Origin: Histomonas meleagridis | Lineage: Eukaryota > Parabasalia > Tritrichomonadida > Dientamoebidae | DNA length: 64,000 nucleotides | Reading direction: 5' to 3' | NCBI GenBank assembly: GCA_020186115.1 | Contig: WSYJ01000030.1 | Span: 372,001 to 436,000, forward strand | Part shown: positions 1 to 64,000 of the stretch, piece after piece | Layout of the letters: each line of letters starts with the position of its first letter | How positions within the stretch are numbered: the stretch's first letter is position 1 | Program-made: the position numbers and the translations under genes | Notes under the pieces: model-generated | Databases searched by the model: none | Told to the model about the DNA's origin: nothing | What the model saw: the letters and a program-made list of their open reading frames with translations, nothing else

Positions 1-149
1 TTTACATTATCATATTTATTACTCTTTGCAGCTTCAATTAGTGGTGCAGCACCCCTCCAATTTTTCAAATTAATATTAATCCCTTTCTGGTTAAGTAATA
101 GTGTAACAATATCAACATCACAATTTATACAAGCAAAAACAAGAGCTGT
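1..149 (-). CDS. Ankyrin module, 3' part of the DUF3447 gene (partial at window edge)
   Basis: Read on the minus strand, this stretch opens with Thr-Ala-Leu (ACAGCTCTT, 149-141) and encodes about 49 residues of ankyrin sequence without a stop until the window edge: TALVFACINCDVDIV, then LLLNQKGININLK, then a second repeat start GAAPLIEAAK. It lies downstream of the DUF3447 core at 171-1388, but a spacer of about 70 nt with a TAG stop separates the two frames. Here the second ankyrin repeat follows the first without any spacer, unlike the other loci in the window. I infer it is the next exon of the same gene; it could also be part of a pseudogene. Confidence 0.55.
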
Positions 150-170
150 TTGAAATATTATTAAAAATTT

Positions 171-1388
171 CTAAATATTTATTAGAAATATGATAAAAAT
201 AGTATTTGATTCTGAAAAAGGATTAAAAACATCAAAACTATTTACATTAATTTCTTTTTGCTCAAGTATATAATTAACAATATCAATATTATTTGATTCT
301 AAAGCAAAAAACAAAATGTATTTTGGTAAATTACTATTTTTGATAAGATATCTCAGTAAAAAAATATTCCCTAATATTGCAGATGATTTAATTATTGAAT
401 CATAAATTTTACTTTCTTTTTCCATTAAATAACAAAAAATTTCAAAATTATTATATCGAATACATTTTAATTTCATTCGATTAAAATCGCCTTTTCCTGC
501 TATTGCGTTATCATAAAGATAATAAAAAACATCATTTCGATGAAACTCAATTGCTGTTTCATATAATTCTAAATTTCGTGATTTTGATATATTGTCTATA
601 CATGTATTTATTATTTCTATATTTCCTCCAGCTACAACATATTTTGGTGTGTTTTTAGTTGACTTTCCATTTATAAATAAATATTTAAAACATTTAACTG
701 ATCCAAAATATGCACAATAATCAATCAAAGAAACTCCACTTTGATTAATATATCCACATCTTTCATATGTTGATGGTTCAACATTTTGGATGGAATTAAT
801 ACTATATTTGTCTATATATTCTTTTAAGTTTTCTATATCATCATTTCGAATAACTTTTATAATTTCTGCTGGATTAACTCCTTCTTTAACTAATTGTTTA
901 TGAAGTTTCCAGTTATCTTTGGAAAGTTTTTCCATGTCCTTTATAAATTGCCTGTGGAATAAATTGTCTTCATCTAAGATATTTTGGATTTCGCCTTGAG
1001 TTTTATAATGAGCAAAATATAATGTTTTTAAAGGCTTAATAAGACATGGTTGTATTAATTCTTGTTCTATCATTTTTTCAAGTAAGAAATAAGATTCATT
1101 TGTTTCCAATTTGAGAAGGAATTTCCCAAAAAGATCGAAAATTTTTATTTTGAGAATTTCACCAAGTTCTTTTAAATAATCAAAATACATGCTCGTGTCT
1201 TTCATTTGTGCAACAAAGTCTATGTAAATGAGTTGAAATATGATCAAATATGAGGAAAACTTTTCTTTTAATATTTTATTTGTAGAAACAGCCAGAATCT
1301 GAGTATTGTCTTTATTTATCGAAGATATTATTTGCTCAATTGATAATAAATACTTAAGATCTTCATCTTTGACATTTGAAACTCTCAT
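171..1388 (-). CDS. DUF3447 ankyrin-family protein (core ORF, 405 aa)
   Basis: This is a member of the large trichomonad DUF3447/ankyrin family, whose function is unknown. The N-terminal half is alpha-helical (about residues 1-160). Family hallmarks follow: KEGVNPAEIIKVIRNDDIENLKEYIDKY near residues 165-195, then PSTYERCGYINQSGVSLIDYCAYFGSVKCFKYLFINGK, then the AGGN-EII block around 250 and FHRNDVF around 285, all ankyrin-like. The ORF ends soon after EINVNSFDVF, exactly where the other loci in this window stop mid-ankyrin, and a further ankyrin frame resumes at position 149. The last 16 or so residues before the stop (PFSESNTIFIIFLINI) are therefore probably spacer read as protein. ATG at 1388 is the natural start, with AACGTT boxes about 30 bp upstream. 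Confidence 0.8.
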   Translation of the reverse strand: MRVSNVKDEDLKYLLSIEQIISSINKDNTQILAVSTNKILKEKFSSYLIIFQLIYIDFVAQMKDTSMYFDYLKELGEILKIKIFDLFGKFLLKLETNESYFLLEKMIEQELIQPCLIKPLKTLYFAHYKTQGEIQNILDEDNLFHRQFIKDMEKLSKDNWKLHKQLVKEGVNPAEIIKVIRNDDIENLKEYIDKYSINSIQNVEPSTYERCGYINQSGVSLIDYCAYFGSVKCFKYLFINGKSTKNTPKYVVAGGNIEIINTCIDNISKSRNLELYETAIEFHRNDVFYYLYDNAIAGKGDFNRMKLKCIRYNNFEIFCYLMEKESKIYDSIIKSSAILGNIFLLRYLIKNSNLPKYILFFALESNNIDIVNYILEQKEINVNSFDVFNPFSESNTIFIIFLINI

Positions 1389-1824
1389 AAAAGTTTTATT
1401 GATGATATTAAATTTTGAATAACGTTTACAAAAAAATTTTGAATTTTTCTTTCACAATAGAAAGTGTTTTGATTTGCTTATTAAGGAAAAAAATAGCATT
1501 ATGATGTTTTAAGCGTTGATTTATTTTTCTTATTGTTAATTGTGCTGCACATGTTTTTTTTTTTTAAATTTGATCTTATCAATTTTTTTAAAATGTGTTT
1601 TAATATGCATTAAATAGGATAAATAATATTGTAGGCAATGTTGAATTGAAGCTCATGTTTGAGGCGTAAAATAATATTCTGAATATTATTTAATAATTTC
1701 AAAATTTTATTTTTAGTTGTATAATTACCAACTGTGGACTCAGACCTTATGTTAAAAGATCGTTGACACATTTTTATTAAAATTTTAGACATTATAGGTT
1801 TTATCAACAAAACGATTTTCCATT
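1389..1824. other. Intergenic, no gene seen
   Basis: This 436-bp AT-rich stretch lies between the 5' end of the DUF3447 gene and the 3' end of the Rab gene. A 75-codon minus-strand frame at 1610-1837 has no coding character. I see T and A runs (for example 1555-1566) and the presumed DUF3447 promoter, but no RNA gene. Confidence 0.5.
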
Positions 1825-2412
1825 TCAAGAGCAACATTTCTTTTTGTCGTTGACTGTGTTTGTGGGGATCTTTATAGAAACGGGCTTTTCTTCTGGTTCA
1901 TTATCAAGTCTTTGTTTGATTGTTGATGCCATCACATTAAAAACTTCGTCGATACTATCACCAGTCTTGGCTGATGTTTCAAAGTATGGAACACCGAATT
2001 CTTTAGCAAATTCCAAACCTTCTTCAGGAGAAACTTCTCTTTGTAAATCAATCTTATTACCAATTAAAGCAACGGTAACACTATCATTTGCCTCTTTCGT
2101 GATAGATTCCATCCACATCTTTGTTTTAGTTAATGTTTCCTTTTTTGAAACATCGAAAACTAAAAGGATTCCATGAGCACCTCTATAATATGATTTTGTA
2201 ATGGTACGAAATTGTTCTTGCCCAGCTGTATCCCAAATTTGGAGTTTGATGGTAACTCCATCTATTTCAATCATTTTGATTTTAAAGTCAACTCCAACAG
2301 TTGTAAGAAAAGATTCATCAAAAGCATTATCACAGAACCTTGTGACAATGCATGTTTTGCCAACGGAGGATTCTCCGATGACTATGAACTTCATTTGCAT
2401 CTGCTTGTTCAT
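1825..2412 (-). CDS. Rab-family small GTPase (195 aa)
   Basis: A Rab GTPase acting in vesicle traffic on the cytosolic face of membranes. All G motifs are visible: P-loop GESSVGKT near residue 13, switch I TTVGVDFK, WDTAGQEQF with the Rab F-motifs following, NKID, and ETSAK. It ends in KKKCCS, a dicysteine geranylgeranylation signal. The sequence resembles Rab1/Rab8/Rab10-type proteins (YYRGAHGILLVFDV) but the subfamily is not decided. The frame is open further upstream to a TTG at 2469, but the first ATG (2412-2410, MNKQMQMKFIVIGE) places the P-loop at the usual distance from the N terminus, so I chose it. Nothing looks broken. Confidence 0.95.
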   Translation of the reverse strand: MNKQMQMKFIVIGESSVGKTCIVTRFCDNAFDESFLTTVGVDFKIKMIEIDGVTIKLQIWDTAGQEQFRTITKSYYRGAHGILLVFDVSKKETLTKTKMWMESITKEANDSVTVALIGNKIDLQREVSPEEGLEFAKEFGVPYFETSAKTGDSIDEVFNVMASTIKQRLDNEPEEKPVSIKIPTNTVNDKKKCCS

Positions 2413-2699
2413 TTTGGACTTCGGGGTGGCCCAAAAATAATTTATTATCCATCGTTTGCATAAGGGCAATAATTTATTTTTTGCTTAATTTATTAATCAT
2501 TTCCCGAATACTTAAAGCTATTTTCTTCATGCAAATTGGTTTGAGTCTAATTCAAGAGTAATTAAAATTGTTAACGTGTTATTCATTTCGAAATGAAATA
2601 TATAACTTAAACTAATATTTTTGTAAGCTAAAGCTCATTTTATTTTATATACTGCTACTAGCAATTAATAATAAACAAAAATATTTATTCACAAAAAAA

Positions 2700-3689
2700 T
2701 TAAATGTAATTACCCTCCAACAAATTAAAACTATTTCCATCAAATGGTGCTATCATTGGTACAGGTTCGCAAAAGAACCAATTATGGTTCATTGCATCTC
2801 TTGCTGATATTCTTCTACCAGGTTCATATACTATAAATTTAGATAACAAATCCACAGCTGGTTCGCTCCAGTTCGGGAATGCTTTGTGCATGTCTTGCGG
2901 CTCCTTTTGCTTGAAGACAATTTGCCCAAAGTCTGAGAGCTGCGAAAAACCTGGCCAACGCGTTTCATCAGGCGACCCGAGTAAGTTGGTGATGAATCCA
3001 AGCTGCTCAAGGTCTCCTTGTCCGGGGAAGAGTGGTTTTCCATTAAGTAATTCCGCCATCACACATCCAACAGACCATATATCAATGGCCTCACCATAGC
3101 CACGGTCACCAAGAAGGAGTTCAGGGGCTCTGTAAAAGGACGTGCCTACTTGGAGAGTCCATGAATGTGTTTCGTCTGTTATATTGGAACTTCCTGTTCC
3201 AATTCCAATAAGTTTCTCTGGTAAAATACGTGAAAGTCCAAGGTCACAAATCTTAAGAACACCTTTGTTGTTCATAAGAAGATTGGCGGGTTTTATGTCA
3301 CGATGAATTATTCCTAATTCATGGAGATGTGATAGACCGCGAAGAAGCATAAGCATGATACCTTTTACAATGGATTCTGGTACGTAAGGTAGTTGGACAA
3401 CTTGTGTGAGATTGTAGGGAAGATATTCCATAACAAGTGATAGATTGGGTGAATTTTGAATAACTTCATGAAGCTTAACAATGTTGGGATGTGATGAAAC
3501 AGAAAGTGCTTGGATTTCTCTGTAAAGAGCTACACTTGGTTCTGGAATTTTTGGATTTGGTGAAATTACTTTTACTGCATATTGTTCATTAGTTTGTAAA
3601 TTCTTGGTCTTATATACCATTGAAAAACGACCTTCGCCAATTAAAGTAAGTGGACCATATCCAGATCCCTTCAGTTGAACGTTCATCAT
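2700..3689 (-). CDS. CDK20/CCRK-like protein kinase (329 aa)
   Basis: A CMGC Ser/Thr kinase. It shows a glycine loop GEGRFSMVY (residue 18 on), the ATP-binding lysine in YAVKV, the catalytic loop HRDIKPANLL, SFYRAPELLLG, and DIWSVGCVMAELLNGKPLFPG. The stretch after this (DLEQLGFITNLLGSP, then WPGFSQL, then DLLSKFIVYEPGRRISA and NHNWFF-EPVP) follows CDK20 (CCRK, Chlamydomonas LF2) closely, a kinase controlling cilium or flagellum length. The DFG motif reads DLG (KICDLGLSR). The region between DLG and the GT of the activation segment is longer than in human CDK20 and rich in Gly and Ser. Its start lies 62 bp from the start of the divergent Sfi1-like gene, so the two probably share a promoter. 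Orthology to CDK20 is inferred from remembered similarity. Confidence 0.85.
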   Translation of the reverse strand: MMNVQLKGSGYGPLTLIGEGRFSMVYKTKNLQTNEQYAVKVISPNPKIPEPSVALYREIQALSVSSHPNIVKLHEVIQNSPNLSLVMEYLPYNLTQVVQLPYVPESIVKGIMLMLLRGLSHLHELGIIHRDIKPANLLMNNKGVLKICDLGLSRILPEKLIGIGTGSSNITDETHSWTLQVGTSFYRAPELLLGDRGYGEAIDIWSVGCVMAELLNGKPLFPGQGDLEQLGFITNLLGSPDETRWPGFSQLSDFGQIVFKQKEPQDMHKAFPNWSEPAVDLLSKFIVYEPGRRISARDAMNHNWFFCEPVPMIAPFDGNSFNLLEGNYI

Positions 3690-3751
3690 TTTTAATCGTC
3701 TTCAGGGTACCCCCAAATTTTTTAACGTTTTTTCCATTTTAAACGTACATA
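3690..3751. promoter_or_regulatory. 62-bp bidirectional promoter between kinase and Sfi1-like gene
   Basis: Only 62 bp separate the two ATG codons of the head-to-head genes at 3689 and 3752. The interval contains the near-palindrome AGGGTACCCCC and two AACGT-type boxes (TTAACGTTTT and AAACGTAC). Promoter function is inferred from position. Confidence 0.5.
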
Positions 3752-5779
3752 ATGAAAAAATGGAATGAAACAGAACTTTCTTTTTCTTCTCATGTACAAT
3801 TAAGTGACATTGAAACAAACTCAACTTTCTTAAAAACAAATGACAGTAGTAATTTGTCTCAAGATAAAGATATTATTTCAACAATTTTTTTTAATCATAA
3901 AATTCTAACAAAATGTTTGCAACAATGGAAAAAAATAGTTTTAGAAAAAAGGAAAAATAAAGTCAATGAAATTACGTTATATATTCAAATTAATAAATCT
4001 AAGCTAAAACTTTATTTTAATAAATGGATCAAACAAAAAAAATTTTTTCTAAAAGTTCAAAGTTTTGGCCAAAGAGCAAAAGCATCAAAAATATTTTTCC
4101 AGTGGAATTTTTATGTTAATTTTTTATTTGATCAGAGGAAAAAGTTTCTGAAAATTTTATTAATCAGAAGAAAGATATATGAAAAACGATATTTTGAAGA
4201 ATGGATTCGTTCACATCAACTTCTTAAACTATATGAAGATGTTTCTTATAAAAATCAACAAAACATTTGTAAAAAAGTTTTTCAATCCTTAATGATCAAT
4301 GTTAATGAAATGAATAAACAGAAAATAAAAGCGGAAAAAATCGAAAAAATTCATAAATTTTTTTCAGATAAAAAATTCTTTAATATATGGAAACACAAAC
4401 AAAAGCAGAAATTACTTGAAAGGTATCTAAATAAGAAAATTAATTTATTTCTTATGGAAAGAATGTTTCATAAATGGATTGAACACAAAAATAAAAATAA
4501 TTTTATTATTGATGCAAAAACATTCATTGAACAAAACAGGAAAAAATTTATAATGAAAAAAGCATTTGATAAATGGAATTTAAAGTTTAATATAAATGAG
4601 TCAAAAAGAGAAAGAGATAAATTTAACATTAATATTTTGAATAAATTCAAATTGAAAAAATATTTTTCTATTTGGAGTTGTAAATTTAATAAATATGTAT
4701 ATTATAGATTATCAACTTCTAAACTCATTGATTCACAAAGAAATCGAATATTAATCAAATGTTTTGGCATATGGTATACTTCATATAATATTATTACAAA
4801 GAAAAAAGATGAAACAAATCAATTAGAAAAAATATTTCTAAAACAAAAATGTGAAAAACTTTTCAGTAAATGGAAATCAAATTATATAATACATAAATAT
4901 GAAAAAGCGATTTTGAAACGAAACAATTATAAAATGTATTTATTATATATTAAACAATTTTATAATAAATGGAAAAACAATTTTTATTATGTAAAAGATA
5001 AAAAAGATAAATTAGAAAAGGCAAAAAAATTTAAATCTCTTTCACTTAAATTAAAAGTTTTTAATAGATTTAAAATATACACTGAAAAATCCATTTCTAA
5101 AAGAATTAATATCTTAAAAGCTGAAGAACATTATATGTTACATTTAGAAAGATATTCATTAATTTCATGGAAGTTTTACTTAGACAAGAACAAAAGAATA
5201 TATTTTTTGATCTCTGCTGTTCTTAATACATGGGCATATAAGTTACAAGAAAAAATATTTTGTAAATGGATTCAATATGTAAAATATAAAAAACGAAAAC
5301 GATCAGAAGAAATCGAAGCATCAAATGAATTTAATGAGAAAAAGTTAATGCTTATTACAAATGCTTTTATTATTGGAGCACAATCTTATGCTAAATTTGA
5401 GCCAATTGATGATAATAATGATGTTAGCAAAGAAGAAGAAGATTTTTTGGAATCGGATCCATTGCAATCTTTTGTTGATGATAATGATTATTATCAAAAC
5501 CTTGATAAATTACCATTACCAAAAAACCCAATATTTTATGTCGAAAAATCTAAAATTGAGAAACATATTGAACATGAAGAAGAATTTGATACAAAAACAA
5601 ATCAATTTGTTTATAGCGATAATATAAAACAAGAAGAAATTGTTTCAAATATCGAAAGTCGTTTGATTCAATTAAGTGAGAAATTAAAAAACGGTAGTGA
5701 AGAAGAAAAAATTGAAACAAAAAATAAAATTATTCAATTGATTCAAGATATCGATTTCCTTAGAAATAAGTTAAAATAA
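3752..5779 (+). CDS. Sfi1-type centrin-binding repeat protein (675 aa)
   Basis: From about residue 45 to 520 the protein consists of degenerate repeats spaced mostly 30-40 residues, each with an aromatic/hydrophobic residue three positions before an invariant Trp followed by Lys or basic residues: KCLQQWKK, YFNKWIK, FFQWNF, YFEEWIRS, FFNIWKHK, MFHKWIEH, AFDKWNLK, YFSIWS, CFGIWYT, LFSKWKS, FYNKWKNN and later KIFCKWIQY. This is the Sfi1 pattern, in which each Trp-containing helix binds one centrin in a basal-body or centrosomal fibre. The C-terminal 130 residues are acidic, ending in a short predicted coiled coil (ESRLIQLSEKLKNG onward). It is shorter than yeast Sfi1. The family call is from the repeat pattern, and the centrin partner is inferred. 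Confidence 0.82.
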   Translation: MKKWNETELSFSSHVQLSDIETNSTFLKTNDSSNLSQDKDIISTIFFNHKILTKCLQQWKKIVLEKRKNKVNEITLYIQINKSKLKLYFNKWIKQKKFFLKVQSFGQRAKASKIFFQWNFYVNFLFDQRKKFLKILLIRRKIYEKRYFEEWIRSHQLLKLYEDVSYKNQQNICKKVFQSLMINVNEMNKQKIKAEKIEKIHKFFSDKKFFNIWKHKQKQKLLERYLNKKINLFLMERMFHKWIEHKNKNNFIIDAKTFIEQNRKKFIMKKAFDKWNLKFNINESKRERDKFNINILNKFKLKKYFSIWSCKFNKYVYYRLSTSKLIDSQRNRILIKCFGIWYTSYNIITKKKDETNQLEKIFLKQKCEKLFSKWKSNYIIHKYEKAILKRNNYKMYLLYIKQFYNKWKNNFYYVKDKKDKLEKAKKFKSLSLKLKVFNRFKIYTEKSISKRINILKAEEHYMLHLERYSLISWKFYLDKNKRIYFLISAVLNTWAYKLQEKIFCKWIQYVKYKKRKRSEEIEASNEFNEKKLMLITNAFIIGAQSYAKFEPIDDNNDVSKEEEDFLESDPLQSFVDDNDYYQNLDKLPLPKNPIFYVEKSKIEKHIEHEEEFDTKTNQFVYSDNIKQEEIVSNIESRLIQLSEKLKNGSEEEKIETKNKIIQLIQDIDFLRNKLK

Positions 5780-5859
5780 AATGTTTTTTAATGGTTTAAT
5801 TATTTTTTTTTTTCTAAAGTTATTTTTCTTAAATTTTCAATGTGATTATATTAATATTA

Positions 5860-6624
5860 ATGAGTTTGATATTTCTACTTAGAACAATTTTTGCTGGTGA
5901 TTGTGCAGCAATTCTAAGAAGAGATATTAAGAAATATGGGGAAGAAACATTTAAAAAATTCACTACATTTTATGCACCAATTGCTTATTATGGAATTTCA
6001 TCTCCTTTAGAACTAAACCTCCCTCTTTTTATGTATTTAACAATAAATCAAAGAGCAGAATATCAAAATGGAAAATATGATATAATTCCATCAGAAGTAG
6101 CAAAAAATAATATACACAACGATTTTGAAGTAGGATGTCCAATGTACACCAAAGGCATGAATGAAACATGTTGTCTTCACAAAGAACCAGATGGATATGG
6201 TGTTACATTATTTTACATGACAAGAATACAAAGTCATTATGATAATTATAAGTTCAAAATTTTTCCAAAATGTTATAACTTAATAAAATATATTCCATGT
6301 GCTATTTGCCATGCAAATTTATCTAAAATGACATATATTGTTACTCATGAAAATAAGTCTCAGCCACCAATTCGTTCTTTTTCATTATGTAGTTCATATG
6401 CTACAAAAATTTATTATGCGTGCAAAAATATATTTTATAATGATCAAAGGATTATACCAAAAGGATTTAGTTTAAATGATTTTAAGAAAATTGTTCATTC
6501 TCCTCAAAAAGATATACCAAATGAAAATTGCATTTCCTCTGATCTTTTTAGTTCTTCTTCAAAAGAAAACCCACAAAACATAAAATTTCTTATAATTCTT
6601 TGTATTATAATTTTAATTCTTTAG
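5860..6624 (+). CDS. Secreted or membrane-anchored Cys-containing protein, function unknown (254 aa)
   Basis: Unrecognised. The N terminus (MSLIFLLRTIFAGDC) looks like a signal peptide and the last 14 residues (KFLIILCIIILIL) are a hydrophobic tail, suggesting a C-terminal transmembrane or GPI-type anchor. The middle has about a dozen cysteines, including CPMYTKGMNETCC and CYNLIKYIPCAIC, compatible with disulphides in an extracellular fold. The frame is open from a GTG at 5842, but the ATG at 5860 gives the better signal peptide. It lies about 60 bp downstream of the Sfi1-like gene on the same strand. Confidence 0.65.
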   Translation: MSLIFLLRTIFAGDCAAILRRDIKKYGEETFKKFTTFYAPIAYYGISSPLELNLPLFMYLTINQRAEYQNGKYDIIPSEVAKNNIHNDFEVGCPMYTKGMNETCCLHKEPDGYGVTLFYMTRIQSHYDNYKFKIFPKCYNLIKYIPCAICHANLSKMTYIVTHENKSQPPIRSFSLCSSYATKIYYACKNIFYNDQRIIPKGFSLNDFKKIVHSPQKDIPNENCISSDLFSSSSKENPQNIKFLIILCIIILIL

Positions 6625-6691
6625 TTAAACATAATAAACATTTCAAAGATTTCATTGTTTTTATTAAAAAAAAATGCGAAGGAAAATAAAT

Positions 6692-7702
6692 TTATTTATT
6701 TGAAAGCATTTTGTCTAATTGAATTATTTCCTTTTCGATTTTATCTAAACAGTTTACACTGCTAAACATAATGTTTTTGTTGTCTACTATCTCGAATTTG
6801 ATTGACGATTTCTTCTTTAAAATTTCTGCCACTTTTTCTATCGATGCGCTTTTTATTCGGCTGATTACGTAATCCAACGGAACAACTGTTGTAGTGAGCG
6901 CAAGATCGAGTAACACACGGAAGTCGTGCTCGATTATTAGTTCTTCTTTAAAGTTTTCGGCAAACTTTGAAAGATTATTTAAATTCGAATTGTAGCCCCA
7001 AATTTCGTCATTATCTCGCTTGGGACGATGTGTAGGAGGTATACGTTCTATAAAGACTTCCCACGAGCGATGGTTCAAATATGACGCAAGTGAAAGATTT
7101 TGAATAACTGCGGGGCGAATGTCTTTGGCTCGTTTAGATAAAGCAAGAGCTTTGCAAAAATCTTCTTCTGCACCACTAAAATCTTTAAGGAGCATTTTAT
7201 TGGCACCGCTATAGTAAAAGCATAATGTATCAATTCGGGAAAATTTAGAAATTGTTGGTTTTATTGTAGGGTCAGGTTTCTTCAAAAGACAAAGAAGGAA
7301 AAGGAGTACTCCTGTGAAAACTACAGGATCTTTTTCAAGGTATTTCTTAACAAATTTAGTAGCTTGTTCAAGAACATCTATTTCTTGGTATGCTTTAACA
7401 TACTTTATTAAAAGTCCAAATTTCATTTCTGTATCTTTGAAGTCATCAAATAATGAGAAACCAGATGATTCAAAAACATCGATATAGACTTTAGCTGCCT
7501 TTGGTAATGGAAGAAGTAATAGTAATTCGATTACGGAAAGTGTTCCTAATGAAAAAGCTTCCTCTTTAAGACCATCAGCTAATGAATTAGCATATGATTT
7601 TCTAAAAGATTTTATTTGATTTTTTAGTTTTCTTAAGTCGGCTTCTTCTTTTACTTTGTATTCTTCGTCTTTGAGTTTAATGGTTGAAAACATTCTATAC
7701 AT
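6692..7702 (-). CDS. PCI-type protein, COP9 signalosome subunit 3-like (336 aa)
   Basis: The protein is helical throughout. The stretch around residues 160-190 (RIDTLCFYYSGANKMLLKDFSGAEEDFCKAL) resembles the TPR-like part just before the PCI domain in CSN3 or Rpn3-type subunits. The remainder (EEFIIEHD-type helix, then DYVISRIKSASIEKVAEILKKKSSIKFEIVDNKNIMFSS) fits the winged-helix end of a PCI domain, with the C-terminal helix KIEKEIIQLDKML. CSN3 is part of the COP9 signalosome that deneddylates cullins. The family assignment is tentative; other PCI complexes (proteasome lid, eIF3) are possible. It is divergent with the SANT gene, with 105 bp between starts. Confidence 0.55.
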   Translation of the reverse strand: MYRMFSTIKLKDEEYKVKEEADLRKLKNQIKSFRKSYANSLADGLKEEAFSLGTLSVIELLLLLPLPKAAKVYIDVFESSGFSLFDDFKDTEMKFGLLIKYVKAYQEIDVLEQATKFVKKYLEKDPVVFTGVLLFLLCLLKKPDPTIKPTISKFSRIDTLCFYYSGANKMLLKDFSGAEEDFCKALALSKRAKDIRPAVIQNLSLASYLNHRSWEVFIERIPPTHRPKRDNDEIWGYNSNLNNLSKFAENFKEELIIEHDFRVLLDLALTTTVVPLDYVISRIKSASIEKVAEILKKKSSIKFEIVDNKNIMFSSVNCLDKIEKEIIQLDKMLSNK

Positions 7703-7807
7703 CTAACGAAAAAATGACACTTCGTAATTTTGCTTTTACAAAAAGTGCTGCCATTTGAAATTAACCGTTTTATCGGACCCAAAAAGTTTGAGAATTTTGC
7801 GGTTTTT

Positions 7808-8491
7808 ATGCTTCCTCCTGAGGGCGCTGGAATACAGAAGGAAAATATTTCATTTCCTGTAAACCAAGATGGTTCTAATGAACATAACCAAGTTGGTTCT
7901 GTTAAACAAAGTCAAATGAAATTACCTGATGATTTTGAAACATGGACACCATGTAAAAAACAAGCTTGGTTACAAATGGAATCAAATCCAAACAGTTTTT
8001 TCTATAGACATGTTTTACCAGGTGAAGAAAGAAAGTTAGGACATTGGACAGAAGAAGAAAAAAAATTATTTATTCAAGCCTTAAAAATTCATCCACCAAG
8101 CAATGGACATTGGGGGCTATTTTCGCGGCTTATCCCAGGAAGGGTTGGATATCAATGCAGCACATTTTATAATAAACTTGTTCAAGATGGAGAAATATCG
8201 AAGTTGGGATTCGAAGTCCCAGTTAAACCAGATACATTAGTAAGACCAAAGGATATTCGCCCATCTGTTATTAAGAATAATAATACATCACAAAAAAAAT
8301 CCGATGTTATTCATACAAACCCACAAGTTCAGAAAAATAATCCCACTATATCATTCAGTGGGAATGTTTTCGCATATCAACATAATCCAATTGGGTCAGA
8401 TAATTTTTTGATAGTTCCTGATCTGCCAAAAGAAAATATTGTGCTGGATATTGGCGACGTGCTTGTGAGGTCGAACAAAAAAAATGTGTAA
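7808..8491 (+). CDS. SANT/Myb-like domain protein (227 aa)
   Basis: A single SANT/Myb-like helix-turn-helix lies around residues 80-130: GHWTEEEKKLFIQALK, then HWGLFSRLIPGRVGYQCSTFYNKL, with the spaced Trp residues typical of Myb repeats. The rest is low-complexity and probably disordered. One Myb-like repeat suggests a DNA-binding or chromatin role; no target can be deduced. The frame is open upstream from a TTG at 7730, but the ATG at 7808 (MLPPEGAG) is the first methionine start and leaves room for the 105-bp shared promoter with the PCI gene. Confidence 0.75.
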   Translation: MLPPEGAGIQKENISFPVNQDGSNEHNQVGSVKQSQMKLPDDFETWTPCKKQAWLQMESNPNSFFYRHVLPGEERKLGHWTEEEKKLFIQALKIHPPSNGHWGLFSRLIPGRVGYQCSTFYNKLVQDGEISKLGFEVPVKPDTLVRPKDIRPSVIKNNNTSQKKSDVIHTNPQVQKNNPTISFSGNVFAYQHNPIGSDNFLIVPDLPKENIVLDIGDVLVRSNKKNV

Positions 8492-8635
8492 TTCCAATAT
8501 TCATAGTAAAATATTTGTCTTTTTGATTTTTTACTTTAATAATTAAGTCAACTTTTATTAATTACTTTATCATGCTATATGCAGACATGTATTAAGTTTC
8601 CAATTATTCTCTTTGTTTGGTGGTCTTAAATATCA

Positions 8636-8835
8636 ATGAAATATCTTGAAATTCCTTCAACATCAAAGAAAGTTTGAAACTTCATTGCAAAAGGAATTAA
8701 ATCAAATGAATTATCAAATCAGCACATTGCAAAAGATGTTCATTTATTAATCAAAAGAAATTACATTAAGAGATTATTTATTAAGCTGTATATGAGCACA
8801 ATGAATGATTTACACAAAAAGTGGATATCATTTGC
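8636..8835 (+). pseudogene. Possible gene remnant with one in-frame TGA
   Basis: From the ATG at 8636 one frame runs through the gap between the SANT and C39-like genes with a single TGA after 13 codons. The reading has coding character and a helix-turn-helix feel (IKSNELSNQHIAKDVHLLIKR). It continues as a shadow frame inside the neighbouring gene, so its true end is unknown. I do not recognise the family; it may be a transposase or regulator scrap, or chance. Confidence 0.2.
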
Positions 8836-11112
8836 TCAAAAAGGATTTTTGCCGCTAAAAAGATTTCCCGTCACATTATGGAACAGTGCAAACGCCGCTG
8901 TGCATGCTGCCGGTATTAATTCCGCAGCCACAGTTACACTTCCTCCTCCTGATGCAAAAGCACTTGTTATGATAGGGCCGATTGCAGGAGCTGCAACGCA
9001 TGTTCCGACAATGCAGAGGACGCCAACGCCTATACCACATAACATTAAACCTTGTTCTCGTGATAACTTTGGCATTGGTATATTAATTTTCAGACCTTGT
9101 GGTAAGAATTGTATTTCCATTTCGATCGTTCCAGTGTATTCGCATTTATTAAATGTTTCTTTCTTTTCGATTGTAATTTTATAGGTATTTGATATGAAGT
9201 CATATGATACTTTCAGAAATCCATCACCAATATTAAATGTTATTTTGTTTAATAGATCTTTTAGCTGTACGTTTTTAAGTTTGGTATCAATGCTTAAGTT
9301 AAACCATTTAGGACCAAGCTGCAAGTTGAAGTTTCCTTTCTTTTCAGTAAAGTCCCATTTCAAAAAAGTGCCATCAACGTCAATCTTAAAACCGCTTTTT
9401 GATGTGGCTTCACCCCCTGAAATTTCAATGCAGTTCGGCCCATCGGAGATTTTACTTTTAGCCGCCTTTTTCAATGTGATGGTAATCTTTGCGAAACCTG
9501 GTAATGTAATCTCGATTGGTCTTTCGTAAGTAACCTTAGCGTTTGGTATGATTTGCTGTACTATCTTGTTTAGTTTATCTAAAAAGATTTTTTGGATTTG
9601 ATCATCTGAAATAGAATTTGGACCTGTGATTTTAACGTCATTTGGCTTGAATATCGTTAACATTTGCTTTCCTAATGAATTATAACTTTCTTCAACTAAA
9701 TTCTTGGGGAATTTGCATACACCATTATTGTTATATGGATCATTAAAGATATAATGATTAGAATCATAGCCTACAAGTACTAGACAGTGCTCACCACCTT
9801 TCCATTGGAAGGTTTGTCCTTTTTTATCATCGGGATAATTGATTGTCCAACTATCAGTAATTCTCATTTTGGTCATGTTCATTGTAGCCCATATCAAGAC
9901 TGGGATATTGTCATTAGTATAACATCGAATTATATCAGATAAATTACGTCCAATTTCAACTTGTGCCTGATATGATGGGGCCAATTTCTTATTCATTGCC
10001 TTTGCCAAACATGGAGCATAACATCCATAACCACAATTATTCCCTGATCGAACATAAGGATTTCCTACATAAGCATAATTTGGATCTGCAGCATATTTCC
10101 GCCCATTTTGACTAGACCAAGAACGTACTTCCAAACAATCATGAATGAAATTGTCAGGCGTGATGTTAACTCCGTAATATTGCATTAGCATAGTTGCTGA
10201 AACTGCTTCGCATCCTGATGGAATATTTGACTGGTTTATATACGGCACTTTTATGAGTTTGGTGGCACTTTTTAGGTCGTGTGATATTGCGCTTCCACTG
10301 ATTTGACTGGAATTTTGATCATTAATAGTGATGACACCAGCTTCAGTTGCATAATCAGGACTCCACTTTCCAACTACAACTTGACCTGGCTGAAGATTAA
10401 ATCGAAGATAACAATGCCGATGAAGACGTTCACCTACATAATTATAAAGATCATACCTCTGACCAGATGTAAGATGGAATGTATCACATTTATATGTGCA
10501 ATTCTCTTCTTTACCATTGGTAATGCCAATTATTGATACAGAAACTGTACCATAGAATTGTGAGTTGCGAAGATCAAGATAAACAGAGGTCTTGTTTGTT
10601 TTGCACCTTGGCCCGGTGTTATGGTAACCTTCGCCTTCAAACCTAAATTCAGTATCGGAAATATTGCCTTTAGGTCCGGCGCACTTCAATGCTTCACATC
10701 CATTTTCGGGGGAACTATCAGGGCTCCAACAACCTTCAATAGTTCGTCCATTAATTCCTGAAAAAACTAATTGTGCACCTGTATATTGATCTTCATGAAC
10801 TCTGTTGTACAACATATATTTCTTACCTGCTTCTACATCAAAAAAATCAGCTCTGTTAGTGCAATTCCATCTTTCATTTCCTTTTATTCCATAAATTGAA
10901 ACACGAACTGTTCCTTGAAAATTTGCTCGAGTGAGGTTAAGGTATACTGAGCTGTCATTTAGTTTATCCCTTACGTTCGTTGTGGGGTTTTGATCAGTGA
11001 TCCAGAAATTCTCGTCGCTTGTGTTTGCCATCGAAAAAAATGCCAAAACAGTTATTAAAATAAAGTTCAGAAAAACTGATATTTTGTTGTGCTTCTTTTG
11101 TGAAACAAGCAA
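8836..11112 (-). CDS. Secreted C39-like peptidase with duplicated N-terminal domain (758 aa)
   Basis: A hydrophobic leader (ISVFLNFILITVLAFFSM) suggests secretion. Two homologous domains of about 95 residues follow (roughly 50-150 and 170-265): each begins SSVYLNL or TSVYLDL, continues GTVRVSIYGI / GTVSVSIIGI, and ends in W-SPD. A peptidase C39-like domain spans about 285-475: nucleophile Cys in IPSGCEAVSATMLMQYYG (about 301), His in GGEHCLVLVGYD (about 438) and Asp in YIFNDPY (about 458). This fold belongs to papain-like cysteine peptidases and is common in bacterial extracellular proteins. The C terminus (about 690-745) is a long hydrophobic Gly/Ala/Cys-rich stretch that could insert into membranes. 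Bacterial origin by lateral transfer is an inference. Substrate unknown. Confidence 0.82.
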   Translation of the reverse strand: MLVSQKKHNKISVFLNFILITVLAFFSMANTSDENFWITDQNPTTNVRDKLNDSSVYLNLTRANFQGTVRVSIYGIKGNERWNCTNRADFFDVEAGKKYMLYNRVHEDQYTGAQLVFSGINGRTIEGCWSPDSSPENGCEALKCAGPKGNISDTEFRFEGEGYHNTGPRCKTNKTSVYLDLRNSQFYGTVSVSIIGITNGKEENCTYKCDTFHLTSGQRYDLYNYVGERLHRHCYLRFNLQPGQVVVGKWSPDYATEAGVITINDQNSSQISGSAISHDLKSATKLIKVPYINQSNIPSGCEAVSATMLMQYYGVNITPDNFIHDCLEVRSWSSQNGRKYAADPNYAYVGNPYVRSGNNCGYGCYAPCLAKAMNKKLAPSYQAQVEIGRNLSDIIRCYTNDNIPVLIWATMNMTKMRITDSWTINYPDDKKGQTFQWKGGEHCLVLVGYDSNHYIFNDPYNNNGVCKFPKNLVEESYNSLGKQMLTIFKPNDVKITGPNSISDDQIQKIFLDKLNKIVQQIIPNAKVTYERPIEITLPGFAKITITLKKAAKSKISDGPNCIEISGGEATSKSGFKIDVDGTFLKWDFTEKKGNFNLQLGPKWFNLSIDTKLKNVQLKDLLNKITFNIGDGFLKVSYDFISNTYKITIEKKETFNKCEYTGTIEMEIQFLPQGLKINIPMPKLSREQGLMLCGIGVGVLCIVGTCVAAPAIGPIITSAFASGGGSVTVAAELIPAACTAAFALFHNVTGNLFSGKNPF

Positions 11113-11585
11113 AAATATGAAACTTTTATCACTATCATTCCAACCAAAGTAAAAATAAATTAAATCGAATAAAGATAAAATGTATTCAGTCTATATTTAA
11201 AAAATTTAATATATATCGTGATTATTTACTATATAAAATTCGTCTTTATATGCCAAAAATCATTTACCTGAATGAGAGTATAAATATCTTTGGTTTAAGT
11301 GATACAATTTTCCTTAAATATCAAATAATCAAAGAATGTAACTTTTAAAAATAATCGTTGAGATGATAGTGGCAAAATTTCACACGGGGAGCCATCATAT
11401 TTTTTTATATCAAGGATATTTTTTTTCTCGCTAAAATTTCATGAAAGCGAAATTTGTGCAAAGCGATAAAAACCGATCGACTGTTAACATTTTTTATTTG
11501 AACTGTCGATCCCGACGGTTATGTCACACATTGAATACTTCTGTCGTCTGGTCAGTTCAAACTAAAGAAAAGCAAAAAATAGGCA
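11113..11585. promoter_or_regulatory. Divergent intergenic region of the C39-like and BspA-like genes
   Basis: This 473-bp AT-rich gap separates two divergent surface or secreted genes. It holds an imperfect inverted pair (ACCGATCGACTGTTAAC at 11472 and AACTGTCGATCCCGACGGTT ending 11520) and a GACGGTT box about 65 bp before the BspA ATG. No ORF or RNA gene is apparent. Regulatory function is inferred. Confidence 0.4.
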
Positions 11586-14546
11586 ATGAAATCGAATTAT
11601 AAAGTAATTTTACCCATTGTGATAATAGCTTCATCATGTACATTTCGTTTAACTGTAATTAAACTCATGTTATATGAAGAATATACATCGAGATCTTTTA
11701 TTAATATAATGACAAAATTTAATATTCAGATGTTAAATTCAAAAATTATAAAAAACGTCTTCATTGCATACAGAAATATATCAACAATTTACAATTACTT
11801 GATTTTTAACGTGCAAAGAGATTCTACAATATTTGAAAAAACACTCAAGCTATTCAGATTTAACTATTTTTCAGGAATAAATTTTGTTTTACTTGTGTCT
11901 ATATTATTTTTTGCCTATACAATTGAAAATAAATCGTTTCTAAATAATACTTCAATTAAATCATTTGTTTTTGCTTGTTTATTTATACATTCATTTGAAA
12001 GCTATGATTTCTTATCAAGCACACTTAATATTGAAAGCAATGATGACATGGAAACAGCTAGAAATTATTATTTATTAGCGAGGACAGTTAATATAAATGG
12101 AGTCACAGAAATTCCAACAGGTAAATTTCAATCATGGACTGTTTTATCTACAGTTACAATTGGCGATTCAGTAACAATTATTCAAGATGATGCATTTTCC
12201 ACATGTTTAGTTTTAACTACTGTTTCATTAGGTTCAAACATTCAAACTATTGGAAATTCGGCATTCCGATCATGCACATCATTAAAAAATATTATAATTC
12301 CTAATTCGGTTAAATCAATTGGTAATTCAGCATTTGCTTCATGTGGTATTAATACAATTACAATCGGAGATAATGTTCAAACTATTGGACAAATGGCATT
12401 TACCTTATGTACACAAATAAAATCAATTACAATACCAAATTTAGTTAAAACAATAGAAACTTCTGTATTTTCATCATGCTCTGGATTAGAAACAATTAAT
12501 TTTGGAGCAAATATTGAAACAATTGGCAATCTTGCATTTTCTTTATGTTCAAGTTTAACATCTATATCAATTCCAAATACAGTTAAAACAATTGGAACAT
12601 CTGCATTTTCTGCTTGTTCTAGCTTGGAAACAATTAACTTTGGAACAAGTGTTGAAGTAATTGATGATCTTGCATTTTCTTTGTGTTCTAGTTTAATATC
12701 CATAACAATTCCAAATTTGGTTAAAAAAATAGAAACTTCTGTATTTTCATCATGCTCTGGATTAGAAACAATTAATTTTGGAGCAAATATTGAAACAATT
12801 GGCAATCTTGCATTTTCTTTATGTTCAAGTTTAACATCTATATCAATTCCAAATACAGTTAAAACAATTGGAACCTCTGCATTTTCTGCTTGTTCTGAAT
12901 TAGAAACAATTAACTTTGGAACAGGTGTTGAAGTAATTGATGATCTTGCATTTTCTTTGTGTTCTAGCTTGACATCTTTAACAATACCAAATTCAGTTGA
13001 AACAATTGGAGATTCTGCGTTTTCTGCTTGTTCTACTTTGGCAACAATTGATTTAAGCGAATCTATTAAAGAAATTGGTAATATGGCATTTAACTTATGT
13101 CAAAATTTATTATCAATTACAATTCCACCTTTAATAACACAAATACAAAATTCCACTTTTTCATTTTGTTATAAACTTAAAACAGTAAATTTTGGAGAAA
13201 GAATTCAAACCATTGAAAACTATGCATCCTTTTTTTGCTTAGATTTAATATCAGTTATAATTCCCAATACAGTTAATTATATCGGTAATTATACATTCTA
13301 TAATTGCTCATCATTAGAATTAGTTATTATTGGAGGAAATGTTATGTCTATTGGTAGTTATGCTTTTGAAAATTGCAATAATATTAAATGCCTTTATTTT
13401 TATGGAGAAATTGAGCCAACCATTGGATATAATGCATTTAATATTTCAAGAATTCTTGTAATGGTATATAATATTTATGGTAGTACAACATTTGGTGATC
13501 TTTTCACTACAACATTAACAGTTGACGGATGTACGCCTATGTCAACACTAACTTTTACAAATTCAAAAACTTTTTCAAGTACATTTACTAAATCAAATAT
13601 TTTCACTAAATCAAATACATTTACTAAATCAAATATTTTCACTAAATCAAATACATTTACTAAATCAAATATTTTCACTAAATCAAATACATTTACTAAA
13701 TCAAATATTTTCACTAAATCAAATACATTTACTAAATCAAATATTTTCACTAAATCAAATACATTTACTAAATCAAATATTTTCACTAAATCAAATACAT
13801 ATACTAAATCAAACATGTTCACTGAATCAAAAGGATTTCTTCAATCAAAAACATTTCTAAATTCAAACACATTTACTAAATCAAATACATATTCCAAAAT
13901 AAATACAATTACTAAGTCGTATATATTTAGCGAAATTTTTAGTTATATGCCTTCAATTTCGATACAATCCAAAACAAATGATCATTCTAATACGTACAAT
14001 GAATCACATTCTTTTTCATCTATGAAAAACTTTGAAACAAAATCGACAGAATCAATTGTACTAAGCTTTACTAATACGTTCTCTTTAACATATTTATTCT
14101 CTTTTACACTATCTCTAACATATTATTTTTCAACTTTGTCAAACACATTTATACTTTCATACATTAATTCTTCGAACATTTATATAAATACTAAATATAT
14201 TTATTATGAATATTCTGTAATTTTTTATACATCATACTTTGAATATTATTCCTATTTCTACACACTTGTTTATGCCAATTATGAACAACCAAATGATCAC
14301 CATTCAAACACAACTGTTATCATTATTGTTGTTTGTGTAATAATTATTGTAATAATTATAGTTGTAATAATTTCTGTTTTATTGTATCGCAAACTTCATA
14401 AAAACAAATTTATTTTCGAGCAATCAAGTAGTTGCGTTCAAAACGAAACAAACTTTGATGTAAATATTGGGATTTCAAATTCAAATATTGAAGAAGATCC
14501 ATTTAAACAAGATTTTGAAGATGATAAATTTTTTAACAAAATATGA
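11586..14546 (+). CDS. BspA-like LRR_5 surface protein (986 aa)
   Basis: Trichomonad BspA-like proteins are type I surface proteins with bacterial-type 23-residue leucine-rich repeats. Residues about 165-625 hold some 20 such repeats with the pattern IPNSVKSIGNSAFASCGINTITIG. Then comes a Ser/Thr/Asn stalk: a perfect tract of FTKSN units (about 665-737) and a looser Ser/Thr/Tyr-rich region. A transmembrane helix (about 908-932, VIIIVVCVIIIVIIIVVIIS) and a 40-residue cytosolic tail with an acidic EEDPFKQDFEDD follow; DPF is a known adaptor-binding type motif. Near the N terminus the hydrophobic stretch INFVLLVSILFFAYTI around 100 may be the true signal, so a later start is possible. ATG at 11586 is the first in frame. 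Confidence 0.85.
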   Translation: MKSNYKVILPIVIIASSCTFRLTVIKLMLYEEYTSRSFINIMTKFNIQMLNSKIIKNVFIAYRNISTIYNYLIFNVQRDSTIFEKTLKLFRFNYFSGINFVLLVSILFFAYTIENKSFLNNTSIKSFVFACLFIHSFESYDFLSSTLNIESNDDMETARNYYLLARTVNINGVTEIPTGKFQSWTVLSTVTIGDSVTIIQDDAFSTCLVLTTVSLGSNIQTIGNSAFRSCTSLKNIIIPNSVKSIGNSAFASCGINTITIGDNVQTIGQMAFTLCTQIKSITIPNLVKTIETSVFSSCSGLETINFGANIETIGNLAFSLCSSLTSISIPNTVKTIGTSAFSACSSLETINFGTSVEVIDDLAFSLCSSLISITIPNLVKKIETSVFSSCSGLETINFGANIETIGNLAFSLCSSLTSISIPNTVKTIGTSAFSACSELETINFGTGVEVIDDLAFSLCSSLTSLTIPNSVETIGDSAFSACSTLATIDLSESIKEIGNMAFNLCQNLLSITIPPLITQIQNSTFSFCYKLKTVNFGERIQTIENYASFFCLDLISVIIPNTVNYIGNYTFYNCSSLELVIIGGNVMSIGSYAFENCNNIKCLYFYGEIEPTIGYNAFNISRILVMVYNIYGSTTFGDLFTTTLTVDGCTPMSTLTFTNSKTFSSTFTKSNIFTKSNTFTKSNIFTKSNTFTKSNIFTKSNTFTKSNIFTKSNTFTKSNIFTKSNTFTKSNIFTKSNTYTKSNMFTESKGFLQSKTFLNSNTFTKSNTYSKINTITKSYIFSEIFSYMPSISIQSKTNDHSNTYNESHSFSSMKNFETKSTESIVLSFTNTFSLTYLFSFTLSLTYYFSTLSNTFILSYINSSNIYINTKYIYYEYSVIFYTSYFEYYSYFYTLVYANYEQPNDHHSNTTVIIIVVCVIIIVIIIVVIISVLLYRKLHKNKFIFEQSSSCVQNETNFDVNIGISNSNIEEDPFKQDFEDDKFFNKI
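12437..12988 (+). repeat. 276-bp tandem duplication inside the LRR region
   Basis: Two nearly identical copies of a 276-bp unit (four 23-codon LRRs) sit in tandem. Diagnostic CATGCTCTGG occurs at 12475 and again at 12751, exactly 276 nt apart, with only scattered substitutions between copies. The unit is a multiple of 69 nt, so frame and repeat phase are preserved. Confidence 0.85.
13581..13796 (+). repeat. 36-bp coding minisatellite, six copies
   Basis: Six apparently identical copies of a 36-nt unit encode two FTKSN-type pentads plus linking Ile/Thr residues (ACATTTACTAAATCAAATAT then TTTCACTAAATCAAAT). Degenerate copies flank the tract on both sides. Identity at the nucleotide level, including wobble positions, means recent expansion. 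Confidence 0.9.
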
Positions 14547-15209
14547 ACGATGATAAATTATAATTTTTACTTTATCATATCGGATTTTTTATGGAATTAA
14601 AATGAAATTAATAAACTGTATCTAATTTAAATAGCTTATTAATTTATGATTTATTGATATTAGTTTTTCGTAAATTTAAACATTTTAAAATATATATGAA
14701 TAAGAAAATCGTTGAAATCTTAAAAAAATCCTTTACAAATAATTTTTGAGGGAGTGTATTAATACCTTTCCTAAATTTATGAAATAATTTAATGTGAATA
14801 ATAATAAATAAAAATATATATCTACAAAAAATAATTTTACAAAGAACATTTTTCTTTCAAATCAAATATAAGAAATTTCAGAAAAAGGTTTGATTTTGTT
14901 TTAATCAAAGAACATATTATTATCTTTTTTGTTGAATATTTTATGTATAAAAAAGATATAATTTTATTTTTTTTTTAATGAATTTAAACTTTAAGTCTAA
15001 TTATATGATTATTTTTTGGTAATTAAAATATTATGTATTTGATTTCAGTATTATTTTTTCGTATTTAATAAATTTTTGAATATTTAACATAATTGTGAGT
15101 TTAAGCTTGTTGAAAATAAATGGGATTTTTGATTTTAATAATAAATCTGATGAGATGATCTGTGCGAAAATATTTCTGAAATGACATTTTTCACTTAACA
15201 TGTCTAAAA
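14547..15209. other. Intergenic, very AT-rich
   Basis: This 663-bp gap between the BspA-like and RapGAP genes holds long A/T runs and no convincing ORF; a minus-strand frame at 15031-15306 overlaps the RapGAP start and is probably chance. A TCACTT initiator-like hexamer lies at 15191-15196. Confidence 0.5.
15191..15196 (+). promoter_or_regulatory. Initiator-like TCACTT before the RapGAP start
   Basis: TCACTT matches the trichomonad initiator consensus TCAYTW (established for Trichomonas vaginalis) and sits 13 nt before the ATG at 15210, the usual distance. The transcription start itself is not shown. Confidence 0.5.
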
Positions 15210-18200
15210 ATGCAAAGTCATGATTCCAACTCAGAAATTGACAATTATATCTATCATATATTAGGTGAAATATATAACGAAATGGACGACTTACAAAGTA
15301 ATCCAAATTTTGATGAAAAGTTTATAAATCCAGAATTAAAAGCAAAGATTCAATCCATAATTTCAAAATGCGAAAGCCAAGAGATAACATCTCTTTCTCC
15401 AAAAACTTATGAGTTGGCGTTTTCTTTGCTTACTCAAAAAAAACCACAGTCATTAGCTCTTTTTAAAGCAATATTTAATGTAATTATCCAATTAATTAAT
15501 TCAGCATCAAAATCTCTTGAACCATTTGTGCTTCATCCTTTACTTTCAGATCTTTTTAATCTTGATATAGCTTTTCCAAAAAAAATCGATTATTTCAAAA
15601 TTCTTCTAAAATCATTTAAAGAATTAAAATTGCCGGTTAACAAGCCATTTTGGTGGAGTGCGTTATCTCTTAATGTAGGAGTAGTTAAAGATGAAAAAAA
15701 ACTTATTCTTTATTTTCTTGAGTCCGATTGTAATTCCCGAATTTTAGCAGAAAATAACCCAACGACATTCATTAACCTATTAAATATTGCACAAGATGTT
15801 GAAGATGATGTTAAAGTCAAGATTTTCAGAAAATTAATATATCCTTCTTTTGAAGTAACTCTTCAAACCGCATCAAATGATATCCCAATGTATCTTCCGT
15901 ACATACATGCCAAGTTTTTACCAGAAACCAAACCATTATTTAATAAATTTATCAAAAATTTTCTTGGTCTAAATTCATATTTAGCTCCATTGCTGATTGA
16001 CCTTTTATACAAAACTCTAAACGCATTAGCTCCACCTGATTTTGATTCACCAATTCCACCAGACGATGAATTTTATTCAATTTTTCTTCTTTTCCGTAAA
16101 GTACTCAAAAATGTTTCAACGTATACAAAAAGTGGCATTGATTTCAAAGAGGTTACTTTCAAAAGTCTTTTAAATATAAAATATATTCCTTTTCGTAAGA
16201 TGCTTTTAGTAGCACATTTATATGATACCCAAAATTACAACAAACTTTTTGAATGCAAAAACCATTATATTACAGAAGAAGATTTATTAATTCATTTACG
16301 AAATGTATCATTTTCATTTTCACCCATTTTTCTTGGTATAAACAAAGAAGAATTAAATGAATTTTCAGATTTATCTAAACAACGAAACAAACGATTAAAG
16401 ATCCAAAACAATACGACAAAATCTATTGAGAATTCATCTTTATTATTTACTGATCCAATATATTTTAACGATACATTTTATCAAAATTCGAACATATCAA
16501 AGAATTCACTTAATATTCATATTACAAAGAAATGGAATTTTGAATTATCATTTGATTATGTTAATTCATTATTACAGCTATGTAAAAGCCAAACAAATTC
16601 ATTAACATATCTTGTCGAAGGAATATCATTTATACAACAAAAACTTTTTTCATATTTTCCGAATATGAATCAAACATTTCTCGTCAATAATTATTTAAAT
16701 TTAGCACTTGAACAAAAGAATTTTGATTCCATTCGTTATATTTCGATGACATCTTCATTCGAAAAGGATTGGAATCAACAACAAATAAATATATTAATAA
16801 ATTATATCTGTGAAGAACTTCAAAACAAAAACATTAATATCATTGATGACGCGATATTTTATTATGTTAAATTAGCGCCGAATTCATTTAAATATTCATT
16901 ACAATTATTACAATTATTACCTTTTGATGATATTAAATATATACCAATAATATGTTCAATGTATTCGATGATCTTTAATAGTAATAAACAAAACGAAGAA
17001 ATTTTGAATATTTTAACAGAGAAATTCCAAAAAATTATGATAAAAAACTTCGAAAATATTTCAGTTTTATCAGGTTTAATTACAGTATTAATCGAATTTT
17101 TAATGTCGGATTATACAAACTCTAAATATATCAATATATTATTTAATGAGTTTTTCAATTCTAAATTTAATGGTAATTACCCAATACATTTAACAATGTT
17201 TTCGATTTTCCCTTCATACATTAATATAATTAAAATTAAATGTCCTGAACTATTAAAAGAATTAATTAAATTCATCGAAAATTTATTGGAATTTCAAGTT
17301 TTATCTGATTTACTTTTTAATGAATTATTAAATGTAATTGTTGGAATATTTTCACATTTCCAAAATGGAAATAAAGAGTTCGAAAGAATACATAAAGACA
17401 TTCGAATTAATTTAGAAAACCCTTCGAAAATTTCTATTTTATCTTGTCAAGCAAATCAATTCATTTCGAATAGATTAAATTCTAAAAAATTAAAAATCCC
17501 AATCGATCCACCTGATCGTTATATAACAATTGGTGAAAATGATATACAACATATTGTATTTAATGATGATTCAGTTCATATTAAATCAAAAACTTTTTCT
17601 CAAAATTCTGGGTATTCAATTAGAAATAAATATCAGAATTGTCCACACTCAAATAATTTGACACCATTTAAAAAAGTGGAATATGACCCCCCTCAAATTC
17701 AAGAGGATAAATTCGTTTCAACTTTTTCAAAATATATTAAGCAGAACGATAAAGATTTTAAGTTCTTTACACCGGATAGTTCTGAATTTGAGTTCTTGTC
17801 AAAAGTTGAAATTCCAAATAAATACGATTTTGAGGTTACACCGTTAAATGCTCCAACAAGTGAAAACACTGGAGTAACACCAAGGAATTCTGGGGCATTT
17901 AATACTGAAGTTCGTTTGTTATATGATTCATTACATATGACTTCATTTTATTTTTCATTTATCGACAATTTACATAAAAACAATAAAATACTATTACCCC
18001 ATAAATTACTTAATATATCAGCGTCAAGAATATTTATGTTCTCTGCTAAAGAATCAATGAAAATTGGTGTTCTTTATGTAGCTAAAGAACAATTTAATCA
18101 AAACGATATATTGAAAAACTCGTGGAACGATAGCTGCATTTCAGAGGGATTCCGCAGTTTTGTAAAGTCTATCGGAGAGGTTATCGACCTCAGTAAACAT

Positions 18201-18716
18201 TACGGTTTTGACGGCAGGTTGGACACCACAAACAATTTCTCAAACGGTCGCTATCATATCTATTATGAAGACCATAGATACGAAGTATTTTATCATGTAG
18301 CACCTTTGCTACCAACAGATCAGAATGACGAACAACAAATTTATAAGAAACGACACATAGGTAATGATAATATCCATATTGTATGGAATGATAATTATTT
18401 TGATTATAACACTACAACAATTACTTCTCAGTTTAATGACGCACATATTGTTATATCTCCAATTCATACGACTAACGAGTTTTATAGAGTTACAATTCAT
18501 AAGAAAGAACAATTTTATCAGTTCGGACTATTACAAATGGAAACACTTGTAAGCGTTAAAGCGTTGCCAAGCTTAGTGCGGTGGACTTCTATATATAGTA
18601 ATATATCTGTGAGAAGTTTCCAGAATAATAATAATAATAATTATTTTGTACCATGTCAAATGTTCCAAATGCAAATGAAAGAACTTCAAAAAGTATCAAA
18701 AGAAGCGAATAATTAA
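15210..18716 (+). CDS. Rap/Ran-GAP domain protein (1168 aa)
   Basis: The first 800 residues form a helical, tuberin- or RalGAP-like solenoid without recognisable motifs. The Rap-GAP domain lies at about 950-1130: KIGVLYVAKEQFNQNDILKN, then FDGRLDTTNNFSNGRYHIYYED, FYHVAPLLPT, and KKRHIGNDNIHIVWND. The Asn of HIGND is the catalytic asparagine thumb of Rap-type GAPs, which speed GTP hydrolysis by Rap, Rheb or Ral proteins; here it is present. The C-terminal tail has a short poly-Asn run (NNNNNN) and ends MKELQKVSKEANN. The start at 15210 is supported by an initiator-like TCACTT just upstream. A degraded relative lies at 30181-30451. The GTPase substrate is unknown. Confidence 0.88.
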   Translation: MQSHDSNSEIDNYIYHILGEIYNEMDDLQSNPNFDEKFINPELKAKIQSIISKCESQEITSLSPKTYELAFSLLTQKKPQSLALFKAIFNVIIQLINSASKSLEPFVLHPLLSDLFNLDIAFPKKIDYFKILLKSFKELKLPVNKPFWWSALSLNVGVVKDEKKLILYFLESDCNSRILAENNPTTFINLLNIAQDVEDDVKVKIFRKLIYPSFEVTLQTASNDIPMYLPYIHAKFLPETKPLFNKFIKNFLGLNSYLAPLLIDLLYKTLNALAPPDFDSPIPPDDEFYSIFLLFRKVLKNVSTYTKSGIDFKEVTFKSLLNIKYIPFRKMLLVAHLYDTQNYNKLFECKNHYITEEDLLIHLRNVSFSFSPIFLGINKEELNEFSDLSKQRNKRLKIQNNTTKSIENSSLLFTDPIYFNDTFYQNSNISKNSLNIHITKKWNFELSFDYVNSLLQLCKSQTNSLTYLVEGISFIQQKLFSYFPNMNQTFLVNNYLNLALEQKNFDSIRYISMTSSFEKDWNQQQINILINYICEELQNKNINIIDDAIFYYVKLAPNSFKYSLQLLQLLPFDDIKYIPIICSMYSMIFNSNKQNEEILNILTEKFQKIMIKNFENISVLSGLITVLIEFLMSDYTNSKYINILFNEFFNSKFNGNYPIHLTMFSIFPSYINIIKIKCPELLKELIKFIENLLEFQVLSDLLFNELLNVIVGIFSHFQNGNKEFERIHKDIRINLENPSKISILSCQANQFISNRLNSKKLKIPIDPPDRYITIGENDIQHIVFNDDSVHIKSKTFSQNSGYSIRNKYQNCPHSNNLTPFKKVEYDPPQIQEDKFVSTFSKYIKQNDKDFKFFTPDSSEFEFLSKVEIPNKYDFEVTPLNAPTSENTGVTPRNSGAFNTEVRLLYDSLHMTSFYFSFIDNLHKNNKILLPHKLLNISASRIFMFSAKESMKIGVLYVAKEQFNQNDILKNSWNDSCISEGFRSFVKSIGEVIDLSKHYGFDGRLDTTNNFSNGRYHIYYEDHRYEVFYHVAPLLPTDQNDEQQIYKKRHIGNDNIHIVWNDNYFDYNTTTITSQFNDAHIVISPIHTTNEFYRVTIHKKEQFYQFGLLQMETLVSVKALPSLVRWTSIYSNISVRSFQNNNNNNYFVPCQMFQMQMKELQKVSKEANN

Positions 18717-18812
18717 AAAAATTTTTTTTAGTAAACTTATAATTTCTCGACTTCTAAGAATAGACAAAACTTTGTGTAAGCAAAAGTGCATTATAACTGC
18801 TAAAACTGTTTT

Positions 18813-18832
18813 AACCGTTTGGTCTGGCCTTT
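18813..18832 (+). promoter_or_regulatory. eL14 promoter boxes: AACCGTT and GTCTGGCCTTT
   Basis: AACCGTT (18813-18819) is immediately followed by GTCTGGCCTTT (18822-18832), 6 nt before the ATG. The same 11-mer occurs 4 nt before the eS17 start at 44534. The first box resembles the Myb-bound M3 motif and the CCTTT the M5 motif described for T. vaginalis core promoters; assignment is by resemblance. Confidence 0.5.
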
Positions 18833-18838
18833 TGGTGG

Positions 18839-19231
18839 ATGCCATACACTCAATTCGTTGAATTCGGACGCGTTGCACTTGTTTCCTATGGTCCCCTTGC
18901 TGACAAGCTTGCTGTCATTGTCGACATTGTTGATGACAAGCGTGTTATGATTGATGTAATTGGATCAGAAGAACCACGTCAAATGATCCCAATTAAACGC
19001 TTAAAGCTTACTGACATTGTTGTTAAAATTGAACGTGCCGCTAAGAAAGAAGCAGTTGCTGCCGCTGTTAAGGAAGCTGATGCAGTTGCCAAATTTGAAG
19101 AAACAAAATGGGGCAAAAATCTCAAAGCTGCCTATGCCAAGTCCCAGATGAATGACTTCCAACGTTTCAAGCATGCCAAGCTTGCAGCCAAGCGTGCACA
19201 ACTTGTCAAGGAACAACTTGCAAAGAATTAA
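18839..19231 (+). CDS. RPL14: 60S ribosomal protein eL14 (130 aa)
   Basis: A component of the cytosolic large ribosomal subunit. The N-terminal SH3-like domain reads FVEFGRVALVSYGPLADKLAVIVDIVDDKRVMIDV, with PIKRLKLTDIVVKI following, both hallmarks of eL14. The C-terminal half is a basic, Ala/Lys-rich helix (KWGKNLKAAYAKSQMNDFQRFKHAKL). Length is usual for protist eL14. GC content and codon choice are clearly higher than in neighbouring genes (CGT, GTC, CTT), as expected for a highly expressed gene. The ATG at 18839 is unambiguous. Confidence 0.97.
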   Translation: MPYTQFVEFGRVALVSYGPLADKLAVIVDIVDDKRVMIDVIGSEEPRQMIPIKRLKLTDIVVKIERAAKKEAVAAAVKEADAVAKFEETKWGKNLKAAYAKSQMNDFQRFKHAKLAAKRAQLVKEQLAKN

Positions 19232-19401
19232 ATACCAAAATCACACCTTAAGTAAACAGCAATATTTGCAATTCCTCTTTCTTTTATACACATTAATGAG
19301 CACAATAAAAACAATTTTATTTGTTTTTAGATTTATAACATCAAAAAAATTTCAATCGTTTGTTACCACATCAAAAATTCACTAGTGAATTATTATTTTA
19401 T

Positions 19402-22116
19402 TTAAGCCGAATCAAACACGCTTAAGAAGTCCTGCGCCTCTTCAACATTAGCGAAAACAAAATGTAAATGTTTTGCTGTTGATTCCTTTAATTCTTTAAT
19501 TTGTTTATTATCACCTTTAGTTGCCAAATTCGCCAATTTCTTTAAGAATCGTAATAATTCTCCTTTCTTATCCCATTCAAACACATCAGGAAATGCAGCT
19601 AAAGCATGTAAAGCAATTATAGGCACCTTTGTTTTCATCGCTATTACACCTTTATCACCATATCTTTGAATAGCGGACAAAAATCGTGGCAACATTTGAT
19701 CTATAAACACTTGTCCATTTTTCTTAAAATCAGAATCATTACCAGCGAACAATACGTCATTACTATCAACTCCATTAATTTTCAAATTATATTCAGATCG
19801 TAAAGAATGAGCCATTAATATAATACTTTCCAACGCTAAGTCGACAGGTTCAGAATCATTCCATTCTTTTCTTATTGCTTGAATTATTAATTTCTTTATA
19901 TGTTCATACGGGTTATTATTATCGATTGGCGAAGGCATTATTAAAACCAAATTTAATGCCTTTATATATAACTCAAATAAATCTTTTGAAGGTTGAATAT
20001 CTTCAATTGTATTTACAAACTCATTATAAAATGAATGTGCAAAACAAATTACATTACAAGTTAATGATACATTTGAACCTAATAATAATAACTTCGAACG
20101 TTCAATAACATTAGTAATTGTCGGAATAGTAACAAACGCAAATGATAATAAAGAACGTGTAATCACATCATAATTACCACGTTTTCTCGAGTATACTAAA
20201 GTTGCCAAACGAAAACTAATTCGACTAATTGTTGATAATATTCGATCACTTGAAGGAAATGAAGAACGAGCTGACAACAAAAAGTTCAAATGTGCTTCGA
20301 TATTATTACCGAAGTCGACATGGAACAAGAACCATTCGATTACTTGATTCGTTTTTTCTATTACATCTACAGGTGATAATATATTTAATGATTGATATAA
20401 TATTTGACTTAACTCTAAAAGTATTCGAACACATAATGGGTCATTTAACTCGAATTGTTTTACTGATACGTCATTTAATATGAAACGTGATATTTCGACA
20501 AGTGAACGTTCATTTAAGAAATCCATTAAATCGACAATCGAATTAATATGTTGTAATACTTCAGCAAAGTTTTTGCCTGATTTTACAGCATATATTATAC
20601 ATTCCGATACATTATTAGATAACTTATCAGATAATTTACCAACGCCATTGTTGTTTTCATTTAATTCGGATTTACGACTTTGAATGTTTTTACGTAATAA
20701 TGTAACAACATTCTTTAAAAAGTAATTCAAATAATGCGGCTGACAAAACTTTGCAATGAATTTAGTTAACGGTGACGCTACATATATGAAATCTTCAATG
20801 TTGACAAAAGCGCCCATTCGATTCCAGATGTCATTCATTAATTCTATGACATTGTCACTAATGACTGTGTTGTTTAGGGAATTGATCAGTTTATACAAAA
20901 GTGTCGGCTTAGGAATGACATCGTCACTTTTGTCAATTAACATTAACAATACATTATATATTTTGGCAACAAACTTGGGTGGTAACTCATCTAATAATAC
21001 AGATAATATAAATGATGATGGAATGCCAACACTATAAAATTCATTTAATGCTTCTTTAAGAAAATTGATGTCACCTACTGATACCATAACACTGACAAAG
21101 AATTCTAATGCTGGTCGATGCGTTTCAATGTATTTGGAGAATGAATAATCAATGATATTAAATTGGCGAGAAAATCCACGATTCTTAAAATGTAATAAGA
21201 AAGTCGCATATGACGTAAATAATGGTAATAATATATCACATGAAGTCTCTGGGAAATATGTATACAAAGTATACACTAAATACGCTCGAACATAAATACC
21301 AGACGAACCAGAGCCTAAACCAGGGATAGCTCCGATGATGTTTTGGATTGATTCTTTTGTTGTTCGAAATGGATGAAATTTGGTCGATCGTAAAAACGCA
21401 ATTTCTAATAGTAATCGAGGTAACAGTCGATCTGTGCGACATAGTATCATTGACCAGTTCAAACATAACAATTCGCGACAGCCTTCTTTGGATTCAAGAA
21501 AATTACCTTTTGCCGACTCATGAGAAGATATACGGTCATAAACAATATTACCGAAATGTTCCACTAGTTCCAACACTAACATAAATTGCGCCGGATAAAA
21601 TTGTGGAGATCTTGTGTTCATCAATAATCGACATGTTTTGGAGATAAGTTCTATCATTTCCAAGTGTTTTGATTCCTTATACAGAGTACTAAGCATTGCG
21701 CTTTGTTTCTTGATTTCATTACGTAGTCGTTCTTCATTTTGTTGCATAAGCGCAAGTTGTTGTGCCTCATCACTCGTGACAGCTAACTCTGCAAGTCGAT
21801 CACGCACTCGTTTAGATAGTAAATGGTAATTCTCGTTTTCTTTCATGAAGTCTGATGCGCGCGTTTGAAATGCGCCAAGACAATAATTCTTGAACTTGCT
21901 CCAACGCGACTGCATACTCATTGAAGAGCGGTCGCTTTGGATTGAGTCTGTGAATGGATCGGAATTTTTAGTGGATTCGATATCAAATGCTTCTTCAACG
22001 GAAACTTGTTGACCGAGAATCTCTACAGGAGATGGCTTAGGGGTAATCCTTTGATATCCTAATAAAACATCGGGGTCTTTATTAAGTGGAATTAAGTGAT
22101 AAGTTTCTTTTGACAT
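19402..22116 (-). CDS. VPS35L-like retriever subunit (904 aa)
   Basis: The protein matches VPS35L (C16orf62) along its length: LSKRVRDRLAELAVTSDEAQQLAL with a coiled-coil helix, then SPQFYPAQFMLVLELVEHFGNIVYDRI, CLNWSMILCRTDRLLPRLLLEIAFLRSTKF, SSGIYVRAYLVYTLYTYF, SRSSFPSSDRIL, and near the C terminus DSNDVLFAGNDSDF. VPS35L is the solenoid scaffold of the retriever complex, which recycles membrane cargo from endosomes together with the CCC complex. Length agrees with human (about 960). The frame is open from a GTG at 22173; I took the first ATG (22116, MSKETYHLIPLNK), although a few residues before it may be translated. It is head to head with Ran, 157 bp apart. Family assignment is from remembered similarity. 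Confidence 0.8.
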   Translation of the reverse strand: MSKETYHLIPLNKDPDVLLGYQRITPKPSPVEILGQQVSVEEAFDIESTKNSDPFTDSIQSDRSSMSMQSRWSKFKNYCLGAFQTRASDFMKENENYHLLSKRVRDRLAELAVTSDEAQQLALMQQNEERLRNEIKKQSAMLSTLYKESKHLEMIELISKTCRLLMNTRSPQFYPAQFMLVLELVEHFGNIVYDRISSHESAKGNFLESKEGCRELLCLNWSMILCRTDRLLPRLLLEIAFLRSTKFHPFRTTKESIQNIIGAIPGLGSGSSGIYVRAYLVYTLYTYFPETSCDILLPLFTSYATFLLHFKNRGFSRQFNIIDYSFSKYIETHRPALEFFVSVMVSVGDINFLKEALNEFYSVGIPSSFILSVLLDELPPKFVAKIYNVLLMLIDKSDDVIPKPTLLYKLINSLNNTVISDNVIELMNDIWNRMGAFVNIEDFIYVASPLTKFIAKFCQPHYLNYFLKNVVTLLRKNIQSRKSELNENNNGVGKLSDKLSNNVSECIIYAVKSGKNFAEVLQHINSIVDLMDFLNERSLVEISRFILNDVSVKQFELNDPLCVRILLELSQILYQSLNILSPVDVIEKTNQVIEWFLFHVDFGNNIEAHLNFLLSARSSFPSSDRILSTISRISFRLATLVYSRKRGNYDVITRSLLSFAFVTIPTITNVIERSKLLLLGSNVSLTCNVICFAHSFYNEFVNTIEDIQPSKDLFELYIKALNLVLIMPSPIDNNNPYEHIKKLIIQAIRKEWNDSEPVDLALESIILMAHSLRSEYNLKINGVDSNDVLFAGNDSDFKKNGQVFIDQMLPRFLSAIQRYGDKGVIAMKTKVPIIALHALAAFPDVFEWDKKGELLRFLKKLANLATKGDNKQIKELKESTAKHLHFVFANVEEAQDFLSVFDSA

Positions 22117-22273
22117 TGGAATATGAGCGGTTACGGTTTTACTATATCTTTGGTTTAACGGTCGATGTTCCACAATGATTTTTTTCTATGATAATGTGGT
22201 CATTTCACTCACACGAAATATTTTGAAAGAATAAAACGGTTTTGTCATGGTCTGAAACAATCCAAAAGGGTAA

Positions 22274-22906
22274 ATGCAGGCAAAACTCGTACTCGTAGGT
22301 GATGGTGGTGTTGGTAAGACAACATTCGTCAAGAGACATCAAACAGGTGAATTCGAAAAGAAATATATTCCAACATTAGGTGTTCAAGTATCTCAATTAT
22401 CATTCCAAACAACACATGGTGTTTTAACATATAACATTTGGGATACAGCAGGACAAGAACGTTTTGGTGGTCTTCGTGAAGGTTATTATCTTGAAGCTAA
22501 TTGTGCTATCATCATGTTCGACGTTACATCGCCTACAACATATCGTAATGTCCCAACATGGCATCGTGATTTAGTGCGTGTTTGCCCAAATATCCCAATT
22601 GTTCTCGTTGGTAATAAGATTGATGTTCGTGACAGGAAAGTTCAAGCAAAGCGCGTTATTTTCCATAAGAAAAACAACATGAGATACTTCGAAATCTCAG
22701 CTAAAAGTAACTATCACTTTGAACTTCCATTCCTTTCATTAGCCCGTTCATTATCAGGTGATCCTAATCTTCAATTCACTACAGCAACTGTTTTGATGCC
22801 ACCAGAAGTTGAAATGGATCCAAATCTTGCTGCACAATATGAAGCTGAACTTCAACAAGCAGAAGCTATTCCACTTCCAGAAGATGATAATGATTTCCTT
22901 AATTAA
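22274..22906 (+). CDS. RAN: Ran GTPase (210 aa)
   Basis: Ran drives nuclear import and export and spindle assembly. Nearly every diagnostic element is present: [25 protein letters not shown] (switch I), [17 protein letters not shown] (switch II), [32 protein letters not shown], and the acidic C-terminal tail (LPEDDNDF) that distinguishes Ran from Rab proteins. There is no prenylation motif, as expected. AACGGTT at 22235-22241 lies about 33 nt upstream of the ATG. Confidence 0.97.
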
Positions 22907-23225
22907 AAAATTAAATAACATTTTTTTGCTTTTATGTTTCAACAGTTGATACAATAAAAGTATTAAAACATTTTTATATGAATAATGATACCAAATTTAA
23001 TTTCTGATTGAGCAGTGCATTTTACATTTTAGTGCCAATATTTCTAATCTACAAAATGGACTTGCTATTATGTCTAAAAAAAAATCTACCGAACCAATTT
23101 TTCGAAATTTTTATTTCTTTTTCGTGTGCAGTATTCAATTTAGAATGTAATATATTGAATATAATTTGATCGAATTATTAACTTTTTCGATGTTATTTAA
23201 TCGTGATGTGCGATGAATATGGGTA
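22907..23225. other. Intergenic before the hAT insertion
   Basis: This 319-bp AT-rich stretch holds the Ran 3' end and no gene of its own. Its last bases (ATGAATATGGGTAATGGTGAT, up to 23233) read as the start of a small ORF that continues on the far side of the transposon. Confidence 0.45.
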
Positions 23226-23233
23226 ATGGTGAT
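23226..23233. repeat. Left 8-bp target-site duplication of hAT element
   Basis: ATGGTGAT abuts the left terminus TAGGGTTTCC and is repeated exactly at 25860-25867 after the right terminus. Eight bp is the diagnostic size for hAT transposition. Confidence 0.95.
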
Positions 23234-25859
23234 TAGGGTTTCCGAAAACGGTACTCGTACTTTTTAACCGTTTTTTGTCATAACGTTTAAACAGGTACAA
23301 GTACAAAAAGTGACGCATATGAAAAGTGACATGACACCCAAAGTACAAAAAGTGACATTTATATTTGTTTTATGCGTTTTTTCCGATACATTTGAGTAAT
23401 TTATAAATATATTCAAATTATTTTGCATGTATATATGTTGATGAAAATATTATCAGAATACTATTTAAAAATCTATTTTAAGAGACACAATAATTTAAGA
23501 TAAAAAAATTTTTTGGAGTAGACCGTTTATATGATGATCGTTAACCGCTATTTATTGTGTAAATTGAAATGATTAAAAGATTTATTTTAAAAATAAAAAT
23601 AAAAAAGATATTTATAATTAGAATAAGAATAAGAATAAGAATAAAATTAAAATAAAATACAATAGATTTTTCATCAAAAAATATTTAATTGACAGTTTCA
23701 ACTCATTATGATATTAAAAATTATATCATTTCATAAAATATCATCAAAATCAGCAATTATATTATCATATTACATAATTATTCATTTATAACAAATACAC
23801 ACACTTATAAAAATATATTTTAGTTGAATTTATTTAGCTTAATAAATCAGCATTAACATAGAGAAAAGCTCTTTCAGTTGCACTTTCTTTGGACAATGCA
23901 CCGCACTGGTCTGGTAAAGCATATCTTGCCATTGAAAATACTCGCTCTATGTTTGCTGAACTTGCTTTAAAACAAAAGTACTTTTCAGCAATTTTGAATG
24001 AATTTGGGAATTGTTTTGACTATATTTCCGAAATGATACAATATTTGTATTATCTGGAATTCTAACTTTTTTAAATAGCTTGTATTCATTTGCATTTCGT
24101 GTTGCATTTCGAGATCTAGGCGAGGTGTTTATGTTATTTTGGTTAGTTTGATGTGGAATTTTTGATTTCAAGTAATTTTTAGCTTCGATATAATATTTTT
24201 TTAATTCATATGGCAAAAGCTTTTTGCCATCTAAACAAGGGTTAAGAATTGCTGCAATGGTTAGGTTATTAAGAAATTCTTCATATTTAATTAACCTTGT
24301 AAATAGTGTATTTTTTAAATTGTTGGATTGTTGAATGAATCCACTCATATGCATTTCCTGAGTTATCTCTTGATAAATTTCCATTACTAAATCTAGGGCA
24401 CAAATAAAAATATCATTTGAATCACTTTCAAGCTTTTTTGTAATATTGCTAATTTTCGTTATATAAGGCAAAATTGCATTTAAATATATCCAATCATTGT
24501 CATTTAATTTATCATCATCTTTTATTTTTTATAATTCGATTGACCTATCCTTAATTTAATAAAATTCGTAAATTTCCTTACGAAGTTGACATGCACGTTT
24601 GATTGAATTATATAAAGAAAGCCACCTAATTTCAATGTAACTCGGAATAATTTTACACTTTTTACCTTTCAAAGTAAGATATTGTTTGAATTGGCAATTG
24701 TTATATAAAACACTTAATTTATTGATAATTTGTTTGAGAGTTAAATCATTTGATATCCAATCAAGAAAAGCTCTATTTATAATATGAGAGCAACATGGTG
24801 TCCATTCAATGCCTGATATTTTGATTGCTTTTCTTACAGAAGATGCACAATCTGTGCATGTACAGGCAATTTTATTTCTATCTAGGTTATAACAAGCTAA
24901 ATTTTCATCCAAAATTCTGGAAATAACGCTTGATGTTCTGCTTATATCGTCCGGAACCGTTAAACATAATAAATAATAACCACTCTCGATTGTTACCGAA
25001 ATTCCAATAAAATTATAATTATACCTGATATATTCATCAAGAGAAAGGAAATAATATGGACATTGATCAAGAATACTTCTAATTTTCGATTGAATCATTA
25101 AATAAGTTTCATGGAATCTAGTTTCAAATGTCTCTAATGAAGGTAATGAATATGGAAATAATTCGGCAAACGATTTAAACTTTATTATTGAATGTGGAAT
25201 TGCATTAACTGCAAAAAAATTTATTATTATTCTATCTAAATCCTTCTTCCATAATTGTGAAGTATAATGTTTTGCTTTAACATGTTTTGAAACATTCCCT
25301 GGATCTGAAGAAATATATTTGTTACACAAAGAACAAAAGCCAATTTTACACCCAATCATCAAATAAATATAATCATGATTTTTATGTTTTTGTGCAAAAG
25401 AAAGAGTAATTGAGTTTGGTGGTTTGGGTACAATTATTTTTGGTAATTGATTCAGTCTATTAAAGTCAAAAATTTCATTAGCTTCAATAAATGGAATACT
25501 TACAATATTTTGCATCCGAAGAAATGATGTGATACCAGATCGATTTGAGATAATCTAATAAATTTTTATCAAAATTCGAAGTTTGAATCTAAACACATGA
25601 CTTTGAACTTAAAAATCAAAAATTTTGAATTCAAAAACTGCATCATTTAAGAAATAATGCAATTTTTATCACCAAGTTTTTGAATGGTCTATTTTTAACC
25701 GGAATTTGGCGGTTAATGTACAAGTACAAGTACCTTCTTTTAAGAAAAATCGATAAACCAACCAAAAAAAAGTACTTCCAGATTGAGAGACACTTTTTGT
25801 ACAAGTACTTTGCGTCACTTTTAACCGATCGTACAAGTACTTTATTCTAGGAAACCCTA
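23234..25859 (-). mobile_element. hAT DNA transposon, 2.6 kb, full-length but with a broken transposase
   Basis: The element starts TAGGGTTTCC and ends with its exact inverse GGAAACCCTA. The inverted repeats continue imperfectly inward, both sides carrying GTACTNGTAC-like motifs and TTTTAACCG. Subterminal regions hold many copies or half-copies of GTACAAGTAC and GTACAAAAAGTGAC in both orientations (23250-23355 and 25715-25850), likely transposase-binding clusters. It is flanked by perfect 8-bp duplications ATGGTGAT. The single transposase-like gene on the minus strand has two in-frame stops and one frameshift, so the element is probably non-autonomous now but could be mobilised by an intact relative. 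Family: hAT superfamily by termini, target-site length and the C-terminal dimerisation motif. Confidence 0.95.
23834..25515 (-). pseudogene. hAT transposase, inactivated
   Basis: From ATG at 25515 the first 319 residues include a BED-type zinc finger (CSLCNKYISSDPGNVSKHVKAKH, C-x2-C ... H-x4-H, near residue 65) and RNase H-like hAT core segments (YFLSLDEYIRYNYNFIGISVTIE; CTCTDCASSVRKAIK; WTPCCSHIINRAFLDW). An in-frame TAA at 24558-24556 and a second TAA about 35 nt further on interrupt the frame, which then resumes unchanged to 23947. There a frameshift moves the last part into another frame: the hAT dimerisation motif ASSANIERVFSMARYALP, ending at a TAA at 23836-23834. So damage is two nonsense codons and one indel. 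All parts of a normal hAT transposase seem present, only broken. Confidence 0.88.
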
Positions 25860-25867
25860 ATGGTGAT
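25860..25867. repeat. Right 8-bp target-site duplication of hAT element
   Basis: ATGGTGAT, identical to 23226-23233, directly follows the right terminus. Confidence 0.95.
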
Positions 25868-26223
25868 AAACCAAAAGGCTTCCGGAAGATCCTTGAAAAC
25901 AGAGCTCGAGATCAGTGAATAAAGCTGACTGTCGCGTGAACTTCGATGTAATTTCATCAACATTGAAATTCCAATACGACGATAAAGTTGTGAATTTTTG
26001 AATAACATGCTACACAATTTAATACATACAAATATCTGAGGCTCAAAATGGAATAAAGCAACATGTTGATAATTTGAAATAAATTGTATAGTTTACGTGC
26101 TTCTTTTTTCAAATTAATCGCTTTTTCAATGGAGTGATGTGATGTGTGTTTGAAGTGATATGAACAAACTACAACATTTGCCAAATCTCTGTGGCTCTAC
26201 AGTAACGACCATTTTATTCAAAA
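25868..26223. other. Remnant coding-like stretch beside the hAT insertion
   Basis: Immediately after the target site the plus frame continues GDKPKGFRKILENRARDQ then stops; another plus frame at about 25895-26000 reads RVNFDVISSTLKFQYDD. Joining across the transposon gives an ATG-initiated frame, so the hAT probably landed in an already degraded gene or a short leader ORF. I do not recognise the protein. The stretch also contains the upstream region of the DcpS-like gene. Confidence 0.3.
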
Positions 26224-27233
26224 ATGTCAAGCGAAGAGCAGGCAACACAACCCAAGGAAGTTCTCTCGAATCCTTGATTCGATTCCACAAACTAAAAGCG
26301 TTTTCTTATTGGGTTCCATAGATGAAAAGGATGTCATTATATTATTGGAAAAGACTCATTTCAATACAAATGATAATGCTTTTGAGCAAAGTAAAGATGG
26401 AGATAATACAAGTGAAGCTAAATTTTCAGATATTAAATCGATAGAAGATTTGAAAGAGAATAAAACAAATGATATTTATCATTGGGGGTTAGCTATCTTA
26501 GAGCAAGACATGGAACATAATCCCACTGCTAAGATAATATTGATATATTCTGCCAAAGCCACTCATATTGAAAAATATGGAAAACAAAAGTCCCATTTCA
26601 TAAAAGAAACACCTGAAGTTTCTCATGAAATTGTTGAATCTCATATCAAAGAGATGTGCTCAGAAATAAGATTAAAATGGGTTCACAACATCTTATATGA
26701 AGGAGCCGAATCTGATCGTGAGATTTACAGAGAATATGATCCAAATGATATACAACAGTTTCGTCATATTACTAGAAATGAAATGGAATGGCTCTGATTT
26801 AGATTCCATGTATTTAATTGCCATAGTATATCTAAATGACATTCATTCATTACGTGATTTGAAACCAAAGGATCAACCATGGTTAAAAATGTTGATGAGA
26901 AAGATTAAAGCTGTTATATCCACGAAATATTCGGTTCATCCTGATGAATTAAGAATATATATTCATTATCAGCCATCGCATTATCACTTCCATATTCATA
27001 TCATGAATATATTAAATCCAGGATTGGGATTTTCAATTGCAACAGGAAAAGCAATTTTACTGGATGAAGTAATCGAACAATTAAATTATATGGGAGGTGA
27101 AGGATATGAAAGAAGTACTCTATATTATGTACTTGGAAAAAACCACGAGCTATGGAAAAGAGGCTTGAATAAAGTGGTGGAAAAGCAATTGGAAACAGAA
27201 GGAACGTCAAATATTCCTCCACAGGATAAATAA
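26224..27233 (+). pseudogene. Scavenger decapping enzyme DcpS-like gene with two +1 frameshifts
   Basis: DcpS hydrolyses m7G cap remnants after 3'-5' mRNA decay and belongs to the HIT family. Similarity runs in order through three frames: ATG at 26224 (MSSEEQ), then SVFLLGSIDEKDVIILLEKTHF in the next frame from about 26252, and after about 26755 a third frame with MKWNGSDLDSMYLIAIVYLNDIHSLRDL. This third frame carries the histidine triad HYHFHIHI (about 26980-27005) that contains the catalytic His. Length matches intact DcpS. Both breaks are single-base +1 shifts, so this is a young pseudogene, a sequencing error, or (least likely) a frameshifted functional gene. The hAT right end lies about 360 bp upstream. 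Confidence 0.8.
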
Positions 27234-27524
27234 AAAACCAATGGTTTTTTAATTTTTAAATTTGTGATTTTGGTTTTTTCATTCTTTTGCTCAAACGTTG
27301 AGACAAAAGTTCCATATTCGACTTGGAGTGAAATTCATTAAATTATGCATGAAGTTTTAATTGGAAATGTTGATGAAAGTCAAAACGTTACAAAAACGAA
27401 TTTTTATTTAGGCGTGTGACAAATAAACAGTTGCTTGGATAGGTGGAAGATTTTCGTTGTCGTAGTCATAGAATTCCATTTCTTCTTCTTCAGGTCTGCT
27501 GGTTCATTTTTCAACAAGAAATAT

Positions 27525-28072
27525 CATTTCAAACAAATTTTGATTTTAATCAAACAATTAATCCATCACTTTATGAAAGATGTGATTATGCAGCATTTTT
27601 CTATTAAATGTTTTAAATATTTACTTATAAATAATGCAAACGTTGAAGATACAGGTAAATATGCAGTTGTAGGTGGAAATGAAGAAATCATTCATTTATA
27701 CTAACAAAATCATTCATTATTTAAATATGCATATGAAGCAGCAATTGAATTTCATCGAAATTACATCTTTCATTATTTTTATGATAATAAGAAATTAATT
27801 ATTTAGAAGAATTTGGAAAGCTTTGTATTTTATATAATAATTATGAAATATTTTCATTTTTAGTTAAAGAAGAAATGAGAATCAATGATTATATTATTAA
27901 TGAAGCAGCAACTATTAGAAATATTTATTTAGTTGAATGTTTTCTTAAAGATCATTCAGTTCGGCATGATATATTGGCATTTTTATCTGAATCAAGAAAT
28001 ATTGAAGTTGTTGAATACTTATTAAATCAAAAAGGAATTGTTATTAATGTTGAAGATATTTATTTGTTTTAA
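27525..28072 (+). pseudogene. Degraded DUF3447 ankyrin gene fragment
   Basis: Pieces of the family in shifting frames: FDFNQTINPSLYERC (27541 on) with an internal deletion before the YAAFF segment, KCFKYLLINNANVEDTGKYAVVGGNEEIIHLY ending in a stop at 27702, then AYEAAIEFHRN, and finally an open frame from 27875 (MRINDYIINEAATIRNIYLVE to VINVEDIYLF) with the family's usual end. The N-terminal 200 residues are absent. Stops and frameshifts show it is dead. It is closest in wording to the neighbour at 30709. Confidence 0.85.
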
Positions 28073-28394
28073 TTAAAATTTAATTTAATAATTTCTTGTT
28101 TCAAAATATTATTTTTGATTTCAAATATTTATTAGAGCATTTATAGATGAAATTTTGGTATATTTGGAAAAAATAGAAAAGAACAATATTAATAATTAAA
28201 AAATGAAATTATTTAATAAATAAAAATGATATTTGGTTTATTTCAATGTGTTAAATGATAAAATAATAAAACATTCTTATAGCCTATAAAAAAATATTTT
28301 CATTAAAGAATAGCATTGGATTGAATGGATATTTTTTAAGTTTAAAAATGCGAATTTGACATTTTCTTTAGTGTTTATTGAAACGAAATATTGT

Positions 28395-29788
28395 TTAATT
28401 CATAAGTCTTCCAAAGAATTCGATTCTGTTCAGTGTAAGGTAGTAGGTGCCACACCAGTTCTTATCAGTTTGTGTTAGCTTCAAATAACGGAATTGTTCT
28501 TGCTTTCCTTGAATCTCAAAAAATGCTTCTTTACTGTATCCATTTAGTGAACCATTATTGGATATTTCATCAAGAATTGTCCAATTACTTTTGTCATTAG
28601 AACCCTCCAATTTCCAACTTTTAAGATATTGTGGACCCCAATTATTTGAAGATTTTAATGAATATGCAGTGAGAGAAACTTTTCTATCTTTGAAATCGAA
28701 TATAATAAATTGATTTACAATGTTTTGTGTACCGAAATATCCTTCATCTTGTACAATACTGCTTAATGGATATCTTTTATCATTGATAAATGAAGATGCT
28801 ATCACTTCAATTGTTCCATTTGTTATAATATTTCAATTACTTTGTTTTGTGAGATGATCAAGAATTCCATTAAATTTATTTGTTCCGTCATATTTAGATA
28901 GAAAAGGTAAAAATCTCTTTAGAAATTCTTCGTCAGATCTTTTGCCTCGAATTTTTTTAAGCGCAGGCCACAGATCACCGATTTTATCTGGCGGAATTGA
29001 ATCAATAATGGATGTCAATCTATCAGAATCTTCTTCTTCTAAAAATTCACTGTGAATATATTTAAATAAGACATAAAATTCTGGATTTTGTTGATATTTT
29101 CTAATAACAAAATCAAGCAATGATTTTTCATTTAAAAGTTTGAGTTTATCACATTTCAAAAACAATTCTAATTGTGACAACGAAAAATTTTGATCTTTAA
29201 TTCTTCAGAATGTTTTGCTCCATATTCAATTTCTTTGTCAATATTAACTCCTGCTTTCGTTTTGGTGTGAAGAATATTTATTAAATTGTCATTATTGATT
29301 TCAAGAGATAATTTTTCTATAAGTTCTGGATTTTTAAGATGGTTAAAAATGTTGATAAGTGGATCTTTCAAATCAATAATATTAACACTTTGTCCATGTA
29401 ATAAATTCTCTAATTTATGAATTATTTCATCTGTTACAACTTCGTCAACTTTTAAAAAAATCATTTTTGGGTTTTTAGCTTTCATATTTGAAACAACAGG
29501 TGAAATAAATTCTGCAAGGAAGTCAGGTACTTTTAATACTTTATTATTTTGAAATCGAAACTCGAAATTATTTTCATAATTTTTAAAATTAATTCTTTTT
29601 AAACCTTCTACTGAAAGTGAAAAATTCAATAAACACTTACAATTGAAATTTTCTTTATAAGGCCTAATGCCACAATTTGATATCGATTCCATAAGTCGTA
29701 ATTTATGTGAAACAATGCTAATGCAAAAAATGCCATTACAATTTTCGGAGCTAACGGTTGCCACATTTAAAAAACCGTTGGAAACCAT
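28395..29788 (-). pseudogene. BTB/BACK-like protein with C-terminal F5/8C domain, broken
   Basis: Three open pieces form one protein. The first (29788-29168) has FEFRFQNNKVLKVPDFLAEFISPVVSNMKAKNP, a BTB-like segment, and helical repeats. The second (29180-28833) has ESLLDFVIRKYQQNPEFYVLFKYIHSEFL, BACK-like. The third (28805-28395) is an F5/8 type C (discoidin-like) domain: GTQNIVNQFIIFDFKDRKVSLTAYSLKS, then YLKSWKLEGSNDKSNWTILDE, RYLKLTQTDKNW, and NRIEFFG. Pieces one and two are joined by a one-base shift in an A/T homopolymer near 29180, and pieces two and three share the same frame with a single TGA at 28835-28833. This domain order is common in trichomonads. Two lesions only, so recent death or sequence error. 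Confidence 0.75.
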
Positions 29789-29940
29789 AAATTGCTATAT
29801 TTTTTTATATGCCAATACTAAGTGAGGGCGCTAGTTTAGTCATTGTGTTGTAGGAATATAGATGGCGTTTTCCAATATGAGTATCAAATTAGTTTAAAGA
29901 TATTTTAAATATTTTCTCAAATTTATGTCGTCGTTCACCT

Positions 29941-30105
29941 TCTGAACTTGGTCATGCAGTCAATTGTATTAGATTTGACGTACTATCGTACTGCAAATTA
30001 TTGGATCGTTCGTACACATGTGGAACTTCATGGGGCGAAGATGTCCCTATGAACAAGAACAACCAATGCGGCGTTGCAGCAGATGCCGTTATACCAATTA
30101 CATAA
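29941..30105 (+). pseudogene. Papain-family cysteine protease 3' remnant
   Basis: The plus frame from 29941 reads SELGHAVNCIRFD and then GTSWGEDVPMNKNNQCGVAADAVIPIT before a TAA. This is the C-terminal end of a cathepsin L-like protease: the catalytic-His region (GHAV), the SWG motif, and NxCG(V/I)A. Part of the normal YWIVRNSWG stretch is present only in another frame (YWIVR at about 29999), so small deletions have occurred. The catalytic Cys half and prodomain are missing. Confidence 0.75.
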
Positions 30106-30180
30106 ATAAACGAAATTCTTTTATTACATTTCATAAATATAACGCAATAATTTTTATTTATTTCAAAATTCCATAAAATT

Positions 30181-30451
30181 CTACTTGTCGTTGATGAATC
30201 CCATCATCTCAGCGAAAAGCTCGCCTTCAGCGTATTCTCTTGAAGTCGTTTCTCTTGCGATCACATCTGCCATTATTGCTATCCATTTGGTTAAGAAGGG
30301 CAATGCCTTTGCCGGTAGAATCAGTAGGCATCAAAGGCGCAACATGGAACATAACTTTATAAAACATATCATCATAATAAATTGAATGTGTTCCATTTGT
30401 GAATCTTTTTGTGTCCAAAAGTCCATCATAACCTTTGAAGTTACTTAGGTC
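30181..30451 (-). pseudogene. RapGAP domain remnant
   Basis: Minus-strand reading from 30451: DLSNFKGYDGLLDTKRFTNGTHSIYYDD, then FHVAPLMPTDSTGKG, which parallels DLSKHYGFDGRLDTTNNFSNGRYHIYYED and FYHVAPLLPTD of the intact gene at 15210-18716. The sequence then skips the catalytic HIGND segment and resumes, one frame over, with MADVIARETTSREYAEGELFAEMMGF and a TAG at 30183-30181. So an internal deletion and a frameshift removed the active site. It derives from a different family member, as the tail is unlike that of the intact gene. Confidence 0.75.
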
Positions 30452-30708
30452 CTAGACACACTGACCTATAGCTAAAAGGTAACTTTGGAATTACGGCGTT
30501 GTATCATGTAAAAAATTTGCTAAAATTTATTTTTGTGTGAATTGGTGCACCCCGACGTAAACGGTTACTCAATTTATGCCAATTTGGTATTCAGTTTTGT
30601 TCAGATTTTCTCACAAAATATTGCCCTTTGTCGATCAAAAAACAAACAAAAACTAAATAAATTTATTCAATTCTTCTCAAACCTGAAAATTTATTTAATT
30701 TATTTCAA

Positions 30709-31797
30709 GTGGGAGGAAACCAAAGTAAAGCGATTATCAAATACAACGAAAACCTTCAAATATTGCAAGCTATTGAGAGAATTATTTTCGATTTAAATGA
30801 GGAAAATATTGATCAGTCAGTCGAATCTTCTTTTCAATACTTTTCTCAAGAATTTCCAATTTCATTTCTTCACATTATTAGCAGAATTATTTATTCATAT
30901 TTTGTTTCCAAAGGATTTGAAAAATTATGCATCAAGTATTTACAGAAAGCAGAAATAAAATCGAATAATACCTTAATTAATGTTGTTACTCAGTTTTTAT
31001 TAACAATTAATAACGAAGAATCAAATTATTTTATTGAAAAAATGATTGAAAGTAAATTAATAGAACCAAAAATTATTCAAAATAAAAATAATCCTTTTTA
31101 TATACATTATGTTTCAGAAGAAGAATTCATAAAAAAATATGTTAAGAATGGACACAATCCAAATAAAATCGCAACAATAATTCGTAATGATGAAGTCGAA
31201 AAACTTCAAGAAATATCATCACAAACAAATTTTGATTTTAATCAAACAATTAAACCATCGCTTTATGAAAGATGTTCATTTATTAATCAAAGAAATGTTA
31301 GATTAATTGATTATGCAGCATTTTTTTCTTCAGTTAAATGTTTTAAATATTTACTTATGAATGGGTCTAAATTAGATAAAACAGGTAAATATGCAATTGC
31401 AGGTGGAAATGAAGAAATCATTCATTTATGTGAGCAAAATCATTCATCATTTGATAGCGCATATGAAACAGCAATCATGTTTCATCGAAATGATATCTTT
31501 AAATATATTTATGAAAATAAAATTAACCATGATAATAATTTAGAAGAATTAGGAAAAGAATGTATTTTACATGATAATTTTGATCTTCTTTCATTTTTAA
31601 AAGAAGAAGGAATGATTATCAATAAGAATCATATCATCAATTCTATTAGAACAGGAAATATTTTTATTTTTTTATATTTCCTCGGAAATAATAAGATTTC
31701 ACTAAATTTTTTGGAGATTTCAGAGATTTCTATCAAGGAAGAATTTTTTAACTACCTTATTAATCATAAATATATTAATTTAAAGAGGAGTGTTTGA
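30709..31797 (+). CDS. DUF3447 ankyrin-family protein (core ORF, about 362 aa; GTG start)
   Basis: Family blocks are intact: YVKNGHNPNKIATIIRNDEVEKLQEISS around residues 138-165, FDFNQTIKPSLYERCSFINQ, VKCFKYLLMNGSKLDKTGKYAIAGGNEEIIHLCEQNH, and FHRNDIFKYIYENK. The N terminus reads MGGNQSK if the GTG at 30709 is the first codon; the sister gene at 52296 starts ATG and reads MGNGASK. Both fit an N-myristoylation site (MGxxxSK). Here ATG has become GTG, so initiation may be impaired or may use a downstream Met. The ORF stops after INLKRSV, and ankyrin modules continue from 31872. AACGGTT at 30560-30566. Probably the 5' exon of a gene ending at 36056. Confidence 0.75.
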   Translation: MGGNQSKAIIKYNENLQILQAIERIIFDLNEENIDQSVESSFQYFSQEFPISFLHIISRIIYSYFVSKGFEKLCIKYLQKAEIKSNNTLINVVTQFLLTINNEESNYFIEKMIESKLIEPKIIQNKNNPFYIHYVSEEEFIKKYVKNGHNPNKIATIIRNDEVEKLQEISSQTNFDFNQTIKPSLYERCSFINQRNVRLIDYAAFFSSVKCFKYLLMNGSKLDKTGKYAIAGGNEEIIHLCEQNHSSFDSAYETAIMFHRNDIFKYIYENKINHDNNLEELGKECILHDNFDLLSFLKEEGMIINKNHIINSIRTGNIFIFLYFLGNNKISLNFLEISEISIKEEFFNYLINHKYINLKRSV

Positions 31798-31871
31798 AAA
31801 TTTTTTTGAAATTTTATTAAAACAATTTGATATTTTAAAATACGATTTAAATTTTTATTGTAAAATTTAAT

Positions 31872-34800
31872 ACAGCACTTATTTTAGCATCTGAAAAAGG
31901 TCACACAGAAATTGTTAAAATACTTCTTAAACAAGAAGGAATTGATGTTAATGTAAAAGATATTCATTTGAATAATTTGCAATATGTTTTAATAATTTGA
32001 TATATGTTTTAATAATTTGGAATATGTTTTAATAATTTGAAACAGCACTTCATATAGCAGTTAAAAATAAAAATATAGAAATAGTAAAATTACTTTTAGA
32101 TAAAGAAGGAATTGATGTTAATGCAAAAACTATTCATTTGAATAATTTGGAATATGTTTTAATAATTTAGAATATGTTTTAATAATTTGAAACAGCACTT
32201 CATATTGCAGTTAAAAATAATAATATAGAAATAGTAAAATTACTTTTAGATAAAGAAGGAATTGATGTTAATGCAAAAACTATTCATTTGAATAATTTAG
32301 AATATGTTTTAATAATTTGGAATATATTTTAATAATTTAAAATATGTTTTAATAATTTTATATATGTTTTAATAATTTGAAATATGTTTTAATAATTTGG
32401 AATATATTTTAATAATTTGATATATGTTTTAATAATTTTATATATGTTTTAATAATTTGAAATATATTTTAATCATTTGAAACAGCACTTCATATAGCAG
32501 TTAAAAATAATAATATAGAAATAGTAAAATTACTTTTAGATAAAGGAATTGATGTTAATGCAAAATATATTCATTTGAATAATTTAGAATATGTTTTAAT
32601 AATTTTATATATATTTTAATAATTTGAAATATGTTTTAATAATTTGGAATATGTTTTATTAATTTGGAATATGTTTTAATAATTTGGAATATGTTTTATT
32701 AATTTGGAACAGCACTTCATATAGCAGTTAAAAATAATAATATAGAAATAGTAAAATTACTTTTAGATAAAGGAATTGATGTTAATGCAAAATATATTCA
32801 TTTGAATAATTTGGAATATGTTTTAATAATTTTGTATATGTTTTAATAATTTAGAATATGTTTTAATAATTTGAAATATATTTTAATAATTTGAAATATA
32901 TTTTAATAATTTTATATATGTTTTAATAATTTAGAATATGTTTTAATAATTTGAAATATGTTTTAATAATTTGGAATATGTTTTATTAATTTGGAACAGC
33001 ACTTCATATAGCAGTTAAAAATAATAATATAGAAATAGTAAAATTACTTTTAGATAAAGGAATTGATGTTAATGCAAAATATATTCATTTGAATAATTTA
33101 GAATATGTTTTAATAATTTATAATATGTTTTAATAATTTGGAATATGTTTTAATAATTTTATATATGTTTTAATAATTTAGAATATGTTTTAATAATTTG
33201 AAATATGTTTTAATAATTTGGAATATGTTTTATTAATTTGGAACAGCACTTCATATAGCAGTTAAAAATAATAATATAGAAATAGTAAAATTACTTTTAG
33301 ATAAAGGAATTGATGTTAATGCAAAATATATTCATTTGAATAATTTAGAATATGTTTTAATAATTTATAATATGTTTTAATAATTTGGAATATGTTTTAA
33401 TAATTTTATATATGTTTTAATAATTTTATATATGTTTTAATAATTTATAATATGTTTTAATAATTTGAAATATATTTTAATAATTTGAAACAGCACTTCA
33501 TATAGCAGTTAGAAATAATAATATAGAAATAGTAAAATTACTTTTAGATAAAGGAATTGATGTTAATGCAAAATATATTCATTTGAATAATTTAGAATAT
33601 GTTTTAATAATTTGAAATATGTTTTAATAATTTGAAATATATTTTAATAATTTTATATATGTTTTAATAATTTATAATATGTTTTAATAATTTGGAATAT
33701 ATTTTAATAATTTGAAACAGCACTTCATATAGCAGTTAAAAATAATAATATAGAAATAGTAAAATTACTTTTAGATAAAGGAATTGATGTTAATGCAAAA
33801 TATATTCATTTGAATAATTTAGAATATGTTTTAATAATTTGAAATATGTTTTAATAATTTGGAATATGTTTTAATAATTTTATATATGTTTTAATAATTT
33901 ATAATATGTTTTAATAATTTGAAATATATTTTAATAATTTGAAACAGCACTTCATATAGCAGTTAGAAATAATAATATAGAAATAGTAAAATTACTTTTA
34001 GATAAAGGAATTGATGTTAATGCAAAATATATTCATTTGAATAATTTAGAATATGTTTTAATAATTTGAAATATGTTTTAATAATTTTATATATGTTTTA
34101 ATAATTTTATATATGTTTTAATAATTTATAATATGTTTTAATAATTTGAAATATATTTTAATCATTTGAAACAGCACTTCATATAGCAGTTAGAAATAAT
34201 AATATAGAAATAGTAAAATTACTTTTAGATAAAGGAATTGATGTTAATGCAAAATATATTCATTTGAATAATTTAGAATATGTTTTAATAATTTAGAATA
34301 TGTTTTAATAATTTGAAATATGTTTTAATAATTTGAAACAGCACTTCATATAGCAGTTAGAAATAATAATATAGAAATCGTAAAATTACTTTTAGATAAA
34401 GGAATTGATGTTAATGCAAAATATATTCATTTGAATAATTTAGAATATGTTTTAATAATTTGAAATATGTTTTAATAATTTGGAATATGTTTTAATAATT
34501 TTATATATGTTTTAATAATTTTATATATGTTTTAATAATTTATAATATGTTTTAATAATTTGAAATATATTTTAATAATTTGAAACAGCACTTCATATAG
34601 CAGTTAGAAATAATAATATAGAAATAGTAAAATTACTTTTAGATAAAGGAATTGATGTTAATGCAAAATATATTCATTTGAATAATTTAGAATATGTTTT
34701 AATAATTTGAAATATATTTTAATAATTTGAAATATATTTTAATAATTTTATATATGTTTTAATAATTTAGAATATGTTTTAATAATTTGGAATATGTTTT

Positions 34801-36056
34801 ATTAATTTGGAACAGCACTTCATATAGCAGTTAGAAATAATAATATAGAAATAGTAAAATTACTTTTAGATAAAGGAATTGATGTTAATGCAAAATATAT
34901 TCATTTGAATAATTTAGAATATGTTTTAATAATTTGAAATATATTTTAATAATTTGAAATATATTTTAATAATTTTATATATGTTTTAATAATTTTATAT
35001 ATGTTTTAATAATTTGAAATATGTTTTAATCATTTGAAACAGCACTTCATATAGCAGTTAGAAATAATAATATAGAAATAGTAAAATTACTTTTAGATAA
35101 AGGAATTGATGTTAATGCAAAAACTATTCATTTGAATAATTTAGAATATGTTTTAATAATTTAGAATATGTTTTAATAATTTGAAATATGTTTTAATAAT
35201 TTGAAACAGCACTTCATATAGCAGTTAGAAATAATAATATAGAAATCGTAAAATTACTTTTAGATAAAGGAATTGATGTTAATGCAAAAAATATTCATTT
35301 GAATAATTTGGAATATGTTTTAATAATTTGTAATATGTTTTAATAATTTATAATATGTTTTAATAATTTGAAATATGTTTTAATAATTTAAAATATGTTT
35401 TAATAATTTTATATATGTTTTAATAATTTTATATATGTTTTAATAATTTGAAATATGTTTTAATAATTTTATATATGTTTTAATAATTTTATATATGTTT
35501 TAATAATTTGAAATATGTTTTAATCATTTGAAACAGCACTTCATATAGCAGTTAGAAATAATAATATAGAAATAGTAAAATTACTTTTAGATAAAGGAAT
35601 TGATGTTAATGCAAAAACTATTCATTTGAATAATTTGGAATATTTTTTAATAATTTAGAATATGTTTTAATAATTTGAAATATGTTTTAATAATTTGAAA
35701 CAGCACTTCATATAGCAGTTAGAAATAATAATATAGAAATAGTAAAATTACTTTTAGATAAAGGAATTGATGTTAATGCAAAAACTATTCATTTGAATAA
35801 TTTAGAATATGTTTTAATAATTTGAAACAGCACTTCATATAGCAGTTAGAAATAATAATATAGGAATATTAAAATTACTTTTAGATAAAGGAATTGATGT
35901 TAATGCAAAAGATATTCATTTTAATAATTTGGAATATGTTTTAATAATTTTATATATGTTTTAATAGTTTGGAATATGTTTTAACAATATTTTACTGCAA
36001 TTCAAATTGCACATCAAAAAGGTTACACAGAAATAACAAATGTACTTCGTGAATAA
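31872..36056 (+). repeat. Array of 20 ankyrin-repeat modules separated by 20-nt minisatellite spacers
   Basis: Twenty modules, each one ankyrin repeat of 32-33 codons (TALHIAVRNNNIEIV, then KLLLDKGIDVNAK, then YIHL), begin at ACA codons 31872, 32042, 32192, 32482, 32709, 32996, 33243, 33490, 33717, 33944, 34171, 34338, 34585, 34812, 35039, 35206, 35533, 35700, 35827 and 35994. All are open; none has a stop or indel. Between them the DNA is AATAATTT plus n copies of a 20-nt unit (like GGAATATGTTTTAATAATTT), then one codon before ACA. Start-to-start distances are 127, 167, 227, 247, 287 or 327, or 150, 170 and 290 when the module carries one extra codon: always a constant plus 20n, n from 1 to 11, about 104 units in all. 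Frames differ from module to module. The last module (35994-36056) carries its own stop after NVLRE. Most likely exons of the gene at 30709; otherwise amplified dead modules. Confidence 0.85.
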
Positions 36057-37077
36057 AGTACAAATGAAAATTTTAAATCAGATTCCTCTTCTACAAACAT
36101 CAAATCTTCATTTTCAATAAGAAATGGAAATAAAGCATATATTGTTAACAATATTAAAATCAACTCGAAGATCAAATGTTCGCAAAAAACATTTCTTAGA
36201 TATTCTCCTCAACATGGTTGAGCATAATTCTAAAATCACTCCAATTCCAAATTTCCATATGTATTTTATCTAATTTAGCAATTTCGTTCATTTCTTCTCA
36301 GTGATTTTTGAAGTACCAAATGCTAAAGTTCTCTGTGTTTCCCATATTAATGCAACCTGAGCAATTGTTTTTCCATGTGTATCGCGAATCTTCTTAAGCA
36401 TTACTTTTTGGAAGATACCAAACAAGCCTTCAGCGAGAGATCACCCATTGTATAACATAAATCTTGTTGTTGTTATAAAAGAATATGAACAATTCATTAC
36501 AAGGAAATATTTATGTTAAAATTACAAGACAATAATCTTATTTCAATGTTTGTGTTAAGATTTAAACTTTTTAAATTAAAAATTACTATTTGATAAAAGC
36601 ATTTATCCATGCGCAAAAATTATGATTTTGAAAATGTTTAATACAGAATTGGAGTGATTTTTTAATTAACCTCGGTACCGAGCTCTCCAAGCAAACACTA
36701 AAGCTATGTTGCTCACCAAAAACGCCTAATCACGGCGCTTTTATCCTTTCACGCCTGTGATCTTATATCTGTATCTATAAGGGATTCAAAAAGTTCTTCC
36801 CCACCTCTTTTTTTGATGATTAAAATAAAAAATTTTTATGACTTGTTTACTTTTATTTAAAGAAGTGGTCTTCGTGATTCTTTACTATTAAAGTCTTTTT
36901 ATCTTTGACACAAACATAGTTAAAGCTCTCCATAAGTGGTAATTCAAAATATACAAATAATTTCATTTTTTAAATTGTATTATGTATTTTTCTCCATACG
37001 CTTTCAATTTTCTTTAACCATTCCAAAGAATTACATATTTTTAAAATAAAAATAAAAACAAACTCTATAACTTTTAT
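36057..37077. other. Intergenic region with an AKR scrap
   Basis: About 1 kb between the ankyrin array and the BEACH gene. Apart from the reductase remnant it has a 38-codon minus-strand ORF (36966-36853, MKLFVYFELPLMESF onward) of unknown status and a less AT-rich patch at 36665-36790 with no recognisable RNA gene. A 16-nt sequence (AAAATCACTCCAATTC, about 36232) recurs inverted near 36645-36660. Confidence 0.4.
36196..36440 (-). pseudogene. Aldo/keto reductase C-terminal remnant
   Basis: On the minus strand: GLFGIFQKVMLKKIRDTHGKTIAQVALIWETQRTLAFGTSKITEKK then TGA, with the adjoining frame continuing EEMNEIAKLDKIHMEIWNWSDF to a TAA at 36198-36196. This matches the end of aldo/keto reductases (the helix with HGKTxAQVALxW, the xxxxGTSK segment near the NADP site, and the helix EEMxxIxxLDK). 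One frameshift and loss of the N-terminal three quarters make it a fossil. Confidence 0.75.
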
Positions 37078-40000
37078 TCATGATTTTTTCAAAATTATTG
37101 TTTCAGGAATAATTTTCACATTACCTTTCTTTGTTGTTATCATTAATGATTTATGTTTTTTAATATAAATTATATTTGTTACTTCTGATTGTAATGAAAT
37201 TCTTGGATCATAAATATTCAAATAAAAAGCTTCGCATGTATATAATCGATTTTTATTATCGATAATTAATAAATAATCAATACATTTTTCATTATTCCAT
37301 GTATACCAATATGAAATATTCATCAAAATTTTCTTCTTTTGAAGAATATTTCCATTACTATTAATTAAAATCAAATTCGAATTTGTATAAATAATAATAA
37401 AACAAAATGAATTCGTAATAATTATTTTTAATGGAATGAAATCGATATTTATATTAAATATTAAATTAGATTTAAAATCATATAATAAAATATTTCCTTC
37501 AATTGTACCAAAAATAATAATTTGATATATCGAATTTAATGAATATGTTGAAATAGAATCATTAAAGATTAATATACTTGTGATCAAATTACCATTATTT
37601 CGCATATCAATAATAGAAACATTTCCAATTTCATTAATTATCGCTAAATAATTTCCCGAATATTCAACATTTATAATATGTCCAAATTTATATGAAAACG
37701 AATTCGAAATTGTTAAACTTTCAATAATTAATTGTTTCGAATTAATAAATAAAAATCCTTCATTAATTATCCGAATATCAAATGATTTCGGTATACATTC
37801 TATTTCTAATTGTTTAATAATTTGTTCTTTCGGATTATTAATATTAATTTGGATTTCAATGATTGAACGATTTAAACAAAATCCTAAAAATTTAAATATA
37901 TTATTATTAGATGAAATAAATACTACGTTTATAATATCATTTTGATTAAAATTAAAATTATATTGTTTAGTTATCATTGATGTTTTATGTTCTAAATTTT
38001 TTTTCGGATGTTTTTCTTTAAATATTTGCGTTGATAAATGTCCACATTTTGATAATATTTTAGTAACTATTTCCGGATTTATATTATTCGATGAATCCCA
38101 TATTGTTTCATAAAGTGTTTGTGAATAAATATTATGATTTGGTATAAATTCTTTATGTTCAATTGAATCAATACCAAATATTTGATCAATCCATAAATCA
38201 AGTGTTTTCGAAATTTCATCACTTTCAAGTGCTTTACGTTGTAAATATATAAACTCATCAGATGTCATATTCCGTGTTCCTTCATCTGTTTTAATTAATG
38301 GTAATTCGATATTATTAAAAAAGATTGGTGAATAAAAGAATTCTGGTGTAATTTCAAAACAATTTGATTTTTCTGAACATTCTTTGAATGCTTTATTCAT
38401 CGACGAAATGTGATCTGAAATCAGTAAATTTTCTTTATAAATATTTTCTTTTAATTCAGAATAAGGATAAATATTGGATAAAAAATATGATATTATTGTA
38501 GGGTTTGAAGGTGCTATTGATAAGATATTAGGTTCTGTTGAAAATTGAAAATTAACAGGTTTCGACATATCTCTTAAGTTTTTTAACCATATAAAATCAT
38601 TATAAACCCAAGGAAATATTGGATATAATGAAGGATCATTAAATGTACGACCAGAATATAAATTTAATAACATTAAATATTCGAAATTTGTTATTTCATT
38701 ATTTACCCATTTATTAGTAATTCCAGAAATAGATATAAATTCTGGAATTGATATATTTTCGATTGGTTTTGTTAATAAATTATTAAGTAAATCAATAATT
38801 GTTGTTGAACTTATAGGTGAGAAATCAAGAAAATAACTTTTCCCATTATTTAAATATATTTCAAATGAATTCTTTAAATGAAATCGTTGTCTTTTAAGTA
38901 TTATATTAATATTTTCGAATTTTATAACTTTATGTGATTTATTAGTAATTAAATGTATCGAATCATTCGTAACATTAAATAAAGTATTATAATCTTTTAA
39001 TAGAGTAACTTTAATACATTTAAATGAATATATATAATTAGTATTATTATCATTATCAATAATTTGTTTGTTATTTTGATGATTTAAATCATTTTCTTTC
39101 TTAAATGTCGTTTTAATAAATGGTCGAGTTAAGTTATTACATAGTTTAGAATTAACTTTTAATATCATTTGATTTTTAATATTATGTTTTAATGGTGAAA
39201 TACAATTTATTTGATTTAGAATCAAATGTCTGAACTTTTTATTTTGTTTATAATAATTTTGCATTTGTATATTTATATAATTATTAATTGATTCTTCAGA
39301 TCTTTTAAAGATTTGAAGTTTTTCATATATTAAAAGATCAGATGCAGAAATTATATTTTCATTATATCGTTGAATCGCATGTTCTTTAAAATTAAGAATT
39401 CGATTATAATAACCTTCGCCAACTATAATTAAGTATTTTGGTATGAATTCATTTAAATTTGATTGCGTTTGATATAAATCATTTTCATTATATAATGAAT
39501 GTTCTAACATAAACTTTAAAATTGATTTATAAAATAATAATTTACCTCCATCAGAGTTAGGACTATTTTGTAATAACATAAATATCATTTTTTTATTAAC
39601 TAATTCTCCTTTTTTATTTAACAAAAATGAAAAAGTATAACTTGAAGACATAGGTAAATCTTTAAATATTCGAATTATATCAAAGAAATGTTTTACTTGA
39701 ATTAAATTTTTATTATTATTTTCATTTAAAATAGGCTCATTATTAGAAAATAATGAATTATTATATATATTTATGATTGCTTCTGATGTTTGATGATTTA
39801 AATGTAATACAATACTTTTAAAACATCGTTCAAACATTCCTTTTTCAGGGAAATGTTCATATAATAATCTATATAAAGATTTACTAAATGATTCAATATT
39901 AGGAAATGATAATGAAGTTAATAAATCAATCATAGCTACTAATGTATCGATTATATTATAAGCAAAAGATTGTTTAATAATATTAAATATAAAATTTAAT

Positions 40001-43000
40001 ATTAATTTTCGTTGTGATTTATTTATAAAAGAAATAAGTAATAAAGGTGTAAATGACCAAAATGGATCATTTACAATTATTTTACTTAAATTTTCATTAA
40101 TTTTTAATGAATTTAATGCATTAATTACTAAATCAAATTCATTTTTATTAAATGAATATAAAATACATAAAGGATAAACTAAAGGAATTTCAGGAAGTAA
40201 ATTTATTAATTCTTGATAAATAGAATCCTTAAAAAATCTTTCATTCATTAATGACATTAACGATTCTAAATGTAAACTAAAATGTTCGATATCTAAATAA
40301 TAAATAATTTTAATTGTTAAGATTAATCGATCTTTATCAGGTAAAAATTGTGAATAAATAAGTTTACAAATTTCATATTTCTCTTCAGAATTAAATGAAT
40401 TTGTTTTAATGATTTCTAAAAATGTATTTAACAATGAAATTAAACCTTTTGAATCATTACAACACATTAAATGAGATATCATTAAAAAAGCATTTTCTTT
40501 TGTAAATGTTTTATTACAATAAGATACTAAAATATTATGAAAATGTTCTCGAATTAAATCAATATTTAAATCAGTTGATCTTGGTCTTGTTGATTCAATT
40601 GTACCTTTAATTATATTCTTTTCGATTGGTTGATACCAAAAATATGTTCGAATCATTGAAAGAATTTTACCTAAACTTGGAAAATAATTTCGATAAGTTG
40701 GAAACAAAATTGTTTCCCAATTTATAACAATTTTTAGTAATGCATTTGAATCACAATTAATCCATAATTCGAAATTAAATAAAATATCATTAATTAATGA
40801 TTCAATTAACTTTTGATTTTTTATGGAATCGAGCATCGAAAAAAACTTTTTATATATCGAATAATTTAATTTATTTTTAACTTCATGAATTAATATATAA
40901 GAAATTAATGGGAAAAAATTAAAATTACTTTGTGTTGAATCACTATAACATATAATTCTTTGTAAAATAGTCAAGAAAATATCTTGAAAATGATTTGTTA
41001 ATTGATCAAAAATAGTAAAAAATGGAATTAATAATTTCATTGATTTCTTTAATGAAAATATATCGAAAATATTTAAATATAAAGGAAATTGTTGTTTAAA
41101 TGAAAATTGTAATTTACCTTTTTTATTTCTTAAATCTAATAGAGGATTAATATCAGAAACAGAATTTTCGAAATTACGGATTTCAATATTAGTTAAAATC
41201 CCTTCGAATATATATAAGTCGCCAACTTCTGCATAAAAATTATCTTTTTTATTTTCTTTTCCACCGAAAATAATTTTCAAATTTTCAGTTAAAAAAGGAA
41301 ATAAATCTAAAGGAAAATTTATTGAAGGTTTTCCTGAATAAGAAAATGATAACAAAGGTTTTTTATTTGGTATGTTTTCAATTGTAATTAAGATTGGAAC
41401 CCATTCACAATTAGGAAAATCGATAACTAAAGGTGCACTAGCACAAGTATCATCGACATTAATTTCGGATAAAATTGAGCCTCCTTGAATATAAAAACGA
41501 ATTCCATTATCTTTTTCATCATAAATATTAAACATTTCACATTGGCCATTAATAATTTGAGCATAAAATGAATCAATTTTTAGATAAAAATAAATAGTAA
41601 TACCATTTTTAAGTTGTTCAAGTTTTAATCCTTTAATAATAACTTTTCTATCTTTATAATTTAATAAAGTAATTTGATGAGGATTTCTCGATTTTATAAA
41701 AGAAGAATTCGCAAATGATTTTAATAATTCTTCTGAGAATTTTTCATTATTATTTTGTGGATAAATAATTGATATCATATTTGATATTATTGGTGGTGAA
41801 GAAATATATTGTGAAATTAAGAATATTAATGGAATAATTCGATTTATTACATAATCTTCAGTAAATTTTAAGTTAAAAGTAAATCCATGATAAGAAAATT
41901 TGTTATTAAAATTTTGTATTATCTTCAGTAATAATACATCAAAATAACTTTCATGACATTGAATACAATTATAAATCGAATAATTACATAAATCATAAAA
42001 TAAATTTAAATATTTTTTTGAGTTTTCTTCACTTTCAATTACACTTAATAATAATAAAATTAATGAAGGAACATGTATAAAAAACATAGAAGATGAATGA
42101 ATAGTTCGACTTCCTGCTATAATTCCTATTAAACAAGATAAAGTTTCTTCATCGACACCAATATTCTTTATAGTTGAATGTAATTGATATACATTCGTTA
42201 ATGATAAATTAAATCCTTGATTATTCGATGATAAATGTGAAAAAAATGTCAAAACTTGTAAAAAAAATTGTTTCGAACAAAAATGTATATTATAATTTAT
42301 AAATGTAGGAATTAAAGATGAACAATAAAATGATAATTTTGGATTATGTGTAATTGCATCATTAAAACATTCTAATAATCGTAAAGGTAAATCTTTAAAT
42401 GAACCTTTATTACATACATCAAATATTCCTCGAATGAATTGTATAGTTTGTGTAACATTCGAACCATTGTTATTCATTAAAAATTGTTTTACACATGTAA
42501 TGATTGGTGATTGTAAAGATGGCTCGAAAATTCTTGAAAGAAAACAACTTGTAAATGATGAAGATGAAAAACATTGTAATGCTGTCGATTGATTTTCTAA
42601 TAAAGCAAATAAATATATTAAAATTGTACTTCGAGCATTTTGTACAATATTTTTCGATTCTAAATTTAAAACTAAGAAATCAAGTACTGCAAGTACTCTA
42701 ACAACTATAGATATCGATTGTTCTTCAACTAAAACAATTGGATCAAAATCATTTAACTTAGAATGAATACATCCAATAATATCCGAAAATAAAAATGGAT
42801 GCGTTTTATATTTATTTAATAATTCATTTAAATATTTAGGATTTGCGTCTATAATAATATCAATTGAAGTTTTCCGTAAAAATCGAATTAGTTGAAAGTT
42901 TTCACATTTATTAAACGATGAGATTCCTGGTTGAAATATTATTTGTGATGTTAATATATTAAAAATGTCTTTATTATTTGAATCAATTCGTTTAGATTGA

Positions 43001-44103
43001 ATTATAATATATTGAAATATCATATAAACAATTGGAAAATTATATTCTTCGTTTTGGAAACATTGAATAAAACTATTCGTAAATAATTCGATATAATTTG
43101 TAATTGTATTTAACATTCCGGATGATATTAATTTAAGTAATTTCATTTCATCTTCATTAAAATAATTACTAAAAGTTTGTGAACTCTCAAATTCTGTAAG
43201 ATTTAATGGTGTTAGCCCATCAGGCATTGTGTCTTTTTCTTCAATTTGAAATAGAACTTCATCTGTTTCTTGGATTTCATCGTTCTTTGAAATTTCCGTA
43301 TCGTTGACGGTTGGAAGACGTTTTCTATTTGAATTAAGGAATTTTTTGATAAGAAGAATTGGAATTCTAAAAAATATTGTTTGAAGTGATTCATTATGAA
43401 TATGAAGTGATGATAATGCACATATGAGTTTTATAGAATTTGGTTCAAGATTTTCGAAATTTGGTAATATTGCTTTAATAATTTCTTGTGGATCATTGTG
43501 TGAAAAATTAGGATTTTCAACAAATTGAAAAACAATAAATCCAGTAATATAACTGTACAATTCTTCATCATTCATAAAAAGTGAGTGTTTAAGGATTTTA
43601 ACAACTTCATAAAATAATTCTGGATAATTAACTTTATCAAAAATTTCTGAAATCAACGAAGGAAGAAAACGTAATCCACCATGGAGGAAACGGTTAATGC
43701 TTTCGGAAATTAAAAATTTTAAAATTGGCTCTGGAATTAATTTATTTGAATCAATAATTGCATGAATAAGTTGGATAAAAGATTCTGATGGATTTTCTAT
43801 TCTTACAAAGTGAGGGTCTGAAACCCATGCAATAAAATTGAAATAAATTGCGCTTAAATGATTTTCATCTGATTTTATGTTGAAAAGAGATGAATTAAAT
43901 CGAAAAAGCGATGAAATTGGTTCTAGGGAAGCAGATAATGGCGTGCTATTATTGAATTTTGATTCACATTGAATTATTTGGTTTTTATCAATTTGAGGAA
44001 ATAAAAATGGTGACCCTTTCTCATCATAACTGCTTTGCTCATACTTATTTCTATCTTCAGTAAATAAGGAAAGAACTTTGTATAATGGAGTATGAAAATT
44101 CAT
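37078..44103 (-). CDS. BEACH domain protein (2341 aa)
   Basis: Large BEACH proteins (LYST, neurobeachin, LvsA types) control lysosome and endomembrane traffic. The N-terminal 1650 residues form an armadillo-like solenoid, with a ConA-like beta segment around 850-970 ([17 protein letters not shown]). A PH-like domain lies at about 1690-1775 ([34 protein letters not shown]). The BEACH domain spans about 1790-2065: [59 protein letters not shown], and near its end [10 protein letters not shown]. C-terminal beta sequence (about 2090-2341) is probably a degenerate WD40 propeller. The normal HYGTHYS block of BEACH domains is poorly conserved here. ATG at 44103 is the first and fits. Confidence 0.88.
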   Translation of the reverse strand: [2341 protein letters not shown]

Positions 44104-44533
44104 TCAAGCAGAATTGGGCAGGTGAGGAAACTTTACAATCTTCTGAAAAAGTTTGTTGAATACCTTTCAAATCAAACTTTTTGAATCGTAAAAATTTTGC
44201 CTCAATTTTTGTTAACAAAAATACCAAGCCGTTTATTTTTTTCCAAAATTACCGCTTCTTTCTTTGGAGATGTTTATTCTATATATATCGCAAAGCATCT
44301 TATTAAGTAAGTCTAAAAAATTGGAAAATGATTCTACACAAAAAATCTGAACAGATTTTGAATTGATTATTTGGAAATTTTATTATTTTCATTATATTTT
44401 AAAAAGTTACCAGATTCATTATTTACACCTAAATAATGAGAGTCATAAAATATTGTTGTTCTCTATGAAATTTTTCTTCTTGGTAAAACATAAAGAACAA
44501 TAAAATTTGACTATCTTTGTCTGGCCTTTCCTC
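44104..44533. other. Divergent promoter region between BEACH gene and eS17
   Basis: 430 bp without an ORF. It contains GTCTGGCCTTT at 44519-44529, 4 nt before the eS17 ATG, the same 11-mer as at eL14. Confidence 0.5.
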
Positions 44534-44920
44534 ATGGGACGTATTCGAACAAAAACAACAAAGAGAGCTTCACGCCTTATTATTGAAAGATTCTACGGCC
44601 AACTCAGCTTCGATTTTCAAGATAACAAACGTGTTTGTGATGAAGTCGCAACAATTCCATCCAAAAGAATGAGGAATAAGATTGCAGGTTATGTAACACA
44701 TTTAATGCGTCGTCTTGAACGCGGACCTGTTCGTGGCATTTCATTCAAACTTCAAGAAGAAGAACGTGAGAAACGTGATAATTGGATGCCAAAAGTTTCT
44801 CAACTTGACCTACAACCAACAATCTCTGTTGATGCTGACACTAAAGCTATGCTTGATGCCATTGGTCTTGATAAAATGGAAGGTGTTATAGTTAGGGAAA
44901 ATAATCGTCGTCGTAAGTAA
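44534..44920 (+). CDS. RPS17: 40S ribosomal protein eS17 (128 aa)
   Basis: A small-subunit ribosomal protein. It begins [21 protein letters not shown] and continues [34 protein letters not shown], the invariant eS17 block, then [22 protein letters not shown]. The C-terminal quarter is variable in the family. The frame is open 9 codons upstream to a TTG, but eS17 proteins start MGR-, so ATG at 44534 is right. Codon use is GC-richer than in the neighbours. Confidence 0.97.
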
Positions 44921-45002
44921 ATAAACAAACAATTTGCAAATAACAAAAAAGAAAAAAAAAATTCGTCCAAAACATTTATTCCAAAAAAAATTATTTGGCA
45001 AT

Positions 45003-45824
45003 TTAGAATTCTTCTTCTAAATCTGTTTCATCTGCGCTTTCGTCCGTTAAGAAATAAACGTTCGACAAACGAATTCTCGTTGATGAAGTGCAACGTTTTT
45101 TCTCTTTCGTTTTCTTTGAGGGGGCCGGTTTTTTACGTATGGCACCCGAGGAACATGTTTTTGTAGGTGGCTTTGGATACATTGAATTCAGTATTTGTTT
45201 CTTTAAAGATTCACTATCATTTAGTGACATTATTTTTGAAGGAGTGTCCCAACATCGTGATTCCCAAAAAGCAGGAACTAAGTATGGAGTTGGTTTTTGG
45301 CATTGATAGCGATTGAATTTCTCAGCTTCTATGTCATTTAAAATAAGATCTGGCCCACACTTGGATTCCATTTCCACAACATAACCAGGGTGCCCATACT
45401 CTGGGGCAAGTCCATTTATGATGTGATTTTCACAGAATTCAAGACGTGCATGAATTTGTATTTGATTGAATTGAAGTGTATTTGCATTTGTTATTTGGTG
45501 GTTACTCTCCTGAACAATTATCCAACCTGGAGTTTGTATTATTTTTTCTGGTTCTGGTTTTTGTATTGGAATAAAGGGAGGTGGATTTATCTTTTTTCGG
45601 GGTTCTTTTCGTTTTACAGTCTTCTTTTGTGTTTTTTCTTTTTCTTTTTTGTTTGTTATGTCTTTATTTTTCAATTTGCTGAAAATATTTTTTCTTTTAT
45701 TTATCTCATAGATAAATTCTTGAAGTTCTGGATTGCATATAAGATTTGGATCGTGACCTTGAGGTGGTGAAGCAACAATAACATTTAAATCTGTGTTATC
45801 ACCCCAAGAATCAGACATTGTCAT
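45003..45824 (-). CDS. Lys-rich protein of unknown function (273 aa)
   Basis: Unrecognised. It is convergent with eS17. The region at about 45-80 is strongly basic (KNIFSKLKNKDITNKKEKEKTQKKTVKRKEPRKK) with nuclear-localisation character. The centre (about 95-200) looks folded (TPGWIIVQESNHQI, HPGYVVEMESKCGPDLILNDIEAEKF, PYLVPAFWESRCWDTPS). The C terminus is basic then acidic, with a Lys/Arg patch and DESADETDLEEEF. The start at ATG 45824 (MTMSDSWGDN) is preferred over an upstream TTG. Confidence 0.6.
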   Translation of the reverse strand: MTMSDSWGDNTDLNVIVASPPQGHDPNLICNPELQEFIYEINKRKNIFSKLKNKDITNKKEKEKTQKKTVKRKEPRKKINPPPFIPIQKPEPEKIIQTPGWIIVQESNHQITNANTLQFNQIQIHARLEFCENHIINGLAPEYGHPGYVVEMESKCGPDLILNDIEAEKFNRYQCQKPTPYLVPAFWESRCWDTPSKIMSLNDSESLKKQILNSMYPKPPTKTCSSGAIRKKPAPSKKTKEKKRCTSSTRIRLSNVYFLTDESADETDLEEEF

Positions 45825-46223
45825 GAAACCGTTAAAAAAATTCAGCAATGCACATGTGTGTTTGAAAGTGTTGAATTTGAATAGGATTTATGACAAACCT
45901 ACAATTTTTCCTCAAAAAGTTTTCTTCTAATACGATTTAAAAAACGATTGGGAGTTTTTCTTATCCCTCTACTGCCGCTTTTGTGGAAAATAGATATTAT
46001 TTCGATGTGCAAAAATAGCTCAGTTAATATAATTAAGCAAATGACAATAGTTTTTTAAACTTCTTTAAATTTCATCTCAAATTATTTGTTTTACAAATAA
46101 CAGACCTTGCACCCAGTCTGATAAGCTGGAAACTTTAACAAGCAAAGAAATATTTTACTATTAAATTCACTAAAAAATATTATTTCATAACCTATTCTTC
46201 ATATTTTATTAATTAAATTTTGA
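45825..46223. other. Intergenic, nothing recognised
   Basis: About 400 bp AT-rich. It contains the upstream region of the Lys-rich gene and the 3' end of the SP-RING gene. No ORF or RNA gene seen. Confidence 0.45.
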
Positions 46224-47126
46224 TCAGAAGTCATCTGTCATAAAGCTGCTCCAATCTTGTTCAGCCTCTGTGTTATTAGAAATCACATCATATTGGAATT
46301 CTGGTCGTTCTCCAACTCTTAGATCTGTATATGGCAACGGGCATCCACAAATAGGGCAAATCCAAGAGGTAAGGGCCTGTGCCTGTGTTAAGTATGGGAG
46401 AAGATCAAAACAATTTGCGTGGTTGCAGTTGACTCCACGAGCTGGAATTTCGATCTGCATTCCAGTTAATGGACATAAAGAAGTGTAATCATTAAAAAAG
46501 AATGTACCGCGAGTTTTAATTTCATCTGCAATTTCATCAAATGTGCGATATGAAGCCCAAATACCAACAATGCTGAAAGGAACAGGATGATTTCCTGTTT
46601 CAACAATGAGCCAATTTTGTTGTCCGAATGACATTAATAATGATGTAACATCAATCGGCCTTGAATCAGTCGCCCAATGGAGAATTGTATTTCTGTTTAA
46701 TGAGAATCTGATAGGTGATGTCGAAACTGGAGTTAAACAAATAGGATATAGTAAAAATCGAGGTTTTTTAAGGTTGATAGGAGGCTGAACAAAAAATGGA
46801 ATGGCATTGTTAGAAACAAGGATGTCAAATTTAAATGAAGGCTCAGCTGATGGATCAAAAGAATAGAAAATTGATGGTGCTGTTAATGTAATTAATTGAC
46901 CACGAGATGGATCTTTTGGTTTTTCTAATGTAGCTTGTGGTGACATTGGACGAAATTGCCGATTATCAGCCTGTGGTGATCCAACATTTGTTGGAATAGG
47001 AGATGAAGGAGAGAATCGTTGAGGAAGATCAATAGGCATTGAAAGCCGAACAGTTCTTAGCTGAGTTTGCTTCTTTCCACTATGATCATTGGACAAAGGA
47101 ATGTGGATAGGCTCAGGAAAAGACAT
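46224..47126 (-). CDS. SP-RING (MIZ) zinc finger protein, PIAS/Siz-like SUMO ligase candidate (300 aa)
   Basis: The C-terminal region (about 215-285) is a SP-RING: TSLCPLTGMQIEIPARGVNCNHANCFDL, then WICPICGCPLPYTDL. The C-P-L, C-x-H-x4-CFD and W-x-CP-x-C pattern is diagnostic of PIAS/Siz/Mms21-type SUMO E3 ligases. About residues 75-205 may be a PINIT-like beta domain (PSFKFDILVSNNAIPFFVQPP), as in PIAS proteins. No SAP domain is seen; at 300 residues it is short for PIAS, and a Pro/Ser-rich head precedes it. Function as SUMO ligase is inferred from the finger. Confidence 0.8.
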   Translation of the reverse strand: MSFPEPIHIPLSNDHSGKKQTQLRTVRLSMPIDLPQRFSPSSPIPTNVGSPQADNRQFRPMSPQATLEKPKDPSRGQLITLTAPSIFYSFDPSAEPSFKFDILVSNNAIPFFVQPPINLKKPRFLLYPICLTPVSTSPIRFSLNRNTILHWATDSRPIDVTSLLMSFGQQNWLIVETGNHPVPFSIVGIWASYRTFDEIADEIKTRGTFFFNDYTSLCPLTGMQIEIPARGVNCNHANCFDLLPYLTQAQALTSWICPICGCPLPYTDLRVGERPEFQYDVISNNTEAEQDWSSFMTDDF

Positions 47127-47466
47127 TCCCAGCGAGTTTGAACGTTAGGGAATTGTGTGCTATACATTAGACGATAGCAAATCTCTCAACGTTCAAATTT
47201 TGCATTGAAATTTCGGTTATTATTAATATTTTCAATGAGAAACAACGAAGAACTTGGGGGTGCTCCAATACATGTTGCTAAAAGTTCAAGAACTTTAATA
47301 AGAGTATTAAAGTCTTAATCATTTTATCCAACCATCACATTATGAACGCATTCTTTGATAATTTCAAAGACAAAAGAAAAAAAGTTAAATTAATTTTAAT
47401 AATATTTTTTCTCCTCATTTTCCAGAATATAATTTTAAAAAACAATTCTAGTAATTTATAGCAAGT
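47127..47466. other. Intergenic, one tiny ORF
   Basis: 340 bp between two minus-strand genes. A 27-residue plus-strand ORF (47235-47318) reads GGAPIHVAKSSRTLIRVL, reminiscent of one ankyrin repeat; too short to call. Confidence 0.3.
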
Positions 47467-47997
47467 TTAGTCTCCTTTTTTGTTTGTTGTTCGTTTTGTA
47501 ACAGTGTTTTTTGATGGTTTTGGTTTTGCATCAACAACAATAATATCATCAGCATCATCTTCAATTTCCCACTTATCGTTATCATTATGTAAAGGTGTTT
47601 CGTAGTTTGTTTCTGATTTAGGAGTTGGTTCATATTGTTGTTGTGGTACTTCCTCAGGTTCTCTTGACTCATAATTACTTCTAGGCTTCATATGATATGC
47701 ACCCATTCCTTCGTCATCTGCTGGAGGACAAATTGTTTTCATAATCCATCTTCCAATTTTTGTTGCTGTTGAGTAATTTTCTGCATCAGCTGCCTTCCAA
47801 AGAGCATCGTAAATTCTTCCTGTTTCTTCATCGAAAGGAAAAGCTCCGCCAAATTGTGCTCTGCTTGGCTTTTTAAAAAGTGCTTGCTTAAGTTCTTCAA
47901 GTGTATTTCTGCATCCAAGGTATTCGCATATTTGATTTAATGGTCGCTCCATGTCCGGGTTGTAGGATAGAGTCGTGTACACGTCATAGAAGTTCAT
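47467..47997 (-). CDS. Conserved-looking protein of unknown function (176 aa)
   Basis: Unrecognised. Residues 1-105 look like a compact globular domain (MNFYDVYTTLSYNPDM, NQICEYLGCRNTLEELKQALF, FPFDEETGRIYDALWKAADAENYSTATKIGRWIM); the rest is polar and disordered with an acidic segment (DKWEIEDDADDIIVVD) and a basic end. The ATG at 47997 is chosen over a TTG at 48045 that would add a hydrophobic stretch. Confidence 0.6.
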   Translation of the reverse strand: MNFYDVYTTLSYNPDMERPLNQICEYLGCRNTLEELKQALFKKPSRAQFGGAFPFDEETGRIYDALWKAADAENYSTATKIGRWIMKTICPPADDEGMGAYHMKPRSNYESREPEEVPQQQYEPTPKSETNYETPLHNDNDKWEIEDDADDIIVVDAKPKPSKNTVTKRTTNKKGD

Positions 47998-48237
47998 CCG
48001 AACAATTAGACAAACCCCCTCAAAAATTAGCGTAAAAGTTAGCATTTGAGTAGTTTATTTGGGAATGAAAATGGCTAATTTACGATCAATTTAAATTGAA
48101 AATTAATTTTGGCTGATTCAGGTTTTCATTTATCGTTGCAACACACAATTAAAATGAGATGTGAAAGAATATTCGAAACAGAACTAATATTTCTTAAAAA
48201 TTTAAATATATAAAAAAAAATTTACAAACAAAAAATT

Positions 48238-49683
48238 TCATGAAATCTCGTTTTTCATCCACTCCCCAAGAAAAATTGCTTTTTGTTTCAAGGTTTCATC
48301 AGTGCAATTTTCAGCGAATGAGAGAAATGCTTCGACAAGCTCTTCTTGTACAATTATTTCTTTAATTTCTGTTCCTTTTTCTGGGTCCCTTTGCAAAACA
48401 GAGTGAATTATATCGAAAATTTTCAGAATGCTAAAAGCAAGTTGCTTCGATGAGTTACTTTCGAGTAAGTCATTAACTTTACCGAAAAAATTAAATCTCA
48501 ATATATACTCAATAACACTTTCATTATGAAAATCAGTTAAAATCAAAGAAAGTAATATAATAATTTGTTGAATTACACAAAAGCTTCCATTGTCTAAGCC
48601 ATAATTCAAAACGATATTAAACTCATCAAAATCATTTAATTGAAGGAAAGACGTATCAAATGAACCTATTTGATGAACTTGAACAAGCACATTATATATC
48701 GTTCGTAGACCGAATTTTCCACAAGAGTTAAATGCGTTTTCATCTAATAAAAAATGTGAAATTTCACCGATGAAATTGCATTCAAAAATTTGTGAACAAA
48801 TTTCGTTGGATGAATATGTCGCATTAGAAAGAAATTCGGTGATGGCAAGCGAGACAAATGGATGAGATTCATTTAGCCGTTGCAGAACAATCTGCGAAAT
48901 ATTGGAGTTGAAAATAATTTCAATATGTGGATAATTTGGAAATTTGAAGACTTCAAATGAGAGAACACAAAGAGAATAGTGAACTATTTCTGCATCACTT
49001 TGGAATGGATCTGAAAGCAAAAAGTTAAGAAGAATATTAGTTATAGAAACAAGATCTTCATTTCTTGACATTATAAAATAAACTGAGGAAACAAAACTAT
49101 TCAATGTTTGAATCAATATTCTAAGTTCTGTGAATTCCGTAGTCTTTTGAATGAGAAAAAGAAGAAATTGAAGAAAATTATTTGTTGACAAATATGTAAA
49201 TGCAATTGGCGAATTTTCAAGAAACTGCATTAGCACTGGAAGAGCTGCTTCAATGCTTACACCTTTCTCAAGTTTTTTTAATTCTTCAAAAATGTAAGAA
49301 TATAATAATTTATCAGAAAAATTAGAAACAAATTTTGGACTTTTTTCACATATTAGATGTACGAGATTAAGGACATAAACTTTAATATATTTCTCTGTGT
49401 TTGGGTTTGAAAATAGAGAAGAAAGATCATTAAAAACATAAAATGATGTTTCTCCAAATAACACAGAATTAGTTTGTTTTTCAATATTTAAACGAAGGTC
49501 AAGAAGAGCTGTTGATTGCCTTTCTGATGAATTTGAAATTATTTCTTGATGAAACTGAGAATAATAATTTTTATCAAAGACATTGTAATCCATATCCTCG
49601 TTTAGTAGACTTAATCGCCTAATTTCAGTCAGTTTATCTCGTTTAATAATGGGAACTTTTCTTTTTTCTTCATTTGGTTCCAT
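48238..49683 (-). CDS. Armadillo-repeat protein, importin-alpha-like (481 aa)
   Basis: The sequence is helical with ARM-type repeats. The N terminus is basic (EEKRKVPIIKRDKLTEIRRLSLLNED) and could act as an importin-beta-binding region. About residues 60-110 carry SSERQSTALLDLRLNIEK, similar to the first ARM repeat of importin-alpha. The later repeats lack the usual Trp/Asn ladder that binds nuclear localisation signals, so this may be a divergent importin-alpha-like or other ARM protein. Divergent from eL19 with 81 bp between starts. Confidence 0.6.
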   Translation of the reverse strand: MEPNEEKRKVPIIKRDKLTEIRRLSLLNEDMDYNVFDKNYYSQFHQEIISNSSERQSTALLDLRLNIEKQTNSVLFGETSFYVFNDLSSLFSNPNTEKYIKVYVLNLVHLICEKSPKFVSNFSDKLLYSYIFEELKKLEKGVSIEAALPVLMQFLENSPIAFTYLSTNNFLQFLLFLIQKTTEFTELRILIQTLNSFVSSVYFIMSRNEDLVSITNILLNFLLSDPFQSDAEIVHYSLCVLSFEVFKFPNYPHIEIIFNSNISQIVLQRLNESHPFVSLAITEFLSNATYSSNEICSQIFECNFIGEISHFLLDENAFNSCGKFGLRTIYNVLVQVHQIGSFDTSFLQLNDFDEFNIVLNYGLDNGSFCVIQQIIILLSLILTDFHNESVIEYILRFNFFGKVNDLLESNSSKQLAFSILKIFDIIHSVLQRDPEKGTEIKEIIVQEELVEAFLSFAENCTDETLKQKAIFLGEWMKNEIS

Positions 49684-49764
49684 GAATAATTTTTGAGTGG
49701 TTTACAGATATTTTGGGGTGCCCCTGAACGGTTTTGACGGGCCAAGAGCGACCCTTTTTGAACT
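49684..49764. promoter_or_regulatory. 81-bp bidirectional promoter, ARM gene / eL19
   Basis: Contains a GC-rich patch GGGGTGCCCC (49715-49724), AACGGTT (49727-49733) and ACCCTTTTTG just before the eL19 ATG. AACGGTT followed by CCTTT is the same order as at eL14. Confidence 0.5.
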
Positions 49765-50301
49765 ATGTCAAGTCTTAAACTTCAGAAGCGTCTTGCAGCA
49801 TCAGTTCTTAACTGCGGTGTTGGTCGCGTTTGGATGGATGAAACAGAAATTTCAACAATCGCAATGGCTAACTCCCGCCAACAAATCAGAAAACTTGTTG
49901 GAGATGGTATCATTGTTCGTCGCCCAGTAGCTATGCACTCAAGTGCTCGCCACACAAAGCGTGTTCTTGCAAAGCGTCTTGGTCGTCATAGGGGTTATGG
50001 TAAGCGCCGTGGTACACGTAATGCTCGTCTTAATTCAAAATGGCAATGGATCCGCCGTATCCGTGTACTCCGTCGCACACTCAGAGATTTCAAACAGAAG
50101 AAAGAAATCGATTCACATCTTTATAGAAAACTCTATCTTAAAGCCAAAGGTAATGAATTCCGTAACAAACGTGTTTTAATGGAACACATTCATACACTTA
50201 AAGTTGAAAACGAACGTGAAAAGAATCTTCAACAACAAATTGCTGCTCGTCGCGCACGTAGCCGAAGAATGAGAGAAAAGAAGGCCGCTGCTGCTAAGTA
50301 A
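49765..50301 (+). CDS. RPL19: 60S ribosomal protein eL19 (178 aa)
   Basis: A large-subunit ribosomal protein. [23 protein letters not shown], then [27 protein letters not shown], and a long basic C-terminal helix ([23 protein letters not shown]) are diagnostic. Length normal. Codon use is strongly biased to CGT/CGC and AAG, marking high expression. The first ATG, 49765, matches the conserved [11 protein letters not shown] start. Confidence 0.97.
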
Positions 50302-50724
50302 ATCATAATTTTACTTTATATTTTCTTCGAAATAGCATTTTCATTCCAATAATTGGAATAATTGGCCAAATTAATTTTACTGTTGTAGACGAGCCAGATT
50401 CGAAATTATTCAATTTTGATGTAAAGTACTCAAAAAACCAAATAAATTATCATATTAAAAAATATTTTTAAAAAATTGATATAATTTTTTTAAAGTTGGA
50501 AGAAAGCAATAGATATTTTAATGAACAATGGGCTGTGCGAACAGCTCTGGATATTGATTGTGAACATGTTCTCTCACAGTGGAGCAAGCTGCCAGTGAAG
50601 CACATATTTGAATGAAAGATAAGTACGGAAGAATCTAAGATGTAGTAAAGCCTGTAGCACCAAGTTCGCAAAAAAGATTATTTCAAAGAGAATAAATTTA
50701 AATTGGGCCAACCAACTTTCCCTC
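50302..50724. other. Intergenic with a short coding-like remnant
   Basis: The plus strand near 50497-50610 has a 38-codon open stretch (ESNRYFNEQWAVRTALDID, then HVLSQWSKLP) with protein-like composition but no start and an immediate stop. Its family is not recognised; it may be a fossil. Confidence 0.25.
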
Positions 50725-51163
50725 TTATAGATTTCTTTTTAATTTTAAAATTCTTTTTGTTTCTTGAAGTAATTCAACTATTTCTGTATGACCTTTCCAA
50801 GATGCCCAAATAAGTGCTGTTCTAAATAATTTGAATAATTTCCAAATATTATTTTGAAATATTAAATTATTAAAATAAATCCAAAATAAAACAAATAAAT
50901 ACCTTTAGCATTAATATCAATTCCTTCTTGTTCAAGAAGTAATTTAACTATTTCTGTATAACCATTTGAAGATGCATAAATTAGTGCTGTATCAAATAAT
51001 TTGAATAATTTCCAAATATTATTTTGATATATAATAAAATTATTAAAATAAATCCAAAATAAAACAAATAAATATCTTTAGCATTAATGTCAATTCCTTT
51101 TTGTTCAAGAAGTAATTTAACTATTTCTGTATGACCAAATAAAGATGCTTTCATAAGTGCTGT
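50725..51163 (-). repeat. Three ankyrin modules with 68-71-nt spacers, 3' part of the gene at 51235-52296
   Basis: Minus-strand modules start at ACA codons 51163, 50990 and 50820. Module 1 reads TALMKASLFGHTEIVKLLLEQ (then KGIDINAKDIYL), module 2 TALIYASSNGYTEIV (then KLLLEQEGIDINAKGIYL), and the last TALIWASWKGHTEIV (then ELLQETKRILKLKRNL) followed by TAA at 50727-50725. The terminal module has a basic tail unlike the repeats, a natural C terminus. Spacers run TTTTATTT then three roughly 20-nt segments ending in TTT, as in the 57.2 kb locus. Confidence 0.75.
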
Positions 51164-51234
51164 ATAAAATAATTTAAATAATTTCCGAATATTATTTTGA
51201 AATATAAAATTATTAAAAAATATTTTAAATAAAA

Positions 51235-52296
51235 CAAATAAATATCTTTAGCATTAATATCAAATCCTTCTTGAACAAATAAAAAGTTAAAAATTTTATG
51301 ATTAATGAATTTATCACTTAAACAACTCATAATAATTGTATTTGCAGAAAAATTAATAACATTATTTTCATAAAGATATTTAAAGATATCATTTCGATGA
51401 AATTTAATTGCTGCTTCATATGCACCTTCAAATGATGAATGGTTTTGTTCACATAAATGAATAATTTCTTCATTTCCACCTGCAACTGCATATTTACCTG
51501 TTTTATCTAATTTAGACCCATTCATAAGAAAATATTTAAAACATTTAACTGAAGAAAAAAATGCTGCATAATCAATTAATGTAACATTTTTATGATTAAT
51601 AAATGAATATCTTTCATAAAGTGATGGTTTAATTGTTTGATTAAAATCAAAATTTGTTTGTGATGATATTTCTTGAAGTTTTTCTATTTCATCATTTCGA
51701 ATTATTTTCGCAAGTTCATTTGGATTATGTCCTTCTTTAACATATTGCTTATGAAGCGCAAAATCATTATTTAAAAATTCTTCATAATTTCCATCAAAAG
51801 GATTATATAGATTTATTGAACTATTTGGAAAATGGTGTACAAAGTAAAATAGATGTTTGTCTTTAACAGATTCTGATGAAATTAAATTCATATCAATCAT
51901 TCTTTCTAATATGAAATTTGATTCATATGAATCAAAATTTAGAAAAAAATCTATAAATGTAGTAATTAATTCATAACAATTTCCTTTGGTTTCAATTTGT
52001 TTCATATAATTTAAATATATGCTTAAATCTTTCATCTGTGAAAGAATTGCTGAACATACCAATTTAATGAGAATTGAATTTGAGTAAGATGAAATATCTC
52101 CAAAGGCTAATAAATTTATGGATGAATTAACAGATTCTGTAATGTTATTTTCATCTAAATCAAAAATAATTTCTTCAAGAGATTCCAAATCTTTATTGAA
52201 TTCAGGTACAAAATAATGAATTGGTAGTGTTACATTTATTTGAAATGATTGATTAATACTTGTTTTCGTTTGATTTTTGCTTGCGCCATTCCCCAT
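51235..52296 (-). CDS. DUF3447 ankyrin-family protein (core ORF, about 354 aa before the spacer)
   Basis: The N terminus MGNGASKNQTKTS fits N-myristoylation (MGxxxSK). Family blocks: YVKEGHNPNELAKIIRNDEIEKLQEISS, FDFNQTIKPSLYERYSFINHKNV, VKCFKYFLMNGSKLDKTGKYAVAGGNEEIIHLCEQNH, FHRNDIFKYLYENNV, then an ankyrin end GFDINAKDIYL. The open frame continues to 51151 as FYLKYFLIILYFKII..., which is the spacer that separates ankyrin modules at this and the 57 kb locus, so I end the coding core at 51235. Nearly identical in its middle (about residues 200-290) to the gene at 30709, indicating recent duplication or conversion. Confidence 0.8.
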
Positions 52297-52833
52297 TACC
52301 TTAAATAAATACGATTAAAAACCATAGAAAAAAAGCACTTTTTTATCATCCTTTTTCAAATTATTTTTTGTGTTCTCATTCACTGAGCATTAACTTGTCA
52401 GTACACATAGAGTATTTATAAAGAAATGTGATCCAATTCCGAAATTTGTCAAAATTGAATTTTTTTTATGTAAATATTCAAAATAAAATTTATATTTTAT
52501 ATATTTGGAACATTCCTATATTTTTCCTCATGAGTAAAGTTAACAAACGGTCTCTCGTTATACTTATAAACGGTTACTCTGAAGAATTATCTAAAGGACT
52601 TTTTATATAAACCCCACAAATTTGTGGTGAGCGACAACATCCCTTTTGGCCGCAAGAAACCCAACAATAGGTTCGTATTAACCTAGCGAAACAATGGTAC
52701 GTAAATCAGTCAGATAAAGCCCAGTTAATCCTAATGCACTTCAGAACAAATTTGTTCAGCGATTCGAACGCACTCATTCGCACGTGTGTGCTGCACTCAA
52801 TCATTAAAACAAAAGTAGTTAATTGTGTTGTGT
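52297..52833. other. Intergenic with two similar palindromes
   Basis: 537 bp. Perfect 14-bp palindromes CCACAAATTTGTGG (about 52613-52626) and GAACAAATTTGTTC (about 52743-52756) share the core ACAAATTTGT and are about 130 bp apart. A 60-codon plus frame (52428-52610) ending KRSLVILINGYSEELSKGLF contains AAACGGTT; its coding status is uncertain. Confidence 0.35.
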
Positions 52834-55488
52834 TTAGGCTTTGATGTGCTCTCTGAGTTTGATACTCCAAGCGAATAAGACGAATGCCAAAATCGTTGCG
52901 ATTCCTTCGATTGGTAACTTCTTAATCAATTCGCTGATTGACTTTTCGATGACTACTCTCTGTGTGTAGATTGGCTTCTCGTTGTCATCCTCTCCGATTC
53001 TTCTCAGTTCGATTCCGCATGCGCCGTTGAGTCCCTCGGTGGTGTAACTCAAACGACTTCCCTTCTTCTTCTGCGTGAGTGGAACGACGTCTACTAAGTC
53101 GCCCTGCTTGTCGTAGATGTTTGCCTTCAATGCGCCGCTTGGCAACTTCTTGTTGTCCACAATTATGTTGTAGTCAACGATTAAATATTTTGCGGATTCG
53201 ATGACTTTGGACTTGATGTCGATGCTGCCGATGACTTTGACTTTCGATTGGTATAAACCGGACTCAGTGTTCACTGGAACGAGTTCTTTGCCTTTACGTA
53301 TCATTATCGCAATGGTTATTTCACCTGATGGAATAGCGCCGGTGATTTGGATCTTAGCGTTATACTTGTCGTCAATTAATTTGGCCTTCTTCTCAAGTAA
53401 CACGTTCTTAGTCTCTGGATTTATGATGACAATGACTGGATATGCGTATGTTGATGTGAGTACTTTATCACTATCTTTGTCTTTAAGAACAAATTGTAAC
53501 TTAAGCTTGTCGCCGTATTTCAAGTTATCAGTGCTAATTTTATCGCCTTCAGCAATGATTGTTGTGCTTACTTTGATGAAGCATTCCTTCTCTTGTTGTA
53601 ATAAAATTGGTTCATTTGATTCTGAGTCAAATAAGAAGTCAACTGTGAATCCGGTTGCGATATCTAAGTTCTCGTCAACATTACTTTCGAATTCGACATA
53701 TAATTTCTTTTCTTTATCAACTTTAACATCACCGTCAATAGTTTTAATGACTGAATCTCCAACTTTAATGCGCATCTTATATTGTTGTGTTTCGGATGAT
53801 GTCTGTGGATAAAATGCTTCGCCTGATGCATCAATTAATTCTCCTTTAATGATTTCTTCATTTTGGAATGGTACATATTCTTGTCCAATCTCTAATGCTG
53901 GTGTCATCTTAACCTTAAGGACATCGCTTAATTTAAGATCTGTTGGCAATTCGATGTTAATTGCGGACATTGTACCTTCGACTTTATAAGAGAATTCTTT
54001 ACGTGTGTGAATGCCATTAACTTTATCACCAATTTCAATAATCGCCTTTAAGTTACCAATTGGTATAGCTAATGATGGTAATTGGTATGTAAACTCAAGT
54101 TGTGTCTTGAAGTCTTCATTCTTATGATATAAAATTGCGCCGGCGGAATCGGTGATTTGGAATGTGACTGCTGTTGTTGGTTGAACTTCAATTGATTCAT
54201 CAAATTTGCCTTCGATTTTAACATTGAAGTTAACTCCGGGTGAAACTACGCCACCAACTGGGATGATCTCATCTGCTTGGAGATATGCTTCGCATGAGAC
54301 ATCAACTGGTAATGAAACATGTGCACGGACAGATTTGGTGATGACAAGTGGAATGCTCATCTCTGTTGTGAACCATGCAACAACATCAATTCCCATTTGG
54401 CCAAGTTTGTTAACAGATGCAAAACGTTGGGCATTGTAAAGACCTGTCTTATAGTCGATTTGTAATGTTTCGGTGTATGGAGCTTCATCACCTAAAAGTG
54501 TTGTGACATTGACTCTCATTAATGGATTGACAAATCTGCCAAGTGAGGTAACTGCAATGACTGGATGGATAACTTGTTGTACTTTAACTCCTTCCTTTTC
54601 AATATCAAACATGTTGCCTTCGACTGATCCACATAATACTTTGATTTCAAAGAATTTGGAAATTTCACCAGAGGCTGAAAGAATGACATTGGCATAGTAT
54701 AAATCAGCTAATGAGCCACTCATCTTAACTGCATGGACAAGTGAAATTGGGAATGCTTCTCCACCAAGGAAGTAAAGGAAGCGAGCACCTGCAGCTGCTT
54801 CTTCGTTGTCAAGTTTTCCTTCTTTGATTTGTGCATTTAACTTGGAAATGACATATTCGGAAATGCGATGATATGGAATGGAAAGAGAAATGAACTTAGC
54901 AATGGAACCAGCATAAAGTTGAGCTTTGATTGGAGAAACACCTTCGATTTCAAAATGATCTTCAACAAGGAGATCTGTAATGAAATTCTTTGTGGCAAAT
55001 GTGTTGAGCCAAGTGGTATCAGAATCATGGAACCTTGAAAGAAGTTGGTAAGCATAGTATGTTGCTTCAATTGATGGTTGTGATTCTGGTGTATCCTTGA
55101 ATAAACCTGAAACCATATCATAGTTAGAATGAAGGAATTCAGTGATACGTTGGATATCAATTGATTCTGGAGCAATCATTGTGCACATGATGAAGTAGAG
55201 ATAAGTTCCATAAATTGAGGATTTAGATCCTGGAGTAAGAGCTGCACCTCCATCACGGTTATGAAGGGTTTGGATCCAACGGAAGCAAGTTTTAGCTTCA
55301 ATATATGGGAAGGCACCATAGGTAGCGGCAATCCAAACAGCACGGTATGTATCACGTGCATTTGCTTCACGATCAGTGTCATAAAAACCACCACTCTGGT
55401 GTTGGAAACGAATTAAGTCTGTGACCTCCTTTCCCATTGTGTAGGCATCAATAAGGGAAGATGCAAGAGTCAAAAGACCAAAAAACAT
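52834..55488 (-). CDS. Type I membrane protein with alpha-toroid-like N terminus (884 aa)
   Basis: The ATG at 55488 gives MFFGLLTLASSLIDAYTMG, a good signal peptide; the longer frame from a TTG at 55563 would bury it. Residues about 20-320 look like an alpha/alpha toroid (FQHQSGGFYDTDREANARD, TYRAVWIAATYG, CFRWIQTLHNRDGG, PSIEATYYAYQLLSRF), the pattern of prenyltransferase/squalene-cyclase or complement thioester-domain repeats. Beta-rich tandem domains follow (about 330-840), then one transmembrane helix (GIATILAFVLFAWSI) and a short basic tail (KLREHIKA). The layout, lumenal helices then beta domains then membrane, recalls ribophorin II/Swp1 of the oligosaccharyltransferase, but that protein has several membrane segments; the call is speculative. 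TCATTT initiator-like site about 35 bp upstream. Confidence 0.7.
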   Translation of the reverse strand: MFFGLLTLASSLIDAYTMGKEVTDLIRFQHQSGGFYDTDREANARDTYRAVWIAATYGAFPYIEAKTCFRWIQTLHNRDGGAALTPGSKSSIYGTYLYFIMCTMIAPESIDIQRITEFLHSNYDMVSGLFKDTPESQPSIEATYYAYQLLSRFHDSDTTWLNTFATKNFITDLLVEDHFEIEGVSPIKAQLYAGSIAKFISLSIPYHRISEYVISKLNAQIKEGKLDNEEAAAGARFLYFLGGEAFPISLVHAVKMSGSLADLYYANVILSASGEISKFFEIKVLCGSVEGNMFDIEKEGVKVQQVIHPVIAVTSLGRFVNPLMRVNVTTLLGDEAPYTETLQIDYKTGLYNAQRFASVNKLGQMGIDVVAWFTTEMSIPLVITKSVRAHVSLPVDVSCEAYLQADEIIPVGGVVSPGVNFNVKIEGKFDESIEVQPTTAVTFQITDSAGAILYHKNEDFKTQLEFTYQLPSLAIPIGNLKAIIEIGDKVNGIHTRKEFSYKVEGTMSAINIELPTDLKLSDVLKVKMTPALEIGQEYVPFQNEEIIKGELIDASGEAFYPQTSSETQQYKMRIKVGDSVIKTIDGDVKVDKEKKLYVEFESNVDENLDIATGFTVDFLFDSESNEPILLQQEKECFIKVSTTIIAEGDKISTDNLKYGDKLKLQFVLKDKDSDKVLTSTYAYPVIVIINPETKNVLLEKKAKLIDDKYNAKIQITGAIPSGEITIAIMIRKGKELVPVNTESGLYQSKVKVIGSIDIKSKVIESAKYLIVDYNIIVDNKKLPSGALKANIYDKQGDLVDVVPLTQKKKGSRLSYTTEGLNGACGIELRRIGEDDNEKPIYTQRVVIEKSISELIKKLPIEGIATILAFVLFAWSIKLREHIKA

Positions 55489-55884
55489 ATTGTGACACTT
55501 TTTACCGGCCTCGTGCTGTGAAAAATGACGGTTATTGAAATAATTGGCGATGTCATTTGACAACTCAAATGGCGGTTGTCCGTTTTGAAATAATTTCGGA
55601 AGTTATCAATTCAAAAACGCTTTATCGTTTCTTTATTCATTGTACGTTAAAAAGCCCGGCAAAATAAATTGTTCAAATAATATCTACATAAAAAACGACA
55701 AATTAAGTATAATCCGGTTATGTTCATTGGTATATTGGACATATAGACATAAAGATTAATCTCAAGTGGCTGTTTGGGGTGAGGTTGAAAAAGATCAATT
55801 CAAGTGGAAAATAATCGTTATATTGGTGAAAAAGTTGTAATTAACGGTCGCTATTGTAAGATATTTAAATAAATTCATTTTTAT
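55489..55884. promoter_or_regulatory. Divergent promoter of toroid protein and DUF3447 gene
   Basis: 396 bp. On the toroid side, ACCGTCATTT precedes the ATG by about 35-45 nt (minus strand), and a second AACCGCCATTT lies further up. On the DUF3447 side AACGGTC (55843-55849) and TCATTTTTAT lie directly before the ATG. TCATTT fits the TCAYTW initiator. Confidence 0.45.
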
Positions 55885-57165
55885 ATGTGTGAAACAAAAT
55901 TTGGGACATCACAGACAGATTTTTTAGAAAGTAAAATAGAGAGTTCTAAAGGTGGATTCACCATAATGCATTTTTTAACTGAACTTGAACAAATAATTTT
56001 CAATTTAAATGAAGAAAATTTTAATATATCAATTCATCAAGCAATGAATTTATTTGATTCTAATTTTGCATATTCATTTAATATTGCTATTTGTATATTA
56101 TCATATACAGCATTTTCTTCTTTAAGGAATGAATACGATTTATATTTTCAATTTCTAAAAACAATTAAATCAAAAGAAGACGAAATAAGTAATAACAATT
56201 ATAAAGCAATTGATATTTTTGGTAAATATGTTTCTAAAATTGAAACACAAGAAGCATATTTTCTTATAGAAAGAATGATTATGGAAAATTTAATTAGCAA
56301 AAATGTTACAGTCAATATTCAATCTAAATATTTTGCTCATTATAAAACAGAATCAAAGAATAAAAACATTAATAAAAATGATCCATTCTTTGAAAAATTT
56401 TATCATAGTTATTCTCAACTTTCAAAAAATGATTGGGAACTTCATAAGAAATATGTTAAAGAAGGAGTTAATCCAAATGAACTTGCGAAAATAATTCGAA
56501 ATGATGAAATAGAAAAACTTCAAGAAATATCATCACAAAATGATTTTGATTTTAATCAAACAATTGAACCATCACTTTATGAAAGATATTCGTTTATTAA
56601 TAAAGAAAATGTTTCATTAATTGGTTTTGCAGCATTTTTTTCAGCAGAAAAATGTTTTAAATATTTATTTATGAATGGTGCAAACGTAAATGACATTGGT
56701 AAATATGCAATTGCAGGTGGAAACTTAGAGATCATTTATTTATGTGGACAAAATCAAGCATCATTTGACGATTTATTTGAAATTGCAATTCAATTTCATC
56801 GAAATGATATCTTTAAATATATCTATGATAAAGATTATCAAGATGAAAATCATTCACAATTAATGAATAATATACATTTCACAAATGAATTTGGGCAAAA
56901 AGATTATAATAAATTAATTAATATTTGTGTTAAAAGTGAAAATTATGAAATTTTTTCATTTATAGAAAAAGAAGATAAAATTGATAATTTTATTATAAAT
57001 GAAGCAGCAAAAATTGGGAATTTTTATCTCGTTAAGCATTTGATTGATAATAATCGCATTCCAAAAGATATTTTGATATTTTCTTCTTGTTCTGATAACA
57101 TAGAACTAGTAAAATATATTATTAAACAAAAAGTTATTAATATTAATGAAAAAGATATTTTTTTT
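55885..57165 (+). CDS. DUF3447 ankyrin-family protein (core ORF, about 427 aa)
   Basis: The helical N-terminal half (LTELEQIIFNLNEENFNISIHQAMNLF) is followed by the family core: KYVKEGVNPNELAKIIRNDEIEKLQEISSQ, FDFNQTIEPSLYERYSFINKENV, EKCFKYLFMNGANVNDIGKYAIAGGNLEIIYLC, FHRNDIFKYIYDK, and IINEAAKIGNFYLVKHLI. It closes KVININEKDIF. The frame reads on to 57204 with a hydrophobic low-complexity tail that is spacer by comparison with the following modules. Start ATG 55885; TCATTT lies just upstream. No myristoylation signal (MCETKFGT). It is the presumed 5' exon of the module series to 58698. Confidence 0.8.
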
Positions 57166-57237
57166 ATTACTTTTAAAATCTGTTTTTTGAATTTGACGAT
57201 TTAAGATTATATTTGGAATATAATATAAATATTTTGC

Positions 57238-58698
57238 ACAGCACTTATTAGAGCTTCTGAAAATGGGAATAGTGAAATCATAAAAATACTTCTTAAACAA
57301 GATAAAATTGATGTCAATCTTAAAAACATTAATTTGTTTTAAATAAAGTTTTTTTCAATGATTTTATATTTTTTATTAATATTTGGAAATTATTTCTAAT
57401 TTTTGATATCGCACTAATGACAGCTTCTAAAAATGGGAATAATGATGTTTTAAAATTACTTATTGAACAAGGGGGATCTAATATTAATACTAGAAATATT
57501 CAATTATTTTGTATTATTTTTGTTTTTTTAATTAGATATTTTAAAAAAATATTTGGAAATTGTTCAATTTTTTTTTAATACAGCAATTATATATGCATCT
57601 GAATATGGCCATACAGAAGTAGTTAAATTACTTATTGAACAAGAAGGAATTGATATTAATGCTAAAAATATTTATTTCTTAATATCAACATTTAATTTAA
57701 TAATTTATTGTTTCGAAATTGAATTTAGAAATTGTCAAAAATATTTAATACAGCACTTATTTTAGCTTCTTTAAATCGATATCTTGATATTGTCAAACTC
57801 TTACTTCAAAAAGGAAACATAAATATCAATGAACAAAATTTTTATTTGTATTATTCATTGTTTATTGTATTTGTTTGATGTATCACAATAATATTTGGAA
57901 ATTATTTTGATTATTTAAAACAGCACTTATAATTGCATCTTCAAAAGGTCATACAGAAATAGTTAAATTACTTCTTGAACAAGAAGGAATTGATATTAAC
58001 GAAAAAAAATATTTATGTATTTTATTTAGAATTTATTTTAAGAATTTTGGATTTCAAAATAATATTTGGAAATTATTTATATTATTTGATACAGCACTTA
58101 TGTTTGCATCTTCAAATGGTCATACAGAAATAGTTAATTTACTTCTTGAACAAGAAGGAATTGACATTAATGCTTTAGATATTTATTTGTTTTATTTTAT
58201 GTTTATTTTAATAATTTAGAATTTTAAAATAATATTTGGAAATTATTTAAATTATTTAAAACAGCACTTATATTAGCATCTGATAATGGTAGAATAGAAA
58301 TAGTTAAATTACTTCTTGAACAAGAAGGAATTGGTATTAATGCTAAAGATATTTATTTGTTTTATTTAAAATTTATTTGAATAATTTAATATTTCAAAAT
58401 AATATTTGGAAATTATTTATATTATTTAGAACAGCACTTATGAAAGCAACTGAAAAAGGTCATACAGAAATAGTTAAATTACTTCGTGAAAAAAAAGGAA
58501 TTGATATTAATGCTAAAGATATTTATTTGTTTTATTTAAAATTTATTTTAATAATTTTGGATTTCAAAATAATATTTGGAAATTATTTATATTATTTGAT
58601 ACAGCACTTATTTCAGCATCTAGAAATGGTCATACAGAAATAGTTAATTTACTTCTTGAACAAGAAGGAATTAAAATAGATGATTCCAAGCGAATATA
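57238..58698 (+). repeat. Nine ankyrin modules at a 170-172-nt period, 3' part of the DUF3447 gene at 55885
   Basis: Modules begin at 57238, 57408, 57580, 57750, 57920, 58091, 58261, 58431 and 58601. Each is one ankyrin repeat (for example TALIRASENGNSEIIKILLKQ; TAIIYASEYGHTEVVKLLIEQ; TALMKATEKGHTEIVKLL). The older, upstream modules are strongly diverged in DNA yet keep the repeat motif and an open frame; the fifth has a one-base gain near its end. Spacers are 68-70 nt plus one codon, readable as 8 + 3x20 nt with TTT at 28, 48 and 68. All have TTT-NNN-AC/T at the 3' edge, and most carry AATATTTGGAAATT. The last module ends IKIDDSKRI then TAG at 58696-58698. Most likely exons; not shown. Confidence 0.8.
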
Positions 58699-59343
58699 GA
58701 TTTCTTGGAAAAATTATGGAAATTTTGAAACTATCTTTATTTATTTCTATAGAAGCATATGCTATTTTTAGAAATTATTTAAAATCGATGATTTTTTAGA
58801 AATAATTTTATTTGTTTGATAATTTTTCATACATGTCATCTTATATTATGAGTTTATGGTTATATAAGCTTGATGTTGAAGATCTTTATGTGGAATATTC
58901 ATCAGTGCACATGTGCATTGAATTATATGATAATTTCCATCAGTTTTGGAGCTGATTATACCATAGCACAGCCTGTGCTATGTAAGGCTAAGAATTCCAA
59001 ATCTTTGGTTTTGGGACGAACGAATAGTTATGGGCAATTAGGTCTTGGGAATATGATTAGATATATAATTTTAGTCTGATCAAATTTAATTCCAAACAAC
59101 GTTTTATGGGTTCCACATGTTGTGGTTTCTTTACACTCCTTCTTACTGACTCAACCTTTGTGTAGGGAATCCCATACAAATCAAGTTAGATAAGGATTTA
59201 TGGATATCAAAAAATGAAATTTTATCGCATAAAAACTCAACACATCAAATTCAGGCGCGTGGCCCATCTCAAAAAAAACAAACTTTTTGTATGTATAATT
59301 GAATTGAGTTGACCGGTTTATTTTGAACACAATAACTTCTCAA
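58699..59343. other. Intergenic with an RCC1-type fossil
   Basis: 645 bp between the ankyrin modules and the Rab-like gene. Besides the RCC1-like remnant (listed separately), GACCGGTTTATTTTG at 59310-59324 lies just upstream of the Rab-like start. Confidence 0.45.
58870..59065 (+). pseudogene. RCC1-repeat protein fragment
   Basis: The plus frame contains ISFGADYTIAQ and, after a diverged linker, LGRTNSYGQLGLGN, the signature of one RCC1 blade (x-G-x-N-x-x-G-Q-L-G-x-G). Only part of one or two blades is left, with no upstream or downstream repeats, so this is a decayed scrap of a beta-propeller protein. Confidence 0.65.
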
Positions 59344-59955
59344 ATGAGAGCTGCCACAGATGAAAACAGGCGCAACAAAGCTAGATCCATTAAAGTTGTT
59401 GTAATTGGTGATTCTGCTGTTGGAAAGACTTGTATAATTAACATCGCAAACACTGGAGAAGTTGGAAGTAAACCAAATCCAACAGTTGGTGCGTGTTTTG
59501 TTGTGAACAAATATACCTTTGGTGACACTCAAATCAAGTTAAACATATGGGACACTGCAGGACAAGAAAGATATCGTTCTTTAGCTCCAATGTATTATCA
59601 TGATATGAACGTTGCAATTGTTGTTTATGCGATTGACAGCATTGAATCATTCCGTTCTGTTGATCAGTGGGTTGATGGAATACATTCAGAATTCGAAAAA
59701 ATGCCAAAATTGTATCTCATTGGAAATAAAACCGATTTAGAAGAGAACAGAAAAATTTCAAATCAGGATGGTTATGAATGCGCTCAAAGAATTGGTGCCA
59801 CATTTATAGAAACCACTACTCAACAACCAGAAATTATAATTGAATTATTCAAAAGAATTGCCGAACAAGCAGCTCAAGAGCAAGCACATCAACCAGAACA
59901 ACCCAAACTTGTGGAAATAAAAGAAACAGAAGAGAAATCTTCATGTTGCAAATAA
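59344..59955 (+). CDS. Rab-like small GTPase with degenerate G5 motif (203 aa)
   Basis: P-loop GDSAVGKT, switch [37 protein letters not shown], and NKTD are intact, and it ends EKSSCCK, a prenylatable dicysteine. The G5 motif, usually ETSAK, reads ETTTQ, so guanine contact or turnover may differ. The N-terminal extension MRAATDENRRNKARS before the first beta strand and a Gln/Pro-rich stretch before the tail are unusual. The sequence YRSLAPMYYHDMNVAIVVYAI recalls Rab5/Rab22 types. The frame opens at a TTG 7 codons upstream; ATG 59344 chosen. Confidence 0.9.
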   Translation: MRAATDENRRNKARSIKVVVIGDSAVGKTCIINIANTGEVGSKPNPTVGACFVVNKYTFGDTQIKLNIWDTAGQERYRSLAPMYYHDMNVAIVVYAIDSIESFRSVDQWVDGIHSEFEKMPKLYLIGNKTDLEENRKISNQDGYECAQRIGATFIETTTQQPEIIIELFKRIAEQAAQEQAHQPEQPKLVEIKETEEKSSCCK

Positions 59956-60094
59956 TTACGTAATGTAATTCCTACATTAAGTACTTATTGTAACAATAAA
60001 TTGTTCGTTTGTTCACGCATAAATAACATAACTATCTTAAAATATTGGTTTTTATTATGTACCGATACATATAAACTATTCAAAACAAATTATT

Positions 60095-63000
60095 TTATTT
60101 TTTCTCTTGTTCAAACAATAACCCAATGACTTTTGTAGCTGCTATTGCAATTTCATCATGTTGGTCAGATACGAAATCAATTATCCTTTCGATATAATTC
60201 AAAGCTTGACTTTGGTTCATATTACCAACAAATCTGATTGCAGCAGTAATCATCCAAACATTCATTGACTCGAAGAAAATACCGAGTACAATGGATACAT
60301 CATTTTGTATACTTTCTTGGTAGATATCAAAATCATATTTTGTCAACTTTTCGACAATTTTTGGATTTTGATGTAATTCGATTAACTTATAAACAATATA
60401 ATATTTCGTCTTAAACTCATCTGCTTTCGAACGTATAACATCATCCAATACATTTATTAGATTAATATCATTATCAAAATTACTTTTGTTACATAACTCT
60501 ACAACAATTCCAAATAAAAATTGATTAATGTTCTTATTAATATTATCTGAAAACTTGTAACAAAAATTATGTAAACAAATAGATATTGCATCGAATAACT
60601 CATTCGACTTACATTGACACATCTTAAAAAGAGTTTGTAATATTCGTGTATGTAAAGGTTGCTCCACCGATACAAAAGTGACATCGCTTCTTTGGATGAA
60701 TTTCACCAGACCGTTTACGCAACAAAGTGAAGTCAAAACGCCGAAAAGATGACCAAACGATAACAATGTTTGGAAATATAAATTAAAAATACCTGAATCA
60801 TCATTAAGTTTTGGTATTCGAAGTAATACTTCGCCACAGAATCCAGCAATTCCTGATGAAATTTTACCTTTATTTAATTCACAAGTTGACATTAAAAAGT
60901 TCATAACATAAACTAACATTGATACATCATTTTGTAACATTGCATTTATACAATTATCAAAAACATTATTAGCGTCATTTATCAAAACAACTCCAGGTTT
61001 AATTCGATTAAATGCTATGTTTAATATTTCATCAAATTTTTGTAATTGTTTTGATTCCATAAAACATTTTAATGTTTCGAATTTTTGGATTTCAGGAATA
61101 AAAAGTTTCGAAATGTTTAAAAATAATTTTCGAGAAAATCCAAGAATTAACAAAGAAGATAAAAGTTGGAACAAATGTACCAAAGGAATTTCATTATCGA
61201 ATTGTAAAACGAAACCGACAAAACTTAATATTTTAATAATTTGTTTTTCATCTTCTGGAATTTCGAGTAATTTCACGCAAAATTGTTGAATTAATAATTC
61301 GACACATTGTGATTCGTTTAAAGTCTTTTTCATTATTTCACATGAAAATGAGTTATAACCTATATCAAGTGCAGCTTTAACAAAAATATCGGAATTAATG
61401 ATTAACAATTGTTGAATAAATTCGGGTATTACTTGGATTTTATTAGAAAATATATCTTTCGATAAATATGTAATACAATTATGTCTTGGGAACAATGAGT
61501 TTTTCATAATGATTGATAACACATATGAATAATTTGGTTTCCCTAAATAAATTGCTTTTAGTGAATATTCAATAATTGATTTTATTTCGTCGGAAGTTAA
61601 TAATTGATATAATTGATTAAAATCTTTAATTTCTTCATTAAGATTTCGATCAATATTATATAATAATATCGATGATAAAAATGAATATTTGTTCTCTTTA
61701 TATGAAATAGATGTTAAAACACTTATACATTTAGTTAAAAATGGAATTTTTCCAAGTTGAATTTCTGTATAGAAATTATTTGAATTCGGTTTGTTTAACA
61801 TTGATAAAATTTCATATATTAATTGAAGAATTTGTTCTTTTTCAATATTTGGTATTAAAACTTGTAATAATAATAACAAAATATCGATATTTGGCAATAC
61901 ACTTATTAAAGCGAAAATAAAAGATTTTAATTCATTAAATAATTTTTCATCATTTAATGAAATCGAAATAATTTGTGGAGTTAAAACTTTTTCTTTAATT
62001 ACTTTAAATTGATTATTTGTTAAACATGGCGGAACTTGAATGAAATATTTTAGAGCAGATAATGAATGTAAAGCGATTTGTTTTTGTTTAGAAGTATTAT
62101 TTATAAAACTATTTATTATATATTGGAAGAAATAATCGGGATTTTTGATTGAAAAAGAAGTATTTTTATTAAATGTAATTCTTTCGCAAGCACTTTCTAT
62201 GCAAAATATTGCATTTACTTCTTTCTTTTTGGTTAATATATAAATTAAATGAAATATATAATCACGTATCTTATTAACAAATGAATTAATTTGTAATTCT
62301 TTTATAATATTTAATAATGTTTTTGAGATGAAATAATTTGTTATTGGGATTTTATTTTTGCCCATTAAAATCGGTGATTTCATTTGTATCCATTTATCTA
62401 AAATTGGAAATATTAATTCATCATTATGCGATGAAACTTTACCTAAAAATATTGAAAAAGCATTTAATAAATTATTATCATCAAAAGTATATATTAAAAA
62501 CAATTTATCTAAACTTGAAGAACTTACATCACTTGGTAAATAAGGAATTAATGCATTAAATATTCTTAAACAATTTATGGTATGTTTTATATTAAAATTA
62601 TTTTTGATTTCTTCAATTATAACTGAACATAAAGAAAGTCGAAAATTATTATCATTAATTGAATTCATTAAATTTGATAATAATATATCAATTGAAGAAT
62701 TTTCATCTTTATTTTGTTCAAATAATTTATTTGCTGTATTAAATACATTTCTAATTTCTTCAAATGCCATCGGAAATGTAAAGTTAAAGAAAACAGATAA
62801 AATAGATATTAATGATGAAGAATAAGGATGAAATATTCCAAGTGAAATTAATGATGAAATAGATCTTAATAAAAATATTGACTTTTCATTCACATTTTTC
62901 TTCATGAATATCGTAGCTAAAGGATGTAATTCACTTGATTTTGAATCTTCATCAGGTTCATGTACATAAAAAGAAGTATTTTTTTGATTTAATCCTAAAC

Positions 63001-64000
63001 TAATTAAATACATAATCGAAGATATTAACGGGATTTTAGTATCATCAAATAAATCATCACATAATATATCAAAAACTTGTGACTTATAACATTCGTTTAT
63101 ACTTAACATTTGTAAAAAGTAATGTGAATTTTGTAATGAAATTGCAGAATTAGTAATATAATTAATCATTGATACTAAATCAGTATCAGATACATTATCT
63201 TGTTGTAATATATCTAATGATAAACGACATAATGATGGATATATAATTCTTCGTGATGCGATTCCAATTATAGTACATATTATCATTTGAATTTGTTCTT
63301 GTGAAAATGAAATTGTTTTAATAAGATTTGAAATAATATGAAATATAACAGAAGGAATATTGGTATCAATCATTGATAATAATATCGATAATACAATTTC
63401 TGTGTTTTCTTTCGATATTTTAATGATTGTCTCAAGTGAATGTGTAAAGAGTATTGTTGAACAAATATGTTCCATTTCAGCTGCTACAATTGGAAAGTCT
63501 CCGCCTTTTGATATAGTTACATTTGATTTTTTATATTCTGAACACATTACATTTATAATAAAATTCATTGAAACTGTTATTAAATTATTCGTTATAGAAA
63601 ATAATGAAAACATATCAATGTACAAAAGAATGATATCTTCTGATAAATTTATGTTAATTTGATTAAGTTTCTTGGCATATTGATTAAGTAAAATTGGACA
63701 TGCTTCAGGATATAATGAATTAAAAATATTAATAATGCAATCACATCCTTCTTTGGTTGGATGATCAAGGTTATGATGGAATATATATCGGAAACATTTG
63801 CTAAGAAAGAGTGTAGGCTCATGTGTATGCTTTGATAAAGATGAAACAAATTGAATAAAATATTTGTTGTAATTTGGAATAATAGGATTTTTTACCTCAT
63901 CTAATGTAGAGATAATTTTATTGGAAATATAGGTAGAACAATGTGTAAGAGTAATAAGATTTGTGATTGAATTTAAATTATTGATAAAAACTGAATTTGA
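60095..64000 (-). CDS. HEAT/ARM-type solenoid protein, 5' end beyond the window (more than 1300 aa)
   Basis: The frame is open from the window edge: position 64000 is in register with the ATG-type codon at 63625, and no stop occurs in the 125 codons between (these read SNSVFINNLNSITNLI ... FVSSLSKHTHEPTLFLSKCFRYIF ... EDIILLYIDMFS). The protein is a continuous run of amphipathic helices with no other domain, typical of importin-beta/exportin or HEAT scaffold proteins (LILGFSRKLFLNISKLFI, NVWMITAAIRFVGNMNQS, and the terminal DEIAIAATKVIGLLFEQEKK). The C-terminal helix pair fits HEAT repeats. An exportin-type role is only a guess, since the diagnostic N terminus is missing. Confidence 0.75.
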   Translation of the reverse strand, partial: SNSVFINNLNSITNLITLTHCSTYISNKIISTLDEVKNPIIPNYNKYFIQFVSSLSKHTHEPTLFLSKCFRYIFHHNLDHPTKEGCDCIINIFNSLYPEACPILLNQYAKKLNQININLSEDIILLYIDMFSLFSITNNLITVSMNFIINVMCSEYKKSNVTISKGGDFPIVAAEMEHICSTILFTHSLETIIKISKENTEIVLSILLSMIDTNIPSVIFHIISNLIKTISFSQEQIQMIICTIIGIASRRIIYPSLCRLSLDILQQDNVSDTDLVSMINYITNSAISLQNSHYFLQMLSINECYKSQVFDILCDDLFDDTKIPLISSIMYLISLGLNQKNTSFYVHEPDEDSKSSELHPLATIFMKKNVNEKSIFLLRSISSLISLGIFHPYSSSLISILSVFFNFTFPMAFEEIRNVFNTANKLFEQNKDENSSIDILLSNLMNSINDNNFRLSLCSVIIEEIKNNFNIKHTINCLRIFNALIPYLPSDVSSSSLDKLFLIYTFDDNNLLNAFSIFLGKVSSHNDELIFPILDKWIQMKSPILMGKNKIPITNYFISKTLLNIIKELQINSFVNKIRDYIFHLIYILTKKKEVNAIFCIESACERITFNKNTSFSIKNPDYFFQYIINSFINNTSKQKQIALHSLSALKYFIQVPPCLTNNQFKVIKEKVLTPQIISISLNDEKLFNELKSFIFALISVLPNIDILLLLLQVLIPNIEKEQILQLIYEILSMLNKPNSNNFYTEIQLGKIPFLTKCISVLTSISYKENKYSFLSSILLYNIDRNLNEEIKDFNQLYQLLTSDEIKSIIEYSLKAIYLGKPNYSYVLSIIMKNSLFPRHNCITYLSKDIFSNKIQVIPEFIQQLLIINSDIFVKAALDIGYNSFSCEIMKKTLNESQCVELLIQQFCVKLLEIPEDEKQIIKILSFVGFVLQFDNEIPLVHLFQLLSSLLILGFSRKLFLNISKLFIPEIQKFETLKCFMESKQLQKFDEILNIAFNRIKPGVVLINDANNVFDNCINAMLQNDVSMLVYVMNFLMSTCELNKGKISSGIAGFCGEVLLRIPKLNDDSGIFNLYFQTLLSFGHLFGVLTSLCCVNGLVKFIQRSDVTFVSVEQPLHTRILQTLFKMCQCKSNELFDAISICLHNFCYKFSDNINKNINQFLFGIVVELCNKSNFDNDINLINVLDDVIRSKADEFKTKYYIVYKLIELHQNPKIVEKLTKYDFDIYQESIQNDVSIVLGIFFESMNVWMITAAIRFVGNMNQSQALNYIERIIDFVSDQHDEIAIAATKVIGLLFEQEKK

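Follow-up and report, generated by a model that had tools for sequence, protein, structure and literature searches.

In Histomonas meleagridis, a parasite of poultry, the hairpins of many ankyrin repeats are broken up by inserts of 17 nt, usually zero to four per junction and at most 12, that leave single codons standing between them as islands; these islands are probably translated and diversified, and the inserts probably left out of the protein. The anatomy, the near-fixed insert length, the sense codons, the amino-acid-level diversification of the islands and the ankyrin fit are properties of the DNA itself. By extrapolation, more than 5,000 hairpins and about 20,000 inserts would be involved, and we consider it rather probable that a nuclear genome is read here at one codon per 20 bases, with a fixed 17-nt hop taken by the ribosome or by an RNA-joining machine, an arrangement by which a very large protein family would diversify its binding fingertips. 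If the islands are translated, thousands of 17-nt segments are either excised without GT-AG ends, leaving single-codon exons, or skipped by ribosomes; either route, if true, would represent a new mode of gene reading in a nuclear genome, and the published annotation, with 573 introns and at most one per gene (PMC8529796), would overlook how a very large family of ankyrin genes is built. An insert of near-fixed length, present in thousands of copies, would make this a clean test system; insert-free paralogues could serve as controls, and the islands track ankyrin contact positions.

Anatomy of the interrupted hairpins

At the four DUF3447 loci of the window, i.e., the whole 64,000-nt stretch of DNA that was analysed, the DUF3447 core matches ankyrin as far as N-x-x-D, its ORF running slightly on into AT-rich sequence, and ankyrin coding is taken up again at T-A-L past an AT-rich stretch. 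As the original prediction had it, the interruption keeps to one position within the repeat, with ankyrin coding on both sides, far beyond chance (ATATTTGGAAATT, 3,226 genome matches vs 9 for the reversed control). Its claim for all four loci was borne out in that an interruption was seen at each, but not every junction is interrupted, that of N-W-R-G-A-A-P-L in locus 1-1388 being contiguous by eye. Two of the four loci were scanned and scored 34.2 and 29.3 bits, above the PF11929 (DUF3447) cut-off of 26.9.

In the minus-strand locus at 50725-52296, there is a start, the core is open, and a stop closes the array. The core ORF of this locus, from ATG to codon D1 (GAT) of the last ankyrin repeat within the core (51244..52296; Pfam DUF3447 at 34.2 bits in the ORF 51154-52296), leads into junction 1 (51167..51243; islands K, Y and G), where the inserts 51227-51243, 51207-51223, 51187-51203 and 51167-51183 measure 17 nt each. 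The x5 codon and ankyrin module 1 (T6 to D1) occupy 51074..51166, followed by junction 2 (50994..51073), with islands W, YY (two codons) and G and 17-nt inserts at 51057-51073, 51037-51053, 51014-51030 and 50994-51010; by the x5 codon and module 2 (50901..50993); by junction 3 (50824..50900), with islands W, N and G and 17-nt inserts at 50884-50900, 50864-50880, 50844-50860 and 50824-50840; and by the x5 codon and last module, which has its own stop (50725..50823). On the plus strand, a DUF3447 core ORF runs to codon D1 at 55885..57156, and the junction at 57157..57237, placed on a right-anchored grid, holds inserts of 18, 17, 17 and 17 nt, islands K, D and G, and the x5 codon. Here and at about 57560-57579, a long stretch of T has one base too many and makes the insert 18 nt long, both read by eye. 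The ankyrin modules that follow (57238..58699) have mostly four-insert junctions, with clean examples at 57840-57916 (I-D-G), 58181-58257 (Y-R-G), 58351-58427 (K-N-G) and 58521-58597 (K-W-G), and the last module has its own stop. The third locus, also on the plus strand, consists of a DUF3447 core (31042..31797, longest ATG ORF) and an ankyrin array (31872..35984) with expanded linkers of 2-12 inserts of 17 nt each on an exact 20-nt grid; 17 of its 18 donors were parsed, giving 115 islands with zero stops. The fourth (1..1388, minus strand; core 171-1388, with the ORF continuing into inserts) has one junction of 17-nt inserts plus one extra base ahead of its contiguous junction.

The common unit measures 170 nt and is laid out as D-17-x2-17-x3-17-G-17-x5-T-A-L, so that four AT-rich inserts, typically ATTT...ATTT, set apart the hairpin codons D1, x2, x3, G4 and x5. 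The original prediction of a single spacer block fails at this point: the 77-nt stretch from D1 to x5 is built of 17-nt pieces and contains the codons x2, x3 and G4. Elsewhere a junction holds zero to three inserts, placed before x5 (one insert), before G4 and x5 (two) or before x3, G4 and x5 (three); a single positional rule thus covers four classes, including the one with every gap filled, and the islands consist of one codon, rarely two. Among 190 unique junctions, 15 had no insert, 3 had one, 5 two, 36 three and 131 four, as counted by a script that searched these classes only and favoured the largest unless the junction was contiguous. When 144 strictly defined junctions were measured with length left free, 121 came to exactly 0, 17, 34, 51 or 68 nt, with exceptions by one base at 69 nt (2/144) and 35 nt (1/144). 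Lengths of 77, 99 and 121 also turn up among the rows of this measurement. Of 81 rows taken from a genome-wide listing, 57 gave 68 nt, 13 gave 51 nt and 2 gave 69 nt; this sample is for the most part independent, except that its rows at C8:123.6-124.9 kb overlap locus L044. Contiguous ankyrin junctions of the same genome have a linker of equal length, mostly D-x-x-G-x-T, and the DUF3447 gene L029 has insert-free junctions with it.

In the genome, TTTGG...ACAGC had 6,303 matches vs 679 for the control, and AATGCTAAAGAT followed by 60-90 nt and ACAGC had 1,579 vs 0; the same common module end, searched as an exact pattern, had 3 matches at gaps of 12-42 and none at the contiguous gap of 12. A codon HMM found 770 inserts in 287,740 bases, 597 of them in contexts classed as ankyrin by a regular expression; among those listed of the other 173, most lie in ankyrin arrays that the expression missed. 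A few lie in other genes; the one inspected closely, the BTB-like gene at about 29.2 kb, was read as a plain frameshift. One exact pattern had no match in viral contigs or in bacterial and archaeal genomes, and the inserts have so far been seen confined to ankyrin hairpins. The HMM handles several loci piecewise only (e.g., L011, L023, L024 and L025), and in a scan of neutral insert lengths from 8 to 40 nt it responded to length modulo 3 only, without singling out 17.

Coding evidence and possible joinings of the islands

We infer that the island codons are translated from the lack of stops, the glycine at G4, an amino-acid change far above silent and insert divergence, and better Pfam ankyrin scores. 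Across 175 insert-bearing junctions, no stop occurs at x2, x3, G4 or x5, and for the 131 four-insert junctions a column shuffle expects 25.6 (4.0, 9.6, 0 and 12.0, respectively); five non-island offsets are also stop-depleted at z < -3, though never down to zero. That inserts lie at codon boundaries is an assumption of the parses rather than their output: with the island frame moved by -1, stops appear in 61, 43, 19 and 65 of 85 units at x2, x3, G4 and x5, and a shift of +1 is excluded by residues and Pfam fit alone, not by stops. Glycine occupies G4 in 132 of the 175 junctions (98/131, 28/36, 4/5 and 2/3 from four inserts to one), and the single codons carry similar residues in all classes. 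This likeness weighs against the very improbable reading that the inserts, at least those of the 51-nt class, are read through as loops of greater length. That class is in frame, and several arrays are open across it (L046, L048); an in-frame stop occurs in 18 of 36 three-insert junctions, and the 17-, 34- and 68-nt classes shift the frame.

Among the 13 closest within-locus pairs (<10% divergence), island pN was 0.146, vs a module pS of 0.030 and an insert divergence of 0.043; the values for 65 pairs at 10-20% divergence were 0.475, 0.146 and 0.123. The amino-acid variety among the 34 unit positions is greatest, in rank order, at x3, 10, x5, 13, x2 and 14, most of which we take to be those randomised in designed ankyrins. 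The modules display codon periodicity with least variation at second positions, and among 85 units exactly 170 nt long, the 90-nt module is free of stops in 82. A dN/dS near 1 across modules, named originally as a refutation, was approached, uncorrected within-locus pN/pS running by bins from 1.67 (closest pairs) to 0.73; this suggests weak or mixed purifying selection on the modules, and we attribute it to a conserved scaffold whose surface positions vary, not to absence of selection.

Such ratios, not far from 1, would also suit arrays that are silent cassettes, whose codons stay intact only because they exchange sequence with insert-free copies that are expressed, as would a huge repetitive family (1,695 first-look DUF3447 candidates) with some insert-free members (L029) and the piecewise parsing of several loci. 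We regard such an unexpressed reservoir as unlikely: the exact pattern of the common module end has no contiguous copy, junction lengths are exact in 121 of 144 cases, and some loci, such as 50725-52296, run from a start through an open core to a closing stop.

More improbable still is a single longer intron per junction, by which the D1-to-x5 stretch (77 nt in the four-insert class) would be excised and the inner codons would be relics. One excision per junction would suffice, and both flanking modules are coding; relics, however, should accumulate stops and lose glycine, whereas 0 stops and 98 glycines were seen in 131 junctions, x3 and x2 rank among the five most variable positions, and insert-free paralogues retain all four linker residues. 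Without the islands, the Pfam models Ank, Ank_4 and Ank_5 score 13 to 52 bits lower.

The same scores bear on the original prediction of one exon per repeat and a single non-canonical intron, cut between a TTG codon and the codon before ACA. The implied product without the spacer stands; the linker of that product would be D-x-x-G-x-T, its single codons being isolated in the DNA by four 17-nt inserts. The proposed edges restore the repeat length, and the codon before ACA is x5, for which translation is inferred on the same evidence as for the other islands. Nevertheless, a stop falls within the proposed exon end at 14 of 131 four-insert junctions, a module of L025 among them, and L usually stands where G4 belongs; the 17- and 34-nt junctions are left unexplained, and this joining ranks 25,587th of 57,155 partitions. 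In conceptual translations (Pfam Ank cut-off 21.1 bits), the window locus scored 121.2 bits with islands, 108.6 with the predicted join and 108.1 with the whole spacer removed, and L020 scored 171.2, 144.8 and 143.6; the predicted join is thus 12.6 and 26.4 bits lower, and loses 6.7 to 52.8 bits across the five ankyrin models of Pfam with scores above cut-off. Joining with islands was likewise top-scoring with Ank_2, Ank_3, Ank_4 and Ank_5, so that a repeat with the D-x-x-G-x-T hairpin, islands included, passes Pfam cut-offs; models below cut-off slightly prefer the predicted join, Ank_KRIT1 by 0.9 bits (L020) and ANK_LRRK2 by 2.8 (window). We consider these edges the least credible of the readings. 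The island partition (20,40,60) itself ranked 53rd of 57,155, not first, against a profile of 17 contiguous linkers only, and G4 was the only position uniquely placed.

Possible excision or bypass of the inserts

These genes are presumably expressed, and a machine acting between gene and protein would skip 17 nt at a time. The hairpin D1-x2-x3-G4-x5 would form the ligand-facing fingertip of the repeat, and a programmed bypass would take a fixed-length skip, codon by codon, during translation. Tentatively, we hold such bypass to be the likeliest mechanism, because the islands are of one codon (rarely two), the length is near-constant, and 12 serial inserts would leave free trinucleotide exons if excised. 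The 120 inserts of one locus count against it, since near-perfect skipping would be required.

Nearly as likely is RNA excision, by which the inserts would be ultra-short non-canonical introns removed serially by an altered spliceosome or another cut-and-join system, leaving single-codon exons. The anatomy fits both equally, the near-fixed length and one-codon islands being as compatible with bypass as with splicing, and an omitted whole-codon island would leave the frame intact. A candidate U6 is present, and conservation is higher at the insert ends than in their middle (entropy 0.61 vs 0.97 bits). Ultra-short introns are known elsewhere (Stentor, 15 nt; Bigelowiella, 18 nt; Trichomonas, 23 nt; PMC12316389). 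Against excision, 3-nt exons amid up to 12 inserts would be hard to hold, and, as originally claimed, the inserts lack both GT-AG ends and the trichomonad branch signal: among 645 of them, no GT...AG occurs (77 start with GT, 0 end with AG), and only 5 hold a branch-like CTAAC, CTAAT or TTAAC string. AT-AC ends fare no better (371 start with AT, 1 ends with AC), the commonest start being the sense codon ATT (336/645). Standard splicing rules look intact, as judged from the usual ACAGAGA box in the candidate U6 and a few trichomonad-type GTATGT...CTAACACAG strings.

Other candidate signals were rejected. Canonical introns searched as GTATGT, 8-38 nt and CTAACACACAG gave 0 matches, and the looser GTATGT...CTAAC...AG gave 47, of which a few look genuine by eye, vs 229 for its reversed control; a role of ATATTTGGAAATT in splicing, as a signal lying 26 nt away from the acceptor, was abandoned, given that the 17- and 34-nt junctions show its GGN to be the G4 codon; and pairing between insert and U6, assessed by eye, was unconvincing. 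Against bypass, the matched take-off and landing codons of known cases occur in only 7 of 645 inserts vs 10.7 by shuffling. Ordinary genes do not avoid 17-mers with insert ends (110 observed vs 110.4 expected in 86 long ORFs, some entering inserts), nor those scoring as insert-like (766 vs 728.5 in the window's 17 ordinary ORFs), which counts against bypass as well as excision and means that a simple motif alone cannot trigger skipping.

Comparison with known systems

The inserts resemble the ultra-short spliceosomal introns described in PMC12316389 for Trichomonas (type B, 23-25 nt) and for Stentor (15 nt) in being very short and T-rich, with a parabasalid relative among the carriers. They differ in lacking GT-AG ends and an ACTAA-type branch motif, in the 3-nt islands between them, and in number, which by extrapolation is hundreds of times the 63 introns given for T. 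vaginalis (PMC12316389).

With the byps of Magnusiomyces capitatus mitochondria, of which PMC5009743 gives 81 instances, they share the design of short non-coding blocks within coding sequence, many per genome, skipped so that the frame resumes. In contrast to byps, the present inserts are nuclear, 17 nt long, set up to 12 in series around single codons and so far found only in ankyrin hairpins; they lack matched take-off and landing codons, and their skipping in translation is putative. Several mitochondrial bypass cases in PMC5009743 likewise lack a perfect match. Bypass in T4 gene 60 also involves a gap in coding sequence, which the ribosome skips at high efficiency, but there the 50-nt gap is a single one, its GGA codons match, a stop codon follows take-off and stem loops are present, according to PMC5009743. 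Unlike it, the inserts of H. meleagridis do not fold (mean MFE about 0 for the first 200 of 645) and mostly start with sense ATT.

Designed ankyrin repeat libraries carry their diversity at fingertip and first-helix positions, and largely the same positions vary most in the H. meleagridis units; here, however, the variation belongs to a natural gene family, and the variable codons are physically isolated by inserts.

Insert classes and their lengths

The repeating unit of the DUF3447/ankyrin loci, a 90-nt ankyrin module plus its spacer, measures exactly 170 nt in 82 successive distances, the next most frequent values being 340 nt (12) and 153 nt (5). The columns of the 170-nt unit display codon periodicity in the module and AT-rich conservation in the spacer, where columns 127 and 167-169 are unexpectedly variable; as other ankyrin genes of the genome show, these are codons x3 and x5 of the hairpin linker D1-x2-x3-G4-x5, which precedes T(-A-L), and this explains their variability. 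The 68 extra nucleotides of the 170-nt units read D-(17)-x-(17)-x-(17)-G-(17)-x-T, with AT-rich 17-nt inserts separated by islands of one codon, rarely two, and the 51 extra nucleotides of the 153-nt units read D-x-(17)-x-(17)-G-(17)-x-T. Consensus sequences derived for the inserts are ATTTATTTGTTTTATTT, ATTTATTTTAATAATTT, ATTTCAAAATAATATTT and AATTATTTAAATTATTT. A 34-nt class comprises five junctions between modules (sampled loci L015, L032, L037, L038 and L041), four of which read D-x-x-(17)-GGN-(17)-x-T, while that of L037 carries AGA in place of GGN. In L030 (twice), L038 and L036, a single 17-nt insert precisely separates the fourth codon of the D-x-x-G-x-T linker from the fifth, the fourth codon being GAT in one of the L030 cases. 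As judged from sequence, these classes look like a stepwise gain of inserts, in a direction that we infer to run from G4/x5 toward D1/x2.

When strict ankyrin evidence was required on both sides, the extra length in 144 junctions was 0 (8), 17 (1), 34 (2), 51 (26) or 68 nt (84), the remaining values being 28, 35, 48 (2), 54 (2), 59 (2), 69 (2), 71 (4), 77, 99, 121 and 128 (6); the six of 128 nt are linkers of the window that hold seven inserts and three additional codons. Similar values, namely 68 (57), 51 (13), 71 (6), 54 (2), 69 (2) and 59 nt (1), were obtained in 81 genome-wide rows taken among the matches listed on contigs C1-C8, with near-duplicates dropped (rows at C8:123.6-124.9 kb overlap sampled locus L044).

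The pattern is widespread in the genome searched (43,276,120 bases, 121 contigs), where a first look gave 1,695 DUF3447 candidates, 150 of which were scored. The 13-mer ATATTTGGAAATT occurs 3,226 times vs 9 for its reversed control, and TTTGG followed after 8-36 nt by ACAGC gave 6,303 matches vs 679 in the control; the gap was exactly 21 in 57 of the 100 matches listed, all on contig C1, and every other gap appeared at most six times. The excess over control, about 5,600, suggests that junctions bearing this signature number more than 5,000, and extrapolation at three to four inserts each would place the genome-wide number of inserts in the order of 20,000.

Loci of the window and their setting

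Every DUF3447 locus of the window is broken as plain DNA. Without its 17-nt inserts, the minus-strand locus at 50725-52296 reads from ATG to the final stop, with junctions K/Y/G, W/YY/G and W/N/G. The plus-strand locus displays the clean four-insert junctions I/D/G, Y/R/G, K/N/G and K/W/G, together with two junctions in which a long run of T has one additional T, which may be real or assembly homopolymer errors. The locus at 1-1388 combines a junction that departs from the rule by a single base with another that lacks inserts. In the expanded locus at 31872-35984, which contains 120 inserts, 17 of 18 donors lie on an exact 20-nt grid with 2-12 inserts, and no stops were found among its 115 islands; expanded linkers are explained by 20-nt tandem duplication. 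Elsewhere, HMM parses were complete for some loci and only piecewise for others. The DUF3447 gene L029 (G000:C66:478900-480900, minus strand), whose ankyrin junctions are insert-free by class search, is a natural control for its insert-bearing paralogues.

We take the window, with a GC content of 27%, as nuclear DNA of the poultry parasite, since its DUF3447 loci sit among ORFs resembling, by eye, Rab GTPases, ribosomal proteins and a kinase. The published account of a virulent H. meleagridis strain gives 43,414,808 bases in 187 contigs with 28.66% GC, and an annotation of 573 introns in which no gene has more than one (PMC8529796). RNA data for the species include a chicken-strain assembly (PRJNA935845, PMC10063853) and a 2017 reference transcriptome (cited in PMC8529796 and PMC12483993), and tandem-mass-tag spectra also exist. 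In titles and abstract openings on Histomonas introns and ankyrin, DUF3447, parabasalid and ultra-short introns, and bypassing (preprints and most subscription papers lying outside this scope), such inserts were undescribed.

Other features of the window were also observed. A truncated DUF3447/ankyrin-like fragment (27875-28200, plus strand) has three 17-nt inserts after NVED and is then apparently non-coding. By eye, a BTB/BACK-like gene (about 29150-29790, minus strand) is split at a T run by a simple frameshift, with coding resumed in another frame, and is possibly a pseudogene or a homopolymer error; a BspA-like leucine-rich surface protein, encoded at 11586-14546 (plus strand), repeats T-K-S-N-x-F in tandem and has a membrane segment at its C terminus. 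The minus-strand ORF at 24556-25515 is presumably akin to a hAT-type transposase fragment, and the protein encoded at 8836-11031 (minus strand) contains a stretch (VPYINQSNIPSGCEAVSATMLMQYYG) that we take to be like C39-like peptidases. An AACGGT/ACCGTT-like motif, possibly a promoter element, was seen by eye in the 50 nt preceding several housekeeping ATGs and that of the DUF3447 gene at 55885 (e.g., window ATGs 7808, 18839, 22274, 49765 and 55885).

Coding signal in the islands

Across the 131 four-insert junctions, drawn from 24 sources and, being related sequences, less than fully independent, x2, x3, G4 and x5 never held a stop, vs 4.0, 9.6, 0 and 12.0 expected from column shuffling; five other offsets also gave z < -3, but stops do occur there. 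With the islands shifted one base earlier, stops appear in 61, 43, 19 and 65 of 85 units. The 81-row sample had no stops at x2, x3 and G4 of its 57 68-nt junctions, nor at x2-x5 of its 13 51-nt junctions. Glycine occupies G4 in 98/131, 28/36, 4/5 and 2/3 junctions of the four-, three-, two- and one-insert classes, the other residues being mostly E, R, K and N, and in 50/57 (68 nt) and 12/13 (51 nt) of the 81-row sample. In the four-insert class, x3 is chiefly N, D, Y, W or E, and x5 chiefly K, D, E, N, W or R. The placement of inserts at codon boundaries is built into our parses; stops and residues lend it support, short of proof.

The original prediction had removed one spacer per junction, with TTG/NNN ACA edges. 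That join ranks 25,587th of 57,155 partitions in a scan with a profile of 17 contiguous linkers, where the full island partition ranks 53rd and G4 is unique at the position predicted for it (1.51 vs 0.13 for the next). It also scored lower than the joining with islands retained in all five over-cut-off Pfam ankyrin models (Ank, Ank_2, Ank_3, Ank_4 and Ank_5), in which the latter was highest by 6.6-52.8 bits over this join or full removal of the spacer; two sub-cut-off models differed by 0.9 and 2.8 bits in the opposite direction.

Divergence was compared in pairs drawn from units of exactly 170 nt, which for that reason carry no information on insert length. In 13 close within-locus pairs the island non-synonymous difference was 0.146, with 0.030 for module synonymous sites and 0.043 for inserts; in 15 between-locus pairs the figures were 0.355, 0.090 and 0.057, respectively. 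The island value plateaus at 0.46-0.52 in the more distant bins, with module pS reaching 0.45 and inserts 0.37. Uncorrected module pN/pS was 1.67, 0.98, 0.73 and 0.76 in four within-locus bins. The modules are without strong overall purifying selection, and the conserved ankyrin scaffold is well separated from variable positions, the most varied in amino acids being x3, 10, x5, 13, x2 and 14, most of which we take to be contact positions employed in designed ankyrins.

Proposed removal or bypass of the inserts

Provided that these genes are expressed, their sequences imply that the inserts must be removed or skipped. Motif-driven excision acting across all mRNAs is not supported, because insert-like 17-mers (same ends, or insert-like score) are not avoided in ordinary genes, where their frequency is as expected. 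The near-constant insert length speaks for a ruler, and islands of one codon, rarely two, suit a reader working codon by codon; hence we lean to translational bypass, in which each insert would be hopped during translation, while sequential excision of the inserts from RNA is nearly as likely. More speculatively, the nascent ankyrin peptide might trigger such bypass, which would account for inserts being seen only in ankyrin hairpins. Their absence from other gene families holds for the ordinary genes of the window and the neighbours of sampled loci, since the sample was picked via DUF3447 and ankyrin matches; direct reading covered about 290 kb of the genome.

Regarding known splicing, a U6 candidate carrying the ACAGAGA box scored 43.7 bits (gathering score 44), and the genome may hold a handful of trichomonad-type introns. 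Strings of 25 nt (GTATGT...CTAACACAG/CTAACACATAG) resembling trichomonad short introns were observed at G000:C21:116564-116588 and G000:C30:1059941-1059965. As originally predicted, GT...AG ends are lacking (0/645 inserts) and so is the trichomonad branch signal, a branch-like string occurring in just 5 of the 645; seven end in the same codon as precedes the insert (10.7 by chance), and 200 inserts that were folded showed no structure. On these grounds, the inserts fit neither the definition of a spliceosomal intron nor that of matched-codon bypass.
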